Shown here piece after piece: positions 1 through 59,668 of a stretch of DNA of 59,668 nucleotides; the first letter of the stretch is position 1, and the number at the start of each line of letters is the position of its first letter. The DNA is from a bacterium (lineage in GTDB: Bacteria > SZUA-182 > DTGQ01): assembly GCA_040755755.1 (NCBI GenBank), contig JBFLZW010000060.1:1-59668 (forward strand), read 5' to 3'. The translations under genes and the position numbers were made by a program. The notes under the pieces were generated by a model, which did no database searches, was not told where the DNA came from, and saw only the letters and a program-made list of their open reading frames with translations.

Positions 1-24
1 ATATGTTCTCATATTGTCGCTCAT
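1..24 (-). CDS. 5' end of an unidentified gene running off the left edge
   Basis: On the minus strand an AAAAAGGAG ribosome-binding site lies 6-7 nt before an ATG at 22-24. Only eight codons (MSDNMRTY) remain before the window ends. The gene cannot be identified. The start and its upstream region form one arm of an 18-bp inverted repeat with bases 61-78. Confidence 0.35.
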
Positions 25-78
25 GATATACTCCTTTTTAATTATTTTTTCAATTACTTAGAGTATATCATGAGCGAC
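16..78. repeat. 18-bp perfect inverted repeat with a 27-bp AT-rich spacer
   Basis: Bases 16-33 (GTCGCTCATGATATACTC) are the exact reverse complement of 61-78. The left arm includes the start codon and ribosome-binding site of the gene leaving the window. The right arm repeats that start on the plus strand but hits a stop after ATGAGCGACAGC. It may be a transposon end, a duplicated operator, or a hairpin; nothing in the window decides. Confidence 0.7.
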
Positions 79-143
79 AGCTAATGTGTTCTCAATCTAT
101 TTCTAAAAATGTGTCCGGTAGTGAGGATACTATTAAGGATACT

Positions 144-914
144 ATGATCAGACGATTTGTACGATTTTCGACCCAAAGTTATACCGGCTATGGCCTGCTG
201 GATGAAGGTGAAGAGAAAATAAGGGAGATAGAGGGCTCTCCATTCGGAGAGCACCTTGTGACCGACCGCTGGCACGATCAGAGCCAGGTCAGGATTTCGC
301 CACCCTGTCAGCCCTCCAAAATCGTAGCCGTAGGGCTTAATTACCGGGACCATGCCAGAGAGTTGAACCTGCCCGAACCGGATGAACCCCTGCTCTTTTT
401 GAAACCACCGAGTGCGGTCATCGGCCACGAAGGGACGATCATCATCCCCGCAATGTCTCAGCAGGTCGAATATGAAGGGGAATTGGCAATTGTCATCGGC
501 AAGCGGGCCGGGAGGGTCAAACCGGAAGATGCGGCTGACTATATTGCGGGCTATACGTGTGCCAATGATGTTACTGCCCGTGACTTACAGAAAAAAGATG
601 GTCAATGGACCAGGGCCAAATCCTTCGACACCTTTGCCAGCTTTGGTCCCTGCCTGGTCTCAGGGCTTGATGCGGATAATCTTGGCATTCGTACCTACCT
701 GAATGGCCAGCTCCGGCAGTCGTCACATACCAGTCAGTTGATTTTCTCTCCCGCTTTCCTGGTGAGCTTTATCTCCCGGATTATGACCCTGCTTCCGCAC
801 GATATAATCCTTACCGGCACCCCGGCCGGGGTAGGCGCTCTGCATCCGGGAGATGTGGTGGAGGTGGAAATCGAATGCCTGGGGAGGCTGAGAAACAAGG
901 TTATTACCGAATGA
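144..914 (+). CDS. fumarylacetoacetate hydrolase family protein
   Basis: A 256-aa protein of the FAH / 2-hydroxyhepta-2,4-diene-1,7-dioate isomerase family. These are Mg-dependent enzymes cleaving or isomerising acylpyruvate-type substrates. The metal-site and core motifs are visible: YRDHARE, KPPSAVIGHEG, VEYEGELAIVIGK, ANDVTARDLQ and LTGTPAGVG. Members of this length cover a short N-terminal segment plus the catalytic fold. I chose the ATG at 144 because AAGGA lies just upstream and homology-like sequence starts there; an ATG at 84 is possible. The stop is 15 nt before the next gene, so the two are probably co-transcribed. The substrate cannot be told from sequence. Confidence 0.93.
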   Translation: MIRRFVRFSTQSYTGYGLLDEGEEKIREIEGSPFGEHLVTDRWHDQSQVRISPPCQPSKIVAVGLNYRDHARELNLPEPDEPLLFLKPPSAVIGHEGTIIIPAMSQQVEYEGELAIVIGKRAGRVKPEDAADYIAGYTCANDVTARDLQKKDGQWTRAKSFDTFASFGPCLVSGLDADNLGIRTYLNGQLRQSSHTSQLIFSPAFLVSFISRIMTLLPHDIILTGTPAGVGALHPGDVVEVEIECLGRLRNKVITE

Positions 915-928
915 AAGGAGGAATCACC

Positions 929-1966
929 ATGAAACCGGATTTCACTCCAAACTGTCTGGCCACAGGTATCGGCAGTCTGCCCCATACTGAAGCTCAAGAG
1001 GCATGTGAGCTGGTTATTCAAAATTTGCCGGATATCCCCTTCTGGCCGCAGATGCCCAAAAGAAGCCCTAGGGAAAATATGTACTGGCAATACAGCGAGA
1101 ACCTGCCGGGTCTGACCTTCGAGGATGACCGGATGTTTATCCGTACGCCGGAGGATTTTTCCGCCATAGAGCGGTTTTATGAACATTTTCTGTCTGAAAA
1201 TCTCGATTTTTTCTCGATCAGCCAGCCCTATGCAGCCGGATTCTATAAGCTGCAGGAATATCAGGACCATCTTCGCACTGCCTGGGCGGTCAAAGGGCAG
1301 ATTACCGGGCCGATCAGCTACACTTTGCAGGTTACCGACGAAAACCGCAAGCCCCTGCTCTATAATGATGAGCTGAAAAGCATAGCGATCAAAAACCTCC
1401 TGCGCAAGGCAAACTGGCAGGAGAAAATTCTCCAAAAATTCAATCCCCGCACGATTATTTTTCTGGATGAACCCTACTTGACTGCGTTCGGATCAGCATT
1501 TACCAGTCTCAGCCTGGAGCAGGCCAGAGAATGCTTGGAGGAGGTCCTGCAGGGAATCGATTCTCGTACCGGCATTCATTGCTGTGGAAACACTGACTGG
1601 TCACTTCTTTTGGAGACTTCCATCGATATCCTCTCTTTTGATGCCTATGAGTATGCTCCTAACCTCCTGTTATACCAAAATCAGTTAAGGAAATTCCTGG
1701 ATCGCGGGGGAACCATTGCCTGGGGAATAGTGCCCACCAATGAGGATGCCCTCAAAACCGCTGCAGCCTCTGAGTTATTGGAAAAGCTGGAAAAAATCTG
1801 GCAGGATCTTGCCAGGCTGGGCATTGACCGGGAACAGCTTACCCGCACCGCCCTTATTACTCCAGCCTGCGGTCTGGGGACAGTGCACAAGGATATGGCA
1901 GCCAGGGCACTGACTCTGGCCAGGGATATTTCCCAAATGCTGAGGGGAAAATACCGGCTGGAGTAA
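929..1966 (+). CDS. MetE C-terminal / UROD-like methyltransferase family protein
   Basis: A 345-aa protein resembling the catalytic barrel of cobalamin-independent methionine synthase and the related uroporphyrinogen decarboxylase superfamily. Supporting motifs are an N-terminal TGIGSLPH, a mid-protein IFLDEPYL, a zinc-ligand-like IHCCGNTDW, and ITPACGLGTVHKD near the C-terminus (the second Cys ligand region). It lacks the N-terminal half of true MetE, so it may be a stand-alone methyltransferase using a corrinoid protein or another methyl donor. A strong AAAGGAGG ribosome-binding site sits before the ATG at 929. It is 15 nt behind the FAH-family gene. The methyl donor and acceptor are unknown. 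Confidence 0.85.
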   Translation: MKPDFTPNCLATGIGSLPHTEAQEACELVIQNLPDIPFWPQMPKRSPRENMYWQYSENLPGLTFEDDRMFIRTPEDFSAIERFYEHFLSENLDFFSISQPYAAGFYKLQEYQDHLRTAWAVKGQITGPISYTLQVTDENRKPLLYNDELKSIAIKNLLRKANWQEKILQKFNPRTIIFLDEPYLTAFGSAFTSLSLEQARECLEEVLQGIDSRTGIHCCGNTDWSLLLETSIDILSFDAYEYAPNLLLYQNQLRKFLDRGGTIAWGIVPTNEDALKTAAASELLEKLEKIWQDLARLGIDREQLTRTALITPACGLGTVHKDMAARALTLARDISQMLRGKYRLE

Positions 1967-2220
1967 GGCAACCGATGCATTTTGCCGGTATCCTTTTCAT
2001 CCCGATGCACCAAAATATATCAAAAATTCCGGCTTTTCTCCCTGCCAGCCGGGAGATGTTCAATTATCTCCAATAAAGTCAAGCTCATTTTCATGGTCTC
2101 TTCTGGCATCTATCTTGCTTTGCCTTAATCAATGGCAGAGCCGACTATTCCTATCTACAGATGCCTTTTCATCAATCAAGGTAAATAAGAACGATCCTAT
2201 TGGTCTGGAGGTGGCAAATC

Positions 2221-5200
2221 ATGAGTTTTGGCTGGAGAAGATCATGGATGAGCACTGGAGTGTTACTTTTGGGTATGATTTTGGGCAACCTGGTCCTCGC
2301 AGGGAGTGCCCGGGCTTTTCTTTCCCGGAAAAATGGGGAACCTCAGCGTAACTATACCTATTATATCCAAAGACCGGAAAGAGCCAGAGGAGAGGTAGCT
2401 CGATCAGTGACCAGAGAAGAGAGGAAACAGAGCTGGCAGGAGTTTGAGCGCAGGCAGGGAAAAGGCCGATGGCAGGCTCAATCCTGGAATACGGCAACCG
2501 GCATGCTTCACCGGGCCAGTCGAGTTACGAAGCCTGCACCGTATGAAGGGCTCTGGCGCAAACTCCTCGGGAGCGAGGATGAGCTGGTAGATGATGCCAT
2601 CCAGTTTGTGGAGGAGAATCCTGAGCTCTTTCAATTAGGAGCATCCGGTATCAGGCTTGCCAGAATGGCTGAAATGTCGGGGATTTGGTATCTGGATTTT
2701 CAGCAGGAATACCAGGACATTCCGGTTTATGGCAGCCGTATCTGGTTTCAATTTGACGACTCATACCGGCTCATCTCCTTCGGAGCGGATGCCTATCCCG
2801 GTATCAAGCTTGAGGCGAGGCCGCTGATCGATGAAGCTCAAGCCTGGGAAAGGGTCAGCCAGCATCTGGGAATAGATTCGCCGGGAACACCGGGGAGCGG
2901 ATACGAAGCGAGCCTCGTCATTCTGCCCGTCCGGTTCGGAGATGATCTGGAGTACTTTTTAGCCTGGATGGTGGATGTGAGCGGAGGTATATGGCGGTAT
3001 TTTGTGGATGCCCGCAATGGCCAGATCATCAGCCGCTATAACCGCTCCCGGGCAGTAGTATCCGGGACGATCAGAGCCAGAATTTTACCCCAGTTCTACG
3101 ATGATGCCCCCAGTGAAGTGGGATTGAGAGACCTGTATGTCTACCTGCTGGATAAGAATCAGGTATATAAGGCCCTCTTCGAGGATAACGATACAACTCC
3201 CGCCGGATGGAAAACGGAAGGGATGTGGGCCTATGGCCAGCCTGAACCACCGGCTGATTCATCCAATCTGATGACTACGGGACATGGCGGTCCTCTGGAC
3301 CCGGATTCAGGGTATACGGGGCTGAAGGTTTTTGGATATAATCTCAAGGGAGATTACACCAATTTGATGCGCCCTGCCTATCTGACTACTCCTGACATCA
3401 GTTTCACCAGGAACCCAAGATCTAAACTGGTCCTGCGGTTTTGGCGATGGCTGGGAGCATATAAAGAGTATTCTGAAGATGAAAATGGAAACCGTACCAG
3501 CTACGATCGCGCCTCGGTTGAAATTTCCGTGAATAACCGGATAACATGGGACACTATCTGGTCCAATGCCAGTGGGCAGATTGAAGATGCCTTCTATCAG
3601 AAATCCGCGGGAGTTGGCTGGAACCTCCAGACCTTTGATATTTCCCCTTTCATGAATGATGGCAACCAGATAAATATTCGCTGGGGCATAGGGCCGACCG
3701 ACAGTTCGGGAGTCTTTTGCGGCTGGAACATCGATGATGTGGAGGTCGTGGAAAGCCTCGTCAATCCAAATACTACTGCCAAAGGAACATTTAATACTGC
3801 CCCGGGTAACTATCAAACCGATCTCAATGGAAACTTCCAGTTTCCGGATGTCTGGCCGGGCAAAAATGCATTTCCCAACAAACTGGCCCTCACCGCCAAG
3901 CTGGCAGGGAAATACGTGGAGGTAAATAACGAAGACAGCTGGGATGCTATCTGGGTAGTCGAAGGAATTGATGACCTGGATTTCCAGGATCCCAATTACA
4001 CCCGCTTTGTCTGGAACCCGGAGGATCAGAACAACGGAATTCCCCCGGCCAGCCTTGATACCCCCAGTGTCTACTCACGCATCAGCAGCTACGGTGAGTT
4101 GAACGTTTACTACCACATCAACAGGCTCCTGCAATATATCAAGAAGCTTGACCCGAAATACGATGGCATGTGGCGGAATGGGAAAAAAGGCCCCGTAAGA
4201 GCGATCGTTGGATGGGGAGATTATTATACCAATGCCTTCTGGACTCCGGAAAACCGGATATACTTCGGAGAAGGAGATGGCAAGCTGGATGGATACCGTG
4301 ACTTCTCCCTGTTCTCCGATATTATTTACCATGAATATACTCATGCCATAACCGAAAGCTTCTACTCATTTTTCCAGCCTCATCCTGATGCTGCCCTGGG
4401 AACTACCAGCACGGATACAACGTCAACTCAGCCCCAATTGACCACCGAGCTTGATGCCATGCATGAAGCCTTTTCCGATTACTGGGCGGCTGCTATGACC
4501 GATGACCCCGATATCGGCAATGGCGGCTTCTGGATAGGACACGACTATGTACGGAGCCTGATTTACGACGATCCGAACGACCCTTACGACGATCCGAATG
4601 ATTATTTAAGATATCCGGAAGACTATGGTGATGATGCTTATGTCAACAGTCTGATTCTGTCTCAGGCCATGTGGGATGTCCGGAAAAAAATCGTGGAAGT
4701 GTACGGGGCAGAGCTTGGAGTAGAAAAAGCAAAAGAAACGGTGGACAATCTCTTTCACCGCGCCCGAATCAGCGGTTCGACGACCTTCGCCGATTACCTG
4801 CAGGATGTTATCACCCACGATAACCAGATTAACCAGGGGGAATATTCGTTCTTTATCAAGGAACTGTTCGGCAAACACGGCATCAGCAGAACCCCTCTTG
4901 CCCCCAGCAATCCCGTGGCTACAGTGAGTGACCGCGCAGTCCACCTGACCTGGGAAGCATCTCCTGACCCTGATGTTACAGGCTATCATGTCTATTACCG
5001 GACAGAGAACGATATCGAAACCACCAGGGAGGATCCCAGCGTCCAGAGAGATGCCGGGAATGTTACTTCTTTTACCGTTGACGGCCTGACCAATGAAACG
5101 ACCTATGTTCTCAAGGTCAAGTCATATAACGAGTATGGCACGGAGAGTGAATCTTCCGACTATGTCTATGCCACTCCCTATGATCCGGCAACACGGTCCT

Positions 5201-5268
5201 CGACTGTTACCGGAGGGGATAACAACGATGTCGGCATCTGCTTTATCACGGCCATCCGGCGGAGATAA
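2221..5268 (+). CDS. secreted gluzincin metalloprotease (thermolysin/fungalysin-like) with inserted domain and FnIII
   Basis: A 1015-aa exported protease. Residues 1-32 are a signal peptide. A fungalysin/thermolysin-type propeptide (FTP and PepSY-like) follows to about residue 280. A beta-rich jelly-roll-like domain resembling MAM or bacillopeptidase F modules is inserted at about 330-510. The catalytic zinc site is HEYTH at 704-708, with the third ligand in HEAFSDYW (Glu about 749), as in M4/M36 gluzincins. A fibronectin type III domain lies near 895-985, and the chain ends in GICFITAIRRR. The start at 2221 follows a GGAGGTGG site and begins the signal peptide. It most likely degrades extracellular protein for nutrition. 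Whether it is M4 or M36 is not settled by eye. Confidence 0.9.
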   Translation: MSFGWRRSWMSTGVLLLGMILGNLVLAGSARAFLSRKNGEPQRNYTYYIQRPERARGEVARSVTREERKQSWQEFERRQGKGRWQAQSWNTATGMLHRASRVTKPAPYEGLWRKLLGSEDELVDDAIQFVEENPELFQLGASGIRLARMAEMSGIWYLDFQQEYQDIPVYGSRIWFQFDDSYRLISFGADAYPGIKLEARPLIDEAQAWERVSQHLGIDSPGTPGSGYEASLVILPVRFGDDLEYFLAWMVDVSGGIWRYFVDARNGQIISRYNRSRAVVSGTIRARILPQFYDDAPSEVGLRDLYVYLLDKNQVYKALFEDNDTTPAGWKTEGMWAYGQPEPPADSSNLMTTGHGGPLDPDSGYTGLKVFGYNLKGDYTNLMRPAYLTTPDISFTRNPRSKLVLRFWRWLGAYKEYSEDENGNRTSYDRASVEISVNNRITWDTIWSNASGQIEDAFYQKSAGVGWNLQTFDISPFMNDGNQINIRWGIGPTDSSGVFCGWNIDDVEVVESLVNPNTTAKGTFNTAPGNYQTDLNGNFQFPDVWPGKNAFPNKLALTAKLAGKYVEVNNEDSWDAIWVVEGIDDLDFQDPNYTRFVWNPEDQNNGIPPASLDTPSVYSRISSYGELNVYYHINRLLQYIKKLDPKYDGMWRNGKKGPVRAIVGWGDYYTNAFWTPENRIYFGEGDGKLDGYRDFSLFSDIIYHEYTHAITESFYSFFQPHPDAALGTTSTDTTSTQPQLTTELDAMHEAFSDYWAAAMTDDPDIGNGGFWIGHDYVRSLIYDDPNDPYDDPNDYLRYPEDYGDDAYVNSLILSQAMWDVRKKIVEVYGAELGVEKAKETVDNLFHRARISGSTTFADYLQDVITHDNQINQGEYSFFIKELFGKHGISRTPLAPSNPVATVSDRAVHLTWEASPDPDVTGYHVYYRTENDIETTREDPSVQRDAGNVTSFTVDGLTNETTYVLKVKSYNEYGTESESSDYVYATPYDPATRSSTVTGGDNNDVGICFITAIRRR

Positions 5269-5293
5269 CCTCCCGTATCAATAGTCGAAACGA

Positions 5294-5357
5294 GGGAGGA
5301 CCTGGTGATCAGATGCAGGCTATCCGAAAATTATCTGATACAGGTCCTCTCCCTTTT
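5294..5357 (+). terminator. possible terminator after the secreted protease
   Basis: GGGAGGACCTG (5294-5304) pairs with CAGGTCCTCTCCC (5341-5353) with one bulge, followed by TTTT. The loop is long, about 36 nt, and the right arm lies inside the 3' end of the convergent phosphoribosyltransferase gene. It could therefore also be chance or a bidirectional structure. Confidence 0.4.
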
Positions 5358-5868
5358 GCCGGATTTCTTCCTCGGTAAGCCCCTTGAGCTCATGAGGGAA
5401 CACAACCCATCGATCGACCACTCTCAGATAAAAGTCGGGAACTATGTTTGTCTGGTTCTTGCACGGCTTGAAAAAGACGGTCGCCACTTTAATCCTGAGC
5501 TGTCTTTCCCCGGCCCTTTCCTGAATTGTCCGGATTACCGTGTCGAGGGTGCGGCCGGTATCGAAAATATCATCCACAATCAGGATCCTGTCACCATCCT
5601 TCATGAGCGTTAAGGCATGCTCCAACCCATCGATGTGCACTTCCCCCGGACATTCGATGCCCCGATAGGCATGCACCTTGATAACCGTATGGGCCAGATT
5701 CAGACCTTTAAAAGTCAAAAACTCATGAATGGCGATTCCCGGAGGGGTACCTCCTCTCCAGATTCCAATCAGCAGGTTCGGGGAAAAACCACTCTCATAA
5801 ATCTGCCGGGCCAGAGCGAATGAGTCAAGCAGCAGCCTGTTGGCATCGATAAAGTCTTTTTTGATCAT
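5320..5868 (-). CDS. purine-type phosphoribosyltransferase
   Basis: A 182-aa type I phosphoribosyltransferase. The PRPP-binding signature ILIVDDIFDTGRTL is clear near residues 95-108, and IGIWRGGTPPG is the PPi loop. The C-terminus (VDRWVVFPHELKG) resembles the hypoxanthine/xanthine-guanine phosphoribosyltransferase group (COG2236-like), which salvages purine bases into nucleotides. The base specificity is not readable. The ATG at 5868 follows AAAGGATC. It is convergent with the protease gene and appears monocistronic. Confidence 0.9.
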   Translation of the reverse strand: MIKKDFIDANRLLLDSFALARQIYESGFSPNLLIGIWRGGTPPGIAIHEFLTFKGLNLAHTVIKVHAYRGIECPGEVHIDGLEHALTLMKDGDRILIVDDIFDTGRTLDTVIRTIQERAGERQLRIKVATVFFKPCKNQTNIVPDFYLRVVDRWVVFPHELKGLTEEEIRQKGEDLYQIIFG

Positions 5869-5981
5869 CACAGATCCTTTCCTGGGAAAGTTTTTTAGAG
5901 TAACCTCAGCACTACTATTTTATGAGAGACGAAGAATTATTTCAAGGGGATAATTCAGGGGAGAGTTGATTGAAACGGTAA

Positions 5982-6009
5982 CAGGGATGGCTGGTTACAG
6001 CCATCCCTG
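5982..6009 (-). terminator. strong hairpin downstream of the Gly/Tyr-repeat gene GY1
   Basis: CAGGGATGGCTG (5982-5993), loop GTTA, and CAGCCATCCCTG (5998-6009) make a perfect 12-bp stem 23 nt beyond the stop of the minus-strand gene. T-rich sequence is stronger on the plus side (ATATTTTT), so the hairpin may work in both directions. Confidence 0.7.
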
Positions 6010-6032
6010 ATATTTTTAAAGATTACCGGAAG

Positions 6033-6905
6033 TTACAACCTGCCAACCGAAAATGTACCGGCGTCGGTTTTCAGGAAGAGCGGATCATGAATCAGGTAGG
6101 ATCCCTGAATGATTGCCGGCAAGGTCAAGGTTGCTGCACTGAAGGTGCAGGTCAGGGTCAGAGAATAGGTGACGAGGCTCAGCGGATCAAAGTAGTTGCC
6201 GCTGAGAGTGAAAGTTGGAGCATTGTTGGTGCCCGCCACATTGATAGCTACCGGAATCAGCTTATTGCTGAGCAGCCCGGCTGTGCCGGTAACGGAAACC
6301 GTCAGGATGTCATAAACAAGGTTCATAGTCATGACATTGGTGGTAGAGGTGAGTACGCTCGTCCAACTGCCATAATATATCCCCGTAGGATCAGGATAGA
6401 CGGGAACGGTAATAGTCACCGTGGGAGTAACCGCAACCGTGGTCGCAAGTGCAGGAAGGAGAAGACTTGTTCCTCCTCCTCCAGTGAGAAGGACATCCGC
6501 TGTCCTGCCCAGGGCTTCGGAGCCATTGCTCAAGTAATACCTTGTCAGATCATAGGGATAACCCAGTCCGCCAAGCCCATACAGACCGAGTCCGCCGTAC
6601 AAGCCGCCATACAATCCATAAAGCCCGTATAATCCCAGCCCGCCGAGTCCGTAAAGCCCATAAAGCCCAAGGCCGCCGTACAACCCACCGTAGAGACCGT
6701 ACATTCCGCCGAGACCGTACAAGCCGTACAGACCGCCATAACCATAGAGACTGCCGCCGTAGCCATAAAGGCCGGCACCATACAGCCCCCCATACAAGCC
6801 GCCGAACCCATAATAGGCATGAGCACTTCTCTGAGTCATAAAAATTGCCGTACCAGAAAGTAATAAAGCAATGACCAAAACCTTGAACCGAGACGAGCTA
6901 AACAT
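6033..6905 (-). CDS. exported Gly/Tyr-rich GLYG-repeat protein (GY1)
   Basis: A 290-aa protein with a signal peptide (about residues 1-30, cleaved near SAHA). It begins AYYG and then carries about 85 residues made almost only of G, L and Y in GLYG, GGLYG and GMYG units. After a short linker comes a Thr/Val/Leu-rich beta-like domain of about 170 residues. The same architecture, including a related C-terminal domain, recurs in the gene at 26011. I know of no assigned function. Aromatic/glycine repeats of this kind occur in structural, adhesive or self-assembling proteins (inference only). A GGGAGGA site precedes the ATG. It lies on the same strand as, and 262 nt downstream of, the Hsp70 operon, with its own likely terminator. 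Confidence 0.85.
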   Translation of the reverse strand: MFSSSRFKVLVIALLLSGTAIFMTQRSAHAYYGFGGLYGGLYGAGLYGYGGSLYGYGGLYGLYGLGGMYGLYGGLYGGLGLYGLYGLGGLGLYGLYGLYGGLYGGLGLYGLGGLGYPYDLTRYYLSNGSEALGRTADVLLTGGGGTSLLLPALATTVAVTPTVTITVPVYPDPTGIYYGSWTSVLTSTTNVMTMNLVYDILTVSVTGTAGLLSNKLIPVAINVAGTNNAPTFTLSGNYFDPLSLVTYSLTLTCTFSAATLTLPAIIQGSYLIHDPLFLKTDAGTFSVGRL

Positions 6906-7048
6906 AAATCAATCCTCCCTAACAAAAAAATTCCACTAACCTGTTTCCCCCCCTGAACCTGAGAAATACAAAATGTCGATGACGTTGCTGACTTGATAGA
7001 AGTGTCTAATTATTATTGACGGACCAGAGAGAGAAAAATTACTAAAAA

Positions 7049-7169
7049 AGAAGTCAGGAGTCAGAAGTCAGGAGTCAGAATAAATACTTCTGAATCCTGT
7101 CTTATAACTGCTTTTCACTGACCACTGACCGCTCTCTTCTGACTTCTGACTCCTGACTTCTGACTCCTT
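7049..7169. repeat. inverted GTCAGGAGTCAGAA repeat pair
   Basis: 7049-7080 holds two tandem units of the type AGTCAGGAGTCAGA. The reverse complement of the same units fills 7137-7169, giving a near-perfect stem of over 24 bp around a 56-nt centre that also holds ACTGACCACTGACC. The right arm starts directly at the grpE stop codon, so the structure may end transcription of the Hsp70 operon. Related copies lie at 10055-10120 and near 41617. Confidence 0.75.
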
Positions 7170-7635
7170 AATTATTTAAGACCGTAATCACTTCGGCAGG
7201 CCGGATGACCTCTCCGTCTTTCTTCCGGTACCCTTTTCGCAGTACCGAGAGAATCTCCTCGTTTTCTTTCCCCGGCAGGGCTTTGGTTTCTACCACCTTG
7301 CAGAGACCGAAAATGGCCTTATTATCCGGAAATTCAATTTGTTCTACCCCCCGTTGAGAGAGTATCCGCAATATCTTCCGGTAGACGGAGCGAAAACTTT
7401 GCATGGCCATCCGGGCGGACTTGTCCCACCCCTGTTCTTTTGCTTCAATGCTCTGAAATATATTTTCAAATGCATCGAGAACCTCGAAAAGTTCCAGGTA
7501 TAGTTCCTTTTCCCATTGCCGGTGATCATTCTGGAGAGAAGTAAAGGCAAAGGAAAGGTCAGCAATCTGCTTCTGAAATCCAATCAGCCTGCGGCGGATT
7601 AATTCCTTGGGTGTGTGCGGAGGAGTCGCTGTCAT
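7168..7635 (-). CDS. grpE: GrpE-like nucleotide exchange factor
   Basis: A 155-aa GrpE-family protein, the co-chaperone that exchanges ADP for ATP on Hsp70. The C-terminal beta-domain signature is present in EEILSVLRKGYRKKDGEVIR..AEVITV. Upstream helices (LELFEVLDAFENIFQSIEAKE, FRSVYRKILRILSQRGVEQIEF) match the four-helix dimerisation region. It lacks the longer acidic N-terminal tail of many GrpE proteins. It is the last gene of the operon, 8 nt after the J-like gene, and presumably serves the divergent Hsp70 encoded five genes upstream rather than a canonical DnaK. A second housekeeping grpE probably exists elsewhere, but that cannot be seen here. Confidence 0.85.
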   Translation of the reverse strand: MTATPPHTPKELIRRRLIGFQKQIADLSFAFTSLQNDHRQWEKELYLELFEVLDAFENIFQSIEAKEQGWDKSARMAMQSFRSVYRKILRILSQRGVEQIEFPDNKAIFGLCKVVETKALPGKENEEILSVLRKGYRKKDGEVIRPAEVITVLNN

Positions 7636-7643
7636 GAGCGCGG

Positions 7644-7910
7644 TTAGAACCTGTCAAAGGAATGAAGCAATTCGAGATCGTCAATGCTCAGGTGTTTTTC
7701 CGGCAATTTGACTTCCTGTGCCCATCGCTGGCTGTCCAGAAGGTAGATAAATGCCGCTACCCTTCGGGTTCTTGGATTCATCAGCTCTTTCTGGGCATCG
7801 GCGATTTGCCGGGTTGTATGATCTTTCCTCTGCAAGGCCAGAGTCACTGCCCGGATAATTTCCTGCTGGGTGGCGTCTGGGGTAATCTGCAGGATTCTAT
7901 ACGGATTCAT
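7644..7910 (-). CDS. small J-domain-like protein lacking HPD
   Basis: An 88-aa protein. Its N-terminal 55 residues follow the J-domain pattern: NPYRILQITPDATQQEIIRA matches helix I and the start of helix II, and a DAQKELMNPRTRR segment matches helices III-IV. The HPD tripeptide needed to stimulate Hsp70 ATPase is absent; KDH stands near its place. The start codon overlaps the stop of the TPR gene (TAATG), so translation is coupled. In this operon it probably contacts the Hsp70 or the TPR protein, either as a non-canonical co-chaperone or as an Hsp70-docking module. The J-like call is by eye and needs a structure prediction. Confidence 0.7.
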   Translation of the reverse strand: MNPYRILQITPDATQQEIIRAVTLALQRKDHTTRQIADAQKELMNPRTRRVAAFIYLLDSQRWAQEVKLPEKHLSIDDLELLHSFDRF

Positions 7911-10030
7911 TATTCAACCTCCCTCTCCAGGTCCTCAAGTTCATCCAGGATATCGTCAAGAACGGGATGGTCAGGGTCAACCTTCTCACAATTCTGATAT
8001 AAGTCCCGCAGAAAGAAGATCTTCTTTTCCCGGCTAAGGGGTGCATTATCGAATTCATCGAGAACCGTGTCAACGAAGTCAAAAAATACTTCTTCTATTT
8101 CTTCATTCTGGGCACTGGCGGCAATAGCGGCCGCTTTTTTCACATTTCCCTTGCCAAGCGCCCTGGCCATCTCATTCACAAGGTGCTGGGACTCCATCTC
8201 GCGGAGTCCGGTCCTGGCGAATTCGTTATCCGGATTCAGGTCCAAAGCCTTCCTGCAGATGCGCTCTACGTCCTGGGCCTTGATCAATCCTTTCGCATGC
8301 AGGGTATTTGCCTTGTAACTCATGATATAGGAGGCCATATCCAGAATCTCCCTGGATTTGATATGACGGACCAGAATCTGCATCACCTCGTCCAGGGCAA
8401 CCAGTTCTTCCGGCTCGGCCTCGATCTTCTGTGCCAGTTGGATAATCTCTTTTTCGTACTCTTGAAACCGCTGAATCAGGGGAATGGCCTGAGTGAAATA
8501 TTTCTTCAGATTGGTGGTCTCTCCCTTGTGCAGCTTCTTCATACCCAGCCGGAAAAAAATCTTCTGCCGACAGTAGCCGATAAATTCATTCTCTTCCTGG
8601 GCAGGCAGTGCGGCCATAGCCTCCTCAAGTCTCCCCTGATGCAGCAGCAGGTAACTCGACCGGGCTGAAGAGAACAATGCCCCCACCGTCCAGAACCGCT
8701 CATCCGTCTCCCATTCAGATCGCACCTCGCGCAGCCTTTCGAGAACGAGGGGGGATAAGCCAAAGTGCCCGGCAAAATCCGGAGTGCACAGGATTTCAGC
8801 CAGGGATGGCTCCTTGTGTGCAGCCTCATGGAGAAAGGTAATGGATTGCCGCTCCAACTCCCAGTGACTCAGTATCTCTTTCAGCCCTTCCTCGCCCTGA
8901 CTGGTTTTATAGTGCTGGATCAGTTGCTCAAGTTTGTCCTGGAGGTCGCCGGTCATCTGCCTGCGGTCATCATCATCGGCGGCAGGCGGCCCGGATGGAA
9001 GCTGATATTTTGGGTTATAGATGACCGTCAGCCAGAAAGTAATGGCCTGCGGCAGGTACTCAGCAGCGGTTTCAGCCAGCCGGAAATAGACCTTGGCCAG
9101 AAAAAAGGGTAAAAAATCCTCATACCCTCCCTGAGACTGCAGGGAGAGAAGAAAGTCCAGCATGGCTTTGAAATTTCCCTGTGTCCAGAGGTGTTCGAGG
9201 TGTTCCAGGCTCATGGACCTGACACTCGCTCGAACCAGAGGGTCAGGACAGCACGAGAGGAGATCGACCGCCTCCTGATAGGCAGCATCGAATCCCCCTT
9301 CAATCCGTGATCTGCCGCGGAGATCGCACAGGGCTATTTCAAGGAGATGCTGCTTCTGCCGCGCTAATTCCGGTGTGTCCTGACTGATCGACTCCCATTG
9401 CCTGAGGGCCTTGCTGTATTGTCCGGTCCTGGCCAGAGCATACCCTGCATAATAGCGAGCTTCGGGCTCCTGTGAGGAGGTTGACTCGAGAAATCTGACT
9501 GCCTCGGCATATGCGCCCTGCTTCACCAGACAGATGCCGATGCGGTGCCTGGCTTCAGGATTCTCCTCCAGCTCCATGACCTCCCGGTACCGCTCTATGG
9601 CCTCGGCGTAGCGATGATCGGCCTCGGCCTGATAGCCGGGTGCAAGAGTCGGTTTGGGTATTTTGCCCAGCAGCCTGGTTACGACCGCCCGGATTTCCTT
9701 ATTGTCCCAGGCTTCAAGGGAGCGATGAAAAACCTTGAGCGCTTCTCTGAGCTTTTTCTCCCGTTCGAGCTGATACCCCTCTCTCACCAGGTCCTGGGCC
9801 CTGGCCATTCTCTGTGCATTCTCCTCGCAGATATGGATCCGCCTTTGAACCTCTTCCGATGGCCAGATCTGATATGCCTGCCCAAAATGGTGTTTGGCCG
9901 ACCCGAATTTTTCTTTTTGAAAAAGTTTTTCCGCTTTTTCCAGAAGTTCCTGATATTTTTTCCTGCTTTCACGATTATCAGGAAATCCCTGGCCGGATTC
10001 AGTTTCTTTGCGTTGAAGATTTTGTTTCAT
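7910..10030 (-). CDS. large TPR-repeat protein of the Hsp70 operon
   Basis: A 706-aa soluble protein with no signal peptide or membrane segment. Helical pairs of TPR type occur from about residue 30 (YQELLEKAEKLFQKEKFGSAKHHFGQAY) through about 230 (RYAEAIERYREVMELEENP, YAEAVRFLESTSSQEPEA, YSKALRQWESISQ) and again near 590-620 (CRKALDLNPDNEFARTGL). The middle is less regular alpha-solenoid. The acidic C-terminus ends in DDILDELEDLEREVE. An AAAGGA site precedes the ATG at 10030. TPR proteins often bind Hsp70 tails or recruit clients. Its place between the LysM protein and the J-like gene suggests a scaffold, but no partner can be proven from sequence. Confidence 0.85.
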   Translation of the reverse strand: MKQNLQRKETESGQGFPDNRESRKKYQELLEKAEKLFQKEKFGSAKHHFGQAYQIWPSEEVQRRIHICEENAQRMARAQDLVREGYQLEREKKLREALKVFHRSLEAWDNKEIRAVVTRLLGKIPKPTLAPGYQAEADHRYAEAIERYREVMELEENPEARHRIGICLVKQGAYAEAVRFLESTSSQEPEARYYAGYALARTGQYSKALRQWESISQDTPELARQKQHLLEIALCDLRGRSRIEGGFDAAYQEAVDLLSCCPDPLVRASVRSMSLEHLEHLWTQGNFKAMLDFLLSLQSQGGYEDFLPFFLAKVYFRLAETAAEYLPQAITFWLTVIYNPKYQLPSGPPAADDDDRRQMTGDLQDKLEQLIQHYKTSQGEEGLKEILSHWELERQSITFLHEAAHKEPSLAEILCTPDFAGHFGLSPLVLERLREVRSEWETDERFWTVGALFSSARSSYLLLHQGRLEEAMAALPAQEENEFIGYCRQKIFFRLGMKKLHKGETTNLKKYFTQAIPLIQRFQEYEKEIIQLAQKIEAEPEELVALDEVMQILVRHIKSREILDMASYIMSYKANTLHAKGLIKAQDVERICRKALDLNPDNEFARTGLREMESQHLVNEMARALGKGNVKKAAAIAASAQNEEIEEVFFDFVDTVLDEFDNAPLSREKKIFFLRDLYQNCEKVDPDHPVLDDILDELEDLEREVE

Positions 10031-10054
10031 ATTGATTTTCCTTTATTTTAAAAA

Positions 10055-10120
10055 TAGAAGCCAGGAGACAGAAGTCAGGAGTAAGAATAACGGCTCTTTT
10101 TTCCTGACTCCTGTCCTTTA
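10055..10120. repeat. GTCAGGAGT-type repeat between the TPR and LysM genes
   Basis: A copy of the GAAGTCAGGAGT unit (10055-10087) faces an inverted partner (10097-10115, CCTGACTCCTGTC). The repeat begins within about 5 nt of the LysM gene stop codon. It belongs to the same family as 7049-7169. Confidence 0.6.
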
Positions 10121-11086
10121 AAGATCAGGCAGCGGAATTTTAATCTTCTGACCAGGTTCAAGGCGAAGCTGAGAATTCAGGCTCTCGATCCTGGAATACT
10201 GATCGTCAGTCCGGAAAAATTTTCTGGATAAGGTTTCCGGAGTATCTCCAGCCTGGACCTGGTACCACAAAAAAGCGAGCGAGCCATGCCGCTCGACAGA
10301 CCGGCTAAAGACAATGGCTGCATCCTTTGGATTTTCCAATACCTTGAGCCGCTGGCCGCCTTTTATCTCGAAGACGCTCACTTGCGGATTCATGGCCAGA
10401 AGCACCGGATAATAACGACCGCGCCCGTAGAACCTGTCTGCAATCGACCACAGGGTATCCTGGTCTGTGGCTTCATACCAGAAAAACGGGGCTTCCTTCG
10501 GCCTGGAGGCCCTGTCCTTGCGGGGGGCAGGGTGCCTGCCGGCAGTCCGGTCCGGCATGGAGGCTACGGGACGGACGGCTTTGGGGACCGGCACGGGCTT
10601 CGCCTCCTGCGCTTTCGGCTCAGGCTGTGCTTTATGCTCAGGGCTCTTGCCCGTGTCAGGCGATTCCCTGCCGATATCCTCGTGCGAAGGAGCTCCGAGC
10701 GTCATCGCTTCTTGCGCCGCTTCCTTTCCCGGCTCTTTCGCAGGCGCTTTCGCTTTTTCCGACTCGATCTTCTTCATCAGAGCCAGCATGGTCTGGTTAA
10801 CATATTCCAGCCTGCTTTGATTATCCGCCAGGGTCCTGACAATCCGGAAGTTCTGGTAGAACATCCATCCCAGGCCCATGAGAAGGATAACGACTGCCGT
10901 TAATCCCAGCCACCATATCCTCCTGCTCCCTTGCGGGCTGACAGCTCTGACTGCTGTTTCCTGATGCTCCGGCAGTGCATCCAGAACCTGGAAACAGGTC
11001 AAATCCGCATTGCACTGAGGACATTGCTGCTCATCCATTGGGATCTGCTCTTTCTCGCAGATCGGGCAGCGCTGAACCTGTTGCAT
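10118..11086 (-). CDS. membrane-anchored zinc-ribbon / LysM protein
   Basis: A 322-aa protein. An N-terminal zinc ribbon has Cys7, Cys10, Cys22 and Cys25. One membrane helix lies at about 57-77, preceded by Arg-Arg, so the N-terminus should be cytoplasmic. A short helical segment and an Ala/Pro/Lys-rich linker (110-200) follow, then two LysM-type domains (about 203-250 and 274-318) that would lie in the periplasm and bind peptidoglycan or a glycan. It starts 2 nt after the Hsp70 stop codon. Its zinc ribbon has the same spacing class as the one inside the Hsp70, which suggests a related contact surface. Role inferred: anchor of the chaperone to the envelope. No family-level function is known to me. 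Confidence 0.85.
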   Translation of the reverse strand: MQQVQRCPICEKEQIPMDEQQCPQCNADLTCFQVLDALPEHQETAVRAVSPQGSRRIWWLGLTAVVILLMGLGWMFYQNFRIVRTLADNQSRLEYVNQTMLALMKKIESEKAKAPAKEPGKEAAQEAMTLGAPSHEDIGRESPDTGKSPEHKAQPEPKAQEAKPVPVPKAVRPVASMPDRTAGRHPAPRKDRASRPKEAPFFWYEATDQDTLWSIADRFYGRGRYYPVLLAMNPQVSVFEIKGGQRLKVLENPKDAAIVFSRSVERHGSLAFLWYQVQAGDTPETLSRKFFRTDDQYSRIESLNSQLRLEPGQKIKIPLPDL

Positions 11087-11088
11087 TC

Positions 11089-13455
11089 CTATTTGGCTAT
11101 TCCTTTCTCCACTTTTATTCTCTGGGTTCTCTCAAGCTCTGCGATTTCCTCAACCTCCGGCATGATTTCATCGACCAGGCTCTTGAATTTCGTAAAATCG
11201 GATTTTTCCAGACAGGTGTGCATATTATCCAGATAGGTGCCAATACGCTCAGCCTTTGGAGAGTTATGCTGCCGGTAATAGCTGTAGGCTCTTTCCAGCT
11301 CCATGAAAATCACAGCCAGACGATGTTTGCTCACTTCGTCGCTCAATTCCTTCGTCAGAGCAACGGTTTCCTCATAGCTGCCTTCCTGGTCGCTTTTTTC
11401 AAGCTTTTGGAGTACCTTTTCCACCGGCTCGATTTCCTTCGGATTCATGAAAATGCGGCAATTATTCAGCATGGCTTTGGCATAATTAATGGTTCCCCAG
11501 GGCGATTCATCGTGCTCCAGCATCTTATTGGCCTTATCCAGCTTCTGCCTGGCCCGCTCGTACCTGTCCTCTTTGACCTCGCCGGTCTCAGGATCGACAA
11601 TCTGGTTAATGTCCTGAATAATGCCCACTGAGCGATGAATAAGGTCGTGAACCGCAAAAAACTGATGTTCTTTGGCATTAGCATGGCGTATGGTTTCTTC
11701 CAGGGACAGAAAGAGCTTTTCATCGGCTTTCCCGCGGGAGAGTGTCCGGGATATCTGGATATGCGGCTGGTCTTTCATCCTGGCCGATACTTCGATGATA
11801 TTATTTTCATCTATCCGGAAATCGCAGATTATCTCCGGCCTGGCATCTTTTTTCCTCTCCCCTTCTGCTTTTGCTTCCGCTTCGGATTCTTCGCCGATGC
11901 CAAGCCATAGGTCGCCGATGGATTCTTCCACCTCATTCACCATGTTGAAGAATTTCAGGTGAACCAGTTTTTGCTCCGGGTCAACCAACTGAAAGATTTC
12001 GGTTTTCTCTACAGGCAACGGCGTATTTTTGGCCACCAGGAGATAGCGGGGATTATTTTCCAGGTGGATGTAGTAATCATGCGCTGCTGAATGGACGATT
12101 TCAACCACGCCGGTTTCCATCAGGTATTTATCCAGATCGAATCCACATTTTTTGCAGGTCCTGTCAGCCTGCGACACTTCTTTTCCACACTCCGGGCACT
12201 CGTAGCTTTCCGACAGCCGGTGAGAGAGGATCGCCGCACCTTCGGCTACTGACAGCATGGGTTTTTTGTGAATCATGACCTTATCGGCCCCGAATCTTTC
12301 CGCTACCTTTCTCTGCACCAGCGGGATGCAGGATGATCCGCCGACCAGGAGGACCTTGTCAATCATCTGCGGAGTAAAGTGGAGCCCCTCAAGGATACCC
12401 TCCATGAGCTGAACGCTTCTCTCGACCAGGGGCTGAATCAGGGCTTCAAACTCCTGCCGAGTAATTTCCACCTCGACATTCAGGATGTTTCCCTCCTCGT
12501 CCTTCAGGATACCCAGAATATCGAAGAAGGCAGTTTCCTTTTCACTCAGTTGGATTTTCGCCCTCTCAACCTTTTCCCGCAGCTCGCCCAGAAAACGGTT
12601 TTTCGTATCCGAGGGGAGCTTTTGGATCAATTCCTTTACATTCACTCCGGGATAATTCCTTTCGATCAGGCCAAAGACATGCCCCATCAGCAGGTTGTCA
12701 ATATCATTGCCGCCAAGCCACATGTCCCCGCCCTTGGCCTGCTCGATGAACTGCCCTTCGACCATGGTCAGGACCGAAATGTCGAAGGTCCCGCCTCCGA
12801 AATCATAGACCAGGATGGTATTGATGTTCTTGTCACGGGTCTGATCGACACCAAAGGAAATGGCGGCGGATGTCGGCTCCGGCAGGAGCCGCTGCACCTT
12901 GAAGCCAGCCTGGGCCGCTGCTGTTCTGGTGCCGTGCTTTTGCTTGTCGTCGAAATATGAGGGGACGGTAATGACTGCGTGCGTTACCTTTTCGCCCAGC
13001 TCTTTTTCAGCATCTTCCTTGATTTTTTTCAGGATCAGGGCTGAAATGTACTCAGGCGTATGTTCTTTTCCATTCAACATTACAGCGATGCTCTGCTCGG
13101 TGCCGGTCGAAAGGGGCCTGATCCGATAGCTGACCTTATGCTCTCTGATAATTTTCTGTACTTCTTCATTGGTGAAGCTTCGCCCGATGATGCGCTTGAT
13201 GGACACAATGGTATTTTCAGGATCCTGCTTCATCCAGGCCAGGGCATCCCGGCCGACAATATAGTTCTTCTCCCTCTGGGTAACACATGAAGGAGTGAGC
13301 TCTTCCTGCTCGGCATTCTTGAGGATTTCAGTGTGAACCCGCTTGATTCCAAACACCGTGTTGGTTGTGCCAAGATCAATCCCTATGGCCTTGCCGGGTT
13401 TCCCCTCATGTTTTGCCCTGCCAAAAAGGGAGAAGGAATTTAATAAGCCACCCAT
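11089..13455 (-). CDS. Hsp70 (DnaK-type) chaperone with zinc ribbon at the interdomain linker
   Basis: A 788-aa Hsp70. The ATPase domain carries GIDLGTTN (25-32), a phosphate-2 motif DFGGGTFDIS (218-227) and the adenosine motif VGGSSCIPL (371-379). A four-Cys zinc ribbon (C420, C423, C434, C437) stands where canonical DnaK has its hydrophobic DVTPLSLG linker. The region after it (450-575) is a reduced substrate-binding beta-like domain, and 580-788 is helical with coiled-coil character. It is longer than DnaK (about 640) and starts with a 20-residue extension. First gene of the five-gene operon, behind a sigma70-type promoter. It probably acts as a dedicated, not general, chaperone. Confidence 0.92.
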   Translation of the reverse strand: MGGLLNSFSLFGRAKHEGKPGKAIGIDLGTTNTVFGIKRVHTEILKNAEQEELTPSCVTQREKNYIVGRDALAWMKQDPENTIVSIKRIIGRSFTNEEVQKIIREHKVSYRIRPLSTGTEQSIAVMLNGKEHTPEYISALILKKIKEDAEKELGEKVTHAVITVPSYFDDKQKHGTRTAAAQAGFKVQRLLPEPTSAAISFGVDQTRDKNINTILVYDFGGGTFDISVLTMVEGQFIEQAKGGDMWLGGNDIDNLLMGHVFGLIERNYPGVNVKELIQKLPSDTKNRFLGELREKVERAKIQLSEKETAFFDILGILKDEEGNILNVEVEITRQEFEALIQPLVERSVQLMEGILEGLHFTPQMIDKVLLVGGSSCIPLVQRKVAERFGADKVMIHKKPMLSVAEGAAILSHRLSESYECPECGKEVSQADRTCKKCGFDLDKYLMETGVVEIVHSAAHDYYIHLENNPRYLLVAKNTPLPVEKTEIFQLVDPEQKLVHLKFFNMVNEVEESIGDLWLGIGEESEAEAKAEGERKKDARPEIICDFRIDENNIIEVSARMKDQPHIQISRTLSRGKADEKLFLSLEETIRHANAKEHQFFAVHDLIHRSVGIIQDINQIVDPETGEVKEDRYERARQKLDKANKMLEHDESPWGTINYAKAMLNNCRIFMNPKEIEPVEKVLQKLEKSDQEGSYEETVALTKELSDEVSKHRLAVIFMELERAYSYYRQHNSPKAERIGTYLDNMHTCLEKSDFTKFKSLVDEIMPEVEEIAELERTQRIKVEKGIAK

Positions 13456-13535
13456 TTTTTAATTTCCTCGCTTTTTTCTGCTCATTTTATTAGTTCTGTT
13501 TACTTTGAAACGCGATAGATTTGTACTGGATTTAT

Positions 13536-13563
13536 ATTATATCATAAAAGAAAGGATTTACAA
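13536..13563 (-). promoter_or_regulatory. sigma70-type promoter of the Hsp70 operon
   Basis: On the minus strand a TTGTAA box (13558-13563), a 16-nt spacer and a TATAAT box (13536-13541) lie about 80 nt before the Hsp70 start. I see no CIRCE element and no sigma32-like CCCCAT box, so heat-shock control of the usual type is not indicated. Confidence 0.6.
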
Positions 13564-13615
13564 ACCCCATAAGTTAAGGCCAGATGTTCCCCATCTTGGA
13601 TGAAAGCCTCCATAA

Positions 13616-13672
13616 CTCCCCTCCCCCTTGAGGGGGGATGCTGGGTGGGGGTGATGGTTATTCTTCACCTTC
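13616..13672. repeat. dispersed GGTGGGGGTGA intergenic repeat
   Basis: Bases 13643-13663 recur exactly, inverted, at 34930-34950. Shorter versions lie near 16985-17000. The repeat sits in the 286-nt gap between the Hsp70 operon and the sensor gene and includes a CCCCCTTGAGGGGGG palindrome (13623-13637). Its function is unknown. Confidence 0.6.
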
Positions 13673-13741
13673 CTCATCGAGAAAAGGAACATGGGGACAT
13701 CTGAGTTAAGGCCATTACGGAGAATATTGAGAAAATCTGTC

Positions 13742-16411
13742 TCACTGAAGCCTGCGTTCCGCGTAAATACCCAAAAGGCCCAGAGCCCCATCCCCGGAAC
13801 CGCGGACCGCCTGCAGGGAGAGCTCCAGCGAAATCTCCTGCCCTCCCTGAGCCAGATGCACCACCTTCCCCTCCCATCCTCCTTTCAGTGCCTGGCCGAT
13901 AATCTGATCAACGATATCCACCGAAAGGCCGGGGCCAAAGAGGAATTCAACCGGCTGCCCCATGAGCTCATCCATAGGGTAGCCAAGCCGCCGGCAAAAA
14001 GCGGCATTGGCCAGAATAATCCGTCCGGTCCGGTCGGTCAGGATTATGTATTCGGGCAGGGCATCCACCGCCATACGGAAAAAGGATGTTTCCCTCCGGA
14101 GATCATCCAGCTTTTTGGTCAGCCACTCTATCCGGCCCTTGAGGTCGCTCTCTGCCTGTTTGAATTGAACCATATCCCTGATTACCACCTGGATGACCTG
14201 ATGGTCCCCGCAAGCGACAATGTTGGCATGCAGGTCCACCGGGAACGATCCCCCCTCTTTTTGCCGGAAAAAGCTCTCGATCCGGCAGGTTTCACCCGCA
14301 GCCACCCGGTGTAAGAATTCCCGTATCCTGCGCTCCTCATCAGGGAGATGAAGCTTCCAGAAAGCATGATCGATCAACTCCTGATACGGATAGCCGGTGT
14401 ACTGAACGACCCGGTGATTCACTGCCTGAATTTTCCCTTCCAGGGTGCAGATAACGATCATGTCGCTCGCCTGGTCGAACAGGGTCTGGAACTCCTCCTT
14501 GAGAATCCGGGTTTCCTTTTCAATCGCATTCCGGACAATGAGCAGGGACAGGTCTTTTGCCAGGGCGGCTACCAGCTCCTGTTCCCTGTTCGTATACCCT
14601 GCCGGCCGGTCAGCCAGGCAGATTATGCCGATCACCTCCTGGTCTGAGATGATCGGCACTCCCAAAAAGGAGTGAAAGGAAAACCGGCCAAAGGAGAGGA
14701 CCGTGCGATTGGCTCCGCTTCCTGACCACGGCATGCCCCGGGAACTGGTATTGATGATCTGGGGTTTTCGCTGCCGCATAATGTCTCCCAAAACGCCGAC
14801 CGGACGAAATACCTGACAGCCTTTCTCATCCGCCGTTTGAACGGAAAGCCCCAGGCTGGCCAGGGGGACCAGGTTGCCATCCTTATCTTTCAGCAGGAAA
14901 AGACCAAAAGGACTGTCAGTCAGCTCCAGTGATTCCTCCAGGGAATATTCAGCCAGTTTTTTCAAATCCCGCTCAAGGAGCAACCCGGTTGAAACCCGGG
15001 CCAGCAAGACCAGCTTTTCATTCTGCCGGGTGATTTCTCCCTCCTTTCGTTTCTGCTGCGTTATATCCCGGATGATAGCCGTAAATATCCTGCCTCCGGC
15101 TGCCTTGCCCGTCGATGTAGACAAATGAACGGGAAATTCCTCTCCGCTCCTCCGTAAACCGAAGGTTTCAATGGGCTCTTCAGTGGAGACACCGGGCGCT
15201 TCAGTGGAGACACCATGCTCTCCAGCGGAGACAGCACCGGCAGGGCTTTCATCCACCATGCTCCGGATAAAAGCGTGTTTATAATCCCGGCGAAGCCTGT
15301 GAGGGATCAGCAGGCCCGCCTTCTGATTCAGTATCTCTCCACGCTTCCAGCCGAAGATCCGTTCCGCTCCCGTATTGAAGAAAAGTATCCTCCCTTCCTC
15401 ATCTATGGCCATCATCCCGTAGGCAGCCGATCGTGTCAAAATCCGGTAAATATCCACCTCTCTTTTCAATGACCTGATCTTCCGGCTGACTGAGGCCCTC
15501 ATCACCTGAAAGGCCGAAAATACCGATCCGATCTCATCATGCCCGACCTCGTCATGAGGGGTTTCACCATGAGGGATATCATTATAAGGGGTGTCGTCTC
15601 CGGAATTTTCCTCCCGGCTGAAGACCGCCATTCCTTCCGACAGATTTTCCAGCCGATCAATGATCGATGTTTTGGCAAAAACCAGCCAGATCAGCACCAT
15701 CAGGACTGTAAGACCAAGATTCAGCCACAGGAATCTCTCTCTGGCATGTTCCAGGAAAAGGGCCTGCGGCCGGACAGGAATGATAATCGAGATGGCCCCC
15801 AGAACAGGACCATCATTGACTTTATCATTATTGACCTTATCATCATGGCCCTGACCATGACACTGCAAACAGAATTCTCTGGCCCGGAGCGGTTTCAGAC
15901 AGCGAAGAGCTTTTTTCCCCTGAAACGATACCAGCTTGACGTATTCACCTTCTTCCCCCTGATCTTTATTCCGCTCGAAGACCGCTATCCCTTCCCGCTC
16001 AAAGGAGTCTGCCATGTTCTCTGGATTACGGGGATTACAGGCGACATAGCGAACACTCAGGGAAAGAGTTTTCTCAAGGATCCTTTCCATGCGCCCTGGC
16101 CGATGACCGATATGAGAATGAAAATTCCCTGCCGGTTCCTGAGACGCATTTTCAGAATGAGTCTCCATCCTCCCTTCTTCTTCCCCCGCCGCATCCATTG
16201 AACCCATTGAGCTCATTGAGCCCATCTCATACCAATTCTCATGCAGGCTCCGGGCCACCAATCGTGCTTTTTCTCTTGCTCCCTCTACCCTGGCCAGGTA
16301 TTCCCGGCGATACGTGAGGAAACTGACCACCAAAGACGCAGGCATAAAAACCATGATAATTATCAAACTGAACTTTTTGGTCAAACTCCATCGAACCGCT
16401 TGAGGTCGCAT
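13742..16411 (-). CDS. membrane heme-motif PAS/GAF sensor without output domain
   Basis: An 889-aa protein. Membrane helices are at about 14-33 and 228-246 and flank a periplasmic Tll0287-like (DUF3365) sensor region with a heme c motif CLQCH (C181, C184, H185). Cytoplasmic domains follow: PAS (320-460), GAF (about 475-650, GVPIISDQEVIGIICLADRP), PAS (about 660-770) and PAS (about 785-889). The protein stops at the end of the last PAS domain. No histidine kinase, GGDEF, EAL or methyl-accepting domain is present, and no such domain follows in another frame. Low-complexity inserts (SMSSMGSM, NNDKVND, PHDEVGHDE) are present. The ATG at 16411 follows GGAAGAG. It could sense redox state or a heme ligand and signal through a partner. 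Confidence 0.85.
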   Translation of the reverse strand: MRPQAVRWSLTKKFSLIIIMVFMPASLVVSFLTYRREYLARVEGAREKARLVARSLHENWYEMGSMSSMGSMDAAGEEEGRMETHSENASQEPAGNFHSHIGHRPGRMERILEKTLSLSVRYVACNPRNPENMADSFEREGIAVFERNKDQGEEGEYVKLVSFQGKKALRCLKPLRAREFCLQCHGQGHDDKVNNDKVNDGPVLGAISIIIPVRPQALFLEHARERFLWLNLGLTVLMVLIWLVFAKTSIIDRLENLSEGMAVFSREENSGDDTPYNDIPHGETPHDEVGHDEIGSVFSAFQVMRASVSRKIRSLKREVDIYRILTRSAAYGMMAIDEEGRILFFNTGAERIFGWKRGEILNQKAGLLIPHRLRRDYKHAFIRSMVDESPAGAVSAGEHGVSTEAPGVSTEEPIETFGLRRSGEEFPVHLSTSTGKAAGGRIFTAIIRDITQQKRKEGEITRQNEKLVLLARVSTGLLLERDLKKLAEYSLEESLELTDSPFGLFLLKDKDGNLVPLASLGLSVQTADEKGCQVFRPVGVLGDIMRQRKPQIINTSSRGMPWSGSGANRTVLSFGRFSFHSFLGVPIISDQEVIGIICLADRPAGYTNREQELVAALAKDLSLLIVRNAIEKETRILKEEFQTLFDQASDMIVICTLEGKIQAVNHRVVQYTGYPYQELIDHAFWKLHLPDEERRIREFLHRVAAGETCRIESFFRQKEGGSFPVDLHANIVACGDHQVIQVVIRDMVQFKQAESDLKGRIEWLTKKLDDLRRETSFFRMAVDALPEYIILTDRTGRIILANAAFCRRLGYPMDELMGQPVEFLFGPGLSVDIVDQIIGQALKGGWEGKVVHLAQGGQEISLELSLQAVRGSGDGALGLLGIYAERRLQ

Positions 16412-17220
16412 TCTCTTCCATTCCCTTGTTATATCGTAACTACTCAGGCACAAAGGGGCAAAGGCACAGAGGCACAAAGTTACCTTTGCCTCTTTGTGTC
16501 TATTTGCTGCTTAACTTCCCAGCTAAATCGCCCAGCATGCATTATATCTTCTTTGCCCCTTTGTGCGAATATATTTCACCTATCGGCTAATTCCCCGGTC
16601 GGAGGTTCAAAAGAAAATCGCTCATACTTGGTTGGATAGTTACCCCTCCTGTCTCCTGACGGCAGGTGAGACGGTTCACTGTCAAACACTGATCAGAGGC
16701 ATCTCGCAAGGGTGGGGCTGCTTTTTTGCCCCACCACTATCGCATGGGCAAACCATCGACCAGGGTAAAAAATCTTACCTCTATGAAACCCGGCCTCCCC
16801 TCCCCCAGGGGCCAATGTCATTAACTTAGGGGCGAATTTTTCTCCCTCGCCCCTCTTGAGGTTCAGGGGCGGACAGTTTTAATTTATCAGAGGCAGCCTC
16901 CTGTTGTTACACTATAAGGGAGCGAATGCTCCTCATAATCCATCCCTCCCCCTATTGAGGCAGGGAGCCCCTGTGGCAGGGGAGGTTAGGTGGGGGTGAA
17001 CAAAAACAAGTTCTTCCCCTCCCTTTAAGGGCAATATCTCTGATGTTAAGCTACTTACCAGGAAAGCCCCTCACCTGCCCCAGGTACTCCTGAAATTCCC
17101 CCGATGCCGGTAATTTAAGGATAGGTACAGCTCCATAGAACGTATGGACAAACCCGTAAAAGTTGCCGGTTCCTCATCTTCACGAGCCAACGTTTTCAAC
17201 AGGTTCGAAGCAAAATTTCC

Positions 17221-17236
17221 TGGCACGGGATTTGCT
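17221..17236 (+). promoter_or_regulatory. sigma54-like promoter site
   Basis: TGGCACGGGATTTGCT matches the sigma54 pattern TGGCACG-N4-TTGCW, with the GG and GC elements at the right spacing. The nearest downstream plus-strand gene starts 630 nt later, so it would drive a long leader or a small RNA. A chance match is possible. Confidence 0.4.
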
Positions 17237-17391
17237 TATTACCTCTGTAGTTCGAATCGGTCGCGCCTGGTGATTTCAAAAACCACAGCTCATGAGGCTC
17301 TGCCTCATTGTTCGGGGAAAAGAATAACCAGGAACAACTGATTCAGAGCGAACGTACTACCAATTTCATATTTTTTTACCTCCTTCGGCTA

Positions 17392-17498
17392 AAGGGAGTG
17401 CGAGCGGCTCTTTGCACTCCCTTGCTCTTACCTTTCAGGTGCTGGAAGGATAGCCCGGAGAGCAGGTATCTTTCCCTGCCCGAATGGACCTGTTCTCC
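17392..17498. ncRNA. candidate structured RNA (two long hairpins)
   Basis: AAGGGAGTGC (17392-17401) pairs perfectly with GCACTCCCTT (17414-17423). GGAGAGCAGGT (17457-17467) pairs with ACCTGTTCTCC (17488-17498), with one G-U. The hairpins follow the sigma54-like site on the plus strand. No known RNA family was recognised, and the strand is uncertain. Confidence 0.3.
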
Positions 17499-17868
17499 CC
17501 TACACATTTGTCGAACACGGAAACCTTACAACTACCAGCATAAGCCATTAAAATTGCGAAGTATTCACGCTCCACTCATTATTCTGCCGATCTGAGAGGT
17601 TCGACAATTTTGTCACCCCATAGATCATGGTGAGCGAATAAGTCCTGGTAAATCAGTTGCTTATCTGTTGGCATTCAACTTGCTATTTAGTTAGTTGTTC
17701 TCAATAACATCATGAGAAGCAAAACGGAATTTGTCGCCCGGATTTTCTCAAGCAGCGACAATATGACTTACCGAATATCTGCTTTGTTCTTAAGGAAATA
17801 TTTTCCAGGAACAAGACTTACTATGAATAAGACTTACTATCATAATCATAGAAGAGAGGAGTCAAAAT

Positions 17869-18381
17869 ATGCAGACAGAGCGAGTTGAAAAGACCCGTAA
17901 GCAAAAAAGATTGATGCAGACTATGATTAGAACCAACAAGGATTTGTGGGATACCAAAAAACGGCTGGAAAAAAATTGCAAGGATTTGAAATATAAACTC
18001 AAGCAAAACGAGCAGGAGTTGTACCGGGAAAAAAAGATCGGCCTGGCTCTCTATGAAAACATCACCAGCGGATTGCTCATTATTAACCGGGACCACTCCA
18101 TTGCTTACGCTAACCCCGCAGCAGAATCGATCACCGGCTACTCCAGGGAGGAGCTCCTTCACTCCGACTGCTTTAATCTGCTTTCCTCTGCGGATTGCAG
18201 GGGAACCGGCCTTTTGCTTCCTCCTCCCCTGAAAAAGGATTCCCAGGTTAAGCTCAAAAGCCACATCCATAAGAAAAATGGCCAAAAGATCAAGGTAAGT
18301 TTGCATATTCAATCCATTGTAGATGAAAATAACCGATTTTCAAAAGGATTAATCCTGTTTAACCCGGAAGTGCAGGTTTAA
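17869..18381 (+). CDS. small coiled-coil PAS domain protein
   Basis: A 170-aa cytoplasmic protein. Residues 1-60 are a charged coiled coil (RKQKRLMQTMIRTNKDLWDT and so on), and residues about 62-168 form a PAS domain (ENITSGLLIINRDHSIAYANPAAESITGYSREELL, then a PAC-like end). There is no kinase, cyclase or DNA-binding domain. A GAGGAG site precedes the ATG. Stand-alone PAS proteins often partner with separate kinases or sensors. The output-less sensor upstream (opposite strand) is the only signalling gene nearby, so a link is possible but unproven. Confidence 0.8.
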   Translation: MQTERVEKTRKQKRLMQTMIRTNKDLWDTKKRLEKNCKDLKYKLKQNEQELYREKKIGLALYENITSGLLIINRDHSIAYANPAAESITGYSREELLHSDCFNLLSSADCRGTGLLLPPPLKKDSQVKLKSHIHKKNGQKIKVSLHIQSIVDENNRFSKGLILFNPEVQV

Positions 18382-18401
18382 CAGATTGTATTGACGTGTT
18401 T

Positions 18402-18446
18402 ATCATCGACACGAGCATCATTGACACGAGTATCATTGACACAAGC
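18402..18446 (+). repeat. three tandem 15-bp units
   Basis: ATCATCGACACGAGC, ATCATTGACACGAGT and ATCATTGACACAAGC follow each other directly at 18402-18446, between the PAS gene and its terminator. Each later unit contains TTGACA. Confidence 0.75.
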
Positions 18447-18476
18447 CATCACCCCTTATTTCCTCTCTCCCATAAA

Positions 18477-18520
18477 AGGCCAGCTCTTTTCTACCTTCAA
18501 GGAGCTGGCCTCCTCCTTTT
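18477..18520 (+). terminator. rho-independent terminator of the PAS gene
   Basis: AGGCCAGCTC (18477-18486) and GAGCTGGCCT (18502-18511) form a perfect 10-bp stem with a 15-nt loop, followed by the pyrimidine tract CCTCCTTTT. Confidence 0.7.
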
Positions 18521-18634
18521 GCTGCATGGTGAAAAAGGCATTGGGGAAAATCGTACGATTTCTTGAAAATGATCAATTCTTGCATAATCTTTGCCCTGTT
18601 TTTCAGATTTTCAGATAGTCAGAGGTTCAGAGGA

Positions 18635-21145
18635 TCAGACTGAGGGGCCACGAACTACACGAAAACCGCTATAGTTGACCCGGCTACTCGGGACGCTCCA
18701 GTAACGGGCGGCACAGCGCAGATTGACCTGGTAGCTGAGGAACGAGCCCCCGCGAACCACGCGGCCTTCACCATTCTTCGGGCCAAGAGGGTCTTTCACT
18801 ACGCCCTGCCGAGCACAAAGCTGGTAATACTTCTCGCTGTACCAATCCTGGCACCATTCCCAGACATTACCGGCCATATCGATCACCCCTTCAGGCGAGC
18901 AATTATCAGGGAAAATCCCCACCGGCGCGGCCTTCCCTGTCTCGCTTTCATAAAAATTGGCGGTCTCCGGTGTTGGCTCATTACTACCCCAGGGATACTT
19001 TCGATATTCCTGGCCAGGACCGCGCGCCGCGCGTTCCCATTCAGCCTCTGTGGGCAGCCGTCCTCCGGCCCAGCAGGCAAAGGCGGCAGCTTCATACCAG
19101 CTTACGGACACCACTGGCCTGGAAGGATACTGCTTTTGATCCTCCCACTTTTTCGGCTCCCTGTACTTACCAAAGCCGCCTGTTGCTTGCCAGTATCGAT
19201 TATTCTCATACCCGCCATCTTCAATAAACCGCCGGTATTGCTCAACCGTGACCGGGTATTTACCGATGCGATAGGCAGACAACTCAACCTGGTGGACCGG
19301 TGATTCATCATTCCGGGCATCCTTATCGAAATTTCGCTCCGTGCGCTTATCCCTCTGTGCCCCCATCCAGAATAATCCCCCTGGAATCTCAATCATCGGC
19401 CCAGTCCTGGGATCACCCTCCGCCAGTCTCGGATCACCCGCCTGAGCCAGGGCGTCGGCAGCCTCAATGCGCACTTGCATCGGCACATTCCGGTAGGCGG
19501 CCTTATCAAAAATGCCCATGACCTGGCGCATAATCTCAGGATAGGCCGGGTTGGCGGGCTTATACCTATAGGGTGCCAGATCGCGCTCGATACCGCCTGA
19601 AAGCCCCACCTTTCTGGCCAATTGCGGCAGGGTCTCATTGGTTCCCTTCTGCGGTCCCCGGGTGATGATTTCGTCAATCAGATGGTTGATTTTATCCAGA
19701 CCCTGTTTATACAGTACGCCACTCAGCAGGAGCACCACCTCACGCCATTCACTGCTGGAGAGCCGCTCGTTTTCAAACAGTATCTCCAATTGCTTCGCCT
19801 CCAGAAGGCCGGCGATCTCAAATGCTGCCAGATACTCCTGGAAGCTCAGATGCCAGAATTCAAGACGGTGGCTTCGCTCGACGATGATGCCGCTGTCCAG
19901 CATTTCTTCGCCCAGAAATCGCTCGGCCAGCTCAACCGCCGTATGTTCCCGGTTAGAATCAAATTCCGCAGCCAGTTGCTCGGCAGCCCAGCGCAGCCCT
20001 ACCTGCCTCTGGCGGCCATCAGGATGAATGAACATAGCCAGGGCCAGCTTCTGCAGGAGCTTGCGGGATCGATCGACCGAAAGGCGGCCTGGGCGCTGCT
20101 CTCTGGCACGCAGCAGCCAGGTAATGACAGACTCATAGAGCTCGGCGCGCTGCTCGGGCAGGCGGTTTTCATTCCAGTGGACCACGGCCAGGGCGGTAAG
20201 CATGACCGGGGTGCTGGCCATCCGCCGGATCTGCGGACTTGACTGGAGCGCGCCAATAAGCTCAGCAAGGTGCTGCCGCGATTTCTCCGGCGCATCAGGG
20301 TAAAGCGCAGAGCTCCATTGGGTCAGAAAGACCTTCATGGCCTGCTCATCGAGAGGCGCAATCTCTGCCAGGGCAAAGTCTCCCTCGGGCATGACTTTGC
20401 CAATAAGCGCACCCGGCCTGCTGGTCAGGACAAGGCAGCATTTGGGGTAGGCCCTGAGCAGATGAGCGACCAGGGAGCTTATGTTTTGGCGCATTCTTGA
20501 ATTCGGTGCCTCATCCAGGCCGTCGAGCATGATCAGACAATGCCCCTCCTTCATTTCCCGGCGAAAGTCCTCGGCTGAAACCTGCCAATCAAATTCTTTA
20601 CTCTGCTCACCGAGAAAGTGGAACAGCCATTCTGGGCTGTCTTTGTGTGTCGGCGAGTGAGCGGGATCTTTAGCTTTCCATTCGTGGATATGGTCTGCCA
20701 ACCTGCCCAGACGGACAAAAACAGGCAGGGGCGGCTGGCCTGGCCAGATGATCTTTGCTGCGGCACTGGAGGCAGACTCTTCCCCCAGCCATTTCTTACA
20801 GAGCGTAAAGGTGATCAGCCGCAGAAAAGTGCTTTTTCCGGCACCGGGATCGCCCTTGATGATCAGCCCGCACCTGTGCATGGCTTCCTTCATGGTTTCC
20901 TGCAAGGATATTTGCAGAGCTTCATGCAGGGACATTTCACCTGCCATCATTCCTTCATCAGGGTGCAGCCTGCCTTTTCCATCGCTTTTCCGGAATGACC
21001 GGCCCGCAACACCGGCAGTCTTTAAAGGAATATAGAGCTGATCTATGCCGAATTGATGGACCTTGCCTTCACCGGACACCAGCCCCCGAATGTCCATATA
21101 TCCTGTCTCCGCCTTGAGATAGCCGAGGTAGCGGTTAAAGTCCAC
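18635..21145 (-). CDS. NACHT STAND NTPase with C-terminal FGE-sulfatase domain
   Basis: An 836-aa protein of the bacterial NACHT/STAND class, whose members act as nucleotide-dependent switches, many in phage defence. A pre-NACHT segment (YLGYLKAETGYMDIRGL) leads to Walker A GDPGAGKST (98-106), Walker B LIMLDGLDEA (204-213), LTSRPGA (240-246) and the WHLSFQEYLAAF winged-helix end (431-442). A short HEAT-like piece (557-574) precedes an FGE-sulfatase/C-lectin-like domain (584-836: GRLPTEAEWERAARG, DMAGNVWEWCQDWY, RGGSF, GFRVVRG). Only one Cys (RCAAR) stands in the region holding the two catalytic Cys of true FGE, so it is more likely a recognition domain. The GTG start overlaps the upstream gene by 103 nt in another frame. 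Confidence 0.88.
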   Translation of the reverse strand: MDFNRYLGYLKAETGYMDIRGLVSGEGKVHQFGIDQLYIPLKTAGVAGRSFRKSDGKGRLHPDEGMMAGEMSLHEALQISLQETMKEAMHRCGLIIKGDPGAGKSTFLRLITFTLCKKWLGEESASSAAAKIIWPGQPPLPVFVRLGRLADHIHEWKAKDPAHSPTHKDSPEWLFHFLGEQSKEFDWQVSAEDFRREMKEGHCLIMLDGLDEAPNSRMRQNISSLVAHLLRAYPKCCLVLTSRPGALIGKVMPEGDFALAEIAPLDEQAMKVFLTQWSSALYPDAPEKSRQHLAELIGALQSSPQIRRMASTPVMLTALAVVHWNENRLPEQRAELYESVITWLLRAREQRPGRLSVDRSRKLLQKLALAMFIHPDGRQRQVGLRWAAEQLAAEFDSNREHTAVELAERFLGEEMLDSGIIVERSHRLEFWHLSFQEYLAAFEIAGLLEAKQLEILFENERLSSSEWREVVLLLSGVLYKQGLDKINHLIDEIITRGPQKGTNETLPQLARKVGLSGGIERDLAPYRYKPANPAYPEIMRQVMGIFDKAAYRNVPMQVRIEAADALAQAGDPRLAEGDPRTGPMIEIPGGLFWMGAQRDKRTERNFDKDARNDESPVHQVELSAYRIGKYPVTVEQYRRFIEDGGYENNRYWQATGGFGKYREPKKWEDQKQYPSRPVVSVSWYEAAAFACWAGGRLPTEAEWERAARGPGQEYRKYPWGSNEPTPETANFYESETGKAAPVGIFPDNCSPEGVIDMAGNVWEWCQDWYSEKYYQLCARQGVVKDPLGPKNGEGRVVRGGSFLSYQVNLRCAARYWSVPSSRVNYSGFRVVRGPSV

Positions 21146-21888
21146 TCCACGAGCTCAAGGGAAAAACCAAGCCTGTTACCCAGCATGCGCTCGATTTGGG
21201 CCACTACGGCACCGACTTTTTGCCGCTCGGCATCGACATCGCCGGGAGAGGAGAGAAAAATGCGGATTTTCCGCACAAAGGTTTTTTCTCCGGCAGCAGC
21301 GTCCCTGCCTTTATCACTGGGGAGCGAATGCTCCCTGGTCCGGATTTCTGGCCGTTGAGGGATAACTCGGTGGGTGATGGTATCGGCTATCCTGTGACCA
21401 TCGGGATTCTGGATGATGTACACATCTCCGTGTACAGTGTTAATGACACCAGCAGGATTCTGGCTCCCGGTGATGATGGTGCTATCACTCACCCTGCCGC
21501 CGATAGCTGCACCGCCAGCCCCGGCGGCCACAGCTCCCGGCCCCTGGGCAATAGCCCCGTCGCCATGCGATACGGCATGACAGACCGGCCTGTCAGCTGG
21601 TGCATACTGCTTCAGAAGATCGAGCAGGGCCTGAGCCTGTCTTACGATCTCATCATCCTGGCTCGCGTTAGCGCTTTTGAGTACTTCCTTTAGTGCTTCC
21701 TGCCCGTCTTTAGAGTCTGGCTCCTCATCTAACCGATCAAGGGCGACCTTAGCCCCGGCTCTGTTGCCAAGCTTGCGGGCAATAAGGGCTTTCAGTCCCG
21801 CGTAAGCGTCCTTCATTCCCTGCGCAGTCACATCCTGAGCTGCGGCCGCCGCACCGGCGGCCAGTGCTGCTATGATTGTTCTCTCCAT
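21043..21888 (-). CDS. NACHT partner: helical domain, Gly/Ala beta-roll and truncated DUF4062
   Basis: A 281-aa protein. Residues 1-98 are a helical effector-associated-like domain. Residues 107-160 are a Gly/Ala-rich stretch (GDGAIAQGPGAVAAGAGGAA...TVHGDVYIIQ) typical of bacterial NACHT and conflict-system proteins. Residues 207-249 are the N-terminal part of DUF4062 (RKIRIFLSSPGDVDAERQKV...LELVEW), a TIR/SEFIR-like signalling domain. After LELVEW the frame turns into non-homologous sequence, while the NACHT reading frame opens at exactly this point. The two are therefore probably one ancestral DUF4062-NACHT-FGE gene broken by a frameshift or deletion, or a split system with overlapping genes. 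About two thirds of DUF4062 is missing. Confidence 0.75.
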   Translation of the reverse strand: MERTIIAALAAGAAAAAQDVTAQGMKDAYAGLKALIARKLGNRAGAKVALDRLDEEPDSKDGQEALKEVLKSANASQDDEIVRQAQALLDLLKQYAPADRPVCHAVSHGDGAIAQGPGAVAAGAGGAAIGGRVSDSTIITGSQNPAGVINTVHGDVYIIQNPDGHRIADTITHRVIPQRPEIRTREHSLPSDKGRDAAAGEKTFVRKIRIFLSSPGDVDAERQKVGAVVAQIERMLGNRLGFSLELVEWTLTATSAISRRRQDIWTFGGWCPVKARSINSA

Positions 21889-22478
21889 TCCTTGCCTCCC
21901 TGCTATTTACCTTCTCCCTCCTTAAGAGGAATATTTCCTTGCTCGTACAGCTCTTGATACCATTCAAAATACCCTTTAGTTGATACTCTTACATCAGAAA
22001 TTTCATAATACTATTATTATTGGATAGAATCCAATTAAATTTCTCTGGATCATTAAGGAGTTGGGGAGCAGGTGTCAGGTCCTGACATGGTACATAAAGC
22101 GCTCTTATGGGAAAGACGGCACGGCAGTGTTGTATTTTTCCCGCAGAGGCGCAGAGGATATCATTTTCAGTCATTCTCTGCGCCTTTGCGTCTGCGGGAG
22201 ATCATTCTTTCATCCTTAAATATGTGCCATCGGATGTGTGCCATGTATCCCATATGGGCGATCCCCGAACATTGGCAGAGTAAATTGACTTTAGTCGCAG
22301 AGGCAAGCAAATAGCGTGAAGCAGGTTCGGCACTTGACTTGATACTCAAAATTCGATACAAAAACATGAAAGTCTAGGATGGATTTCCGATTCATATTAT
22401 GGATATGAGAAGATAAAAATAGAGAGTATATTGAAAAACGAATTATTTTTCGATCATATAGGGAAAAAGGGAGATGTA
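21889..22478. other. 590-bp intergenic stretch with an inverted CGCAGAG repeat
   Basis: No gene is seen. The main structure is the CCCGCAGAG inverted repeat at 22140-22198. A Ribosome-binding-like GGGAGATGT lies before the next gene. Otherwise the stretch is AT-rich and without pattern. Confidence 0.5.
22140..22198. repeat. CGCAGAGGCGCAGAG inverted repeat (GxxExxY-element remnant)
   Basis: CCCGCAGAGGCGCAGAG (22140-22156) faces its inverted copy (22176-22198) across a GATATCATT-containing centre. The same sequence, including GATATCATT beside the left arm, borders the GxxExxY gene at 53310-53757. This copy therefore looks like that element with its gene removed. Confidence 0.7.
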
Positions 22479-22745
22479 ATGCCAACAATTTCTATGTTTT
22501 ATGGGATAATAATTCGAATGTATTGTGCTCCAGGTGAACATAATCCGCCACATATTCATGTGTACTATCAGGAGTATAAGGCTATCATTAATATTCTATC
22601 CTGCGAAATAACAGAAGGCAATCTGCCGGTGAAGCAAAGCAGACTTGTTCTGGCATGGGCTGAAATTCATAAAGAGGAATTGTTAGCGGACTGGGAGTTG
22701 ACATCGAATGGCGAGCTTCCTTTCAAGATTGAACCTTTGAAGTGA
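22479..22745 (+). CDS. DUF4160 family protein
   Basis: An 88-aa protein of the DUF4160 family, recognised by MPTISMFYGIIIRMY and the HNPPHIHVYY motif near residues 21-30. The genes of this family are usually paired with a DUF2442 gene, and the pair is often listed as a putative toxin-antitoxin-like unit; the biochemical role is not established. The DUF2442 gene follows 36 nt downstream here. The ATG at 22479 follows AAAGGGAGATG. It sits just after the NACHT locus on the opposite strand, in AT-richer DNA than its neighbours, consistent with acquired DNA. Confidence 0.85.
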   Translation: MPTISMFYGIIIRMYCAPGEHNPPHIHVYYQEYKAIINILSCEITEGNLPVKQSRLVLAWAEIHKEELLADWELTSNGELPFKIEPLK

Positions 22746-22781
22746 AATGAAATGAAATGAAGTAAGTGAAATGAGGGTTAT

Positions 22782-23027
22782 ATGTATTTATCAGTCAAAA
22801 ATGTAAAACCACTAGATGAATATAAATTATTGATAAAATTCGAAAATGGTGAGGAGAGGATATTCGATGTTGCTCCATATCTAACCATTGGTAAATTTTC
22901 AGAATTGAAAGATGTATCGTTATTTAATTCAGTGACGGTTAAATATGATACGATAGAATGGGCAAACAATTTGGACATGGACCCTGAATTTCTCTATAGT
23001 AAGAGTATCGAAGTCAATGGAAAGTAA
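22782..23027 (+). CDS. DUF2442 family protein (pair of DUF4160)
   Basis: An 81-aa DUF2442 protein. The fold is a small beta sheet, and the consensus ends in a typical VKYDTIEWANNLDMDPEFLY segment, here near residues 47-66. It follows the DUF4160 gene closely and is probably co-transcribed. A GAGGG site precedes the ATG. It is taken as the antitoxin or DNA-binding half by analogy only. Confidence 0.85.
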   Translation: MYLSVKNVKPLDEYKLLIKFENGEERIFDVAPYLTIGKFSELKDVSLFNSVTVKYDTIEWANNLDMDPEFLYSKSIEVNGK

Positions 23028-23388
23028 ACGGTAAAATTGGGAAGAAAGGTGTGAAGTTGGGGTCATCCTCAAATCCGGAATCAAGTCTTGAATTGTAATT
23101 TTCCCTGTGCTTCTGAGAGGCAGATAAATAAAGCATAAAGCGGAGACATGGGCGCTCCCCAGGTATATGCATTGACACGGTTATAGGCTATTAGTTACAA
23201 TTATTTTGCTTGGTCATATTACCTATCACCTTTTTAGGGATGAGAGATAACATTTAGTAAATTTACCTGATAAGTCATAAGCGGATAATGAGCATATAAT
23301 TGGGAGATAGAGTTGATGAATAACTGGAATCTTGCGCAGTCAGGCCAAACGATAAATAAAATCGAACCATTACCATGAGGCAAGACAT
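23028..23388. other. 361-bp intergenic stretch, nothing recognised
   Basis: AT-rich sequence between two DUF2442 genes. I see no open frame with a family signature, no strong hairpin and no tRNA-like fold. Confidence 0.5.
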
Positions 23389-23667
23389 ATGTGGGATATG
23401 AACGAAGTAGTCAAAATCGAATACAAGGGCGATTATGTGTACCATATCGTTTTTGACAATTCTGTCAACGGTGATATAGATTTTTCACTCTATCTCACTA
23501 AGGGGCCTGTGTTTCATGCTTTAAAGGACCCAGAGTTATTTAAAAAAGCTCGTATTGACGGAGGGACGATAGCTTGGCCTAACGGCGCCGATATCGCTCC
23601 TGAAACTATTTATGAGGCCATCGAATCCGCGAATCCGCAGAATCCGGGGTCAGAATCGGGGTCTTGA
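23389..23667 (+). CDS. second DUF2442 family protein
   Basis: A 92-aa DUF2442 protein without its own DUF4160 partner. The typical end is visible in [22 protein letters not shown] (near residues 61-82). A GAGG site stands 8 nt before the ATG at 23389. It differs in sequence from the DUF2442 at 22782, so it is not a recent duplicate. The C-terminal [11 protein letters not shown] tail is repetitive at the DNA level (AATCCGCGAATCCGCAGAATCCGG). Confidence 0.8.
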
Positions 23668-23805
23668 ATTATGATTTTCCCTGCGCCAATATTTTTCTCA
23701 CTCCACACCCCTCACCCCAGCCCTTCTCCCCAGAGGGGCAAGGGAGCAGGAAAGCCGGGCTGAGCCTGATGCATATCCCCCCTCACTCCCATGCCTTTTC
23801 CCCCC

Positions 23806-24816
23806 TCACTCCCACAGCGAGGCCAGTTTTGTTTCCGCACCCTCGACCAGTTCCCGGATAATTTCCTGCACGGGCTGGATTTTTTTGACGAAGGCCACGC
23901 TCTGGCCAGCCATGACCGAGCCGTTTTCCACATCGCCGTCGATCACGGCGCTTCGCAGGGCACCGACCCAGAATTCCTCCAGTTTCATCTGTGCGGCCCT
24001 GCGGTCGATCCTTTCTTCTTCCAGTTCCTTCAAAAGGTCCAACTGGAGTTGGTTGAATCGTTTGGTTGCCTTATTGACAATGGCCCGGACAGGGACAACC
24101 GGCAGAAAAGGATCAAACTGGTAGGTCTGCTGAGCATCGCGGGCACTTGATGAGATCAGTTTTTTCTTGAAATCCGGATGAGCGATGGATTCTTCAGCCG
24201 CGGCAAAGCGGGTACCCAACTGGCATCCGGCAGCCCCCATCAGGAGGTACTGGGCGATCATTTCTCCCGTGCCGATTCCACCGGCCACAAAAACCGGCAC
24301 GTTCTGGACGTGCAGCAGGATTTCCTGGGCCAGGACAGTGGTCGAGACCGGGCCGATGTGCCCTCCTGCCTCGTTGCCCTCCAGTATCAGGGCATCCGCC
24401 CCTGCCTTGATCATCTTTTTGGCCAGGGCAAGGGTGCTGGCAAAACAGATAATTTTGGCCCCGCTTTCCTTGACCTGATTAATGGCCTTATCCGGAGGGA
24501 TGGCTCCGGCAAAGATGACGTGGCTGAGCTTCTTCTGAGAAACCAGGTCAACGTGCTTCTCAAAATTGGGGGCAATGGTGATCAGATTTACTCCAAAGGG
24601 CTCCCGGGTCAGCTTTTGTGTGGCCTCGATTTCCTTCTCAAGCACCTCGACCGGCATATTGCCGCCTGCCAGGACCCCGAAACAGCCATGATTTGAAACC
24701 GCTGACACCAGATGAGATTCACTGACCCAGGTCATGGCCCCGCATAAAATAGCATACCGGGTTCCCAGAAAATGGATGCCCTTTTCCCACAGCTTACCAA
24801 GATATTTCAATTCCAT
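23806..24816 (-). CDS. nitronate monooxygenase / FabK-like flavoprotein
   Basis: A 336-aa FMN-dependent TIM-barrel protein of the nitronate monooxygenase (2-nitropropane dioxygenase) family, which also includes the enoyl-ACP reductase FabK. Motifs seen are GAMTWVSESHLVSAVSNHGCFGVLAGG, GADALILEGNEAGGHIG (with the His often catalytic in this family) and VPVFVAGGIGTGEMIAQYLLMGAAGCQLGTRF, the phosphate-binding part. The ATG follows AAAGGAGG. It is monocistronic. Enoyl reduction, nitronate oxidation or another flavin reaction cannot be separated from sequence. Confidence 0.88.
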   Translation of the reverse strand: MELKYLGKLWEKGIHFLGTRYAILCGAMTWVSESHLVSAVSNHGCFGVLAGGNMPVEVLEKEIEATQKLTREPFGVNLITIAPNFEKHVDLVSQKKLSHVIFAGAIPPDKAINQVKESGAKIICFASTLALAKKMIKAGADALILEGNEAGGHIGPVSTTVLAQEILLHVQNVPVFVAGGIGTGEMIAQYLLMGAAGCQLGTRFAAAEESIAHPDFKKKLISSSARDAQQTYQFDPFLPVVPVRAIVNKATKRFNQLQLDLLKELEEERIDRRAAQMKLEEFWVGALRSAVIDGDVENGSVMAGQSVAFVKKIQPVQEIIRELVEGAETKLASLWE

Positions 24817-26010
24817 CAAAACTTCCTCCTTTCACAGGAAAGTCCTTATTATAGGGCTGCCGGGCGGTAAAGTCAATTGACGGCACTCCGAAAAAAACCA
24901 TAGGAATTATGTACCCATGCAGATGCATGGTATCTGGGAAGCGTTCATCCCGTTCACCTGCCAAGACCCCTTGCAAGATAGCCGGTTCAATCAGTTACGG
25001 TCGCCTCCGAAGGGGGATTGCGATTTCCATAGAAACTATGTATCCATCCATAGTTTCTATGCGAACCACACCCTCCGCAAATTGGCAACAGAACCTCCAT
25101 CTTCCCTCTCCGCTGTGCAACATATCGAAATTAAAACAAATAGTTATTCATGTTACTCCCTGCCAGAGGAAAATCATGCCCACACCTGGCATAAAGATTG
25201 CCCCAAGCGGCAGATGGAGCGGTAATGAGGAGCATGTATCAGCCTCATCGATCGTCCGGTACAGTCAATTCATATTCATTCCAGGAGCGCAACAACTTCA
25301 GGAGAGCAGCAATTATGACAAGTTAAATTACTCCATATCACATAAGACCATAGAGACATTGCCGAGAGGACAAAACAGCTTATCTTGCGGCTGCCGCGCT
25401 TTCTTCTCTCACTTCACCTTCCGCTATCTCTGGTATGAGCTCCACTGTAGAGAGTCTCCTGTTCGATCTCCATTTTCTGTTTTTCTGAAAAACAGGTCTC
25501 ATTTTCCCGGCTCAAAAATCCCACGGACAGCAATTCTTCCAGGACCGCATCTCCTTATGATTGGCTCTGATACTGATTCCCGACCAGGTAATCGCATAAG
25601 TCACTAACCTGGCCGGAGAGCAATTAGCCGGTATTTCTGCAGCGGGGCAGAATCCGTCTTCCCCTGTGGCTGGAAAGTTTCCTTCATCCTCTTCTCCCTC
25701 TTCCCTCCTGAAAGGCAAGGTTTGCTCTGAGGTAAAAGGAATGAGGTCTGCCATTTCCGGCGCTGGTTAACCCAGAGCAGGCGCAAGGGAGGGAGAAGAG
25801 GGAGAAGAGGATGAGAGCAGTCTTTGGAAGTCAAAAGTCACAGGGCAGGTGAGCTGTTCCTCACAAAGTGATGGTGATAAAGAGTAGGGTCAGGAGGTGA
25901 GACGGTCATTTTGAAGTGACAGGATGAAAATTCTGAAGAGGCAACTATTTTTTTCTTGTTCCGGAACGAGTCAAAGCAATCTTTGGGGGGAGAAAGAGGG
26001 GATTGGAATC
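24817..26010. other. 1.19-kb gene-free region with a 13-bp palindromic hairpin
   Basis: No coding sequence of recognisable type is present. CATAGAAACTATG (25028-25040) and CATAGTTTCTATG (25049-25061) are perfect inverted repeats with an 8-nt loop. The last 80 bases hold the leader of the Gly/Tyr-repeat gene. I see nothing else of known type. Confidence 0.6.
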
Positions 26011-26799
26011 ATGAAACTTTCTCAAGGCAAAACCTTAATTATCGGCATTCTTTGTTTATTGACGTTTACTTTGTCCAGCGGGACGGCAAAAGCGTATTAC
26101 GGCGGCCTGTATGGAATGGGATTGTACGGCGGCATGTACGGCCTCTACGGCGGGATGTATGGCGGGCTTTATGGTGGCCTGTATGGAATGGGATTGTACG
26201 GCGGCTATGGAATGTATGGCCTGTATGGCATGGGCCTGTACGGCGGCATGTACGGCCTCTACGGCGGGATGTACGGCGGGTTTAGTCCCTTTGGACTGCA
26301 AAATATGTACTATACTATTGACACAGGATCAGGGTTAAGTTATCAGGTACCCTTCCTGCAGATCGCTCCGCTTCTCGGTATAGCCGGGATGTATTCTGCC
26401 ATGTTCCCGTCCCTGTTTAATCCGGCTGCTGCACCGGCAGTGGCTGCAGAACAGGCTGGCTTCTGGCAGGGGCTGTGGTCCAACAACGTCTACTCCGGCC
26501 CCATGACTCTGAACCTGGCGGCGGATCCCCTGACCCAGGCCCTGAGTGGAACCGCACAATTGCTGACCAATTACAACCTTTCAGTATTGGTACCCGTTAC
26601 CGGCACCGCCCTGAACGGCCAGGTTCTTGTTTCCGGCACCGGAATCGGCATTGGCAGCCAGACCTTTGAGCTTGATATCAGCGGACTTTTGACCTCAACC
26701 ACAACCATGGGTGGAACGTATACGATCATTAATCTTGGCAGCAGCGCGGTTGTTGAGACAGGAACCATTAACCTGGCACTGTCTGCCCCGGTTATTTAA
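26011..26799 (+). CDS. exported Gly/Tyr-rich GLYG/GMYG-repeat protein (GY2)
   Basis: A 262-aa exported protein, paralogous in architecture to GY1 at 6033. The signal peptide is residues 1-28 (ends GTAKA). The mature protein begins AYYGG and continues for about 65 residues of GLYG, GMYG and MGLYGG units. A linker (about 95-145) follows. The C-terminal domain (about 150-262) begins FWQGLWSNNVYSGPMTLNL, aligning with IYYGSWTSVLTSTTNVMTMNL in GY1; later GTAQLL/GTAGLL and a terminal GT-rich beta region also match. The ATG follows GAGGGGA. The function is unknown; a self-assembling surface or matrix protein is the most natural guess. It stands alone between long non-coding stretches. Confidence 0.85.
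   Translation: MKLSQGKTLIIGILCLLTFTLSSGTAKAYYGGLYGMGLYGGMYGLYGGMYGGLYGGLYGMGLYGGYGMYGLYGMGLYGGMYGLYGGMYGGFSPFGLQNMYYTIDTGSGLSYQVPFLQIAPLLGIAGMYSAMFPSLFNPAAAPAVAAEQAGFWQGLWSNNVYSGPMTLNLAADPLTQALSGTAQLLTNYNLSVLVPVTGTALNGQVLVSGTGIGIGSQTFELDISGLLTSTTTMGGTYTIINLGSSAVVETGTINLALSAPVI
26104..26280 (+). repeat. 63-bp near-identical direct repeats inside GY2
   Basis: 26104-26166 and 26218-26280 differ at only a few, mostly synonymous, positions. They encode the same GLYGMGLYGGMYGLYGG-type block. This indicates recent expansion by duplication or slippage in the repeat domain. Confidence 0.8.
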
Positions 26800-27250
26800 T
26801 CGAATGTTCGTGAAAACCCTTCCTGACTGAGGCAGGCAAGGCACCGGCAAGGGAGGCGCGGTGCTGAAGTGGTACTGCCGCAATCAGGTTTGGGATCAGC
26901 AGGAGGCACAGCCGGAAGCCATACCAGGCTCTCTCCGCTGTGCCTCTGGTGTTTTCTCCTGTGCCTCTGTTATGTTCTGCAGTCAGTTTCTTCTGAAATA
27001 CTCTTCGGTGCAGCTTCCGGAAAATCGGAATTTTTTCATTTTTCCCCCTCTTTCTATCACTTACCCTCCCTGATCACCTGCTTTCTCACCGGCACGAGCC
27101 ACCGGATGCGGTCAATTTTGAAATAAATATCCTGTAAGAGAGCCTCTGTGCCGAAAAAGTAATTAAGAGGCTGAGGCTGTTGAACCCAAGCAATGAAGAT
27201 GCTGAAGCTGAACCTGAAGCGATACAGAGACCGAGAAGGATACCAAGACA
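26800..27250. other. 451-bp intergenic stretch
   Basis: No gene is seen. It holds two GTGCCTCTG-type repeat copies (about 26938-26968), related to repeats near 16450 and 29458. The AAGGATA site of the next gene stands at its end. Confidence 0.45.
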
Positions 27251-28558
27251 ATGCCGCTGAAGCCATTTTTTTCTCTCCTTGACGGTGCACTCAATTACGA
27301 TTGCTCATCCTGCAAGGCAGCCTGCTGCCGGGGCGGATATGGAACCGCTGTCATGCATGGCCGCGAATGGGCCAATCTGAAGCAGAAATACCCCCTCATC
27401 TCCTATTTCGCCATAGATCAGGGGAAATACATCTATCTTATTAATCATGCGCCCAAGTGCTTTTTCCTCAATAACCAGTACCTTTGCCAGATCGAACGGG
27501 AAAACAGCCGGATTGAAAAACCGCTCCAGTGCAGGATTTTCCCCTACCAGATCTGCGGGCGGGTCCAGGACAGGCCCTTCATCCGCGTGGGTCTGCTGTG
27601 CCCTTTCACCGTTCATGAAGGACTGGATGGCAATATCCGAAGCGAAAATTTTTACCGGGAAATCGAAGGTCCTCGTGTTGTCGAAAAGGCATATGATATC
27701 TTTGATACTCAACTGGAGAGTTTTCTCCCCGCTCCTCTCTCTCTGGAAACGAGCAGTATTGAATCCGCCCGCACGTATTTCCGGCAGGGAGATATTGAAG
27801 GATTTCTGACAGAGCAACTGGCTGCAAGCTCTGCTGTCCTCAGAGAAACAGGGCTCATCAGCGGACGGCCTGAGCTTTCTTCCCGCCTGATCATGGAAAA
27901 GCTGATTTCCCAGCAATGCCAATTCTTAGGTATTGATCCGGCAAGGCTTACGGTTGATAAAAAGATTATTGGCCGCTCTCTTATCAGCATCAGCCCTGTC
28001 CTGCGCTCTTCAATGCTGGAAAAACATCCCTATTTTCAGGTCGGCTACCTCCTGGCCCTTTATCTCTATTCTCTGATTTCAAATCAAATCCAGGATGACT
28101 CACTCACGGTCCAGACAATTGCCAGCATTAGTCTTCAATTAGGGACGAAACTCGAATACCTGGCCCTCTTCCCCTTTCTGATGACACCCAGGTGCAGCCC
28201 GGAGACTATTATCTCAAAGACCAGGAGCCTGCTCGATAAACACCCCGGCTCCAGGGAGGGACATTACCCTGGTGCAACCCTCCCTGATTACCCTGACAGT
28301 GCCGATCCGGAGGCCGGGGACAGAGGCCGTGCTCTCCTGGGTTTTGTAGAGGATATTCTCCAGGGTACGGCTTTCGGTTCTGCAGCCTGCCGGCACTTTG
28401 GCCCTCTGTGCGAATTCAGCAAGAATCAGGCTATTGAATATTATATCCACTATCTCTTACCCTTCTTCGTGCAAGCTTTTGACGAAGAGGCTTTCCTGAC
28501 CGGGAAAAAAGCAACCTCACTCTGCCGGAACCAGTTCGCTATTCCGTCCTGTCCGTGA
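27251..28558 (+). CDS. YkgJ-type cysteine-cluster protein
   Basis: A 435-aa protein. An N-terminal cysteine cluster of the YkgJ/FliB type is clear (C18, C21, C25, C26 in DCSSCKAACC), with further cysteines in PKCFFL, YLCQIE and LQCRIFPYQICG. The family is thought to bind zinc or iron-sulfur, and some members modify lysines of flagellin; the role here is unknown. The C-terminal 280 residues are helical and not recognised. The usual YkgJ protein is only about 120 aa, so this is an extended member. It converges on, and overlaps by 20 nt, the DUF2007 gene. Confidence 0.8.
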   Translation: MPLKPFFSLLDGALNYDCSSCKAACCRGGYGTAVMHGREWANLKQKYPLISYFAIDQGKYIYLINHAPKCFFLNNQYLCQIERENSRIEKPLQCRIFPYQICGRVQDRPFIRVGLLCPFTVHEGLDGNIRSENFYREIEGPRVVEKAYDIFDTQLESFLPAPLSLETSSIESARTYFRQGDIEGFLTEQLAASSAVLRETGLISGRPELSSRLIMEKLISQQCQFLGIDPARLTVDKKIIGRSLISISPVLRSSMLEKHPYFQVGYLLALYLYSLISNQIQDDSLTVQTIASISLQLGTKLEYLALFPFLMTPRCSPETIISKTRSLLDKHPGSREGHYPGATLPDYPDSADPEAGDRGRALLGFVEDILQGTAFGSAACRHFGPLCEFSKNQAIEYYIHYLLPFFVQAFDEEAFLTGKKATSLCRNQFAIPSCP

Positions 28559-28784
28559 GATAGTCCTGAAGTATCTGCTTTCCTGTTTCAACTTCAGTCA
28601 TCGGCACCATGATCTTAACTTCGCCCAACTGACCGATATCAAAAGGAAACTGAGCCACGCGGGAAGACCTGAGGAGACAGAAAATCCCTTCTGACTCCAG
28701 GAGCCCTTTGATAATCCTGGCTTCGTATTCACTGGTGGTAGCGTATATCTCTACCCATTTCTGGCTGCTCTTTTCATCAGCCAT
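28539..28784 (-). CDS. DUF2007 (putative signal-transducing) protein
   Basis: An 81-aa protein of the DUF2007 family, with the pattern WVEIYATTSEYEARIIKGLLESEGI near the start and VKIMVPMTEVETGKQIL at the end. The family is PII-like in size and fold, but its role is not known. Its 3' end overlaps the YkgJ-type gene by 20 nt, tail to tail. Confidence 0.85.
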   Translation of the reverse strand: MADEKSSQKWVEIYATTSEYEARIIKGLLESEGIFCLLRSSRVAQFPFDIGQLGEVKIMVPMTEVETGKQILQDYLTDRTE

Positions 28785-28866
28785 TTTTGCTGTCCCCCAA
28801 TTTTTTCTGGCTTCATGGCAGTCGGCTGCGCTTTCATGGCAGTTGACTGCACATGAATCAATTTGC

Positions 28867-29382
28867 TTATATGATCTTTACGCCTAATACCGTTTCCATC
28901 TGCTTCAAGGCAAAGTGCTGGATTTCAGAGCTGCTGAAGGAGGCCACGCCCTGGGCAGGCACTCTGACGGTATAGTCCCGCTCCCGCAATCCTGCTGCGG
29001 TAAAAAGGATACTGATATCCGTGCATATGCCCATAATAATTACAGTATCAACATCGAGCTTTTGCAAAATATCCTCCAGGCCGGTCTGATAAAGACCGCT
29101 GAACCTTGCTTTAGGCACGATAATTCCCGGATAAGGCCGCAGCTCCTCGATCAGTTCCGTTTCTTCGGTTCCTTCGATGCAATGGGGAGGAAGCATCTGA
29201 AATTCCTTATCGTCCGGAGCATGATGGTCGCACAGGTAGATAACCGGAAGATGGGAATACATTTTCAGAAATTCGGCCACATAGGGAATAATCTCCCTCA
29301 CCTTGTCTCCACAATAGAGAGGGAATCCCTCCAGAAAAAATCCCTTGACCATGTCAATCACCAAAATCGCCTCAGTATTCAT
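28867..29382 (-). CDS. isochorismatase-family cysteine hydrolase
   Basis: A 171-aa isochorismatase/nicotinamidase-fold hydrolase. The catalytic triad is probably Asp in AILVIDMVKGF, Lys in IIVPKARFSG and Cys in IIMGICTDISIL. The start at 29382 begins MNTEAILVIDMV, the usual N-terminus; an upstream in-frame start would add ten residues. Nicotinamidase (NAD salvage) is the commonest activity of this size class, but the substrate is not determined. Monocistronic. Confidence 0.88.
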   Translation of the reverse strand: MNTEAILVIDMVKGFFLEGFPLYCGDKVREIIPYVAEFLKMYSHLPVIYLCDHHAPDDKEFQMLPPHCIEGTEETELIEELRPYPGIIVPKARFSGLYQTGLEDILQKLDVDTVIIMGICTDISILFTAAGLRERDYTVRVPAQGVASFSSSEIQHFALKQMETVLGVKII

Positions 29383-29521
29383 CTCAATAATCCTTCTATA
29401 GCAAATTGTCAAAACTCAAAAAAGCCTCTCAACCGGGCACAACGGTTTTCACCCGGTGTTTTTCTCTGTGCCTCTGTGTCTTGAGTGGTGTCCTTTGCCT
29501 TTTGCCTTTTGGCAGTAACTC

Positions 29522-31687
29522 CTAAAATCCCAGCTCGCCCAGAGATTCAAGACCCAGCGTAAAATTCCACCGCTGTCCGTCAAACCTCTGGATGTAGCCC
29601 AACCGAAGGGACCAGCAGCTTCCCTGATAGGTAAGGCTGTATTGGTTCTCGACCACTGATCCATTCTCAAGATCGTAGTAAAGAGTCACCTTTCCCATGA
29701 GTCGGGAAGGTAAAATCCGGAGCGGCAAACCGGATTGCACGCTTCCCTGGATAAGGTTGATGCTTTGATCCTGAACGATCCCGTGCTCTTCATCACTGAT
29801 CTTCTCAAGATGGTTATACCGCCAGCCGAGACTGGCAAATTCCTGAGAGGATCCATATAACCAGCGGACATCCGTCAGCCGCATCTGCCCTGCATCGCAA
29901 TTGTAGCCGTACTTGAGCTCAAACTGGCTCCCTGTGCCGCTGCTTTTGGGATGAAAGGGGCAGGAAGATGCTTCAACCTCAAAATCCGTGAATCCGGCCT
30001 CGCTCCCCTGCCATCCTCCCTGGCTTTCCCGGCCTTCCCGGTATGGTGACGGATAGCTTCTCCGAAAACCGTATTTTTGCCGGATAATCAAGCTCAGCCA
30101 CTCCCACTCTGCCTGGCTGCTCCGGTTTTCGGTTGCGGGCTCGATCTCCCATACCCGGTTAATCACCGAGAAGGAAAGCTCCCGGTTTTCTCCCAGCCGA
30201 TCGATGTGATCGAGGCCGAAAATTGCCTGATCTTCATCATGTCCGCTCCTGTGCCGGTCCATGGTCTCATAGACCAGATTGAGCTGAGGATACAGGTTGT
30301 GGTCCAGCCGTCCGGAAAAACTCCGGTAGAATTTGGGGCCGGTAAGGTCCAGACCACCGCCGTACAGGCTTCGGGTGGTTACAGCTTCCTGATCATCCTG
30401 AAAGTAATATGTCCTCCGGTAAAAAAGAGAAGGAGTCAGCGTGTACAGCCTGCCGGTGAAGGAAGAGAAAATCCGGGGAGAAAAGTCAGCCCTGTAGGCC
30501 CGCATCAGGGATTTTTGCCGGGAATCAACGACCCGTAAATTGGCCCAGGAGGACTCCCACTGCACGAAAAGGGGAAGATGGGCATAGGACCGGAGCCTGG
30601 TCGAAAAGCTGACCTGCGGGATTGTGCGGAAATAGATATTCGACCCTTCCTGCAAAAAGGTGGTCTGGTCAGCCAGAATCCTGGCTTCCCAGGGATCTGC
30701 GGCTGTCTCCACAAAGGCCCGTGATTCCAGAAACTGGCTGTATCGCTGCTTGATCTCCTGCCGGAAATCCCGGTAATAGTCATCATCGCTCATGGCATGC
30801 ACATCAGCCACAGCCCGGACGCGGGAGGCAAAAACCTGCTGAAACTGCAAAGATGCATCTCCCCGCTGCCGGCCCCTGTGCCGGTCGTAGATTCCATACA
30901 GCCGCAGACGGCCGAAATCCGATCCGGTGAGGCTATAGCGGTACTCCAGCCCGGTCCCGACTCCCCGTGTTTCATAGTAATCGATTGGAAACCCCAGGTC
31001 GGTCCAGTCGCGGAGCGGCAGGTAAAAATAATTCTGCACAAAGACCCCAAGGCCGCTCGACCGCCCAAAGTCCGGAGTCAAAAATCCCGGAGCTTTTTCC
31101 TGATTAATCGGAAACCAGAAGTACGGCAAATAAAGCACCGGCGTGTCCTTGACTCGAAAAAAAATGTTCCTCAACATGGCAGAGTGCCCGATTTCAACAT
31201 CTCCCCGGGAGAAGGAAATTTTCCAGACCGGATCGTTCGGATCACAGGCAGTATAGACAGCGCGGGTAACGACGATTTTCTCCCGCGACACCTGCCCGAT
31301 CTCTTCGGCGGTGAAATAGTATGAGGGCTCGACAAGGACATGGCTGTCGTAAACGCTGAAAAGACGGGAATTGAGATCGAACTTCAGAGAGCCGCTTTGG
31401 ATCTGAAAGCCGCGGCCCGGAGAAAGGCGTACATTCCTGCGCGCTTTCAGTACCTTTTCGGGAACCGAGAATTCGATTTCCTCGGAAGTAAAGGCCAGTT
31501 CTCCGTATCGGACCTGAATGTTCCCATCACCCCTGATCCGCTCTCCCTGCTTATCAAACTCCAGATGATCGGCCAGAATGGAAATTTCATCGGCCTGTGG
31601 AGCTTCCCGGGCCAATCCTGAAGAGGAAAAAGCCCACAGGGAAAAAAGGACCATAATCAAGGTCAGGGTACCACGCCTACAGTGCAT
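29522..31687 (-). CDS. lptD: LPS-assembly outer-membrane protein LptD
   Basis: A 721-aa LptD (OstA/Imp). Residues 1-26 are a signal peptide (the ATG at 31687 overlaps folC by 11 nt). An OstA/LptA-like beta-jellyroll domain follows (about 30-140: ISILADHLEFDKQGERIRGDGNIQV). The remainder is a beta-barrel with the conserved ACDPNDPVWKISFSRG and TPVLYLPYFWFPIN motifs and a barrel ending in SWSLRLGY-like strands. The conserved disulfide cysteines of E. coli LptD are not evident beyond a few Cys. It inserts LPS at the outer membrane, so the organism should have an LPS-type envelope. Last gene of accD-folC-lptD. Confidence 0.9.
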   Translation of the reverse strand: MHCRRGTLTLIMVLFSLWAFSSSGLAREAPQADEISILADHLEFDKQGERIRGDGNIQVRYGELAFTSEEIEFSVPEKVLKARRNVRLSPGRGFQIQSGSLKFDLNSRLFSVYDSHVLVEPSYYFTAEEIGQVSREKIVVTRAVYTACDPNDPVWKISFSRGDVEIGHSAMLRNIFFRVKDTPVLYLPYFWFPINQEKAPGFLTPDFGRSSGLGVFVQNYFYLPLRDWTDLGFPIDYYETRGVGTGLEYRYSLTGSDFGRLRLYGIYDRHRGRQRGDASLQFQQVFASRVRAVADVHAMSDDDYYRDFRQEIKQRYSQFLESRAFVETAADPWEARILADQTTFLQEGSNIYFRTIPQVSFSTRLRSYAHLPLFVQWESSWANLRVVDSRQKSLMRAYRADFSPRIFSSFTGRLYTLTPSLFYRRTYYFQDDQEAVTTRSLYGGGLDLTGPKFYRSFSGRLDHNLYPQLNLVYETMDRHRSGHDEDQAIFGLDHIDRLGENRELSFSVINRVWEIEPATENRSSQAEWEWLSLIIRQKYGFRRSYPSPYREGRESQGGWQGSEAGFTDFEVEASSCPFHPKSSGTGSQFELKYGYNCDAGQMRLTDVRWLYGSSQEFASLGWRYNHLEKISDEEHGIVQDQSINLIQGSVQSGLPLRILPSRLMGKVTLYYDLENGSVVENQYSLTYQGSCWSLRLGYIQRFDGQRWNFTLGLESLGELGF

Positions 31688-33029
31688 CCAGGAATACCTT
31701 GGCCTCCCCAACCGTATACAACGAGCCGCTCAGACAGATGAGGTCACCGGGGGCAGCCATTGCCCTGGCCATAGATATGGCTTCAGGGATGCCGGCGGCC
31801 GTTGAGACACGTCCCCAGTCCGGGATCAGAGCCCTGGAAGCTAAAATATTCATGATCTCCTGCGCTGATGCGGCCCGATCGATCTGAGGCCGGGTCAGAA
31901 TAAGCCGGTCGGCAAGTGGAACCAGTTCCTGACAGATTCCGCCGATCTCCTTGTCCTTCATGATGCCTAAGACGAGAATCAGGCGGGGAAAGGCCAGACT
32001 TTCAAGAAGCCGGGCCAGTTGCCTGGCGCCAGCCGGATTGTGGGCACCATCGAGCATAATGGCGGGCGATCCGGGATAAACCTGCGCTCTGCCCGGCCAC
32101 CTGGTGACAGCCAGCCCCCGTGCGATCTGGGCCGCAGATATACCGGCGGACAGCGACCGGCTCAAGGTTTGAATTGCCGCCAGGACGATCAGGGTATTTT
32201 GAATCTGGTGGTTCCCGATCAGCGGGATCGAAAACCGCTGCCAGGAGGAGGCGTCAGCATCATTCCAGGCCAGAGGCAAGGTGACAGCAGGCCAGGCAAC
32301 CTCAAATTCCTGCCCCTCAAGGCCCTGACTGACCGCCCTGACAACGGAAGGCGAGGGGCAAGGCACACGTATCATTTCCGCTCCCCTCGCGCGGCATATC
32401 TCTGCCAGGAGTTGTACAACTTCCGGCTGCTGAGCTCCGGTGACGAGCGGTATTCCTTCCTTGATTATCCCTGCCTTTTCACGGGCAATATCCAGCAGCG
32501 TGTTGCCCAGATACTGCTGATGGTCCAGATCGATTGTCGTAATGATGCTGAGCAGGGGCCGGATGACATTGGTGGCGTCAAGCCTTCCTCCCATGCCTGT
32601 CTCCATGACCGCACAATCAACCTGCTGCTCGGCGAAATAAGCCAGAGCCATGACCGTCACTACCTCGAAAAAGGTCGGATGAGCGGACCGAAAATCACCC
32701 TCACGGATAGCCTGTCGGATCTTTTCGGTCAGGCGCACCACTTCCGGTTGGGAAATCGGAAGGCCGTTGATCGAGATACGCTCGGTAAAATCCACCAGAT
32801 GCGGCGAGGTGTAGAGCCCCACCCGGTATCCGGCGGCCTGCAGCACCGAGGAGATCATCGAACAGGTAGAGCCTTTCCCATTCGTGCCAGCTACATGAAC
32901 GGTCCTGATCTTCTGGTGCGGGTTGCCAAAATAACTTAATAAAGACAACGTGTTCTGTAAACCAAACTTGATTCCTATCGGCTGGAGATCATAGAGATAT
33001 TTTATGGTCTGATCATACAACGGCGTCAT
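31677..33029 (-). CDS. folC: bifunctional folylpolyglutamate / dihydrofolate synthase
   Basis: A 450-aa FolC, adding glutamate to folates and, in bifunctional forms, to dihydropteroate. The ATP site is HVAGTNGKGSTCSM, the Mg/loop region is GGRLDATN, and the C-terminal half has MLDGAHNPAGARQL. I chose the ATG at 33029 because it lies 1 nt after the accD stop and gives the usual N-terminus (MTPLYDQTIKYLYDLQ). In-frame starts up to 33068 would overlap accD. It is translationally coupled to accD upstream and lptD downstream. Confidence 0.95.
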   Translation of the reverse strand: MTPLYDQTIKYLYDLQPIGIKFGLQNTLSLLSYFGNPHQKIRTVHVAGTNGKGSTCSMISSVLQAAGYRVGLYTSPHLVDFTERISINGLPISQPEVVRLTEKIRQAIREGDFRSAHPTFFEVVTVMALAYFAEQQVDCAVMETGMGGRLDATNVIRPLLSIITTIDLDHQQYLGNTLLDIAREKAGIIKEGIPLVTGAQQPEVVQLLAEICRARGAEMIRVPCPSPSVVRAVSQGLEGQEFEVAWPAVTLPLAWNDADASSWQRFSIPLIGNHQIQNTLIVLAAIQTLSRSLSAGISAAQIARGLAVTRWPGRAQVYPGSPAIMLDGAHNPAGARQLARLLESLAFPRLILVLGIMKDKEIGGICQELVPLADRLILTRPQIDRAASAQEIMNILASRALIPDWGRVSTAAGIPEAISMARAMAAPGDLICLSGSLYTVGEAKVFLDAL

Positions 33030-33030
33030 G

Positions 33031-33960
33031 TCACTGCTGGCCATTTGATCTTGCATTATTGCTGCCAAGGTTAAAAAAGCTCATGATTTTGATGAGCGTA
33101 GGCCGCATTTCTCTCCGGTCAACGATCATGTCAATCATTCCATGAGTCAGAAGAAATTCCGCTGTCTGGAACCCCGACGGCAGTTCCTGGCCGATCGTCT
33201 GCTCGATTACCCGCTGCCCGGCAAAGCCGATCATGGCCTTCGGTTCCGAAATAATGATATCGCCCAGCATGGCAAAACTGGCCGAAACTCCTCCGGTCGT
33301 AGGATCGGTAAGGATAGAGATGAACGGCAGCCCCGCCTCAGCCAGTTTACCGGCAGCGGCGCTTGTCTTGGCCATCTGCATGAGGGAAAGAATCCCCTCC
33401 TGCATCCTGGCTCCTCCGGAACAGGCAATGGTGATCAGCGGAATTTTCTCAGCCAGGCACTTTTCCGCGCCGCGGACAATTTTTTCTCCAACCACCGAGG
33501 CCATGCTTCCGCCCATAAATCCGAACTCCATGGCGCAGATCACTACCCGATAGCCTCCGATAGTTCCCTCACTGCTGATTATGGCATCTTTGAGTCCGGT
33601 AAGAGAAGCATATTCCCTGAGGCGGTCACGGTATTTTTTCCGGTCGCGGAATTTCAAAGGGTCCATAGGTTGAAGGTGTTCATCGAAAATTCTGTACCCC
33701 CCCTCATCATAGAGCAGAGAGAGTCTTTTTCTGGCACTGATGTAAAAGTGATATTGGCATTTCGGACAAATATCGAAGTTACGTTCGACCTCTTTTTTAT
33801 AAATGATTTCCTTGCAGTTTTTGCAGCGAACCCAGAGTCCCTGCGGTATTTGCAGCTTTTTATTCTCAATTTTTTCTTTTGGTTTATTTTCTCTTTTAAA
33901 CCACACAAGATTTCTCCATAGTTCTGAAAGACCTGTGGCCGGCCAGAGCGAATGATCCAT
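33031..33960 (-). CDS. accD: acetyl-CoA carboxylase carboxyltransferase subunit beta
   Basis: A 309-aa AccD, the beta subunit of the carboxyltransferase that makes malonyl-CoA for fatty acid synthesis. An N-terminal zinc ribbon has Cys46, Cys49, Cys65 and Cys68. The crotonase-fold part shows [19 protein letters not shown] and [15 protein letters not shown], followed by [14 protein letters not shown]. The length matches the family. First gene of the accD-folC-lptD operon, with a near-consensus promoter upstream. Confidence 0.97.
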
Positions 33961-34032
33961 GCTATCCCCTACCCCTTAAAATTCCAACTGCTCAGGCTGA
34001 CTGCTAAACAACCAACAGGTAAGGCAATCGTA

Positions 34033-34061
34033 ATCATAATCATTCCTTAAAATCTTGTCAA
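34033..34061 (-). promoter_or_regulatory. sigma70 promoter of accD-folC-lptD
   Basis: On the minus strand TTGACA (34056-34061), a 17-nt spacer and TATGAT (34033-34038) give a near-consensus promoter about 75 nt before the accD start. Confidence 0.75.
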
Positions 34062-34240
34062 GGACTTGGGAATTTCGAAAATATAAAGCTGCCGAAGAAT
34101 TTAGCAAAAAAAGTCAAGCTTTTTTCGACCACACAATAGCCTGAGCTCCAGTTATCATTAAAAACTCAGGAAAAACAGCTCAAATCAATTTTGTTACTCT
34201 TCGGAAATAAGGACTAAAAAAAACGATAGGATAAATCGCA

Positions 34241-34519
34241 TTACGGATTGAGGGGTTCTGATATTATGAGATCAGCTTTAGTCTTTTGATGTCTCCTTAC
34301 AGTCCAGCGGGCTTGAACTTCAATCATACTTCTCAATATCTTCGGTGTGTATGTATCTGAGAGATGATGAAAAGAAACTGTCACCAGGCGACCATCCGGG
34401 TGACGATATTGCTGATGAGAACCGCTTTGCCGTTCCAAAACAAAGCTATCTTTTTCTCAAGCTCTTATTATCTGCCTGGCAGTCAGACTTCTTAATCTGC
34501 TCAAGTCAATTCCACTCAT
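34241..34519 (-). pseudogene. hicA toxin broken by an in-frame stop
   Basis: Reading from the ATG at 34519 gives MSGIDLSRLRSLTARQIIRA, then TGA (34457-34459), then in the same frame EKDSFVLERQSGSHQQYRHP and the rest of a HicA-type mRNA interferase (about 92 codons in all). The catalytic His region (GSHQQYRHPDGR) is intact. The stop stands where Leu is expected (one base from TTA). The ATG overlaps the hicB stop (ATGA), as in living hicBA operons. A downstream TTG at 34436-34438 could start a truncated product. Confidence 0.75.
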
Positions 34520-34766
34520 AAGCCAACAGTAACAGCAACCAAAGGTTCAGGGAAAACCATCACCTCGTCTTTGGGTTCTTCAGGAATAGCCTCTTTATGC
34601 TCAACCATACTTTCGACAACCATCCGTACTACTTCCTGAATATTCTTCAAGGCATCCTCTTTACTATAGCCCCACGTAGCAGCTCCTCTTTTTCCAGTAA
34701 TGGACAATAAGCAAACCAGCGGTCTTCATCTGGTTCAACTGCGATCTTAAAAGCGTATGTTTTCAT
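34516..34766 (-). pseudogene. hicB antitoxin broken by a frameshift
   Basis: From the ATG at 34766 the frame reads MKTYAFKIAVEPDEDRWFAY, then CPLLEK. The conserved continuation (RGAATWGYSKEDALKNIQEV...PEPLVAVTVGL) is in another frame. The shift falls at an A5 run on the coding strand (34689-34693); one extra A would restore it. This is a HicB-type antitoxin partner of the downstream hicA. Confidence 0.75.
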
Positions 34767-34984
34767 TTTGATACCCTTCCACCATCAATGTTAATGTTTA
34801 ACTTTTCTGAGAGCGTCGCTACTTAAAGTATAGGAAACTCAGAGGAATTGTCAAATTTAAACTTGTGCAGCCAGTTTTTCCCCATTTCCCCTGCCACAGG
34901 GGTTTGCTGTTTCTCGAGAGGAAGGGTGGGAATAACCATCACCCCCACCCAACCTCTCACGTAAACCCGCATCTTATTATCCAG
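34767..34984. repeat. intergenic region holding the inverted GGTGGGGGTGA repeat
   Basis: Bases 34930-34950 are the exact reverse complement of 13643-13663. The rest of this gap shows nothing recognisable. Confidence 0.55.
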
Positions 34985-36595
34985 CTAATACGACCACCAC
35001 GGCTGGACATCCAGGATGAAGGTCTGCTCAGCCAGTCCTCCGCGTTCATCATAGGCGGTGATTTTCACCAGGTACTGGCCGGGGAAGTAGGTAAAGAAGC
35101 TGAACACCGCACCCTGAGCGCCATCGGTCCGCTCGGTCACCGAGCCGACATTGCAGGAGTAGAAGAGCTTGTCACCGTCAGGATCGATGAATTCCACCGG
35201 AACGCTAAAGGGGACGCCAGCCTTGGCTACCTGCGGATTCTGAATATGCTGACCGAGAACCGGATTATGGTTCAGCCATGTTCCGGGATTGGACACGGTC
35301 AGATAAATCGGCCCCTGGGTCCGCATACCCCGGCTGTCCTGGACAGTAACCATGATTTCAAATTGCCCCTCAAAGTATGGCGTAAACCTGATCTGTCCGG
35401 TAACCGGGTTGATGATATTGAAATTCCACGGGCCAAACTGGTACGAGGGGAGGCCGTTGATGGTAGCTGAGTAGGTGATGATATCACCGTCAGGGTCTCT
35501 GGCCAGCACATCATAAACAAATTCCTCTCCTACGCGGGCGACAGCGGCATTCAATTCCTCCAGCAGCGGCGGATGGTTTATGCCGTAGACCGGATAATTG
35601 ACCACCGACAGGGGGAAGGTTTCGACATCCGACAACAGGCCATCGGTAACCCGGACGGTCACAATCAGATCCTCCAGGACCTGGGGGACAAATTGCATGA
35701 GGACGATATCCGGCGCAATTCCGGCGTTCACATCATTGGGATCAAGTGGCAGACGAAGGGCCAGATTGCTGGTATTCGATCCATTGGCACCATATCCTCC
35801 GATGGTAACGATAAAATCCAGCATATCGTTGTCAGGGTCACGGGCTGCAATCAGCATACGGAAAGGAGAAAACAGGGTGGCAAACTGCGGTCCGATTCTC
35901 CACAGCTCCGGTGGATGGTTATTGATAAACTTCAGGTCATCGTGGAAATAGATATCATCCAGCCGGTACTCATTTCCCCGGATAATGATTGCCCTCACCT
36001 CTTTCAGGCCTGAACCGGGAATAGCGGCCCTGATGTCATCGTCCATGTTCCGGGCAATCAGGTGCCAGGTTCCGTCCTGGTACTGACGGCCAAGGCAGAC
36101 CTCAATAGTATCCCCTTTTTTCACCGGACCGGGGCCTTCTACCGGGCGGTAAACAAGCGTCTTATTCTCATTGCCGGTGGTAACCACGGCCACGCAGAAC
36201 TGAAACATGGCAAAATATTCAACCGCCAGGGGAGCCTGAAGCTTGAAGGAAATGACCTTTTTGCTGAGAGGACTGCCGGTCAACTGATCGATGAGATTGC
36301 TGTTGTAAATCTGATAAGGCATTAACTGATTAAAGACCGACGGCGTACTCTGAACCTGAAGAACGCGGCTCCCTTCAGCAAAATCAACAAGTGTCTGCAA
36401 GGCACCGGTCCCGATATTATACCCATATACCGGATAGGCCGGGTCAGAAGTCCGCCAGCCATGATTCAGGGGACTGTCCCAATACTCGAAGGTATCAAAG
36501 GCAAGACTTGTGGCCAAAGCTGCAGAGCCGGAAAAAAGGGCAGACAAAAACAGAGTGCAAAACAGGATAATAATCAGGAGCTTCCTCGTAAACAC
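34985..36595 (-). CDS. secreted protein with cadherin/Ig-like repeats
   Basis: A 536-aa exported protein. The signal peptide is about residues 1-28. The N-terminal 210 residues look like a jelly-roll (FDTFEYWDSPLNHGW...). At least three Ig/cadherin-like modules follow, each opened by a NHPP/NHNP and D-P-D-G-D type motif (INNHPPELWRIGP...DPDNDMLDF; INHPPLLEEL...DPDGDIITYSATINGLP; LNHNPVLGQ...DPDGDKLFYS). These Asp-rich loops usually bind calcium. The start is GTG at 36595 after GGGGGGAATTTT. It is probably an adhesin or surface protein. Single gene. Confidence 0.8.
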   Translation of the reverse strand: MFTRKLLIIILFCTLFLSALFSGSAALATSLAFDTFEYWDSPLNHGWRTSDPAYPVYGYNIGTGALQTLVDFAEGSRVLQVQSTPSVFNQLMPYQIYNSNLIDQLTGSPLSKKVISFKLQAPLAVEYFAMFQFCVAVVTTGNENKTLVYRPVEGPGPVKKGDTIEVCLGRQYQDGTWHLIARNMDDDIRAAIPGSGLKEVRAIIIRGNEYRLDDIYFHDDLKFINNHPPELWRIGPQFATLFSPFRMLIAARDPDNDMLDFIVTIGGYGANGSNTSNLALRLPLDPNDVNAGIAPDIVLMQFVPQVLEDLIVTVRVTDGLLSDVETFPLSVVNYPVYGINHPPLLEELNAAVARVGEEFVYDVLARDPDGDIITYSATINGLPSYQFGPWNFNIINPVTGQIRFTPYFEGQFEIMVTVQDSRGMRTQGPIYLTVSNPGTWLNHNPVLGQHIQNPQVAKAGVPFSVPVEFIDPDGDKLFYSCNVGSVTERTDGAQGAVFSFFTYFPGQYLVKITAYDERGGLAEQTFILDVQPWWSY

Positions 36596-36656
36596 AAAAT
36601 TCCCCCCTTGTGCTGGTGAAAAACAAGTTACCGATAACCATTCCCCGAGAATTTGC

Positions 36657-36662
36657 TATAAT
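36657..36662 (+). promoter_or_regulatory. extended -10 promoter of pdxA
   Basis: TTTGCTATAAT gives a TGnTATAAT extended -10 element 67 nt before the pdxA start. No clear -35 box is seen, which is usual for this promoter type. Confidence 0.55.
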
Positions 36663-36728
36663 TAGGAAAAGCAAACGATATGCCATACGAATTATTCACT
36701 ATTTTCACCTCAAACGAGAGGAGGGAGA

Positions 36729-37760
36729 ATGTCAGAGGAAATGTCCCGAAAAGAGGCTGTTATCGGTATAACTATGGGGGATGCGGCCGGGGTCGGCCCT
36801 GAAATCATTGTCAAGTTCTTTCACCAGGAGATTGCGCCAAGGCACTATCGCAGCCTGGTGATCGGGGATGCGGGTATTTTGCAGGAGGTGGCCGGCCGTC
36901 TGGGGATCGGGCATTCTCTGAGCTTTCACTCCATTTCTTCGCCCCGGGAGGCTGATTTTGACCGGGCCGGCGTCAATGTTCTGAATCTGAACAATATCTC
37001 CCTGGACGAAGTAAAGATTGGACAGGCCGGATCAGCCTGCGGCAGGGCATCGGTGGAGTACGTCGAGCGGGCTATTGCCCTGTGCCTGCAGGATGAAATT
37101 CAGGCCATGGTTACTGCGCCGATCAGCAAGGAAGCCATCCACCTGGCTGGCTGTCAATTTGCCGGTCATACGGAAATGCTGGCCCATCACACCAGGACCC
37201 GGGATTTTGCCATGATGCTGGCAGGAAGAGGGCTTCGGGTAGTGCTGGTCACCACGCATGCGGCTATTGCCGAGGTTTCGGCAATGATCAGCGAGGAGCG
37301 GATTTACCGGATAATCCGGCTGACCGACGAGTGGCTCAGGAAATTTTACCCCGCGGAGCGAAAAATAGCGGTCTGCGGACTGAATCCCCATGCAGGAGAA
37401 AGCGGATTGTTTGGCCGGGAGGAAATCGAGGCTATCTCACCGGCCATAGCACGGGCCAGAGCCGAAGGTATACCCGCTGAAGGCCCCTACCCTGCCGACA
37501 CGCTTTTTTACCAGGCCCAAAAGGGAATTTTCGGCGCTGTGGTGGCCATGTATCACGATCAGGGACTTATCCCTCTGAAAATGCTGGCTTTCGATGTCGG
37601 GGTCAATATTACCCTCGGCCTGCCCATCATCCGGACCTCGGTGGATCATGGCACTGCCTACGATATCGCCTGGCAGGGAAAGGCGAACATATCGAGTCTT
37701 TCGGCTGCGGTGGAAATGGCCGGGTATCTGGCCCGGCAACGTCAGGAGGCGAAAAAATGA
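36729..37760 (+). CDS. pdxA: 4-hydroxythreonine-4-phosphate dehydrogenase
   Basis: A 343-aa PdxA, oxidising 4-phosphohydroxy-L-threonine in pyridoxal phosphate synthesis by the DXP-dependent route. Family motifs include GITMGDAAGVGPEI, TAPISKEA, FAGHTEMLAHHT, VCGLNPHAGESGLFG, PADTLFYQ and AMYHDQGLIPLKMLAFDVGVNITLGLPIIRTSVDHGTA. His residues of the metal site are present. The start is behind GGAGGGAGA. Its stop overlaps the ksgA start (ATGA), so the pair is coupled. Confidence 0.96.
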   Translation: MSEEMSRKEAVIGITMGDAAGVGPEIIVKFFHQEIAPRHYRSLVIGDAGILQEVAGRLGIGHSLSFHSISSPREADFDRAGVNVLNLNNISLDEVKIGQAGSACGRASVEYVERAIALCLQDEIQAMVTAPISKEAIHLAGCQFAGHTEMLAHHTRTRDFAMMLAGRGLRVVLVTTHAAIAEVSAMISEERIYRIIRLTDEWLRKFYPAERKIAVCGLNPHAGESGLFGREEIEAISPAIARARAEGIPAEGPYPADTLFYQAQKGIFGAVVAMYHDQGLIPLKMLAFDVGVNITLGLPIIRTSVDHGTAYDIAWQGKANISSLSAAVEMAGYLARQRQEAKK

Positions 37761-38689
37761 CGGACTCTCTCCGGCGCAAGGTGCAGGACACCCTGGCGCG
37801 ATACGGGATATTTCCCCAAAAAGGCCTGGGCCAGAATTTCCTGGTAAGCGATCAGGCGCTTTTGCGGCTCCTGGCTGAAGCTGCCCTGTCAGCCGGGGAC
37901 ATGGTCATCGAGATCGGTGCCGGATTGGGCCAGATCACCCGCCTGCTTGCCGAAAAAGCCCGGTGGGTCATTGCCCTGGAATTCGATCCGCGGCTTATGG
38001 CTATCCTCCGGCAAGAGCTTGCACCCTTCGGCAACGTTACCCTGATCCAGACCGATGCAGCCTGCTGCTCCTATCAGGAAGTCATAGAGCATTTTCCGGA
38101 GCAGGAGGAGGGAGGTGTGAACATCGAGAAAGGAGAAAGGAAAATCAAAGTGATCGGCAACATTCCCTATTATGTGGCCGTTCCGATTCTGGTTCATCTC
38201 GAAGAGATCAGGGACCGCATCTGCCTGATTATTACCACCATCCAGAAGGAACTGGCCGAGCGGGTCATGGCCCGGCCCGGAGAGAAAGCCTACGGAGAGC
38301 TGAGCATCCGTCTTCAGTACCGCTATTGGATCGAAAAGGTCAGCCATCTTCCGGCAGAAGCCTTTTATCCCCGTCCCAAAGTGGCTTCGGAAATCATTGC
38401 TCTTCGGCCCATCGATAACCCGCAGGTGTCTGTCCAGGATGAGGCTCTTTTCTTTCGCCTGGTGCAGGCTGCTTTCTCCCAGCGCAGAAAAACCCTGCTG
38501 AATGCCTTAAGTGCTCATCGGGAACTGGGGGTCCGGCGGGAAGAGTGGCCTGCCCTCTTCACCCAGGCCCATATTTCCCCTCAGCGCCGGGGTGAGACCC
38601 TCTCGCTCGCCGAATTTGCCAGTCTCAGCGACCTTGTTTTCCGCCATCGTGCTGCTTCGCATCCTGCTGCTGCTTCGGGGGCTTCTTAG
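37757..38689 (+). CDS. ksgA: 16S rRNA dimethyladenosine transferase
   Basis: A 310-aa KsgA/RsmA, which dimethylates two adenosines near the 3' end of 16S rRNA. The SAM-binding and catalytic motifs are visible: KGLGQNFLVS, VIEIGAGLGQITRLLAEKA, IGNIPYYVAVPIL (NIPYY in place of NLPYN/Y), and a C-terminal RRKTLLNAL helix. Two features are mildly odd: a 20-residue acidic insert (EQEEGGVNIEKGERKI) before the NIPYY motif, and an Ala-rich tail overlapping the convergent ricT gene by 65 nt. Confidence 0.95.
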   Translation: MTDSLRRKVQDTLARYGIFPQKGLGQNFLVSDQALLRLLAEAALSAGDMVIEIGAGLGQITRLLAEKARWVIALEFDPRLMAILRQELAPFGNVTLIQTDAACCSYQEVIEHFPEQEEGGVNIEKGERKIKVIGNIPYYVAVPILVHLEEIRDRICLIITTIQKELAERVMARPGEKAYGELSIRLQYRYWIEKVSHLPAEAFYPRPKVASEIIALRPIDNPQVSVQDEALFFRLVQAAFSQRRKTLLNALSAHRELGVRREEWPALFTQAHISPQRRGETLSLAEFASLSDLVFRHRAASHPAAASGAS

Positions 38690-39926
38690 CGGGTTTTTTC
38701 TGTTCCCCTTTCATGCGCTGAACAGCCGATCCTTCGACCTTGAGCACCCTTCCGTCAGGAAATTCCACAAAGACCAGCCCTTTCAGGATATCAAAGGAAA
38801 CCACCTTGCCCTCTTCGTTATTCAGGAGAACCCGCTCACCCAATTTGGGAAGTTTCTTGCGGACTTCCTCATAGGTGGCAGCCTCATAGACCAGACAGCA
38901 CATGAGCCGTCCGCAAATGCCCGATATTTTCCCCGGATTCAGGGTCAGGCACTGATCTTTGGCCATGCGGATCGAAACCGGCTCAAAGTCGCGCAGGAAC
39001 AGAGAACAGCATAACTGCCGTCCACAGCAGCCAAAACCGCTGATCATCCTGGCCTCATCCCGGACACCGATCTGGCGCATCTCGATGCGGGTCCTGAACC
39101 GGACAGCCAGATCCTTGACCAGGTCCCGGAAATCGATGCGGCCTTCAGCCGTGAAGTAAAAAACCGCCTTGCTGCCATCAAAGGAATACTTCACTTTGAT
39201 CAGCTTCATGGGCAGGCCCCGCTCGATAATCTTTTTCTGGCAGATCACCTGGGCCTTCTTTCCCATTTCCTCATTTCGTCTGGCCTGATCGAGGTCCTGA
39301 GGTGTCGCCTTGCGGCTGATCCGCTTGAGAGGTTTGCGGCCCTGCTTTTTGCTCCGCGTGGCGGAAAGCCTGAATACCCTGGCTATCTCTTCACCTTTGT
39401 CCATCTCAACGATGCAATAATCTCCGATCCGCAGATCAATGCCATTTTGGAGGTAGTCATAGGTTTTTCCCGTTGGTTCAAATCTGACACCGATGACCCC
39501 GGCTTCGCCAGGCTCATCAATCTCCCCGGCATCGGTGTCTTTTGATGCTGCCTCAGCCTCTTTCCCGTTCTTCGGCCCGGAATCTGTCTGCCGACTCTGG
39601 TCCTCGATCTCTTCGATCATCTCCGGAGTAATGAATTCATCGTCAACAATTTTAGTTTTAACCTCGACGACTTCATTTCCACTGGCCGGGTCCGCGACCA
39701 CGACGACCTCGACGATTTCCTCGCTTCCTGCGATGTCATCACTGCCAATGTCACCATCGACCAGAAGCTGATCGTCAATCACCTGGTCATCAGAGGGTTG
39801 ATCATCAGGCAACTGCTCGCCATGCTCATCCTGCCCTTCAAGCTCATCGCTGGCCAGTTCCCTGCCCTGCGACCCGTTCTTTGCTGATTCTATTTTTTCA
39901 GGGTTATTATTTTCTTCTCTGCTCAT
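38625..39926 (-). CDS. RicT/YaaT-type PSP1 domain protein with acidic extension
   Basis: A 433-aa protein of the PSP1/RicT (YaaT) family. In Bacillus, RicT works with RicA and RicF in an iron-sulfur complex affecting RNA maturation. The PSP1 part shows the conserved Cys pattern GCCGRQLCC and CGRLMCC. The first about 130 residues are a highly acidic extension (DGDIGSDDIAGSEEIVEVVVV...) not found in typical RicT (about 275 aa). The C-terminus is Lys/Gln-rich. The ATG at 39926 follows ACAGGAT. It lies behind holB, a common neighbourhood for this family. Confidence 0.85.
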   Translation of the reverse strand: MSREENNNPEKIESAKNGSQGRELASDELEGQDEHGEQLPDDQPSDDQVIDDQLLVDGDIGSDDIAGSEEIVEVVVVADPASGNEVVEVKTKIVDDEFITPEMIEEIEDQSRQTDSGPKNGKEAEAASKDTDAGEIDEPGEAGVIGVRFEPTGKTYDYLQNGIDLRIGDYCIVEMDKGEEIARVFRLSATRSKKQGRKPLKRISRKATPQDLDQARRNEEMGKKAQVICQKKIIERGLPMKLIKVKYSFDGSKAVFYFTAEGRIDFRDLVKDLAVRFRTRIEMRQIGVRDEARMISGFGCCGRQLCCSLFLRDFEPVSIRMAKDQCLTLNPGKISGICGRLMCCLVYEAATYEEVRKKLPKLGERVLLNNEEGKVVSFDILKGLVFVEFPDGRVLKVEGSAVQRMKGEQKKPAKKPPKQQQDAKQHDGGKQGR

Positions 39927-39963
39927 GAATCTATCCTGTCCCGCTCTTGACTTAGGAGGCATT

Positions 39964-40956
39964 CTATTCACTGCTGGCCGCAAGTCTCATCATCATGGTC
40001 TCAAGCGCCAGTTGTTTGTTCACATTCCGCTGCAGGGCAGCACATGTTTCCTCGATCTGGTGCAGGTTTTTCTCAATCTGGCGGATGGGTAATGTCCGGG
40101 ACTGCTGATGAATGTTTTCTATCCGATCATTGTTGATTAAACTGTCTCCATCCCTGGTTATTTTGTATTTCCAGAGATCATAATACCAATATATCCAAAG
40201 GTCAAGCAATTGCTGAAGGCTATCGGGGTCTTTATTGTCAGCCAGTTTTTTGGCCTGGCTGAATAAAACCTCGATGCCCGCCGATGACCCCAGGCTTTCC
40301 AGCAGGTGAAAAATTTCCTCCCGCTTCTCCTGCAAACCGGCCACATCGAGCGTTTGGGCTTTGCCAAGACTCCCGCCGGCCAGGTGAGCCACAAGGCGTG
40401 CCGTATCCGGAGGAAGAGCCATGCGCTCTGCTATCAGACGCTCAAGATCATGATTGGGCAGAGGGGAAAACTGAACAATCCTGCACCGGGAGCGAATAGT
40501 CGGCAGAATTTTATCAAGGCTTCCGGTCACCAGGATCAGGAGCATGTCCGCCGGAGGCTCTTCCAGGGTTTTGAGCATCGAATTGGCGGCGGAAGCGCTC
40601 ATCCGGTCCGCCTGATCGATAATGCACACTTTCCGCCTTGCCAGATAGGGCCGGTAGCGGATAGCGGCCTGAAGATCCCGGAACTGTTCGACTTTCAGGG
40701 TTACTCCATCCGGCTCAACCAGAAACAGGTCCGGATGGATCCCCTTGTCGATCCTGCGGCAGGAGTCACAGAGGCCGCAATAATCCCCCTTCCGCTGAAG
40801 GCAGTTGACCGCCTTGGCCAGGCCAAAAGCGGTGAGTTTTTTGCCGACACCGTCAGGGCCGGTAAAAATATAAGCATGAGAGATGGCCCCTTTCAGCAGC
40901 GAAACCTGCAGGAAGCGGACAGCCCTGTCCTGGCCGACAATCTGACTAAAGGACAT
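39964..40956 (-). CDS. holB: DNA polymerase III subunit delta prime
   Basis: A 330-aa clamp-loader subunit. The AAA+ core shows FTGPDGVGKKLTAFGLAKA (P-loop), a zinc-binding CGLCDSCRRIDKGIHPD module, VCIIDQADRMSASAANSMLKTLEEPP and SRCRIVQFSPL. The start at 40956 is behind GGAGG at 8 nt and overlaps the mogA 3' end by 11 nt, so these genes share an operon with ricT. Confidence 0.92.
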   Translation of the reverse strand: MSFSQIVGQDRAVRFLQVSLLKGAISHAYIFTGPDGVGKKLTAFGLAKAVNCLQRKGDYCGLCDSCRRIDKGIHPDLFLVEPDGVTLKVEQFRDLQAAIRYRPYLARRKVCIIDQADRMSASAANSMLKTLEEPPADMLLILVTGSLDKILPTIRSRCRIVQFSPLPNHDLERLIAERMALPPDTARLVAHLAGGSLGKAQTLDVAGLQEKREEIFHLLESLGSSAGIEVLFSQAKKLADNKDPDSLQQLLDLWIYWYYDLWKYKITRDGDSLINNDRIENIHQQSRTLPIRQIEKNLHQIEETCAALQRNVNKQLALETMMMRLAASSE

Positions 40957-41485
40957 GCGGATTGCCTCCGGCATGCGCATCACCTTTGCCGCAGTCGCTC
41001 GGATCACCTTTCAGCTTGGCAATGGCATGAGGAATAGCCGGGAGGGCAACCTCAAGGCATTCCCTGGCCCCATTGGGGCTTCCCGGAAGGTTCAGGATGA
41101 GCGATTCCCGGCGGGTTCCGCAAATGGCCCGCGAGATCATGGCATGAGGGGTTTTGGCCATGCTTTTCATTCTCATGGCCTCGGCAAAGCCGGGCACGAG
41201 CCGGTCAACCACCTCGCTAGTGGCTTCGGGCGTTACGTCCCGGGGGCTCAGGCCCGTTCCCCCGCTGGTCAGAATCAGGTCACATCCCGGCCTGGCATCG
41301 GCAAATTGCCTGATCGCCTTCTGAATGGCTTCCTTCTCATCAGGCACGACCTCAAGGCCGACTACCTCATACGTCTGGTCCTGCTGATCCTGAAGAAGCT
41401 GCCGTATGGCCGGACCGCTCCGGTCAGCCCGCTCTCCCCGGGCACCTTTATCGCTGGTAATGATAATCGCTGTGCGAATGGTCAT
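40946..41485 (-). CDS. mogA: molybdenum cofactor biosynthesis protein (MogA/MoaB type)
   Basis: A 179-aa MogA/MoaB fold protein, which adenylates molybdopterin before molybdenum insertion. The molybdopterin-binding motifs LILTSGGTGLSPRDVTPEAT and LILNLPGSPNGARE are clear. It supplies the cofactor for molybdo- or tungsto-enzymes such as the formate dehydrogenase at 49-52 kb. The 3' end overlaps holB. A hairpin-plus-T-run lies in its leader, and the AAGGAT site falls in a small palindrome (41503-41516). Confidence 0.92.
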   Translation of the reverse strand: MTIRTAIIITSDKGARGERADRSGPAIRQLLQDQQDQTYEVVGLEVVPDEKEAIQKAIRQFADARPGCDLILTSGGTGLSPRDVTPEATSEVVDRLVPGFAEAMRMKSMAKTPHAMISRAICGTRRESLILNLPGSPNGARECLEVALPAIPHAIAKLKGDPSDCGKGDAHAGGNPHVL

Positions 41486-41527
41486 ATGCTTCGATCCTTG
41501 TAAGGATAGTGGTCAGTTACCAAAAAA

Positions 41528-41597
41528 TTGGCGGGGCGAAAAGCCCCACCATCCACCAATAGTGAACGCATTATATCATATACGGCCGGTATACCAA
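41528..41597 (-). promoter_or_regulatory. mogA promoter with terminator-like leader hairpin
   Basis: On the minus strand TTGGTA (41592-41597), a 16-nt spacer and TATAAT (41570-41575) form a promoter. About 13 nt downstream of the expected start, GGTGGGGC/GCCCCGCC (41530-41550) forms an 8-bp stem, complete only on this strand through a G-U pair, followed by AATTTTTT. The mogA start is 45 nt further. The layout is that of an attenuator or of a very short RNA. Confidence 0.55.
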
Positions 41598-41741
41598 AGA
41601 AAAGAAATAGGAGCTTCAGAAGTCAGGAGATGACATTTTCATGGTAAAATATCTCCCTGATACTGAACATATATCCATTTCCAGGCATTTAGCGTATAAT
41701 AATGAATAGCCTGATTCTCTAAATTTAGGATCAATCCGGAA

Positions 41742-41969
41742 ATGGTAGAAGAAGCCATGAAATACCCATGGGAAAAAAATCCTGAGCTTCATAAGGCTGT
41801 AGTTATGGATGCCTACTTAGATGAGAAGATTAACTTAACCAGGGCTTCGGAGCTTCTTGGGATAAGCGGGTTAGAGCTTGAAAGGGAATTAAAGCAAAAA
41901 GGGGTTCCCATCAGGCATTTATCTCAAGAGGATATAGTAGCTGAAGTTGAAGCGATAAAAGAGTGGTAA
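41742..41969 (+). CDS. UPF0175 family antitoxin-like protein
   Basis: A 75-aa protein of the UPF0175 family: AVVMDAYLDEKINLTRASELLGISGLELERELKQKGVP is the helix-turn-helix part. These small DNA-binding proteins usually precede a DUF3368/PIN-type toxin gene, as here, 3 nt downstream. It is taken as the antitoxin and autoregulator. The frame is intact. Confidence 0.85.
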   Translation: MVEEAMKYPWEKNPELHKAVVMDAYLDEKINLTRASELLGISGLELERELKQKGVPIRHLSQEDIVAEVEAIKEW

Positions 41970-41972
41970 GAT

Positions 41973-42331
41973 ATGGAAGTCATTGTTGATAATACAGTGT
42001 TTACAAATTTTGCTTTGGCAAAGCGTGAGGATATATTAAAAAGAAGGTGTTTGAAGATAATCTTTTCACTTCTGAGGCGGTGCTGGCAGAGCTTCAACAA
42101 GGTGAGGAAAAAGGTCTTCTACCACAAAGAGACTGGAATTGGGTCACGGTACTCAGAATTGAATCCGAACAGGAGAAATACAGCTTCGATCTCTTTGGGC
42201 ATCGGTTGGGAAAAGGAGAGTCAGCTTGTTTGAGTCTGGCTGCTAATCGCCATCTGAAAGTGCCAACAGATGACCTCGATACGAGAAGATTGGCTCAGAG
42301 GAGAGGAATACCCGCGTTTCGGGAACCATAG
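41973..42331 (+). pseudogene. DUF3368/PIN-type toxin gene with frameshift
   Basis: The first 24 codons (MEVIVDNTVFTNFALAKRED...) give the N-terminal Asp and strand of a PIN-like nuclease. The rest (FEDNLFTSEAVLAELQQGEE...GKGESACLSLAANRHLKVPTDDLDTRRLA) continues in another frame, beginning near 42044. One extra A in the A5 run at 42038-42042 would give a single 119-codon gene. All expected acidic residues are present across the two frames. It follows the UPF0175 gene directly. Confidence 0.75.
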
Positions 42332-42413
42332 GCGTGCTTGTTGCCGCTGTTAAAAAAGGCATTACTTCACGCAGAAGAAGGTAATAGCCTTCTTCAGAAT
42401 CCGTCTCTTTAAG

Positions 42414-42782
42414 TCATTGAGCAAGAGGCAAAATACGTGCTCTGGCTTTGGTCTCATCCAAAACAACCGGAGCTCCCTGTTCGAGTAATGACCTGTGCTG
42501 ATGTAAAGCGCGAATTACAATTCCCTCGAGATGTCCTGGTGTTACGTCCTGTGTCCGGACCTGGAAAACGCTGGGACCCTCACCTCGCGTGACAGCCAAA
42601 ATAGCGCCAAAATCAAGATCGTGCGTGAAAACAATATAATTGTTAGCGCGTGCCCAGGCCATAATAGTAAAATCCGATGCATGGGGATCACCAACCGTTG
42701 ACCAATGAATCGCCTCCAATCCATTGCGCTTCAAAACAGTAACCCACTCCGGCGACAAATTTACATCGATAAGCAGTTTCAT
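42414..42782 (-). CDS. DUF5615 PIN-like toxin
   Basis: A 122-aa DUF5615 protein, a PIN-domain relative: MKLLIDVNLSPEWVTVLKRNGLEAIHW, then ASDFTIMAWARANNYIVFTHDLDFGAIL, with the conserved acidic residues D6 and the DLDF pair. The family is usually found behind a DUF433 gene and regarded as a toxin. Its start overlaps the DUF433 stop by 4 nt (ATGA). The frame is intact, so this pair may be functional. Confidence 0.87.
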   Translation of the reverse strand: MKLLIDVNLSPEWVTVLKRNGLEAIHWSTVGDPHASDFTIMAWARANNYIVFTHDLDFGAILAVTRGEGPSVFQVRTQDVTPGHLEGIVIRALHQHRSLLEQGAPVVLDETKARARILPLAQ

Positions 42783-43009
42783 GCCTGAGTCACCGGTATA
42801 TCAATCTCTTCCACTCGCCAGGCGGCATAGGCCAGCGCTTCATGGATATCTTCTTCCTCCAGATATGGATATAATTTCAAGATCTCGTTCACCGAATGTC
42901 CGGAGGCAACAAGCCCGACGATAGTACCTGCGGTGACACGGAGGCCACGGATACAGGGCTTGCCACCCATTACTTCTGGATTAAATGTTATCCGTTTTAA
43001 TTGCAGCAT
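42779..43009 (-). CDS. DUF433 antitoxin-like protein
   Basis: A 76-aa DUF433 protein: RITFNPEVMGGKPCIRGLRVTAGTIVGLVASG is the family signature, followed by a winged HTH region with YPYLEEEDIHEALAYAAW. It is the likely DNA-binding antitoxin of the DUF5615 gene. The start at 43009 gives the usual N-terminus; an upstream in-frame start would add 16 residues. Confidence 0.87.
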   Translation of the reverse strand: MLQLKRITFNPEVMGGKPCIRGLRVTAGTIVGLVASGHSVNEILKLYPYLEEEDIHEALAYAAWRVEEIDIPVTQA

Positions 43010-43102
43010 CGTTATGTTTTCCTCTCCTAAAAGATTCGATTCACCTGTTAATGTCATTTAATACAGTGGACTCGGTTGTCAAGGCAAAAAGTTAGAGTTT
43101 CT

Positions 43103-43253
43103 TTACCTCTTTACCTCACCCCAATAGACCGCTTCCAAGCTGGTTGACAGTTCCCAGGAGATCACATAGCGGCTGAACCAATCAAGAATAGCCACCAGGT
43201 ACAACCACCCCTTTTGCATCTGGATATATGAGCTATCCGTAAGGATAATGGCC
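43103..43253 (-). mobile_element. IS3-family transposase fragment
   Basis: The last about 50 codons of an open frame read TDSSYIQMQKGWLYLVAILD, then WFSRYVISWELSTSLEA. This matches the start of the integrase (rve, DDE) core of IS3-type orfB (usual form TDITYIRLAKGFVYL...). The catalytic core is cut off after the first Asp region. No inverted repeats are seen, so it is a remnant. Confidence 0.65.
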
Positions 43254-43545
43254 GTCCGTTCATCCTCTCTCCATGAGAAGGAAAGCGGTATCGTGCTACC
43301 GCAGTCCGAAGCGGCTGCCGCCGCAGAAGGCAGAGGCCATATCATAAGGGCATAATAGCGTTGTCTCCACGGAGAAGGGGATAGGTTAGCGGGGTTCATT
43401 CTGTAAGTACCATTCGGCCATAGGTGAAATGTTAAATTCATTTCAGATTACTCTTCTTCCTCGGTTCAATAACTTATACCATTTCTCGATTCAATCGTGG
43501 CATAAGTATCCTTGATCCCCTGACTCCCGGCTCCTTGCCTTCCGC

Positions 43546-43582
43546 CCACTGCTGACCACTGGCCACTGCTCACTGGCCACTC
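43546..43582. repeat. ACTGGCCACTG repeat overlapping the end of the pseudouridine synthase gene
   Basis: CTGACCACTGGCCACTGCTC-type units run into the last codons of the gene; AGTGGCCAGTGA supplies its final S-G-Q-stop. The same family occurs at 47816-47870 and near 7117-7130. Confidence 0.65.
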
Positions 43583-44565
43583 TCTTCCCTGATCTCCCGC
43601 AGCAGGTCCAGCAGGTGTGCCAAATCTTCCGGCAGGGGGGCGGTGAATTCCAGGTAGTTTTTCCGCTCAGGGTGGATAAAACCCAGGCTTTCGGCATGCA
43701 GGGCCTGACGCTTTAGGTTGGCAATGGCATGACACACTTTCTGATACTTTCTGCTGGATGGAGGAGGCGGGTTGCGGTGTCCGTAGACCGGGTCTCCCAC
43801 CACCGGATGGCCGAGGGAGCTCAGGTGAACCCGGATCTGGTGAGTCCGGCCAGTCTGAAGGGATATCCGCAGGAGGCTGAAACCGGGGAAAACCTCTTCC
43901 ACCGCATAGCGGGTAATGGCCAGCCGCCCCTTTCTGGTCACGGTGGACATTTTCTTCCGGTCAGTAACATGGCGGCCGATCCGGGTTTCAATCTCCCCTT
44001 CCGACTGGGGCATCTGGCCGTAAATAAAAGCCTTGTAAACCCGCTTGACCGTCCTGGCCCTGATCTGCTCACTCAGGCTGCGGTGCGCGGCATCGGTTTT
44101 GGCCACAAGCAGAAGGCCCGACGTGTCCTTATCAAGCCGATGAACAATGCCAGGTCTCATCTCCCCGCCGATCCCGGACAGAAACCGGCAGTGATGAAGC
44201 AGGGCATTCACCAGGGTCCCGCTGTAATTTCCGGCTGCCGGATGGACCACCATGCCAGCCGGTTTATTGACCACAATGATCGACTCATCCTCATAGACAA
44301 TGTCAAGGGGAATATCCTGGGGGAGAACCCGGGCTTCCTGTGGCTCAGGCAGGGTGATCTCAACCCTGTCGCCCGGCCTGAGCAGATAGCTTGCCTTACC
44401 TGTAACCAGGCCATTGACCGTGACCTGATCCATTTCCAGAAGCTTCTGGATCTGCGACCGGGAAAGATCGAGTTCCTGCTGCTGGCTCAGAAAGCGGTCA
44501 ATCCGCTGATGAGCCTCGTGTGGCTGTATGGTGAACTGATGGGACCTTCCTGTATTCATGCTCAT
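43570..44565 (-). CDS. RluA/RluD family 23S rRNA pseudouridine synthase
   Basis: A 331-aa pseudouridine synthase. An S4 RNA-binding domain (QRIDRFLSQQQELDLSRSQIQKLL, VNGLV) is followed by the catalytic domain with RPGIVHRLDKDTSGLLLVAK (catalytic Asp) and LQTGRTHQIRVHLSSLGHPVVGDPVYG. Size and domains fit RluD. The start at 44565 is behind GAGAG. The last codons are made by the ACTGGCCACTG repeat. Confidence 0.92.
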   Translation of the reverse strand: MSMNTGRSHQFTIQPHEAHQRIDRFLSQQQELDLSRSQIQKLLEMDQVTVNGLVTGKASYLLRPGDRVEITLPEPQEARVLPQDIPLDIVYEDESIIVVNKPAGMVVHPAAGNYSGTLVNALLHHCRFLSGIGGEMRPGIVHRLDKDTSGLLLVAKTDAAHRSLSEQIRARTVKRVYKAFIYGQMPQSEGEIETRIGRHVTDRKKMSTVTRKGRLAITRYAVEEVFPGFSLLRISLQTGRTHQIRVHLSSLGHPVVGDPVYGHRNPPPPSSRKYQKVCHAIANLKRQALHAESLGFIHPERKNYLEFTAPLPEDLAHLLDLLREIREESGQ

Positions 44566-45403
44566 GGTTTGTCTCTCAAGAAGGAGTATAACGGAAAGCC
44601 CTCTCAGAGTAAATAGCTTCTTCCTGCTATTAGGTGAAATTTTTTTCATACTTTCATAACTAATTGTTTATCAATGTTAAATTATCCCATTATAAGATAT
44701 AGTATCTGTATATTTTTTCATATTTTTAATTCTGGACTTTTACATAATCATTAGTTTTTATGTCAATTTATTAAAAAATTATAATTTTTGGCAAATATTT
44801 ATAATTAAAGTAAATAAAATTAAGATGGCATAATTTTTGCAGTATTAATAAAAAGATTTAATTATCCCCCCCTGGTAAATAACAACTGATATATCCACAT
44901 AGTGACATTTTGGAAGCTCATTTTCCGAGATAGTCGACTTTCTGAGGTAGTTCCTCTTTATTTAAAAAATTAGACCTTTTTCAACAGGGTAAGTAAGGGA
45001 AACACGGTGGGGTAAATCCGCGCCCTGTTAGGATCAGTAAATAGATCGTGTGCAGTATTGGTAAGGTAAAAGCTCCAGCATGCATCTCCATCTGTCTGAC
45101 TTTGCAATGGCATCTTACTGGGCGGGTCGCGTGTCCATCAACCGAAGGGCGCTGCTGCGTCAGCGCCTGTTGAAGGGCTCACCCCGTATGGCCGTCCACA
45201 TACCCTAAATTCTCTATCACCTGAACAGTCGGCCAGATTCGATGGGGAGGGGGTGAGATAATGAGAGTTAATGCTCTTTGTACTTTGAAAGGGGGTGATC
45301 CTTGATACAAGAGCGAGGGTTAACTGATTTGAATTACTGAATTTGAGGTTACAAAAATTCTTACCAGGTTAAAGTCTAGGCTAAGGGAAGGAGAGAAAAA
45401 GAT
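44566..45403. other. 838-bp intergenic region: AT-rich part then structured leader
   Basis: 44640-44880 is very AT-rich and without genes. 44983-45172 holds the stems listed separately. 45240-45403 has GGGAGGGGGTGAGA and the GGAAGGAGAG ribosome-binding site of the next gene. Confidence 0.6.
44983..45172 (+). ncRNA. candidate structured leader RNA
   Basis: Three nested or successive stems are seen. AACAGGG (44983-44989) pairs with CCCTGTT (45023-45029), enclosing CGG/CCG. TTGGTAAG (45058-45065) pairs with CTTACTGG (45114-45121) using G-U pairs. GGCGCTG (45148-45154) pairs with CAGCGCC (45161-45167), flanked by CAAC/GTTG. It lies 230 nt before the secreted propeller gene. It matches no riboswitch consensus I know (cobalamin, c-di-GMP, Moco and TPP were considered). 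Confidence 0.4.
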
Positions 45404-47392
45404 ATGAGACGGTCTTTATCATTGTTAGTAATTTTAATGATGGCAGTCGGCTTTTTGTCCTTAGTAATTTCACCAGCCCATGCAGACACATATACCTATA
45501 CTACAGACGCTGATTTCGATCAGGGTACTTTGACCAATGTGGTCCATGATCCGGCTGATCAACTGCAGCTCGATGATACGACTTCGGCATCCCATTTCAT
45601 CTGGGTAGCTGTCTCTTCCAAAGGAACGGTTGTCAAGATCAACACCCGAACTCATCAAATCGTAGGTGAATATCAAACTGCCCCCAATGGCATGGGCATG
45701 AATCCATCCAGAACTACCGTAGATGCCGATGGCAATGTATGGGTAACTAACCGCGATGAGTATGGCTATGTACCATCAGAAGGCCAGTGGATGGGATCCG
45801 TGACTTATATAGGTTCACCGGAGACACGCTGGATAGACCGCAATGGTAATGGGGTCTGTGATACCTCCACCGGATTGGGTGATGTTAAATCATGGACGAA
45901 CGCTGGTGGTGCTGATACCTATGGCGGGACATCCACTGCGGAGGATGAATGCATTATTCACTATGTACGGGTTCACTCCACAGGTGCCCGCCATGTTTCG
46001 GTGAATGAGGATAATGATGTCTGGGTCAGCGGTACAGGGGGTAGTAATTTCGATCTTATAGATGTTGAAACCGGAACAATTAGCCGCACCGAAAATTCAA
46101 TCGGTTGTGGTGGATACGGCGGCTTGTACGATCAAAACGGCGTTATCTGGTCGGCAACTCCAGGTTCTTTGCTGCGATGGAATACATCCAGTCCCTTAAG
46201 TACCGGTACCTGCATTAATCATGGTTATTATTGCTATGGTCTGGGCATCGATAGTCAGGGTAATGTATGGAATAGTTCGCTGTATAACAACCAAATCTGG
46301 AAGTACGCACCTGACGGCACTCCGCTCGGCACTTATAACCACGGAAGCGATAGTGCCCAGGGATGCGTCGCCGGCAATAACGATCATATCTGGGTAGCCC
46401 ATAGCTTACTTGGACCTTCAAGCACGGTTGGTCACATTCTCAACAATGGTACCTACATTGGCAACGTGTTTCTTGAGCAGGGAGCCGGGCCTACCGGCGT
46501 AGCAGTAGACGCGGATGGTTATATCTGGGCCACCGGCTATTATAGTGGAAAGGTATATAAAATCGATCCTTCTGCAGGACCTATCGGAGCTGATGGAGTG
46601 ACACCGATAGGTGCGGTTGTGTGGACAAGCCAGAACCTTGGCGGCAACCTCTACGACTACAGCGATATGACTGGAAGCACTCTTATTGTCCCGCCGAATA
46701 ATGGAACCTGGACTGTGATTACCGATAGCGGGGAAGCAGGTGCCGAGTGGGGGAAAATCGACTGGACTTGTGATACCCCGGGGGATAGCTCCCTGACTGT
46801 CTCAGTAGCCAGCAGTGATGATTCGTCTGCTTTCGGACCACTAGTTGATGTAACTGATGAGCAGGAATTGCCCAACACCGGTCGATACCTGAAAATCCAG
46901 GTAAGTTTTAGTCGAAGTACGACAGATAGTGATGGTGATGGCGTTAAGGATAGCCCCATCCTGTATGACCTGACAGTCATGACCAATGAGCCCCCGGATT
47001 GCTCACAGGCGTATGCTGATAACGGATGCCTGTGGCCACCCAATCACAAGATGGTTCCCGTGAGCATTCTTGGTGTTACCGATCCTGACGGTGATCCGGT
47101 GACCATCACGATTACCGCTATTACCAGCGATGAACCTACTGCTTCTGATCCGGGTTCTGGCGGCGCCAAACATTCTCCGGATGCACAAGGTGTTGGAACC
47201 GGTACGGCTAAGCTCCGGGCTGAACGTTCCGGACCTGGAAATGGTCGAGTTTATGAGATTACCTTTACTGCCAGCGACGGTAAGGGAGGAGAATGTGAAG
47301 GCACGGTGCAGGTTAAAGTGCCGCATGATCAGAGCACACCCTGTACTGCCATCGATGACGGACAGAATTACAACGCTACTGAGATCAATTAG
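45404..47392 (+). CDS. secreted beta-propeller (NHL/virginiamycin-lyase-like) protein
   Basis: A 662-aa exported protein. The signal peptide is residues 1-27 (ends SPAHA). Blades with the repeated V-D-A-D-G-N-V-W-V-T pattern (TTVDADGNVWVTN; LGIDSQGNVWNSSLYNNQIWKYAPDG; VAVDADGYIWATGYYSGKVYKIDP) show a propeller to about residue 400. A jelly-roll-like region follows (about 410-520). A C-terminal module contains CLWPPNHKMVPVSILGVTDPDGD and LRAERSGPGNGRVYEITFTASDGKGG, a domain common in secreted proteins of delta-type bacteria. The function is unknown; it is probably a surface or matrix protein. Strong ribosome-binding site AAGGAGAG and a terminator 38 nt after the stop. Confidence 0.85.
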   Translation: MRRSLSLLVILMMAVGFLSLVISPAHADTYTYTTDADFDQGTLTNVVHDPADQLQLDDTTSASHFIWVAVSSKGTVVKINTRTHQIVGEYQTAPNGMGMNPSRTTVDADGNVWVTNRDEYGYVPSEGQWMGSVTYIGSPETRWIDRNGNGVCDTSTGLGDVKSWTNAGGADTYGGTSTAEDECIIHYVRVHSTGARHVSVNEDNDVWVSGTGGSNFDLIDVETGTISRTENSIGCGGYGGLYDQNGVIWSATPGSLLRWNTSSPLSTGTCINHGYYCYGLGIDSQGNVWNSSLYNNQIWKYAPDGTPLGTYNHGSDSAQGCVAGNNDHIWVAHSLLGPSSTVGHILNNGTYIGNVFLEQGAGPTGVAVDADGYIWATGYYSGKVYKIDPSAGPIGADGVTPIGAVVWTSQNLGGNLYDYSDMTGSTLIVPPNNGTWTVITDSGEAGAEWGKIDWTCDTPGDSSLTVSVASSDDSSAFGPLVDVTDEQELPNTGRYLKIQVSFSRSTTDSDGDGVKDSPILYDLTVMTNEPPDCSQAYADNGCLWPPNHKMVPVSILGVTDPDGDPVTITITAITSDEPTASDPGSGGAKHSPDAQGVGTGTAKLRAERSGPGNGRVYEITFTASDGKGGECEGTVQVKVPHDQSTPCTAIDDGQNYNATEIN

Positions 47393-47429
47393 TAATTGGT
47401 GGCTAGGTTAAGGTAGATAGAAAAATTAT

Positions 47430-47462
47430 GGGGAAAGCAGGATGCCGCTTTCCCCTTTTTTT
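47430..47462 (+). terminator. rho-independent terminator of the propeller gene
   Basis: GGGGAAAGC (47430-47438), an 8-nt loop, GCTTTCCCC (47447-47455) and T7 (47456-47462). A classic intrinsic terminator. Confidence 0.92.
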
Positions 47463-47489
47463 ATTCCTTCTTCAAAACCACACCGATTC

Positions 47490-47720
47490 TTATTCCTTCT
47501 CCTTCTGAGCGGTATCATCATCCTGGAGCAGTTTTTTGCCGCTCTCTTTATCCTCCCTGCTCTCCTTGATTTCCTTGTTCTCCTTGCCGCCCACTCCCGC
47601 TTTGAAATTGCTGATACCCTTGCCGAGAGCACCGCCAATCTCAGGCAGTTTGCCCGCCCCAAAGATAATCAGAACGATAACGAGTATGACTACCAATTCC
47701 GGCATGCCGACACCAAACAT
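47490..47720 (-). CDS. tatA: Tat translocase subunit TatA/TatE
   Basis: A 76-aa TatA-type protein: a short N-terminal membrane helix ([16 protein letters not shown]), the F-G-A-G-K-L-P-E hinge, an amphipathic helix ([14 protein letters not shown]) and an acidic/lysine tail. It forms the pore for folded proteins. It lies on the same strand, 136 nt beyond the formate dehydrogenase genes, whose alpha subunit has a Tat signal. It may serve that enzyme. tatC is not in the window. Confidence 0.93.
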
Positions 47721-47815
47721 CGTGGTTACCCTCCTTACTTTTGCTCAACCGCCCCCCGGCTCTGCCTCCTGTGGCTCCCGGCTTCTCCTCACTGACCACC
47801 GGCAGATGTCTTTTC

Positions 47816-47870
47816 TGACCACTGGCCACTGACCACTGGCCACTGATGACCACTGATCACTGACCACTCC
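47816..47870. repeat. tandem ACTGGCCACTG repeats
   Basis: Four or more CTGACCACTGGCCACTGA-type units lie between tatA and the gamma subunit gene and extend into the last codons of the latter (AGTGGTCAGTGA, encoding S-G-Q-stop), as at the rluD-family gene. Confidence 0.75.
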
Positions 47871-48507
47871 CTTTCTTTGCCTCGACATGCTCCCGGTACC
47901 ATTTTCCGTGCTGCAGGCGCAGCCAGCCTTTCGTGGCCCAACCAAACGTCATGGCCTGGAGGCTGCCGGGATTGCAGATGGTTCCGAAATAGGCATGGAC
48001 CATCCAGGCGGAGAAAAAGAAAATACCACCGAAAGAGTGAACCGGGTAGCAGATACTGATCCATGCTTTATTGAAATAATGGGCGGTCGGCGCCTGCCAC
48101 ATGGTCCAGCCGGTCACGCCCATGATAATTCCCATAATGATTGTAAAGAAATACATCCCCTTCTGCCCCGGATTAAACCGGCCGGATTCGGGCACCTTTG
48201 CCTTCCACAGGTATCCGCCCATATTGCGTATCCAGTCGATATCGTCGCTGTCGAAGTGGGCTGATTCCCTGAACATGGCCAGGAATATCATGACCACCGA
48301 GACCAGAAAAACGATGCCGGTATAATTATGCACCAGCACCGCAGCCCGAAGGCCGCCGAAAAATTCCGCAAAGTGGATAAACTTTTTGGAATAAAAAGCC
48401 AGGCCCGTAAAGACCAGAAGCAGCCAGCTCAGAGCCAGAAGCGTATGAGACAGGCGCTCAAACCAGCTCGAAACCTTGACCAGACCCAACTTATCGTAAT
48501 CAGCCAT
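47857..48507 (-). CDS. fdnI: formate dehydrogenase gamma subunit (cytochrome b556)
   Basis: A 216-aa membrane protein with four hydrophobic segments, of the FdnI/FdoI family. It passes electrons from the beta subunit to quinone through two b hemes. Family marks are WFERLSHTLLALSWLLLVFTG and YPVHSFGGIFFFSAWMVHAYFGTICNPGSLQAM. The His residues in RLSH, LVHNY, CYPVH and WMVHAY are heme-ligand candidates. It begins 3 nt after the beta subunit stop. The C-terminal SGQ comes from a repeat. Confidence 0.92.
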   Translation of the reverse strand: MADYDKLGLVKVSSWFERLSHTLLALSWLLLVFTGLAFYSKKFIHFAEFFGGLRAAVLVHNYTGIVFLVSVVMIFLAMFRESAHFDSDDIDWIRNMGGYLWKAKVPESGRFNPGQKGMYFFTIIMGIIMGVTGWTMWQAPTAHYFNKAWISICYPVHSFGGIFFFSAWMVHAYFGTICNPGSLQAMTFGWATKGWLRLQHGKWYREHVEAKKGSGQ

Positions 48508-48510
48508 TGG

Positions 48511-49317
48511 TCAATCGCCTCCTTCCCTTTCGGTAAGTTTTGGCCCGTGCAGAACATAATGGAAGACCACAAAGCCAAGCCCGCCCAAAACCGAGGCCAG
48601 CCCGACGGGCTTAAGCCAGTCTTTCCACAGCTTGACCGACAAAGGCACCTGGGGATCAGCGGGCAGTCCCTCGTATTTGCTCCGGTCATACTTCAGAACA
48701 TACATCACTCCAAGGCCGCCGCACTCATGCTCTCCGTACAGGGATGCCTCCCGGTATCCTTTTCCTTGCAAGGCTTGAATCCGCTGACGGGCTCTGGCAA
48801 CCAGTTCATCCCGCGGGCCGAACTGAATCGCCTGGGTGGGGCAGGCCTTGGCGCAGGCCGGAATCAGGCCGTTGGCGATCCGGTCATGGCACAGGTTGCA
48901 CTTTGCAGCCCTGCGCTCTCTGGCATCGAAGCGGGGAATCTCAAAGGGGCAGTTCTGCGTGCAGTAGCCGCATCCCGTGCAGTAGGTACTGTCAAGAACA
49001 ATCACCCCGTCCTGGTTCCGGTAGAGGGCTCTTGACTCAGGGCACACTTTCAGGCAGGTGGCATCCTGACACTGCATGCACTGCACTTTACGAAAAAGCC
49101 ACTCGAATCCGCCGGCCGGCAGTTCATGCTCCGTAAACCGCACCCGCGTCCAGGTGATCAGGGACAGGTCAGCAGGGTTCTCGTAGCTGCCCCTGGTTTT
49201 CCAGGTTTCTTTCGGCTCAGCCGGCAGTTTGTTCCACTGCTTGCAGGCCACCTGGCAGGCCCGGCAGGCCATGCACCGTGAAGTATCCAGTAAAAGACCG
49301 ATCCGTTCCTTGCTCAT
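48511..49317 (-). CDS. fdnH: formate dehydrogenase beta subunit (iron-sulfur)
   Basis: A 268-aa electron-transfer subunit with four [4Fe-4S] clusters. Cys patterns are CMACRACQVACKQWN, CMQCQDATCLKVCP, CTGCGYCTQNCPFEIPRF and CNLCHDRI...CAKACP. A C-terminal membrane helix (KPVGLASVLGGLGFVVFHYVL, about 237-257) anchors it. Electrons from formate pass through it to the cytochrome b subunit. It starts 6 nt after the alpha subunit stop. Confidence 0.95.
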   Translation of the reverse strand: MSKERIGLLLDTSRCMACRACQVACKQWNKLPAEPKETWKTRGSYENPADLSLITWTRVRFTEHELPAGGFEWLFRKVQCMQCQDATCLKVCPESRALYRNQDGVIVLDSTYCTGCGYCTQNCPFEIPRFDARERRAAKCNLCHDRIANGLIPACAKACPTQAIQFGPRDELVARARQRIQALQGKGYREASLYGEHECGGLGVMYVLKYDRSKYEGLPADPQVPLSVKLWKDWLKPVGLASVLGGLGFVVFHYVLHGPKLTEREGGD

Positions 49318-49323
49318 GGCTGT

Positions 49324-52308
49324 CTACACCCCCTTCCTGACATTGCATAAGAATGCCTTGTATTCGGGTATTCTGGTGTTCGGATCGCCGATATTCGGCG
49401 TCAGGACATTGGCCGGATCTCCGGTAGCCAGGCCAGCATAGCCGTAGCACCAGGGGAGGCCGATCTGATGGACCGTGCGGCCGTTGACCGGAAATGGTCT
49501 GAACCGGGCGGTGACCATGGCCACAGCCCTGATCGATCCTCTGGCCGATGAGATGGTGCACAGGTCTCCATTATTGATACCCTTCTCTTTGGCCAGTTCC
49601 CTGGACAGCTCGACAAACATCTCCGGCATCAGCTCACACAGCCACGGCTGCCAGCGGGTCTCGATCCCGCTCTGCCAATGTTCGGTGATCCGGTAGGTGG
49701 TGGCCACGATCGGAAACTCCCGCTGGTCGCCTCTCCTGTCGAGGTCGGTATTATAGCCGAGGAACACACAGGGGTTGATCTGCTGGGGTGAAAAGATATT
49801 ATCCACCGGGCTTTCGTACGGCTCGTAGTGCTCCGGAAAGGGTCCATCGGCCATATCCGGACCAAAGAGCCGGGCATGTCCCTCGGTTCTCATGATAAAG
49901 GCCCCGACATTGTCCGCAGGGAGGACTTTCTTGCCATAATCCGGCACATCTCCCTCCCACTGCTGCATGGTCTCGTTCCACCAGATGACCGCCCGGTCAG
50001 GGTCCCAGGGACGGCCCTTCGGATCGCAGGATGCGCGGTTATAGATAATTCTCCGGTTAAGCGGCCAGCACCAGGACCAGCCGGGATACAGGCCGATGCC
50101 GGTCGGATCGTCCTTTCCCCGCCGGGCCATCATGTTGCCCGCTTCGGTGAAGCTGCCCGAATAGATCCAGCAGCCTGATGATGTGGTGCCATCTTCCAGG
50201 CATTGGGTGAAATTATCCAGCAGCCTGCCGGAAGAAAGATCATAGCCGTTGATTTCTCTGGCAACCACAGCGGCACTTGGCTTGTCGGGAGAGCCCATTT
50301 TCCAGGAAAGTTTAGTGATTGGATCAGGGAATGGTCCGGCATCCTGGGCATAGAGTTTTTTCAGCCGCAGCATGAGGGCATTGATGATCCACAGGTCTGA
50401 TTTTGCCTCTCCCGGCGGCTGCTCGCACTTATTCCGCCATTGGGCCCACCGGCCGCTGTTGCTGATGCTCCCCTCTTTTTCGGCTGATGAGGCGGCGGGA
50501 AGGAGGAAAACTTCGGTTTTGATCGCCGAAGGGCTCACCCCCGGCCGCTTCCAGAAAATGGAGGTTTCGGTCTCGAAGATATCCGTGCAGACCAGCCAGT
50601 CAAGTTTCTCCAGGGCTTTTTGCTCCATCAGGGCATTGGGCCCGCTCACCGCCGGGTTCTGGCCCCAGCAGAAAAGCCCCCTGATTTTTCCCTGGTACAT
50701 GCTCTGAAAGATAGACATATGAGAGTAATTGCCGGAGGCCTTTGGCAAAAGGTGAAAGGAGAACTCGTTTTCCGGGGTGGCGTTCTCCCCATACCAGGCC
50801 TTGAGCAGGCTGATCATGAACTTGGGGTAATTTTTCCAGTAGTTGACGCTTTTCGGGTCTTTCGATACCGGCGTGCACCGGTCGAGGTAAGCCTGAAGGG
50901 TGGCGTCCTTGTCAACCGGTGCCTTCAGGTACCCGGGCAGAAGATGAAAGAGCAGGCCATAATCCGTTGACCCCTGCACATTCGGCTCACCGCGCAGGGC
51001 ATTGACTCCGCCGCCGGCGATGCCGATATTGCCCAAGAGAAGCTGCAGGATGGCAAAGGCGCGGATTATCTGTGTGCCGGTTGTGTGCTGGGTAAAGCCC
51101 ATGGCATACATGATCGTTCCAGCTTTACGGGGGTCTCCCGTAGCGCAAAAGGTCCTGGCCACTTCCAGGAATTTATCCCTGGGAGTTCCGGTGACCTTGC
51201 AGACCGTGTCGGCGTCATAGCGGGCAAAGTGGCTTTTCAGCAGTTGGAATACACAGCGGGGATCCTGGAGAGTCCTGTCCTCACGGGGAATGCCGTTTTC
51301 ATCGAGCTGGTAGGCCCAACTGGAGTTGTCATACTTTCTGGTGGTCTGATCATAGCCGGAAAAAAGACCCTCGGAGAAGGAGAAATCCGGAGAGATCAGG
51401 TGGCCGGCATTGGTGTATTCCACGACATATTCGTGATTGTAAAGCTGATTTGTGAGGCAGTAATTAATCAGCCCGCCGATAAAGGCAATATCCGTTCCGG
51501 AGCGCAGCGGGGCGTAAATATCGGCCAGGGCCGAGGTGCGGGTAAAGCGCGGGTCCACACTGATGATCCTGGCCCCCCGCTCATCCCTGGCCCGAAGAAC
51601 CCAGCGGAACGACATGGGGTGGTTTTCCGCGGCATTGCTGCCCATGACGATAATGCAGTCACTGTTTTTCAGATCGATCCAATGGTTGGTCATTGCTCCT
51701 CTGCCGAACGACTCTGCCAGAGCCGCTACCGTAGCGGAGTGTCAGACCCTGGCCTGGTGATCGAGATTAACGATCCCCAGGCTTCTGGCAAACTTGGCCA
51801 GGGCATAGCATTCCTCATTATTGAGCGCCGCCCCGCCAAGGTTGGCGATCCCTTCGGTCCGGTTGACAAGCAGGCCGTCCCCGGTCATGGTGGTAAAGGT
51901 AGTGTCCCTCGTCTCCTTGACCTTCCGGCTGATTCTGTCCAGAGCCCAATCCCAGTCCTTTTCCTCCCAGGTGCTGCCTCCCGGAGCGCGGTAGAGGACT
52001 TTGCGAAGCCGGTACTCGCTGTGAGCCTCCTGATAGAGGGCCGAACCCTTGGGACAGAGGGCCCCCTCATTGATGGGCGAGTCAGGATCTCCCTCGGTAT
52101 TGATGACCTTTCCATCGACGGTATGCACAATAATGCTGCACCCGCACGAGCAGTAAGGACAAATGGTGGTGGTTTCCCTGGCATAGCTGATTTTGAGGGG
52201 ATGAGCATTCGCCGATACACCCGAAAGATCAAACCCCAGGGAGCCCAAGGCCGCACCTGCTGCGGCTGCACCTGATATTTTCAGGAAACCTCTTCGGCTC
52301 AGATCCAT
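49324..52308 (-). CDS. fdnG: selenocysteine-containing formate dehydrogenase alpha subunit
   Basis: A 994-aa catalytic subunit (molybdo- or tungstopterin), with selenocysteine encoded by TGA at 51742-51744 (residue 189). The Tat signal is SRRGFLKISG, followed by an Ala-rich hydrophobic stretch; the ATG at 52308 follows GAGGAGGACTC. The first [4Fe-4S] site is CPYCSCGCSIIV...CPKG. The frame reads DHQARV, then Sec, then HSATVAALAESFGRGAMTNHWID, the exact family context, and continues to the stop. FdnG of E. coli has the same plan (1015 aa). The enzyme acts at the periplasmic face and oxidises formate to CO2. First gene of fdnGHI-tatA. Confidence 0.96.
51710..51744 (-). promoter_or_regulatory. 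Sec TGA codon with SECIS-like hairpin
   Basis: After the TGA at 51742-51744, bases 51724-51710 on the minus strand form GGCTCT-GGC-AGAGTC, a small stem with a G-rich loop 24-26 nt from the TGA. This is in the range of bacterial SECIS elements. A nearer alternative stem (CCGCTAC/GTAGCGG) also exists. selABCD are not in the window. Confidence 0.6.
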
Positions 52309-52415
52309 TGAGTCCTCCTCTGAAAAAGGGTTGACGGTCGATAGTGCTGACCTGACTTGGGTCCGGAAAAGTTTTGGTGCTTTATATGCATGTGGCTTAT
52401 TTGCAGAGCGGGTAT

Positions 52416-52440
52416 TTGCATGTAATATAAATATATGCAA
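52416..52440. promoter_or_regulatory. TTGCAT...ATGCAA inverted repeat upstream of fdh
   Basis: TTGCAT (52416-52421) and ATGCAA (52435-52440) are perfect inverted half-sites 13 nt apart in AT-rich DNA, about 108-132 nt before the fdh alpha start. It is a candidate operator; the regulator is unknown and it does not match the FNR consensus. Confidence 0.35.
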
Positions 52441-52494
52441 GATATATGCCTTCATGGGAGGAATAATAATCAAGGGCTCATGGTCCCTCCTCTT

Positions 52495-52938
52495 CTATTT
52501 CATCAGGGTAAGCAGAGTGAAAATAGCTGCTGTATAGGCAATCAAAAGACCAGCAACCCAACCTACTACCCATTTAATTGTGCTGGATTTTGCTTGTCCT
52601 ATCTCCGATCTGACCTTCTCTATTTCCAGCTTGACCGATTCAATCTCTTTGGTCAGCTTAAGCTCAGTTTCTTTGATCTCTCCCCGTACCTGCTCTATTT
52701 CTTTGGTCAGTTTAAGTTCTGCTTCTTTGATTTCTCCCCGTACCTGTTCAATCTCTTTGGTCAGCTTAAGCTCAGTTTCCCGGATATCCCCTTTTACTTC
52801 CCGGATATCCTCTTTTGTTGCCAATTCCCGTTTATGATCGCTTATCAGTGCTTCAATATCTCTCACCGCTGCCTGAGCTTTTTCCTTGCCGAAGGTTCCT
52901 GAGAAGATATCAAACAGTTCTATTGCCTCGATACTCAT
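52495..52938 (-). CDS. DUF1640-like coiled-coil protein with C-terminal membrane helix
   Basis: A 147-aa protein. An N-terminal helix (IFSGTFGKEKAQAAVRDIEAL) precedes a long coiled coil (about 40-120) built of near-identical 14-residue units (RGEIKETELKLTKEIEQV), then one membrane helix (VVGWVAGLLIAYTAAIFTLLTL). The plan is that of DUF1640/CCDC90-like proteins, often phage- or TA-associated with unknown role. The start overlaps the HTH gene stop by 4 nt. The repeat units are also duplicated at the DNA level. Confidence 0.8.
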   Translation of the reverse strand: MSIEAIELFDIFSGTFGKEKAQAAVRDIEALISDHKRELATKEDIREVKGDIRETELKLTKEIEQVRGEIKEAELKLTKEIEQVRGEIKETELKLTKEIESVKLEIEKVRSEIGQAKSSTIKWVVGWVAGLLIAYTAAIFTLLTLMK

Positions 52939-53129
52939 CTTGTGGTCACCTTCAGGTTACTTGCCTTTTTAAGAAAATCGTCTACATCTGACCTGTAGAT
53001 TCGGTAATCTCTGCCGACTTTGGCCGCTCTCAACTGTCCTGTCTTGATAAGTTTAAAGACAGTCGGTCTCGTAACCTTGAGGTATTCCATAACCTCTTTT
53101 GTGGTTAAGATTTCCTCTTGTTTTACCAT
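52935..53129 (-). CDS. excisionase-type HTH DNA-binding protein
   Basis: A 64-aa MerR/excisionase-fold helix-turn-helix protein: EEILTTKEVMEYLKVTRPTVFKLIKTGQL, then RAAKVGRDYRIYRSDVDDFL. The ATG at 53129 follows AAAGGT. It is coupled to the coiled-coil gene by an ATGA overlap and probably regulates the pair. Confidence 0.88.
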   Translation of the reverse strand: MVKQEEILTTKEVMEYLKVTRPTVFKLIKTGQLRAAKVGRDYRIYRSDVDDFLKKASNLKVTTR

Positions 53130-53277
53130 TATTATCAATACCTTTCATGTATTAATATTAATTATGAATAGTCCTTTATCACTTTTTATAATTATAACTT
53201 ATCATTTATCGGCACGTCAAGCAAGTAATTCAACCTGCCGAGTCAATCTGCAAATTTTCCCAGATTGCAAATGATTA

Positions 53278-53795
53278 CAATAAGCCGCTATAACACTGTA
53301 TAGTATTATTTCTCCCGCAGAGACGCAGAGACGCAGAGGATATCATTCTTTCAAGCCATTGACACATCGGGTAATACCGGCTTTCATCAGGGCTTCGCCA
53401 AAGTTGAGCAGATAGCCAAGCTTGCACCCTGTAAGTCGCAGATAGGTCTGTACCTGCTTCTTATGTGCTGCTGTCACCTTCTCAATCGATTTCACTTCCA
53501 GGATAACCTTGTCATTAACAATGATGTCCGCACGGAACCCTTCGTCAAACTTGATGTTTTTGTACTGGATCGGCAGAGGAACCTGCCGTTCAACCTTCAG
53601 CCCTCGATCCTGCAATTCCCGAGCTAAGACGATTTCGTACACGGTTTCAAGGTGCCCCGGACCAAGCTCGCGATGCACGGCAATAGCACAATCAACCACC
53701 ATTGTCCCTATATCATTTTCGTTCATTCTCTGCGCCTCTGCGTCTCTGCGGGAGATCGTTCCCCATCATTCATACAGTGTTATAGCGGGTTATTG
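53278..53795. mobile_element. 518-bp element with terminal inverted repeats carrying a GxxExxY gene
   Basis: Left end 53278-53301 and right end 53772-53795 are inverted repeats of 24 bp with one mismatch (core CCGCTATAACACTGTAT exact). Inside them lies a second inverted pair, CTCCCGCAGAGACGCAGAG at about 53312 and 53757. The flanks AATGATTA (53270-53277) and AATAATTA (53796-53803) may be an 8-bp target duplication with one mismatch. No transposase is inside, so it would be mobilised in trans. Confidence 0.6.
53343..53726 (-). CDS. GxxExxY protein
   Basis: A 127-aa protein of the GxxExxY family, named for the motif seen here as GPGHLETVYE, followed by RADIIVNDKVILEVKSIEKV, a PD-(D/E)XK-nuclease-like core (D, E-x-K). 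The length is typical. The function is not established; members are common in environmental genomes, often between short repeats. It is the only gene in the 518-bp TIR-bounded element. Confidence 0.9.
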   Translation of the reverse strand: MNENDIGTMVVDCAIAVHRELGPGHLETVYEIVLARELQDRGLKVERQVPLPIQYKNIKFDEGFRADIIVNDKVILEVKSIEKVTAAHKKQVQTYLRLTGCKLGYLLNFGEALMKAGITRCVNGLKE

Positions 53796-54013
53796 AATAA
53801 TTATACGACAGATTCATTGCCGGAGACCTTACCATTCCCCTTGCCTTTACCGCCCTCCGATATTATAATAGCCCCTGCTGATAGTTATCCATACTTTTTC
53901 GATATTCAAGTTTTTCTGATATATGAGCCAATACTGAAGTCCTGCTCATGGAGGATATTTTCTGCCCGATAAGGCGACTTCATCACCAGTATGGGCAAAT
54001 GGAGTATAGATAT

Positions 54014-57000
54014 ATGATTCTGACTTTGCAATCCAGCCTGGACAAGCAAAAGTATTACGTGCTGGAGTTCCAGACATCTGACCGCAACCCTGCCCAGGCT
54101 CCTTCCGGGCCAGAGGCAGCAATGAAGTCCTCTTCAGGTCCGGTTCCGGTTTCCGGGGTCTCCTCCGGCCTTGACCCGGAGACTCTGGACCGGATTGCCT
54201 GGCTGTTTCAGGCCAGGCCGGTTTCCATCAGAACGGGGTTATTTATCGGCCCCCGCAGGGAAATGGTAACTCCCTGGTCAACGAATGCGGTGGAAATCCT
54301 GAAGAACACCGGCATCTCCGGCATCATCAGGGCTGAGGAGTTCATGCTGGTTGAGCCTTCATCCTCATCAGGAAACCAGCCGCCGGACATCGACCCCATG
54401 CTTCAGGAAGTATACCACCGGATTGACGATCAGCTCTTTGCCCCGCAGATCAAGCCCGTGCCCGTCCGGCAGATCGAAGATATTGCCGCCTATAACCGGG
54501 AAGCGGGCCTGGCCCTTTCCGACCAGGAAGTTGACTACCTGACATCCTATGCCCGGAAAGCGGGCCGCCATCTGACCGATGCCGAGCTGTTCGGCTTTGC
54601 TCAGGCCAATTCCGAGCACTGCCGGCACAAGATATTCAAGGGTAAATATGTTCTGGACGGCCAGGTGCAGCAGTTGTCCCTTTTTGACTGGATCCGGCAG
54701 ACCTCGTTGCAGAATCCGGCCAATATTGTCAGTGCCTATTCGGACAATGTGGCCTTTTTTAAGGGCCCGGTCGTGGAGCAGTTTGCCCCGGATGAATCGG
54801 GCCGCTTCAGGGTGCGGGAGATCGAATCGACCTTAAGCCTGAAGGCTGAAACTCACAACTTTCCGACCACGGTCTGTGCCTTTCCCGGCGCTGCCACCGG
54901 CACGGGCGGCGAGATCCGCGACCGCATGGGAGGGGGCATCGGTTCTCTCCCCGGCGTTGGCACAGCCGGATATCTCACCTCCTATGCCCGCATGAGTGAT
55001 CTTCCCTGGGAGGATGCCCTGCCCGCCCGCGAGTATCTCTACCAGGACCCGGCCACGATCCTGATCCAGGCATCCAACGGCGCGTCAGATTATGGCAACA
55101 AGTTCGGCCAGCCGCTGATCGCCGGAACGGTCACTACCTTCGAGCACACAACCGGCGAGGTATTCTGGGGTTTCGACAAGGTAATCATGCTGGCCGGAGG
55201 CGTGGGCCAGGCCAACATCCGGCATGCCCACAAGAAGGTTCCTGCCAGGGGGGACCGGGTCATCCTGCTGGGAGGGGATAATTACCGGATCGGCATTGCC
55301 GGAGGGTCGGTCTCTTCGGTCAACACGGGCGAGATGGAAAAGAAGCTCGAACTGAATGCTGTCCAGCGGGCCAATGCCGAGATGCAGCAGCGGGTTTACC
55401 GCGTGCTCCGGGCACTGGCCGAGGATGCTGATCACAATCCGGTTGTTTCCCTGCACGATCATGGTGCAGGCGGCCACTTCAACTGCTTCTCGGAGCTTCT
55501 CGAACAGTGCGGCGGCGTTATTCTCATGGACCGGCTGCCCCTGGGTGATCCCACCCTGTCTGACCTCGAGATCATCGGCAACGAATCCCAGGAGCGCATG
55601 GGGCTGATCGTTCCGGAATCGGCAGTGGAGCGCATCCTGAAAATCGCCGACCGGGAGCGCTGCCCCTGCTTTGTGGTCGGAACCTGCACCGGAGACGGCA
55701 GGCTGGTTTTCCAGTGGGAGGACAGGCATGCTCTGAACGGGGAGGGCAATAATACCCCGGTTGACCTGGACCTGAAGTTTCTCTTTGGCAATCCTCCCAA
55801 AACTGAAACCCGGGCCGAAACGATTGAGGTAAACTTCCCTCCGGTCACCATTCCCGAAGCATCCCTTGAGGAGCACCTTCGGCGAGTGCTCCGGCTGACC
55901 AAGGTGGCCAGCAAGGAGTGGCTGACCCATAAAGCGGACCGCTCGGTGACCGGCCTTGTGGCCCAGCAGCAGACCGTCGGCCCCTGTCAACTGCCCCTTT
56001 CGGATGTGGCTGTCAAGGCCCTTGATTACACGGGAAATCACGGTCTGGCCCTGGGGATGGGAGATAACCCGATCTGCGGTCTGGTCAGCCCCGAAGCCGG
56101 AGCGCGGATGTCAGTGGCCGAAGCCCTCCTGAACATCGTCTTTGCACCGTTAGTCAAGGGGCTCGATTCGGTGGTCCTCAGCGCCAACTGGATGTGGCCG
56201 TATAACCAGCCTGGAGAAAAGGCCAGTCTCTACCGGGCGGTCCGGGCCCTGGGAGAGGTCTGCCTGGGACTTGGGATCGCCGTGCCGACAGGCAAGGACT
56301 CCCTGTCCATGTCCCAGCAATACCCTTCGGGGATGGTGGTCCGCTCTCCCGGAACGGTCATTGTCACCGCAGCCGGATGGTGCGATGACCTTACCCATAT
56401 CGTTACCCCGGACCTGCAGCGCAGGGAAAAAACCGGCCTGGCCTATATCCCCTTCCAGAAACTTCCCGACGATCCTTCGGCCTGCCTTGGCACCAGCAGC
56501 CTGGCCCAGGTGTATAACCAACTGGGCGGCAGCGCTGGCCAGGTGCCCGATCTTCGTGACCCCCGGCTCTTTAAAACCTGTTTCAACACGATCCAGATGC
56601 TCCTTGGCCAGGGACTGATCCTGGCCGGGCACGATGTTTCCACTGGAGGCATAATCACTGCCCTGTGCGAGATGGCTTTTGCGGGAAACTGCGGCCTGGA
56701 AATCAATTTTCCCGATAATATGCTCTTTTTCGAGGGTCCGGGGGTGATTATTCAATACCCGATCGAGGCCCAGGAAAAGATTCTGGCTCATTTTACCAGG
56801 GCGATGGAATTTTACCCGATCGCCCGGCCTGATTTCGATGATCTGACTATCAGGACTCAGAGCGGGAGCCTGCGGGTCGGAATGGAAGAGCTGCGAAGAG
56901 TCTGGCAAAAGACTTCCTATGAGATGGAGCGGCTCCAGATGAATCCGGCTGTAGCCGATGAAGGATTTGCCCATTTCGGCACACCGCTGAAAAGTTTTGC

Positions 57001-57835
57001 CTTTCCGGCTGACTTTGATCCAATGCGCTATCCGCGGCCTGCGGCCTCATCTTCGTCGCCGCTTCCTGTCCGGGCGGCTATTATCAGAGAGAAGGGGACC
57101 AACGGAGACCGGGAAATGGCCTACGCCCTGCACATGGCCGGGTTCGAGGTCCGGGACGTCACCACCACCGACATTACCTGTGGACGGGAGACGCTGTCTG
57201 ATATCGGGTTCATTGTTTTCTGCGGCGGATTTTCCAATTCGGATGTCCTTGGCTCTGCCCGTGGATGGGCAGGCATCTTCCGGTATAACCAGACAGCCCG
57301 CACCGTGCTCCGGGACTTCTACCAGCGGCAGGATACCCTGTCCCTGGGCATCTGCAACGGCTGCCAGTTGATGACCCAGCTCAATCTGATCTATCCGGCC
57401 TATGAAGAGAGCAAACAGCCGAAACTCCTGCCGAACAGGTCGAATATTTTCGAATCACGGTTCCTGACCGTGGACATAGCTCCCTCCCCGGCCATTCTGC
57501 TTCAGGGTCTGGAAGGATCGTGCCTTGGAATCTGGGTAGCTCACGGAGAGGGGAGATTTTCCTTTGGCGGCAGCAGGGAGGAATACATCATTCCGGTTAC
57601 CTATTCAGCTCCCCATTATCCGGCCAATCCGAACGGTTCACAGTTCGAAGCAGCCGCCATCTGCTCTGCCGACGGCAGGCACCTGGCCATGATGCCCCAT
57701 CCCGAACGCGCCCTTTTCCCCTGGCAGTGGGGATACTATCCCCCTGCTGAAAAAGGCCGCCATCCGGTTACCCCCTGGGTAATGCTCTTTGCGAATGCCA
57801 GGAACTGGATTCAGGCCCGGCAAGGGGGCAAATGA
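54014..57835 (+). CDS. purL: phosphoribosylformylglycinamidine synthase (single chain)
   Basis: A 1273-aa FGAM synthase, making FGAM from FGAR, glutamine and ATP in purine synthesis. It is the large type with synthetase and glutaminase parts fused. Motifs include FAQANSEHCRHKIFKG, AETHNFPTTVCAFPGAATGTGGEIRD, HDHGAGGHFNCFSEL, GHDVSTGGIITALCEMAF and the class I glutaminase LGICNGCQLM (catalytic Cys) with MMPHPER. The start at 54014 is behind GGAG and begins MILTLQSSLDK; starts up to 53948 are in frame. Single gene. Confidence 0.97.
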   Translation: MILTLQSSLDKQKYYVLEFQTSDRNPAQAPSGPEAAMKSSSGPVPVSGVSSGLDPETLDRIAWLFQARPVSIRTGLFIGPRREMVTPWSTNAVEILKNTGISGIIRAEEFMLVEPSSSSGNQPPDIDPMLQEVYHRIDDQLFAPQIKPVPVRQIEDIAAYNREAGLALSDQEVDYLTSYARKAGRHLTDAELFGFAQANSEHCRHKIFKGKYVLDGQVQQLSLFDWIRQTSLQNPANIVSAYSDNVAFFKGPVVEQFAPDESGRFRVREIESTLSLKAETHNFPTTVCAFPGAATGTGGEIRDRMGGGIGSLPGVGTAGYLTSYARMSDLPWEDALPAREYLYQDPATILIQASNGASDYGNKFGQPLIAGTVTTFEHTTGEVFWGFDKVIMLAGGVGQANIRHAHKKVPARGDRVILLGGDNYRIGIAGGSVSSVNTGEMEKKLELNAVQRANAEMQQRVYRVLRALAEDADHNPVVSLHDHGAGGHFNCFSELLEQCGGVILMDRLPLGDPTLSDLEIIGNESQERMGLIVPESAVERILKIADRERCPCFVVGTCTGDGRLVFQWEDRHALNGEGNNTPVDLDLKFLFGNPPKTETRAETIEVNFPPVTIPEASLEEHLRRVLRLTKVASKEWLTHKADRSVTGLVAQQQTVGPCQLPLSDVAVKALDYTGNHGLALGMGDNPICGLVSPEAGARMSVAEALLNIVFAPLVKGLDSVVLSANWMWPYNQPGEKASLYRAVRALGEVCLGLGIAVPTGKDSLSMSQQYPSGMVVRSPGTVIVTAAGWCDDLTHIVTPDLQRREKTGLAYIPFQKLPDDPSACLGTSSLAQVYNQLGGSAGQVPDLRDPRLFKTCFNTIQMLLGQGLILAGHDVSTGGIITALCEMAFAGNCGLEINFPDNMLFFEGPGVIIQYPIEAQEKILAHFTRAMEFYPIARPDFDDLTIRTQSGSLRVGMEELRRVWQKTSYEMERLQMNPAVADEGFAHFGTPLKSFAFPADFDPMRYPRPAASSSSPLPVRAAIIREKGTNGDREMAYALHMAGFEVRDVTTTDITCGRETLSDIGFIVFCGGFSNSDVLGSARGWAGIFRYNQTARTVLRDFYQRQDTLSLGICNGCQLMTQLNLIYPAYEESKQPKLLPNRSNIFESRFLTVDIAPSPAILLQGLEGSCLGIWVAHGEGRFSFGGSREEYIIPVTYSAPHYPANPNGSQFEAAAICSADGRHLAMMPHPERALFPWQWGYYPPAEKGRHPVTPWVMLFANARNWIQARQGGK

Positions 57836-57889
57836 ATAATGAGCAATTAACCATGACCTGAAGAAATAAACCACACTTTGGAGGTTCCT

Positions 57890-58297
57890 ATGAAAAAAGT
57901 TATTACTGTACTCACCCTGAGCTTTATGTTCATCATTATCCTATTCTCCTGCACGAATTCCCCGAAAAATGATACTTCCCTGGCTGCCTCGGAAACAGAA
58001 AAGAAGCTGGTGGGGAAATGGAAACTGCTTCATGCCGATCCCACCCAGGAGAACCCTCCCGAGGATCTGACCTACATCCTGAATCCGGACCTCACCTGTG
58101 TGCTGGAATTCACGAACGATAAAAAGGAAAAACAGAAGATTGAAGGCACCTATAAGGTCGTTGAAGACCGGCTGCAATTCTTCAGGCAGGAGACATTGAG
58201 AAAAGAATTTCAGGTTCAGTTCCAGGGGAACGATACGCTCCGGCTGACTGAGCCCAGCTCCAAAAATTCCATGACCCTGGCCAGAGCGGGAGAGTAG
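57890..58297 (+). CDS. small lipoprotein with lipocalin-like domain
   Basis: A 135-aa protein. A signal peptide with a lipobox (IILFSC, Cys about residue 20) is followed by a short Ser/Asn linker and a beta-rich domain opening KKLVGKWKLL, as in lipocalin-like small proteins (TYILNPDLTCVLEFTND, KIEGTYKVVEDRLQF). It is likely anchored in the outer or inner membrane. A GGAGG site precedes the ATG at 57878 and is well placed for either ATG. The function is unknown. Confidence 0.8.
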   Translation: MKKVITVLTLSFMFIIILFSCTNSPKNDTSLAASETEKKLVGKWKLLHADPTQENPPEDLTYILNPDLTCVLEFTNDKKEKQKIEGTYKVVEDRLQFFRQETLRKEFQVQFQGNDTLRLTEPSSKNSMTLARAGE

Positions 58298-58359
58298 GGT
58301 AAGGGAGAGTGAATTAAGGAGAGGCAGCCGCCTGGCAGCGGATGTCTCGACAGCTTTCT

Positions 58360-58501
58360 CTATTTTATTTGCTGGTTTTCGAGTTCTTCTTCGGATATGC
58401 CGGTAGAATCCTGGATAATTTTAGGGTCAATCCCCTGCCTGGAAAAGCTTCCTGGCAGCCTCCAGTCTCCCTATTCGCTCACCTTAATCTCTTTTTTCCA
58501 T
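58360..58501 (-). pseudogene. remnant of an Rpn/PD-(D/E)XK transposase-type gene
   Basis: On the minus strand GERIGRLEAARKLFQAG (one frame) continues as IDPKIIQDSTGISEEELENQ in another frame before a stop at 58360-58362. This is the typical C-terminal tail of Rpn-family recombination nucleases (E-x-A-R-x-L-x-x-G-x-D-P-x-x-I-x-x-x-T-G-L-S-x-E-E-L). A further stop lies upstream. The rest of the gene is lost. Confidence 0.55.
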
Positions 58502-58565
58502 CTTATTTTCTCACCGGCTCCCTATTTTTTCAACGTGAGGAATATCTGTCTATTCCATAATTTTA

Positions 58566-58594
58566 TTCACAATCTCTCGATCTTATGGTATAAT
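58566..58594 (+). promoter_or_regulatory. sigma70 promoter of the amidohydrolase gene
   Basis: TTCACA (58566-58571), a 17-nt spacer and TATAAT (58589-58594), with TGG before the -10 box as an extended element. The coding start is 122 nt downstream. Confidence 0.6.
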
Positions 58595-58715
58595 GATTGC
58601 TCTAACCTCAAAATCCCCCAGGCAGAAGCATTTCCCCAGGTGCACTCGTGTGCAAGTATGCCTTATGGGGTTAGATATGGAAGGAAGGAGAAAATGAGGA
58701 AGGAGAAACAAAACC

Positions 58716-59510
58716 ATGATTATCGATGTCCACACCCATGCTTTCCCAGATCATATTGCTTCGATAGCCATTGAGAAGTTAGAAAATTCATCCAGGACCA
58801 GGGCTTATCTCAATGGGACGACTGCCGATCTGCTCAAGTCTATGGACCGGGCAGGTATCGAAATTGGCGTCGTGGCCTGCGTAGCCACTGCACCGGCTCA
58901 GTTCAATTCCATCCTGAGCTGGTGTCAGTCTATAGCCAGTCCCCGGCTTATTCCGCTCCCTTCTGTGCATCCTGAATCCCCGAATGTCAGGGAAGAAGTT
59001 CGCAAAATCAGGGAGGCGGGCTTTGTCGGCCTCAAGCTCCATGCTGAATTTCAATCTTTCTCCCTCGATGAGGAGCGGATGTACCCGATTTATGAGGAAG
59101 CAACGAACAGCGGCCTTCTGATCCTGTTTCACTGCGGCTATGATATCAGCTTTCCCGATTCTGAACGGAGCAGTCCGGACAAACTGGCCCAGGTCCACAG
59201 GGATTTTCCGGAATTGCCAATCATCGCCTCCCACCTGGGAGGGTGGCGGCAGTGGGACAAGGTGCTGCATCATCTCGTCGGCAAGGATATCTATCTGGAC
59301 ACCAGTTATACCATAGGCTATATCGATAAGGATTCACTGCGGACGATTCTCACCTATCATCCGCCAAACAGAATCCTGTTCGGTACGGATTCCCCCTGGA
59401 AGGATCAGGAGGAAGAGATCAGGCTGATTAATTCACTGGATATCTCATCAGCCTTCAAGGCGCACATCCTGGGCCAGAATGCCAAGGAGCTGTTTCAGAT
59501 TCATGCTTGA
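58716..59510 (+). CDS. amidohydrolase-2 family metal-dependent hydrolase
   Basis: A 264-aa TIM-barrel hydrolase. The metal motif IDVHTHAFP begins the protein, then HAEFQSFSLDEERMYPIYEEA, LILFHCGYD, ASHLGGW and ILFGTDSPW (the final Asp ligand). This fits the amidohydrolase-2 group, which includes decarboxylases such as ACMSD-like enzymes and simple hydrolases. The substrate is unknown. The ATG follows AAGGAGAAAC. Own promoter; single gene. Confidence 0.9.
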   Translation: MIIDVHTHAFPDHIASIAIEKLENSSRTRAYLNGTTADLLKSMDRAGIEIGVVACVATAPAQFNSILSWCQSIASPRLIPLPSVHPESPNVREEVRKIREAGFVGLKLHAEFQSFSLDEERMYPIYEEATNSGLLILFHCGYDISFPDSERSSPDKLAQVHRDFPELPIIASHLGGWRQWDKVLHHLVGKDIYLDTSYTIGYIDKDSLRTILTYHPPNRILFGTDSPWKDQEEEIRLINSLDISSAFKAHILGQNAKELFQIHA

Positions 59511-59517
59511 TGATGGA

Positions 59518-59668
59518 TCAGGGCATGCTCAGATCAGGATACAGGTCTTTAGCGCGTTTGAGCTGGAAGAACTCTTCGCGTTCTTTTTCTTCGAGGGTAT
59601 TTTCGAGGTATTTGATGGTTTCGCGGTATTCTGGGATAAAGAGGTAGTTGAGGGAGTTGGCGCGGCGC
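59518..59668 (-). CDS. C-terminal end of an unidentified protein
   Basis: An open frame enters from the right edge and ends at 59518-59520. It reads RRANSLNYLFIPEYRETIKY, then LENTLEEKEREEFFQLKRAK, then DLYPDLSMP. It is helical and charged, and no family is recognised. Codon use looks genuine. Confidence 0.6.
   Translation of the reverse strand, partial: RRANSLNYLFIPEYRETIKYLENTLEEKEREEFFQLKRAKDLYPDLSMP

Follow-up and report, generated by a model that had tools for sequence, protein, structure and literature searches.

Five adjacent genes in the window, the whole analysed stretch of 59,668 nucleotides of a bacterial contig, form a real and conserved operon that is apparently undescribed and that probably encodes an Hsp70 machine with a dedicated role, anchored at the inner membrane. 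The products are an Hsp70, a LysM protein with a zinc ribbon and one membrane segment, a TPR protein, a small J-like protein and a GrpE, and from this combination we infer that the Hsp70 is tethered to the inner membrane and wall. The initial annotation had considered the combination not to be a described system, a view that holds for the open-access literature, where searches for Hsp70 in combination with its operon partners, with zinc ribbons or with Desulfamplus returned no description of the operon.

Bacterial Hsp70s are usually positioned in the cell by J proteins. What, then, might be different here? The operon seems to position its Hsp70 by means of a zinc-ribbon membrane protein, with the HPD trigger given up and a zinc ribbon added at the hinge of the chaperone. 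If this is true, an Hsp70 can be gated and localised in a further way, and whether some other trigger can substitute for HPD becomes a question for experiment. The system is accessible to study, since it is carried by Desulfamplus magnetovallimortis, a bacterium that has been named and sequenced.

Organisation of the operon

The five open reading frames follow one another in the same orientation on the minus strand, and the intergenic distances are +2, +87, -1 and +8 nt in the 5' to 3' direction of the operon, so that the arrangement and the gaps given in the initial annotation match exactly. The operon begins with hsp70 (11089..13455; 788 aa; Pfam HSP70, 5.6e-98), the product of which has a zinc ribbon at the junction between the NBD and the linker. 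Next come the gene for the zinc-ribbon/TM/LysM protein (10118..11086; 322 aa), a probable membrane and wall tether, and that for a cytosolic TPR/alpha-solenoid protein (7910..10030; 706 aa; TPR_19, 2.1e-11). The J-like gene (7644..7910; 88 aa), predicted to encode a J fold without an HPD motif, is followed by grpE (7168..7635; 155 aa; Pfam GrpE, 1.6e-11), which specifies a short protein belonging to its own GrpE subfamily. Good ribosome-binding sites precede hsp70, the TPR gene and the J-like gene; none was found before grpE, which is probably translationally coupled.

Upstream of hsp70 a consensus scan picks out a promoter-like site of the extended -10 type at 13536..13563 on the minus strand, which reads TTGTAA-16-TATAAT with TG in front of the -10 element. 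A single promoter, as had been proposed, is plausible, but this consensus match is weak evidence for it: the 10 kb scanned contain 17 such sites where 7 would be expected, and several of the 17 lie within genes. The 87-nt gap between the LysM and TPR genes contains copies of a 14-nt repeat, AAGTCAGGAGTCAG, which also makes a large inverted repeat downstream of grpE, and because of these copies in both places the gap looks like a later insertion. Elsewhere the same gap measures 33 nt in a genome of the same genus, -4 to about 10 nt in others, and about 360 nt in one.

Conservation and distribution

The probe for the operon was the stretch of the Hsp70 that runs from the zinc ribbon to the C-terminus, chosen for its specificity. 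It matches genomes from the window's own genus (G001) and family (G003), one Elusimicrobia genome (L020), D. magnetovallimortis (L021) and the single available genome from another Desulfobacterota order (G087). Altogether 27 sampled genomes contain the subtype, namely 22 of the 292 Desulfobacterales sampled (Desulfamplus included), members of the window's family, a single Elusimicrobia genome and a single genome from a separate Desulfobacterota order. About 380 genomes were sampled from other families without a match, and the phylum-wide samples gave 2 among 345 Desulfobacterota and 1 among 199 Elusimicrobiota. The Hsp70 subtype is thus rare and patchy across phyla and has possibly moved horizontally. 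Plasmids yielded no homolog of the J-like protein, nor one of the Hsp70 C-terminal part; the full-length Hsp70 matches only more distant Hsp70s there, at less than 60% identity, and those that carry an annotation are labelled DnaK or HscA.

The LysM gene is the immediate next gene to hsp70 in every carrier (27/27). The J-like gene and the operon's GrpE subfamily are each present in 24 of the 27, as a single copy per genome, and the two adjoin each other downstream of hsp70 wherever the contig extends so far. Complete five-gene operons occur in G001, in the Elusimicrobia genome, in Desulfamplus and in G087, among others; between the LysM and J-like genes of these full operons lies a TPR gene encoding about 680-755 aa, and profile comparison places the TPR proteins of different operons in one family (E 5e-133). 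Because the flanking genes vary from genome to genome, the operon can be regarded as a self-contained module. Pairwise distances over 16 genomes reveal that the five proteins co-diverge, with r between 0.63 and 0.95 for all ten pairs and with 0 of 2000 Mantel permutations reaching the observed value for any pair; since the permutation test retains shared species history, this co-divergence signifies co-inheritance rather than contact. Conservation of the order among relatives had been set beforehand as the test of the operon, and the five genes indeed constitute one conserved, co-inherited unit whose order is kept in at least three bacterial phyla, far beyond chance. Co-function of the five proteins is well supported.

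The Hsp70 and its hinge

All 17 of the Hsp70 homologs compared match PF00012, and in these the phosphate and adenosine motifs of the ATPase (GIDLGTTN, DFGGGT and GGSS) are invariant. The most telling feature of the protein, which the initial annotation had overlooked, is a zinc ribbon of its own at the interdomain linker (12145..12198, minus strand), formed by Cys 420, 423, 434 and 437. These four residues are invariant in 17/17 homologs and fall within a Pfam Zn_Ribbon_1 match at residues 420-441 (3.6e-05). Alignment to the genome's own DnaK shows the ribbon as inserted sequence, with the last NBD helix (GAAI) before it and the linker/SBD after it. It is through the segment linking NBD and SBD that every Hsp70 couples its two halves. 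Judged by its sequence, then, this Hsp70 has kept its ATPase signature intact and bears a zinc ribbon at the allosteric hinge, and it is accompanied by a GrpE of its own. Also invariant across the homologs is R189, which corresponds to the DnaK arginine contacted by the HPD of ordinary J proteins, and an ordinary DnaJ may therefore still act on the Hsp70 of the operon.

Beyond the hinge the protein departs from DnaK. A diverged substrate-binding beta domain (residues about 460-571; 11743..12078, minus strand), with eight strands in the AF2 model, has a weak sequence match to the DnaK SBD. It is followed by a helical C-terminal region (residues 577-777; 11125..11727, minus strand), modelled as nine helices with pLDDT of about 90 and some 60-70 residues longer than the DnaK lid, such that the usual Hsp70 lid appears in the model to be replaced by this longer region. 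Foldseek aligns the Hsp70 model to DnaK at 2.6e-40 over more than 700 columns but with poor three-dimensional superposition; the overall pTM is 0.45, the low confidence in the NBD being due to a shallow alignment, and the model was used for secondary structure only. Zinc-finger matches in the PDB to the tail of the Hsp70 were rejected as short cysteine-pattern matches.

The LysM protein as a putative tether

The second zinc ribbon (CPxC..CPQC; 11012..11068, minus strand) stands at the N-terminus of the LysM protein, where it is predicted to be cytoplasmic, and its four cysteines are likewise invariant in 17/17 homologs. It precedes a transmembrane segment at residues 57-75 (10862..10918, minus strand; hydropathy 1.97), and exactly one such segment is found in each of the 17 homologs. 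Towards the C-terminus are two LysM-like repeats (10133..10477, minus strand), the first weak and the second strong, with a Pfam LysM match of 1.5e-09 at residues 275-318; the domain is matched in 14 of the 17 homologs. Zinc ribbons suit a reducing compartment. An N-in topology, as the initial annotation had proposed, is favoured for this protein because of the N-terminal tetracysteine ribbon, the single membrane segment, the absence of an N-terminal signal from the homologs and the distribution of K/R residues. The positive-inside signal is modest, with the K/R excess on the N side of the membrane segment in 11/17 homologs, a tie in 5/17 and the reverse in 1/17.

An instructive case is provided by the genome G002, from the window's family, which has kept the LysM-TM protein at a locus sharing a PAS/GAF neighbour with the window (window positions 13742-16477; 48% identity for the G002 copy). 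An hsp70 of the operon type, the J-like gene and the operon's GrpE subfamily were all not found in this genome, and no TPR gene follows the LysM-TM gene. The protein itself is 234 aa long in a 238-aa open frame, and its start lies beyond the position of the zinc ribbon, leaving it without one. A LysM protein can therefore persist without the Hsp70, and the joint loss of zinc ribbon and Hsp70, in this one genome, is what a model of docking through the ribbon predicts.

The J-like protein and GrpE

The initial annotation had started from the dependence of Hsp70 on a J protein and GrpE. For the J-like protein the J fold stands: the AF2 model has a core pLDDT of about 93 and four helices, and Foldseek against the PDB ranks J domains first (TM about 0.5, probability near 1, E at least 0.07). 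The Pfam DnaJ match is confined to residues 2-21 and, at 0.0025, is below the curated cut-off, and a PDB sequence search with the J-like profile was uninformative, yielding only designed coiled coils. Missing is the HPD motif between helices II and III, absent in 17/17 homologs and replaced in the model by a 4-residue loop, so the protein should not trigger ATP hydrolysis in the usual way. Sequence and model together indicate a J fold but not a true J protein, and the operon departs from the usual Hsp70/J/GrpE triad. No hydrophobic segment is present in the J-like protein, for which the best 19-residue mean is 0.41. The GrpE is short but matches its family: 16/16 homologs match PF01025, and the protein aligns to the GrpE structure 4ani.

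A proposed mechanism and other readings

How might these components work together? With the LysM protein oriented N-in, its cytoplasmic zinc ribbon would dock the Hsp70, either ribbon to ribbon or at the hinge region, while the LysM repeats would hold peptidoglycan, thereby keeping the Hsp70 in a fixed position on the cytoplasmic side of the membrane. Components or client could be brought together by the TPR protein, the client probably being a membrane or exported protein. The HPD-less J-like protein would serve as a placement or regulatory subunit and not as the trigger of hydrolysis, which might instead come from the client, from the zinc-ribbon hinge or from a general DnaJ, and the GrpE would reset the Hsp70 cycle.

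The ribbons also allow for a redox- or zinc-controlled chaperone, in which oxidation would cause them to lose zinc and so alter Hsp70 activity at the membrane, much as Ruc and Hsp33 act in DnaK systems. Zinc ribbons are mostly structural, which speaks against such a switch, and Pfam and NCBIfam scans gave no sequence relation to Ruc or Hsp33. In its favour are the invariant tetracysteine site at the allosteric hinge, the second ribbon in the partner LysM protein, the relatedness of many carriers to sulfate reducers, which are stressed by oxygen, and the precedent of Ruc, a zinc-ribbon protein that is activated by oxidation and co-purifies with DnaK (PMC7448276). Redox control is compatible with tethering, and hence not a full alternative; we regard it as rather unlikely.

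A regulatory Hsp70 serving a single envelope pathway, be it exopolysaccharide, pili or septum, would resemble Myxococcus SglK and StkA. Specialised bacterial Hsp70s with such roles are known (PMC8265645, PMC4319316), a LysM anchor would place the Hsp70 at the wall, and an HPD-less J-like protein suggests regulation over bulk folding, but no polysaccharide or pilus genes recur beside the operon and the partners of StkA (the SCP2-like StkB and the PhaE-like StkC) are unrelated to those found here. This role is regarded as unlikely, and the StkA operon was rejected as the same system because its partners differ. Far less probable still is a part in conflict, as a chaperone-based immunity cassette like the sets of HSP70, GrpE and TPR/DnaJ predicted around GTPases. 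Themes of HSP70, GrpE and TPR do occur in GAP1-N2 systems (PMC7159879) and the spread over phyla is patchy, but the operon is without a GTPase, effector or hypervariable gene, its order is stable, and a known defence system was rejected as none of the five proteins (0/5) matches a PADLOC model. The most probable reading remains that of an Hsp70 machine with its own dedicated role, anchored at the inner membrane.

Comparison with known systems

The closest parts list is that of the mitochondrial import motor PAM (mtHsp70, Tim44, Tim15/Zim17/Hep1, Pam18, Pam16 and Mge1), where mtHsp70 is held at the membrane and operates with a GrpE, a J-like protein that lacks HPD and a zinc-ribbon factor acting at the NBD plus linker (PMC9695410, PMC4890766). 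The zinc protein, Hep1, binds mtHsp70 at the same NBD/linker segment (PMC4890766), whereas in the operon both the Hsp70 and its presumed tether contain a ribbon as part of their own chain. The operon has no counterpart of the HPD-bearing Pam18, other J proteins being encoded elsewhere in the genome, its LysM and TPR parts have no equivalent in PAM, and it includes no translocon gene. None of the Pfam matches of the operon proteins is to the Pam16, Pam18, Tim44 or zf-DNL Tim15 families. The operon may therefore work like PAM without being a member of it, and at the level of sequence families the resemblance does not appear to reflect homology. It is conceivable, if improbable, that the operon encodes a bacterial counterpart of the import motor that arose independently. 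In such a machine an Hsp70 anchored to the wall would pull polypeptides, or hold them, at the inner membrane; the zinc-ribbon hinge would take the place of both escort factor and J trigger, and docking to the tether, not HPD, would gate hydrolysis.

Within bacteria the closest idea is HscC with DjlB and DjlC of E. coli, a dedicated Hsp70 thought to be active at the plasma membrane (PMC8215388), although the nature of the anchor differs: in that system the J proteins carry tail anchors and DjlC acts as a stimulator of the ATPase, whereas here the J-like protein has neither TM segment nor HPD and the LysM protein is the membrane part. Myxococcus SglK and StkA are likewise extra Hsp70s with dedicated roles, but no LysM tether is known for them, and SglK can rescue the growth of an E. 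coli dnaK mutant. Ruc (Rv0991c) and Hsp33 are comparable as zinc-cysteine proteins that work with DnaK, but they are separate proteins and not hinge insertions. The window's own genome offers further comparisons, namely a DnaK with GrpE and DnaJ on contig C6, a GrpE-like/Hsp70-like pair on C22 and, on C1, a second cassette in the order TPR, J-like, GrpE and Hsp70, with PPE in place of HPD in its J-like protein. The C1 cassette shares with the operon a dedicated Hsp70, its own GrpE, a small J-like protein and a TPR protein, but it differs in its order, in the DnaK-like length of its Hsp70, and in having neither a zinc ribbon nor a LysM/TM protein. Dedicated Hsp70 cassettes thus recur in this genome, and it is the zinc ribbons and the LysM protein that are special to the five-gene operon.

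Sequence context of the operon

The 14-nt repeat AAGTCAGGAGTCAG, which is present at 12 sites against 0.5 expected, is located at window 7034-7176 and 10058-10117, where its copies make a large inverted repeat beyond grpE and are also found in the gap between the LysM and TPR genes. Among the neighbours, window 2200-5268 encodes a metalloprotease of the M4/M36 type that contains a fibronectin III domain and is kept near the operon in the congeneric relative G001. Two proteins rich in Gly-Leu-Tyr repeats, both probably exported, are encoded at window 6033-6905 and 25924-26799, and the former also adjoins the operon in G001 (L016:6592-7350).

Related loci

The genome that carries the window has a second dedicated Hsp70 cassette on contig C1 (loci L003 and L079), with the gene order TPR (477 aa), J-like (114 aa), GrpE (239 aa) and Hsp70 (590 aa), in which the J-like protein has PPE where HPD is expected. 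On contig C22 (L004) a GrpE-like protein of 231 aa immediately precedes an Hsp70-like protein of 504 aa.

The LysM protein of Desulfamplus magnetovallimortis (L021:11248-13503, 751 aa) carries long acidic Asp/Ser repeats that separate its zinc ribbon from the transmembrane segment, which is followed by Glu/Lys repeats. In G002, a relative of the same family, a LysM-TM protein without the zinc ribbon persists (L075:6340-7044) in the absence of hsp70, TPR, J-like and GrpE genes, and a CstA-like carrier gene separates its gene from the shared PAS/GAF gene.

Within the window, a protein with NACHT and FGE-sulfatase domains is preceded by a smaller protein (18635-21888), a pairing that resembles conflict-system cassettes.
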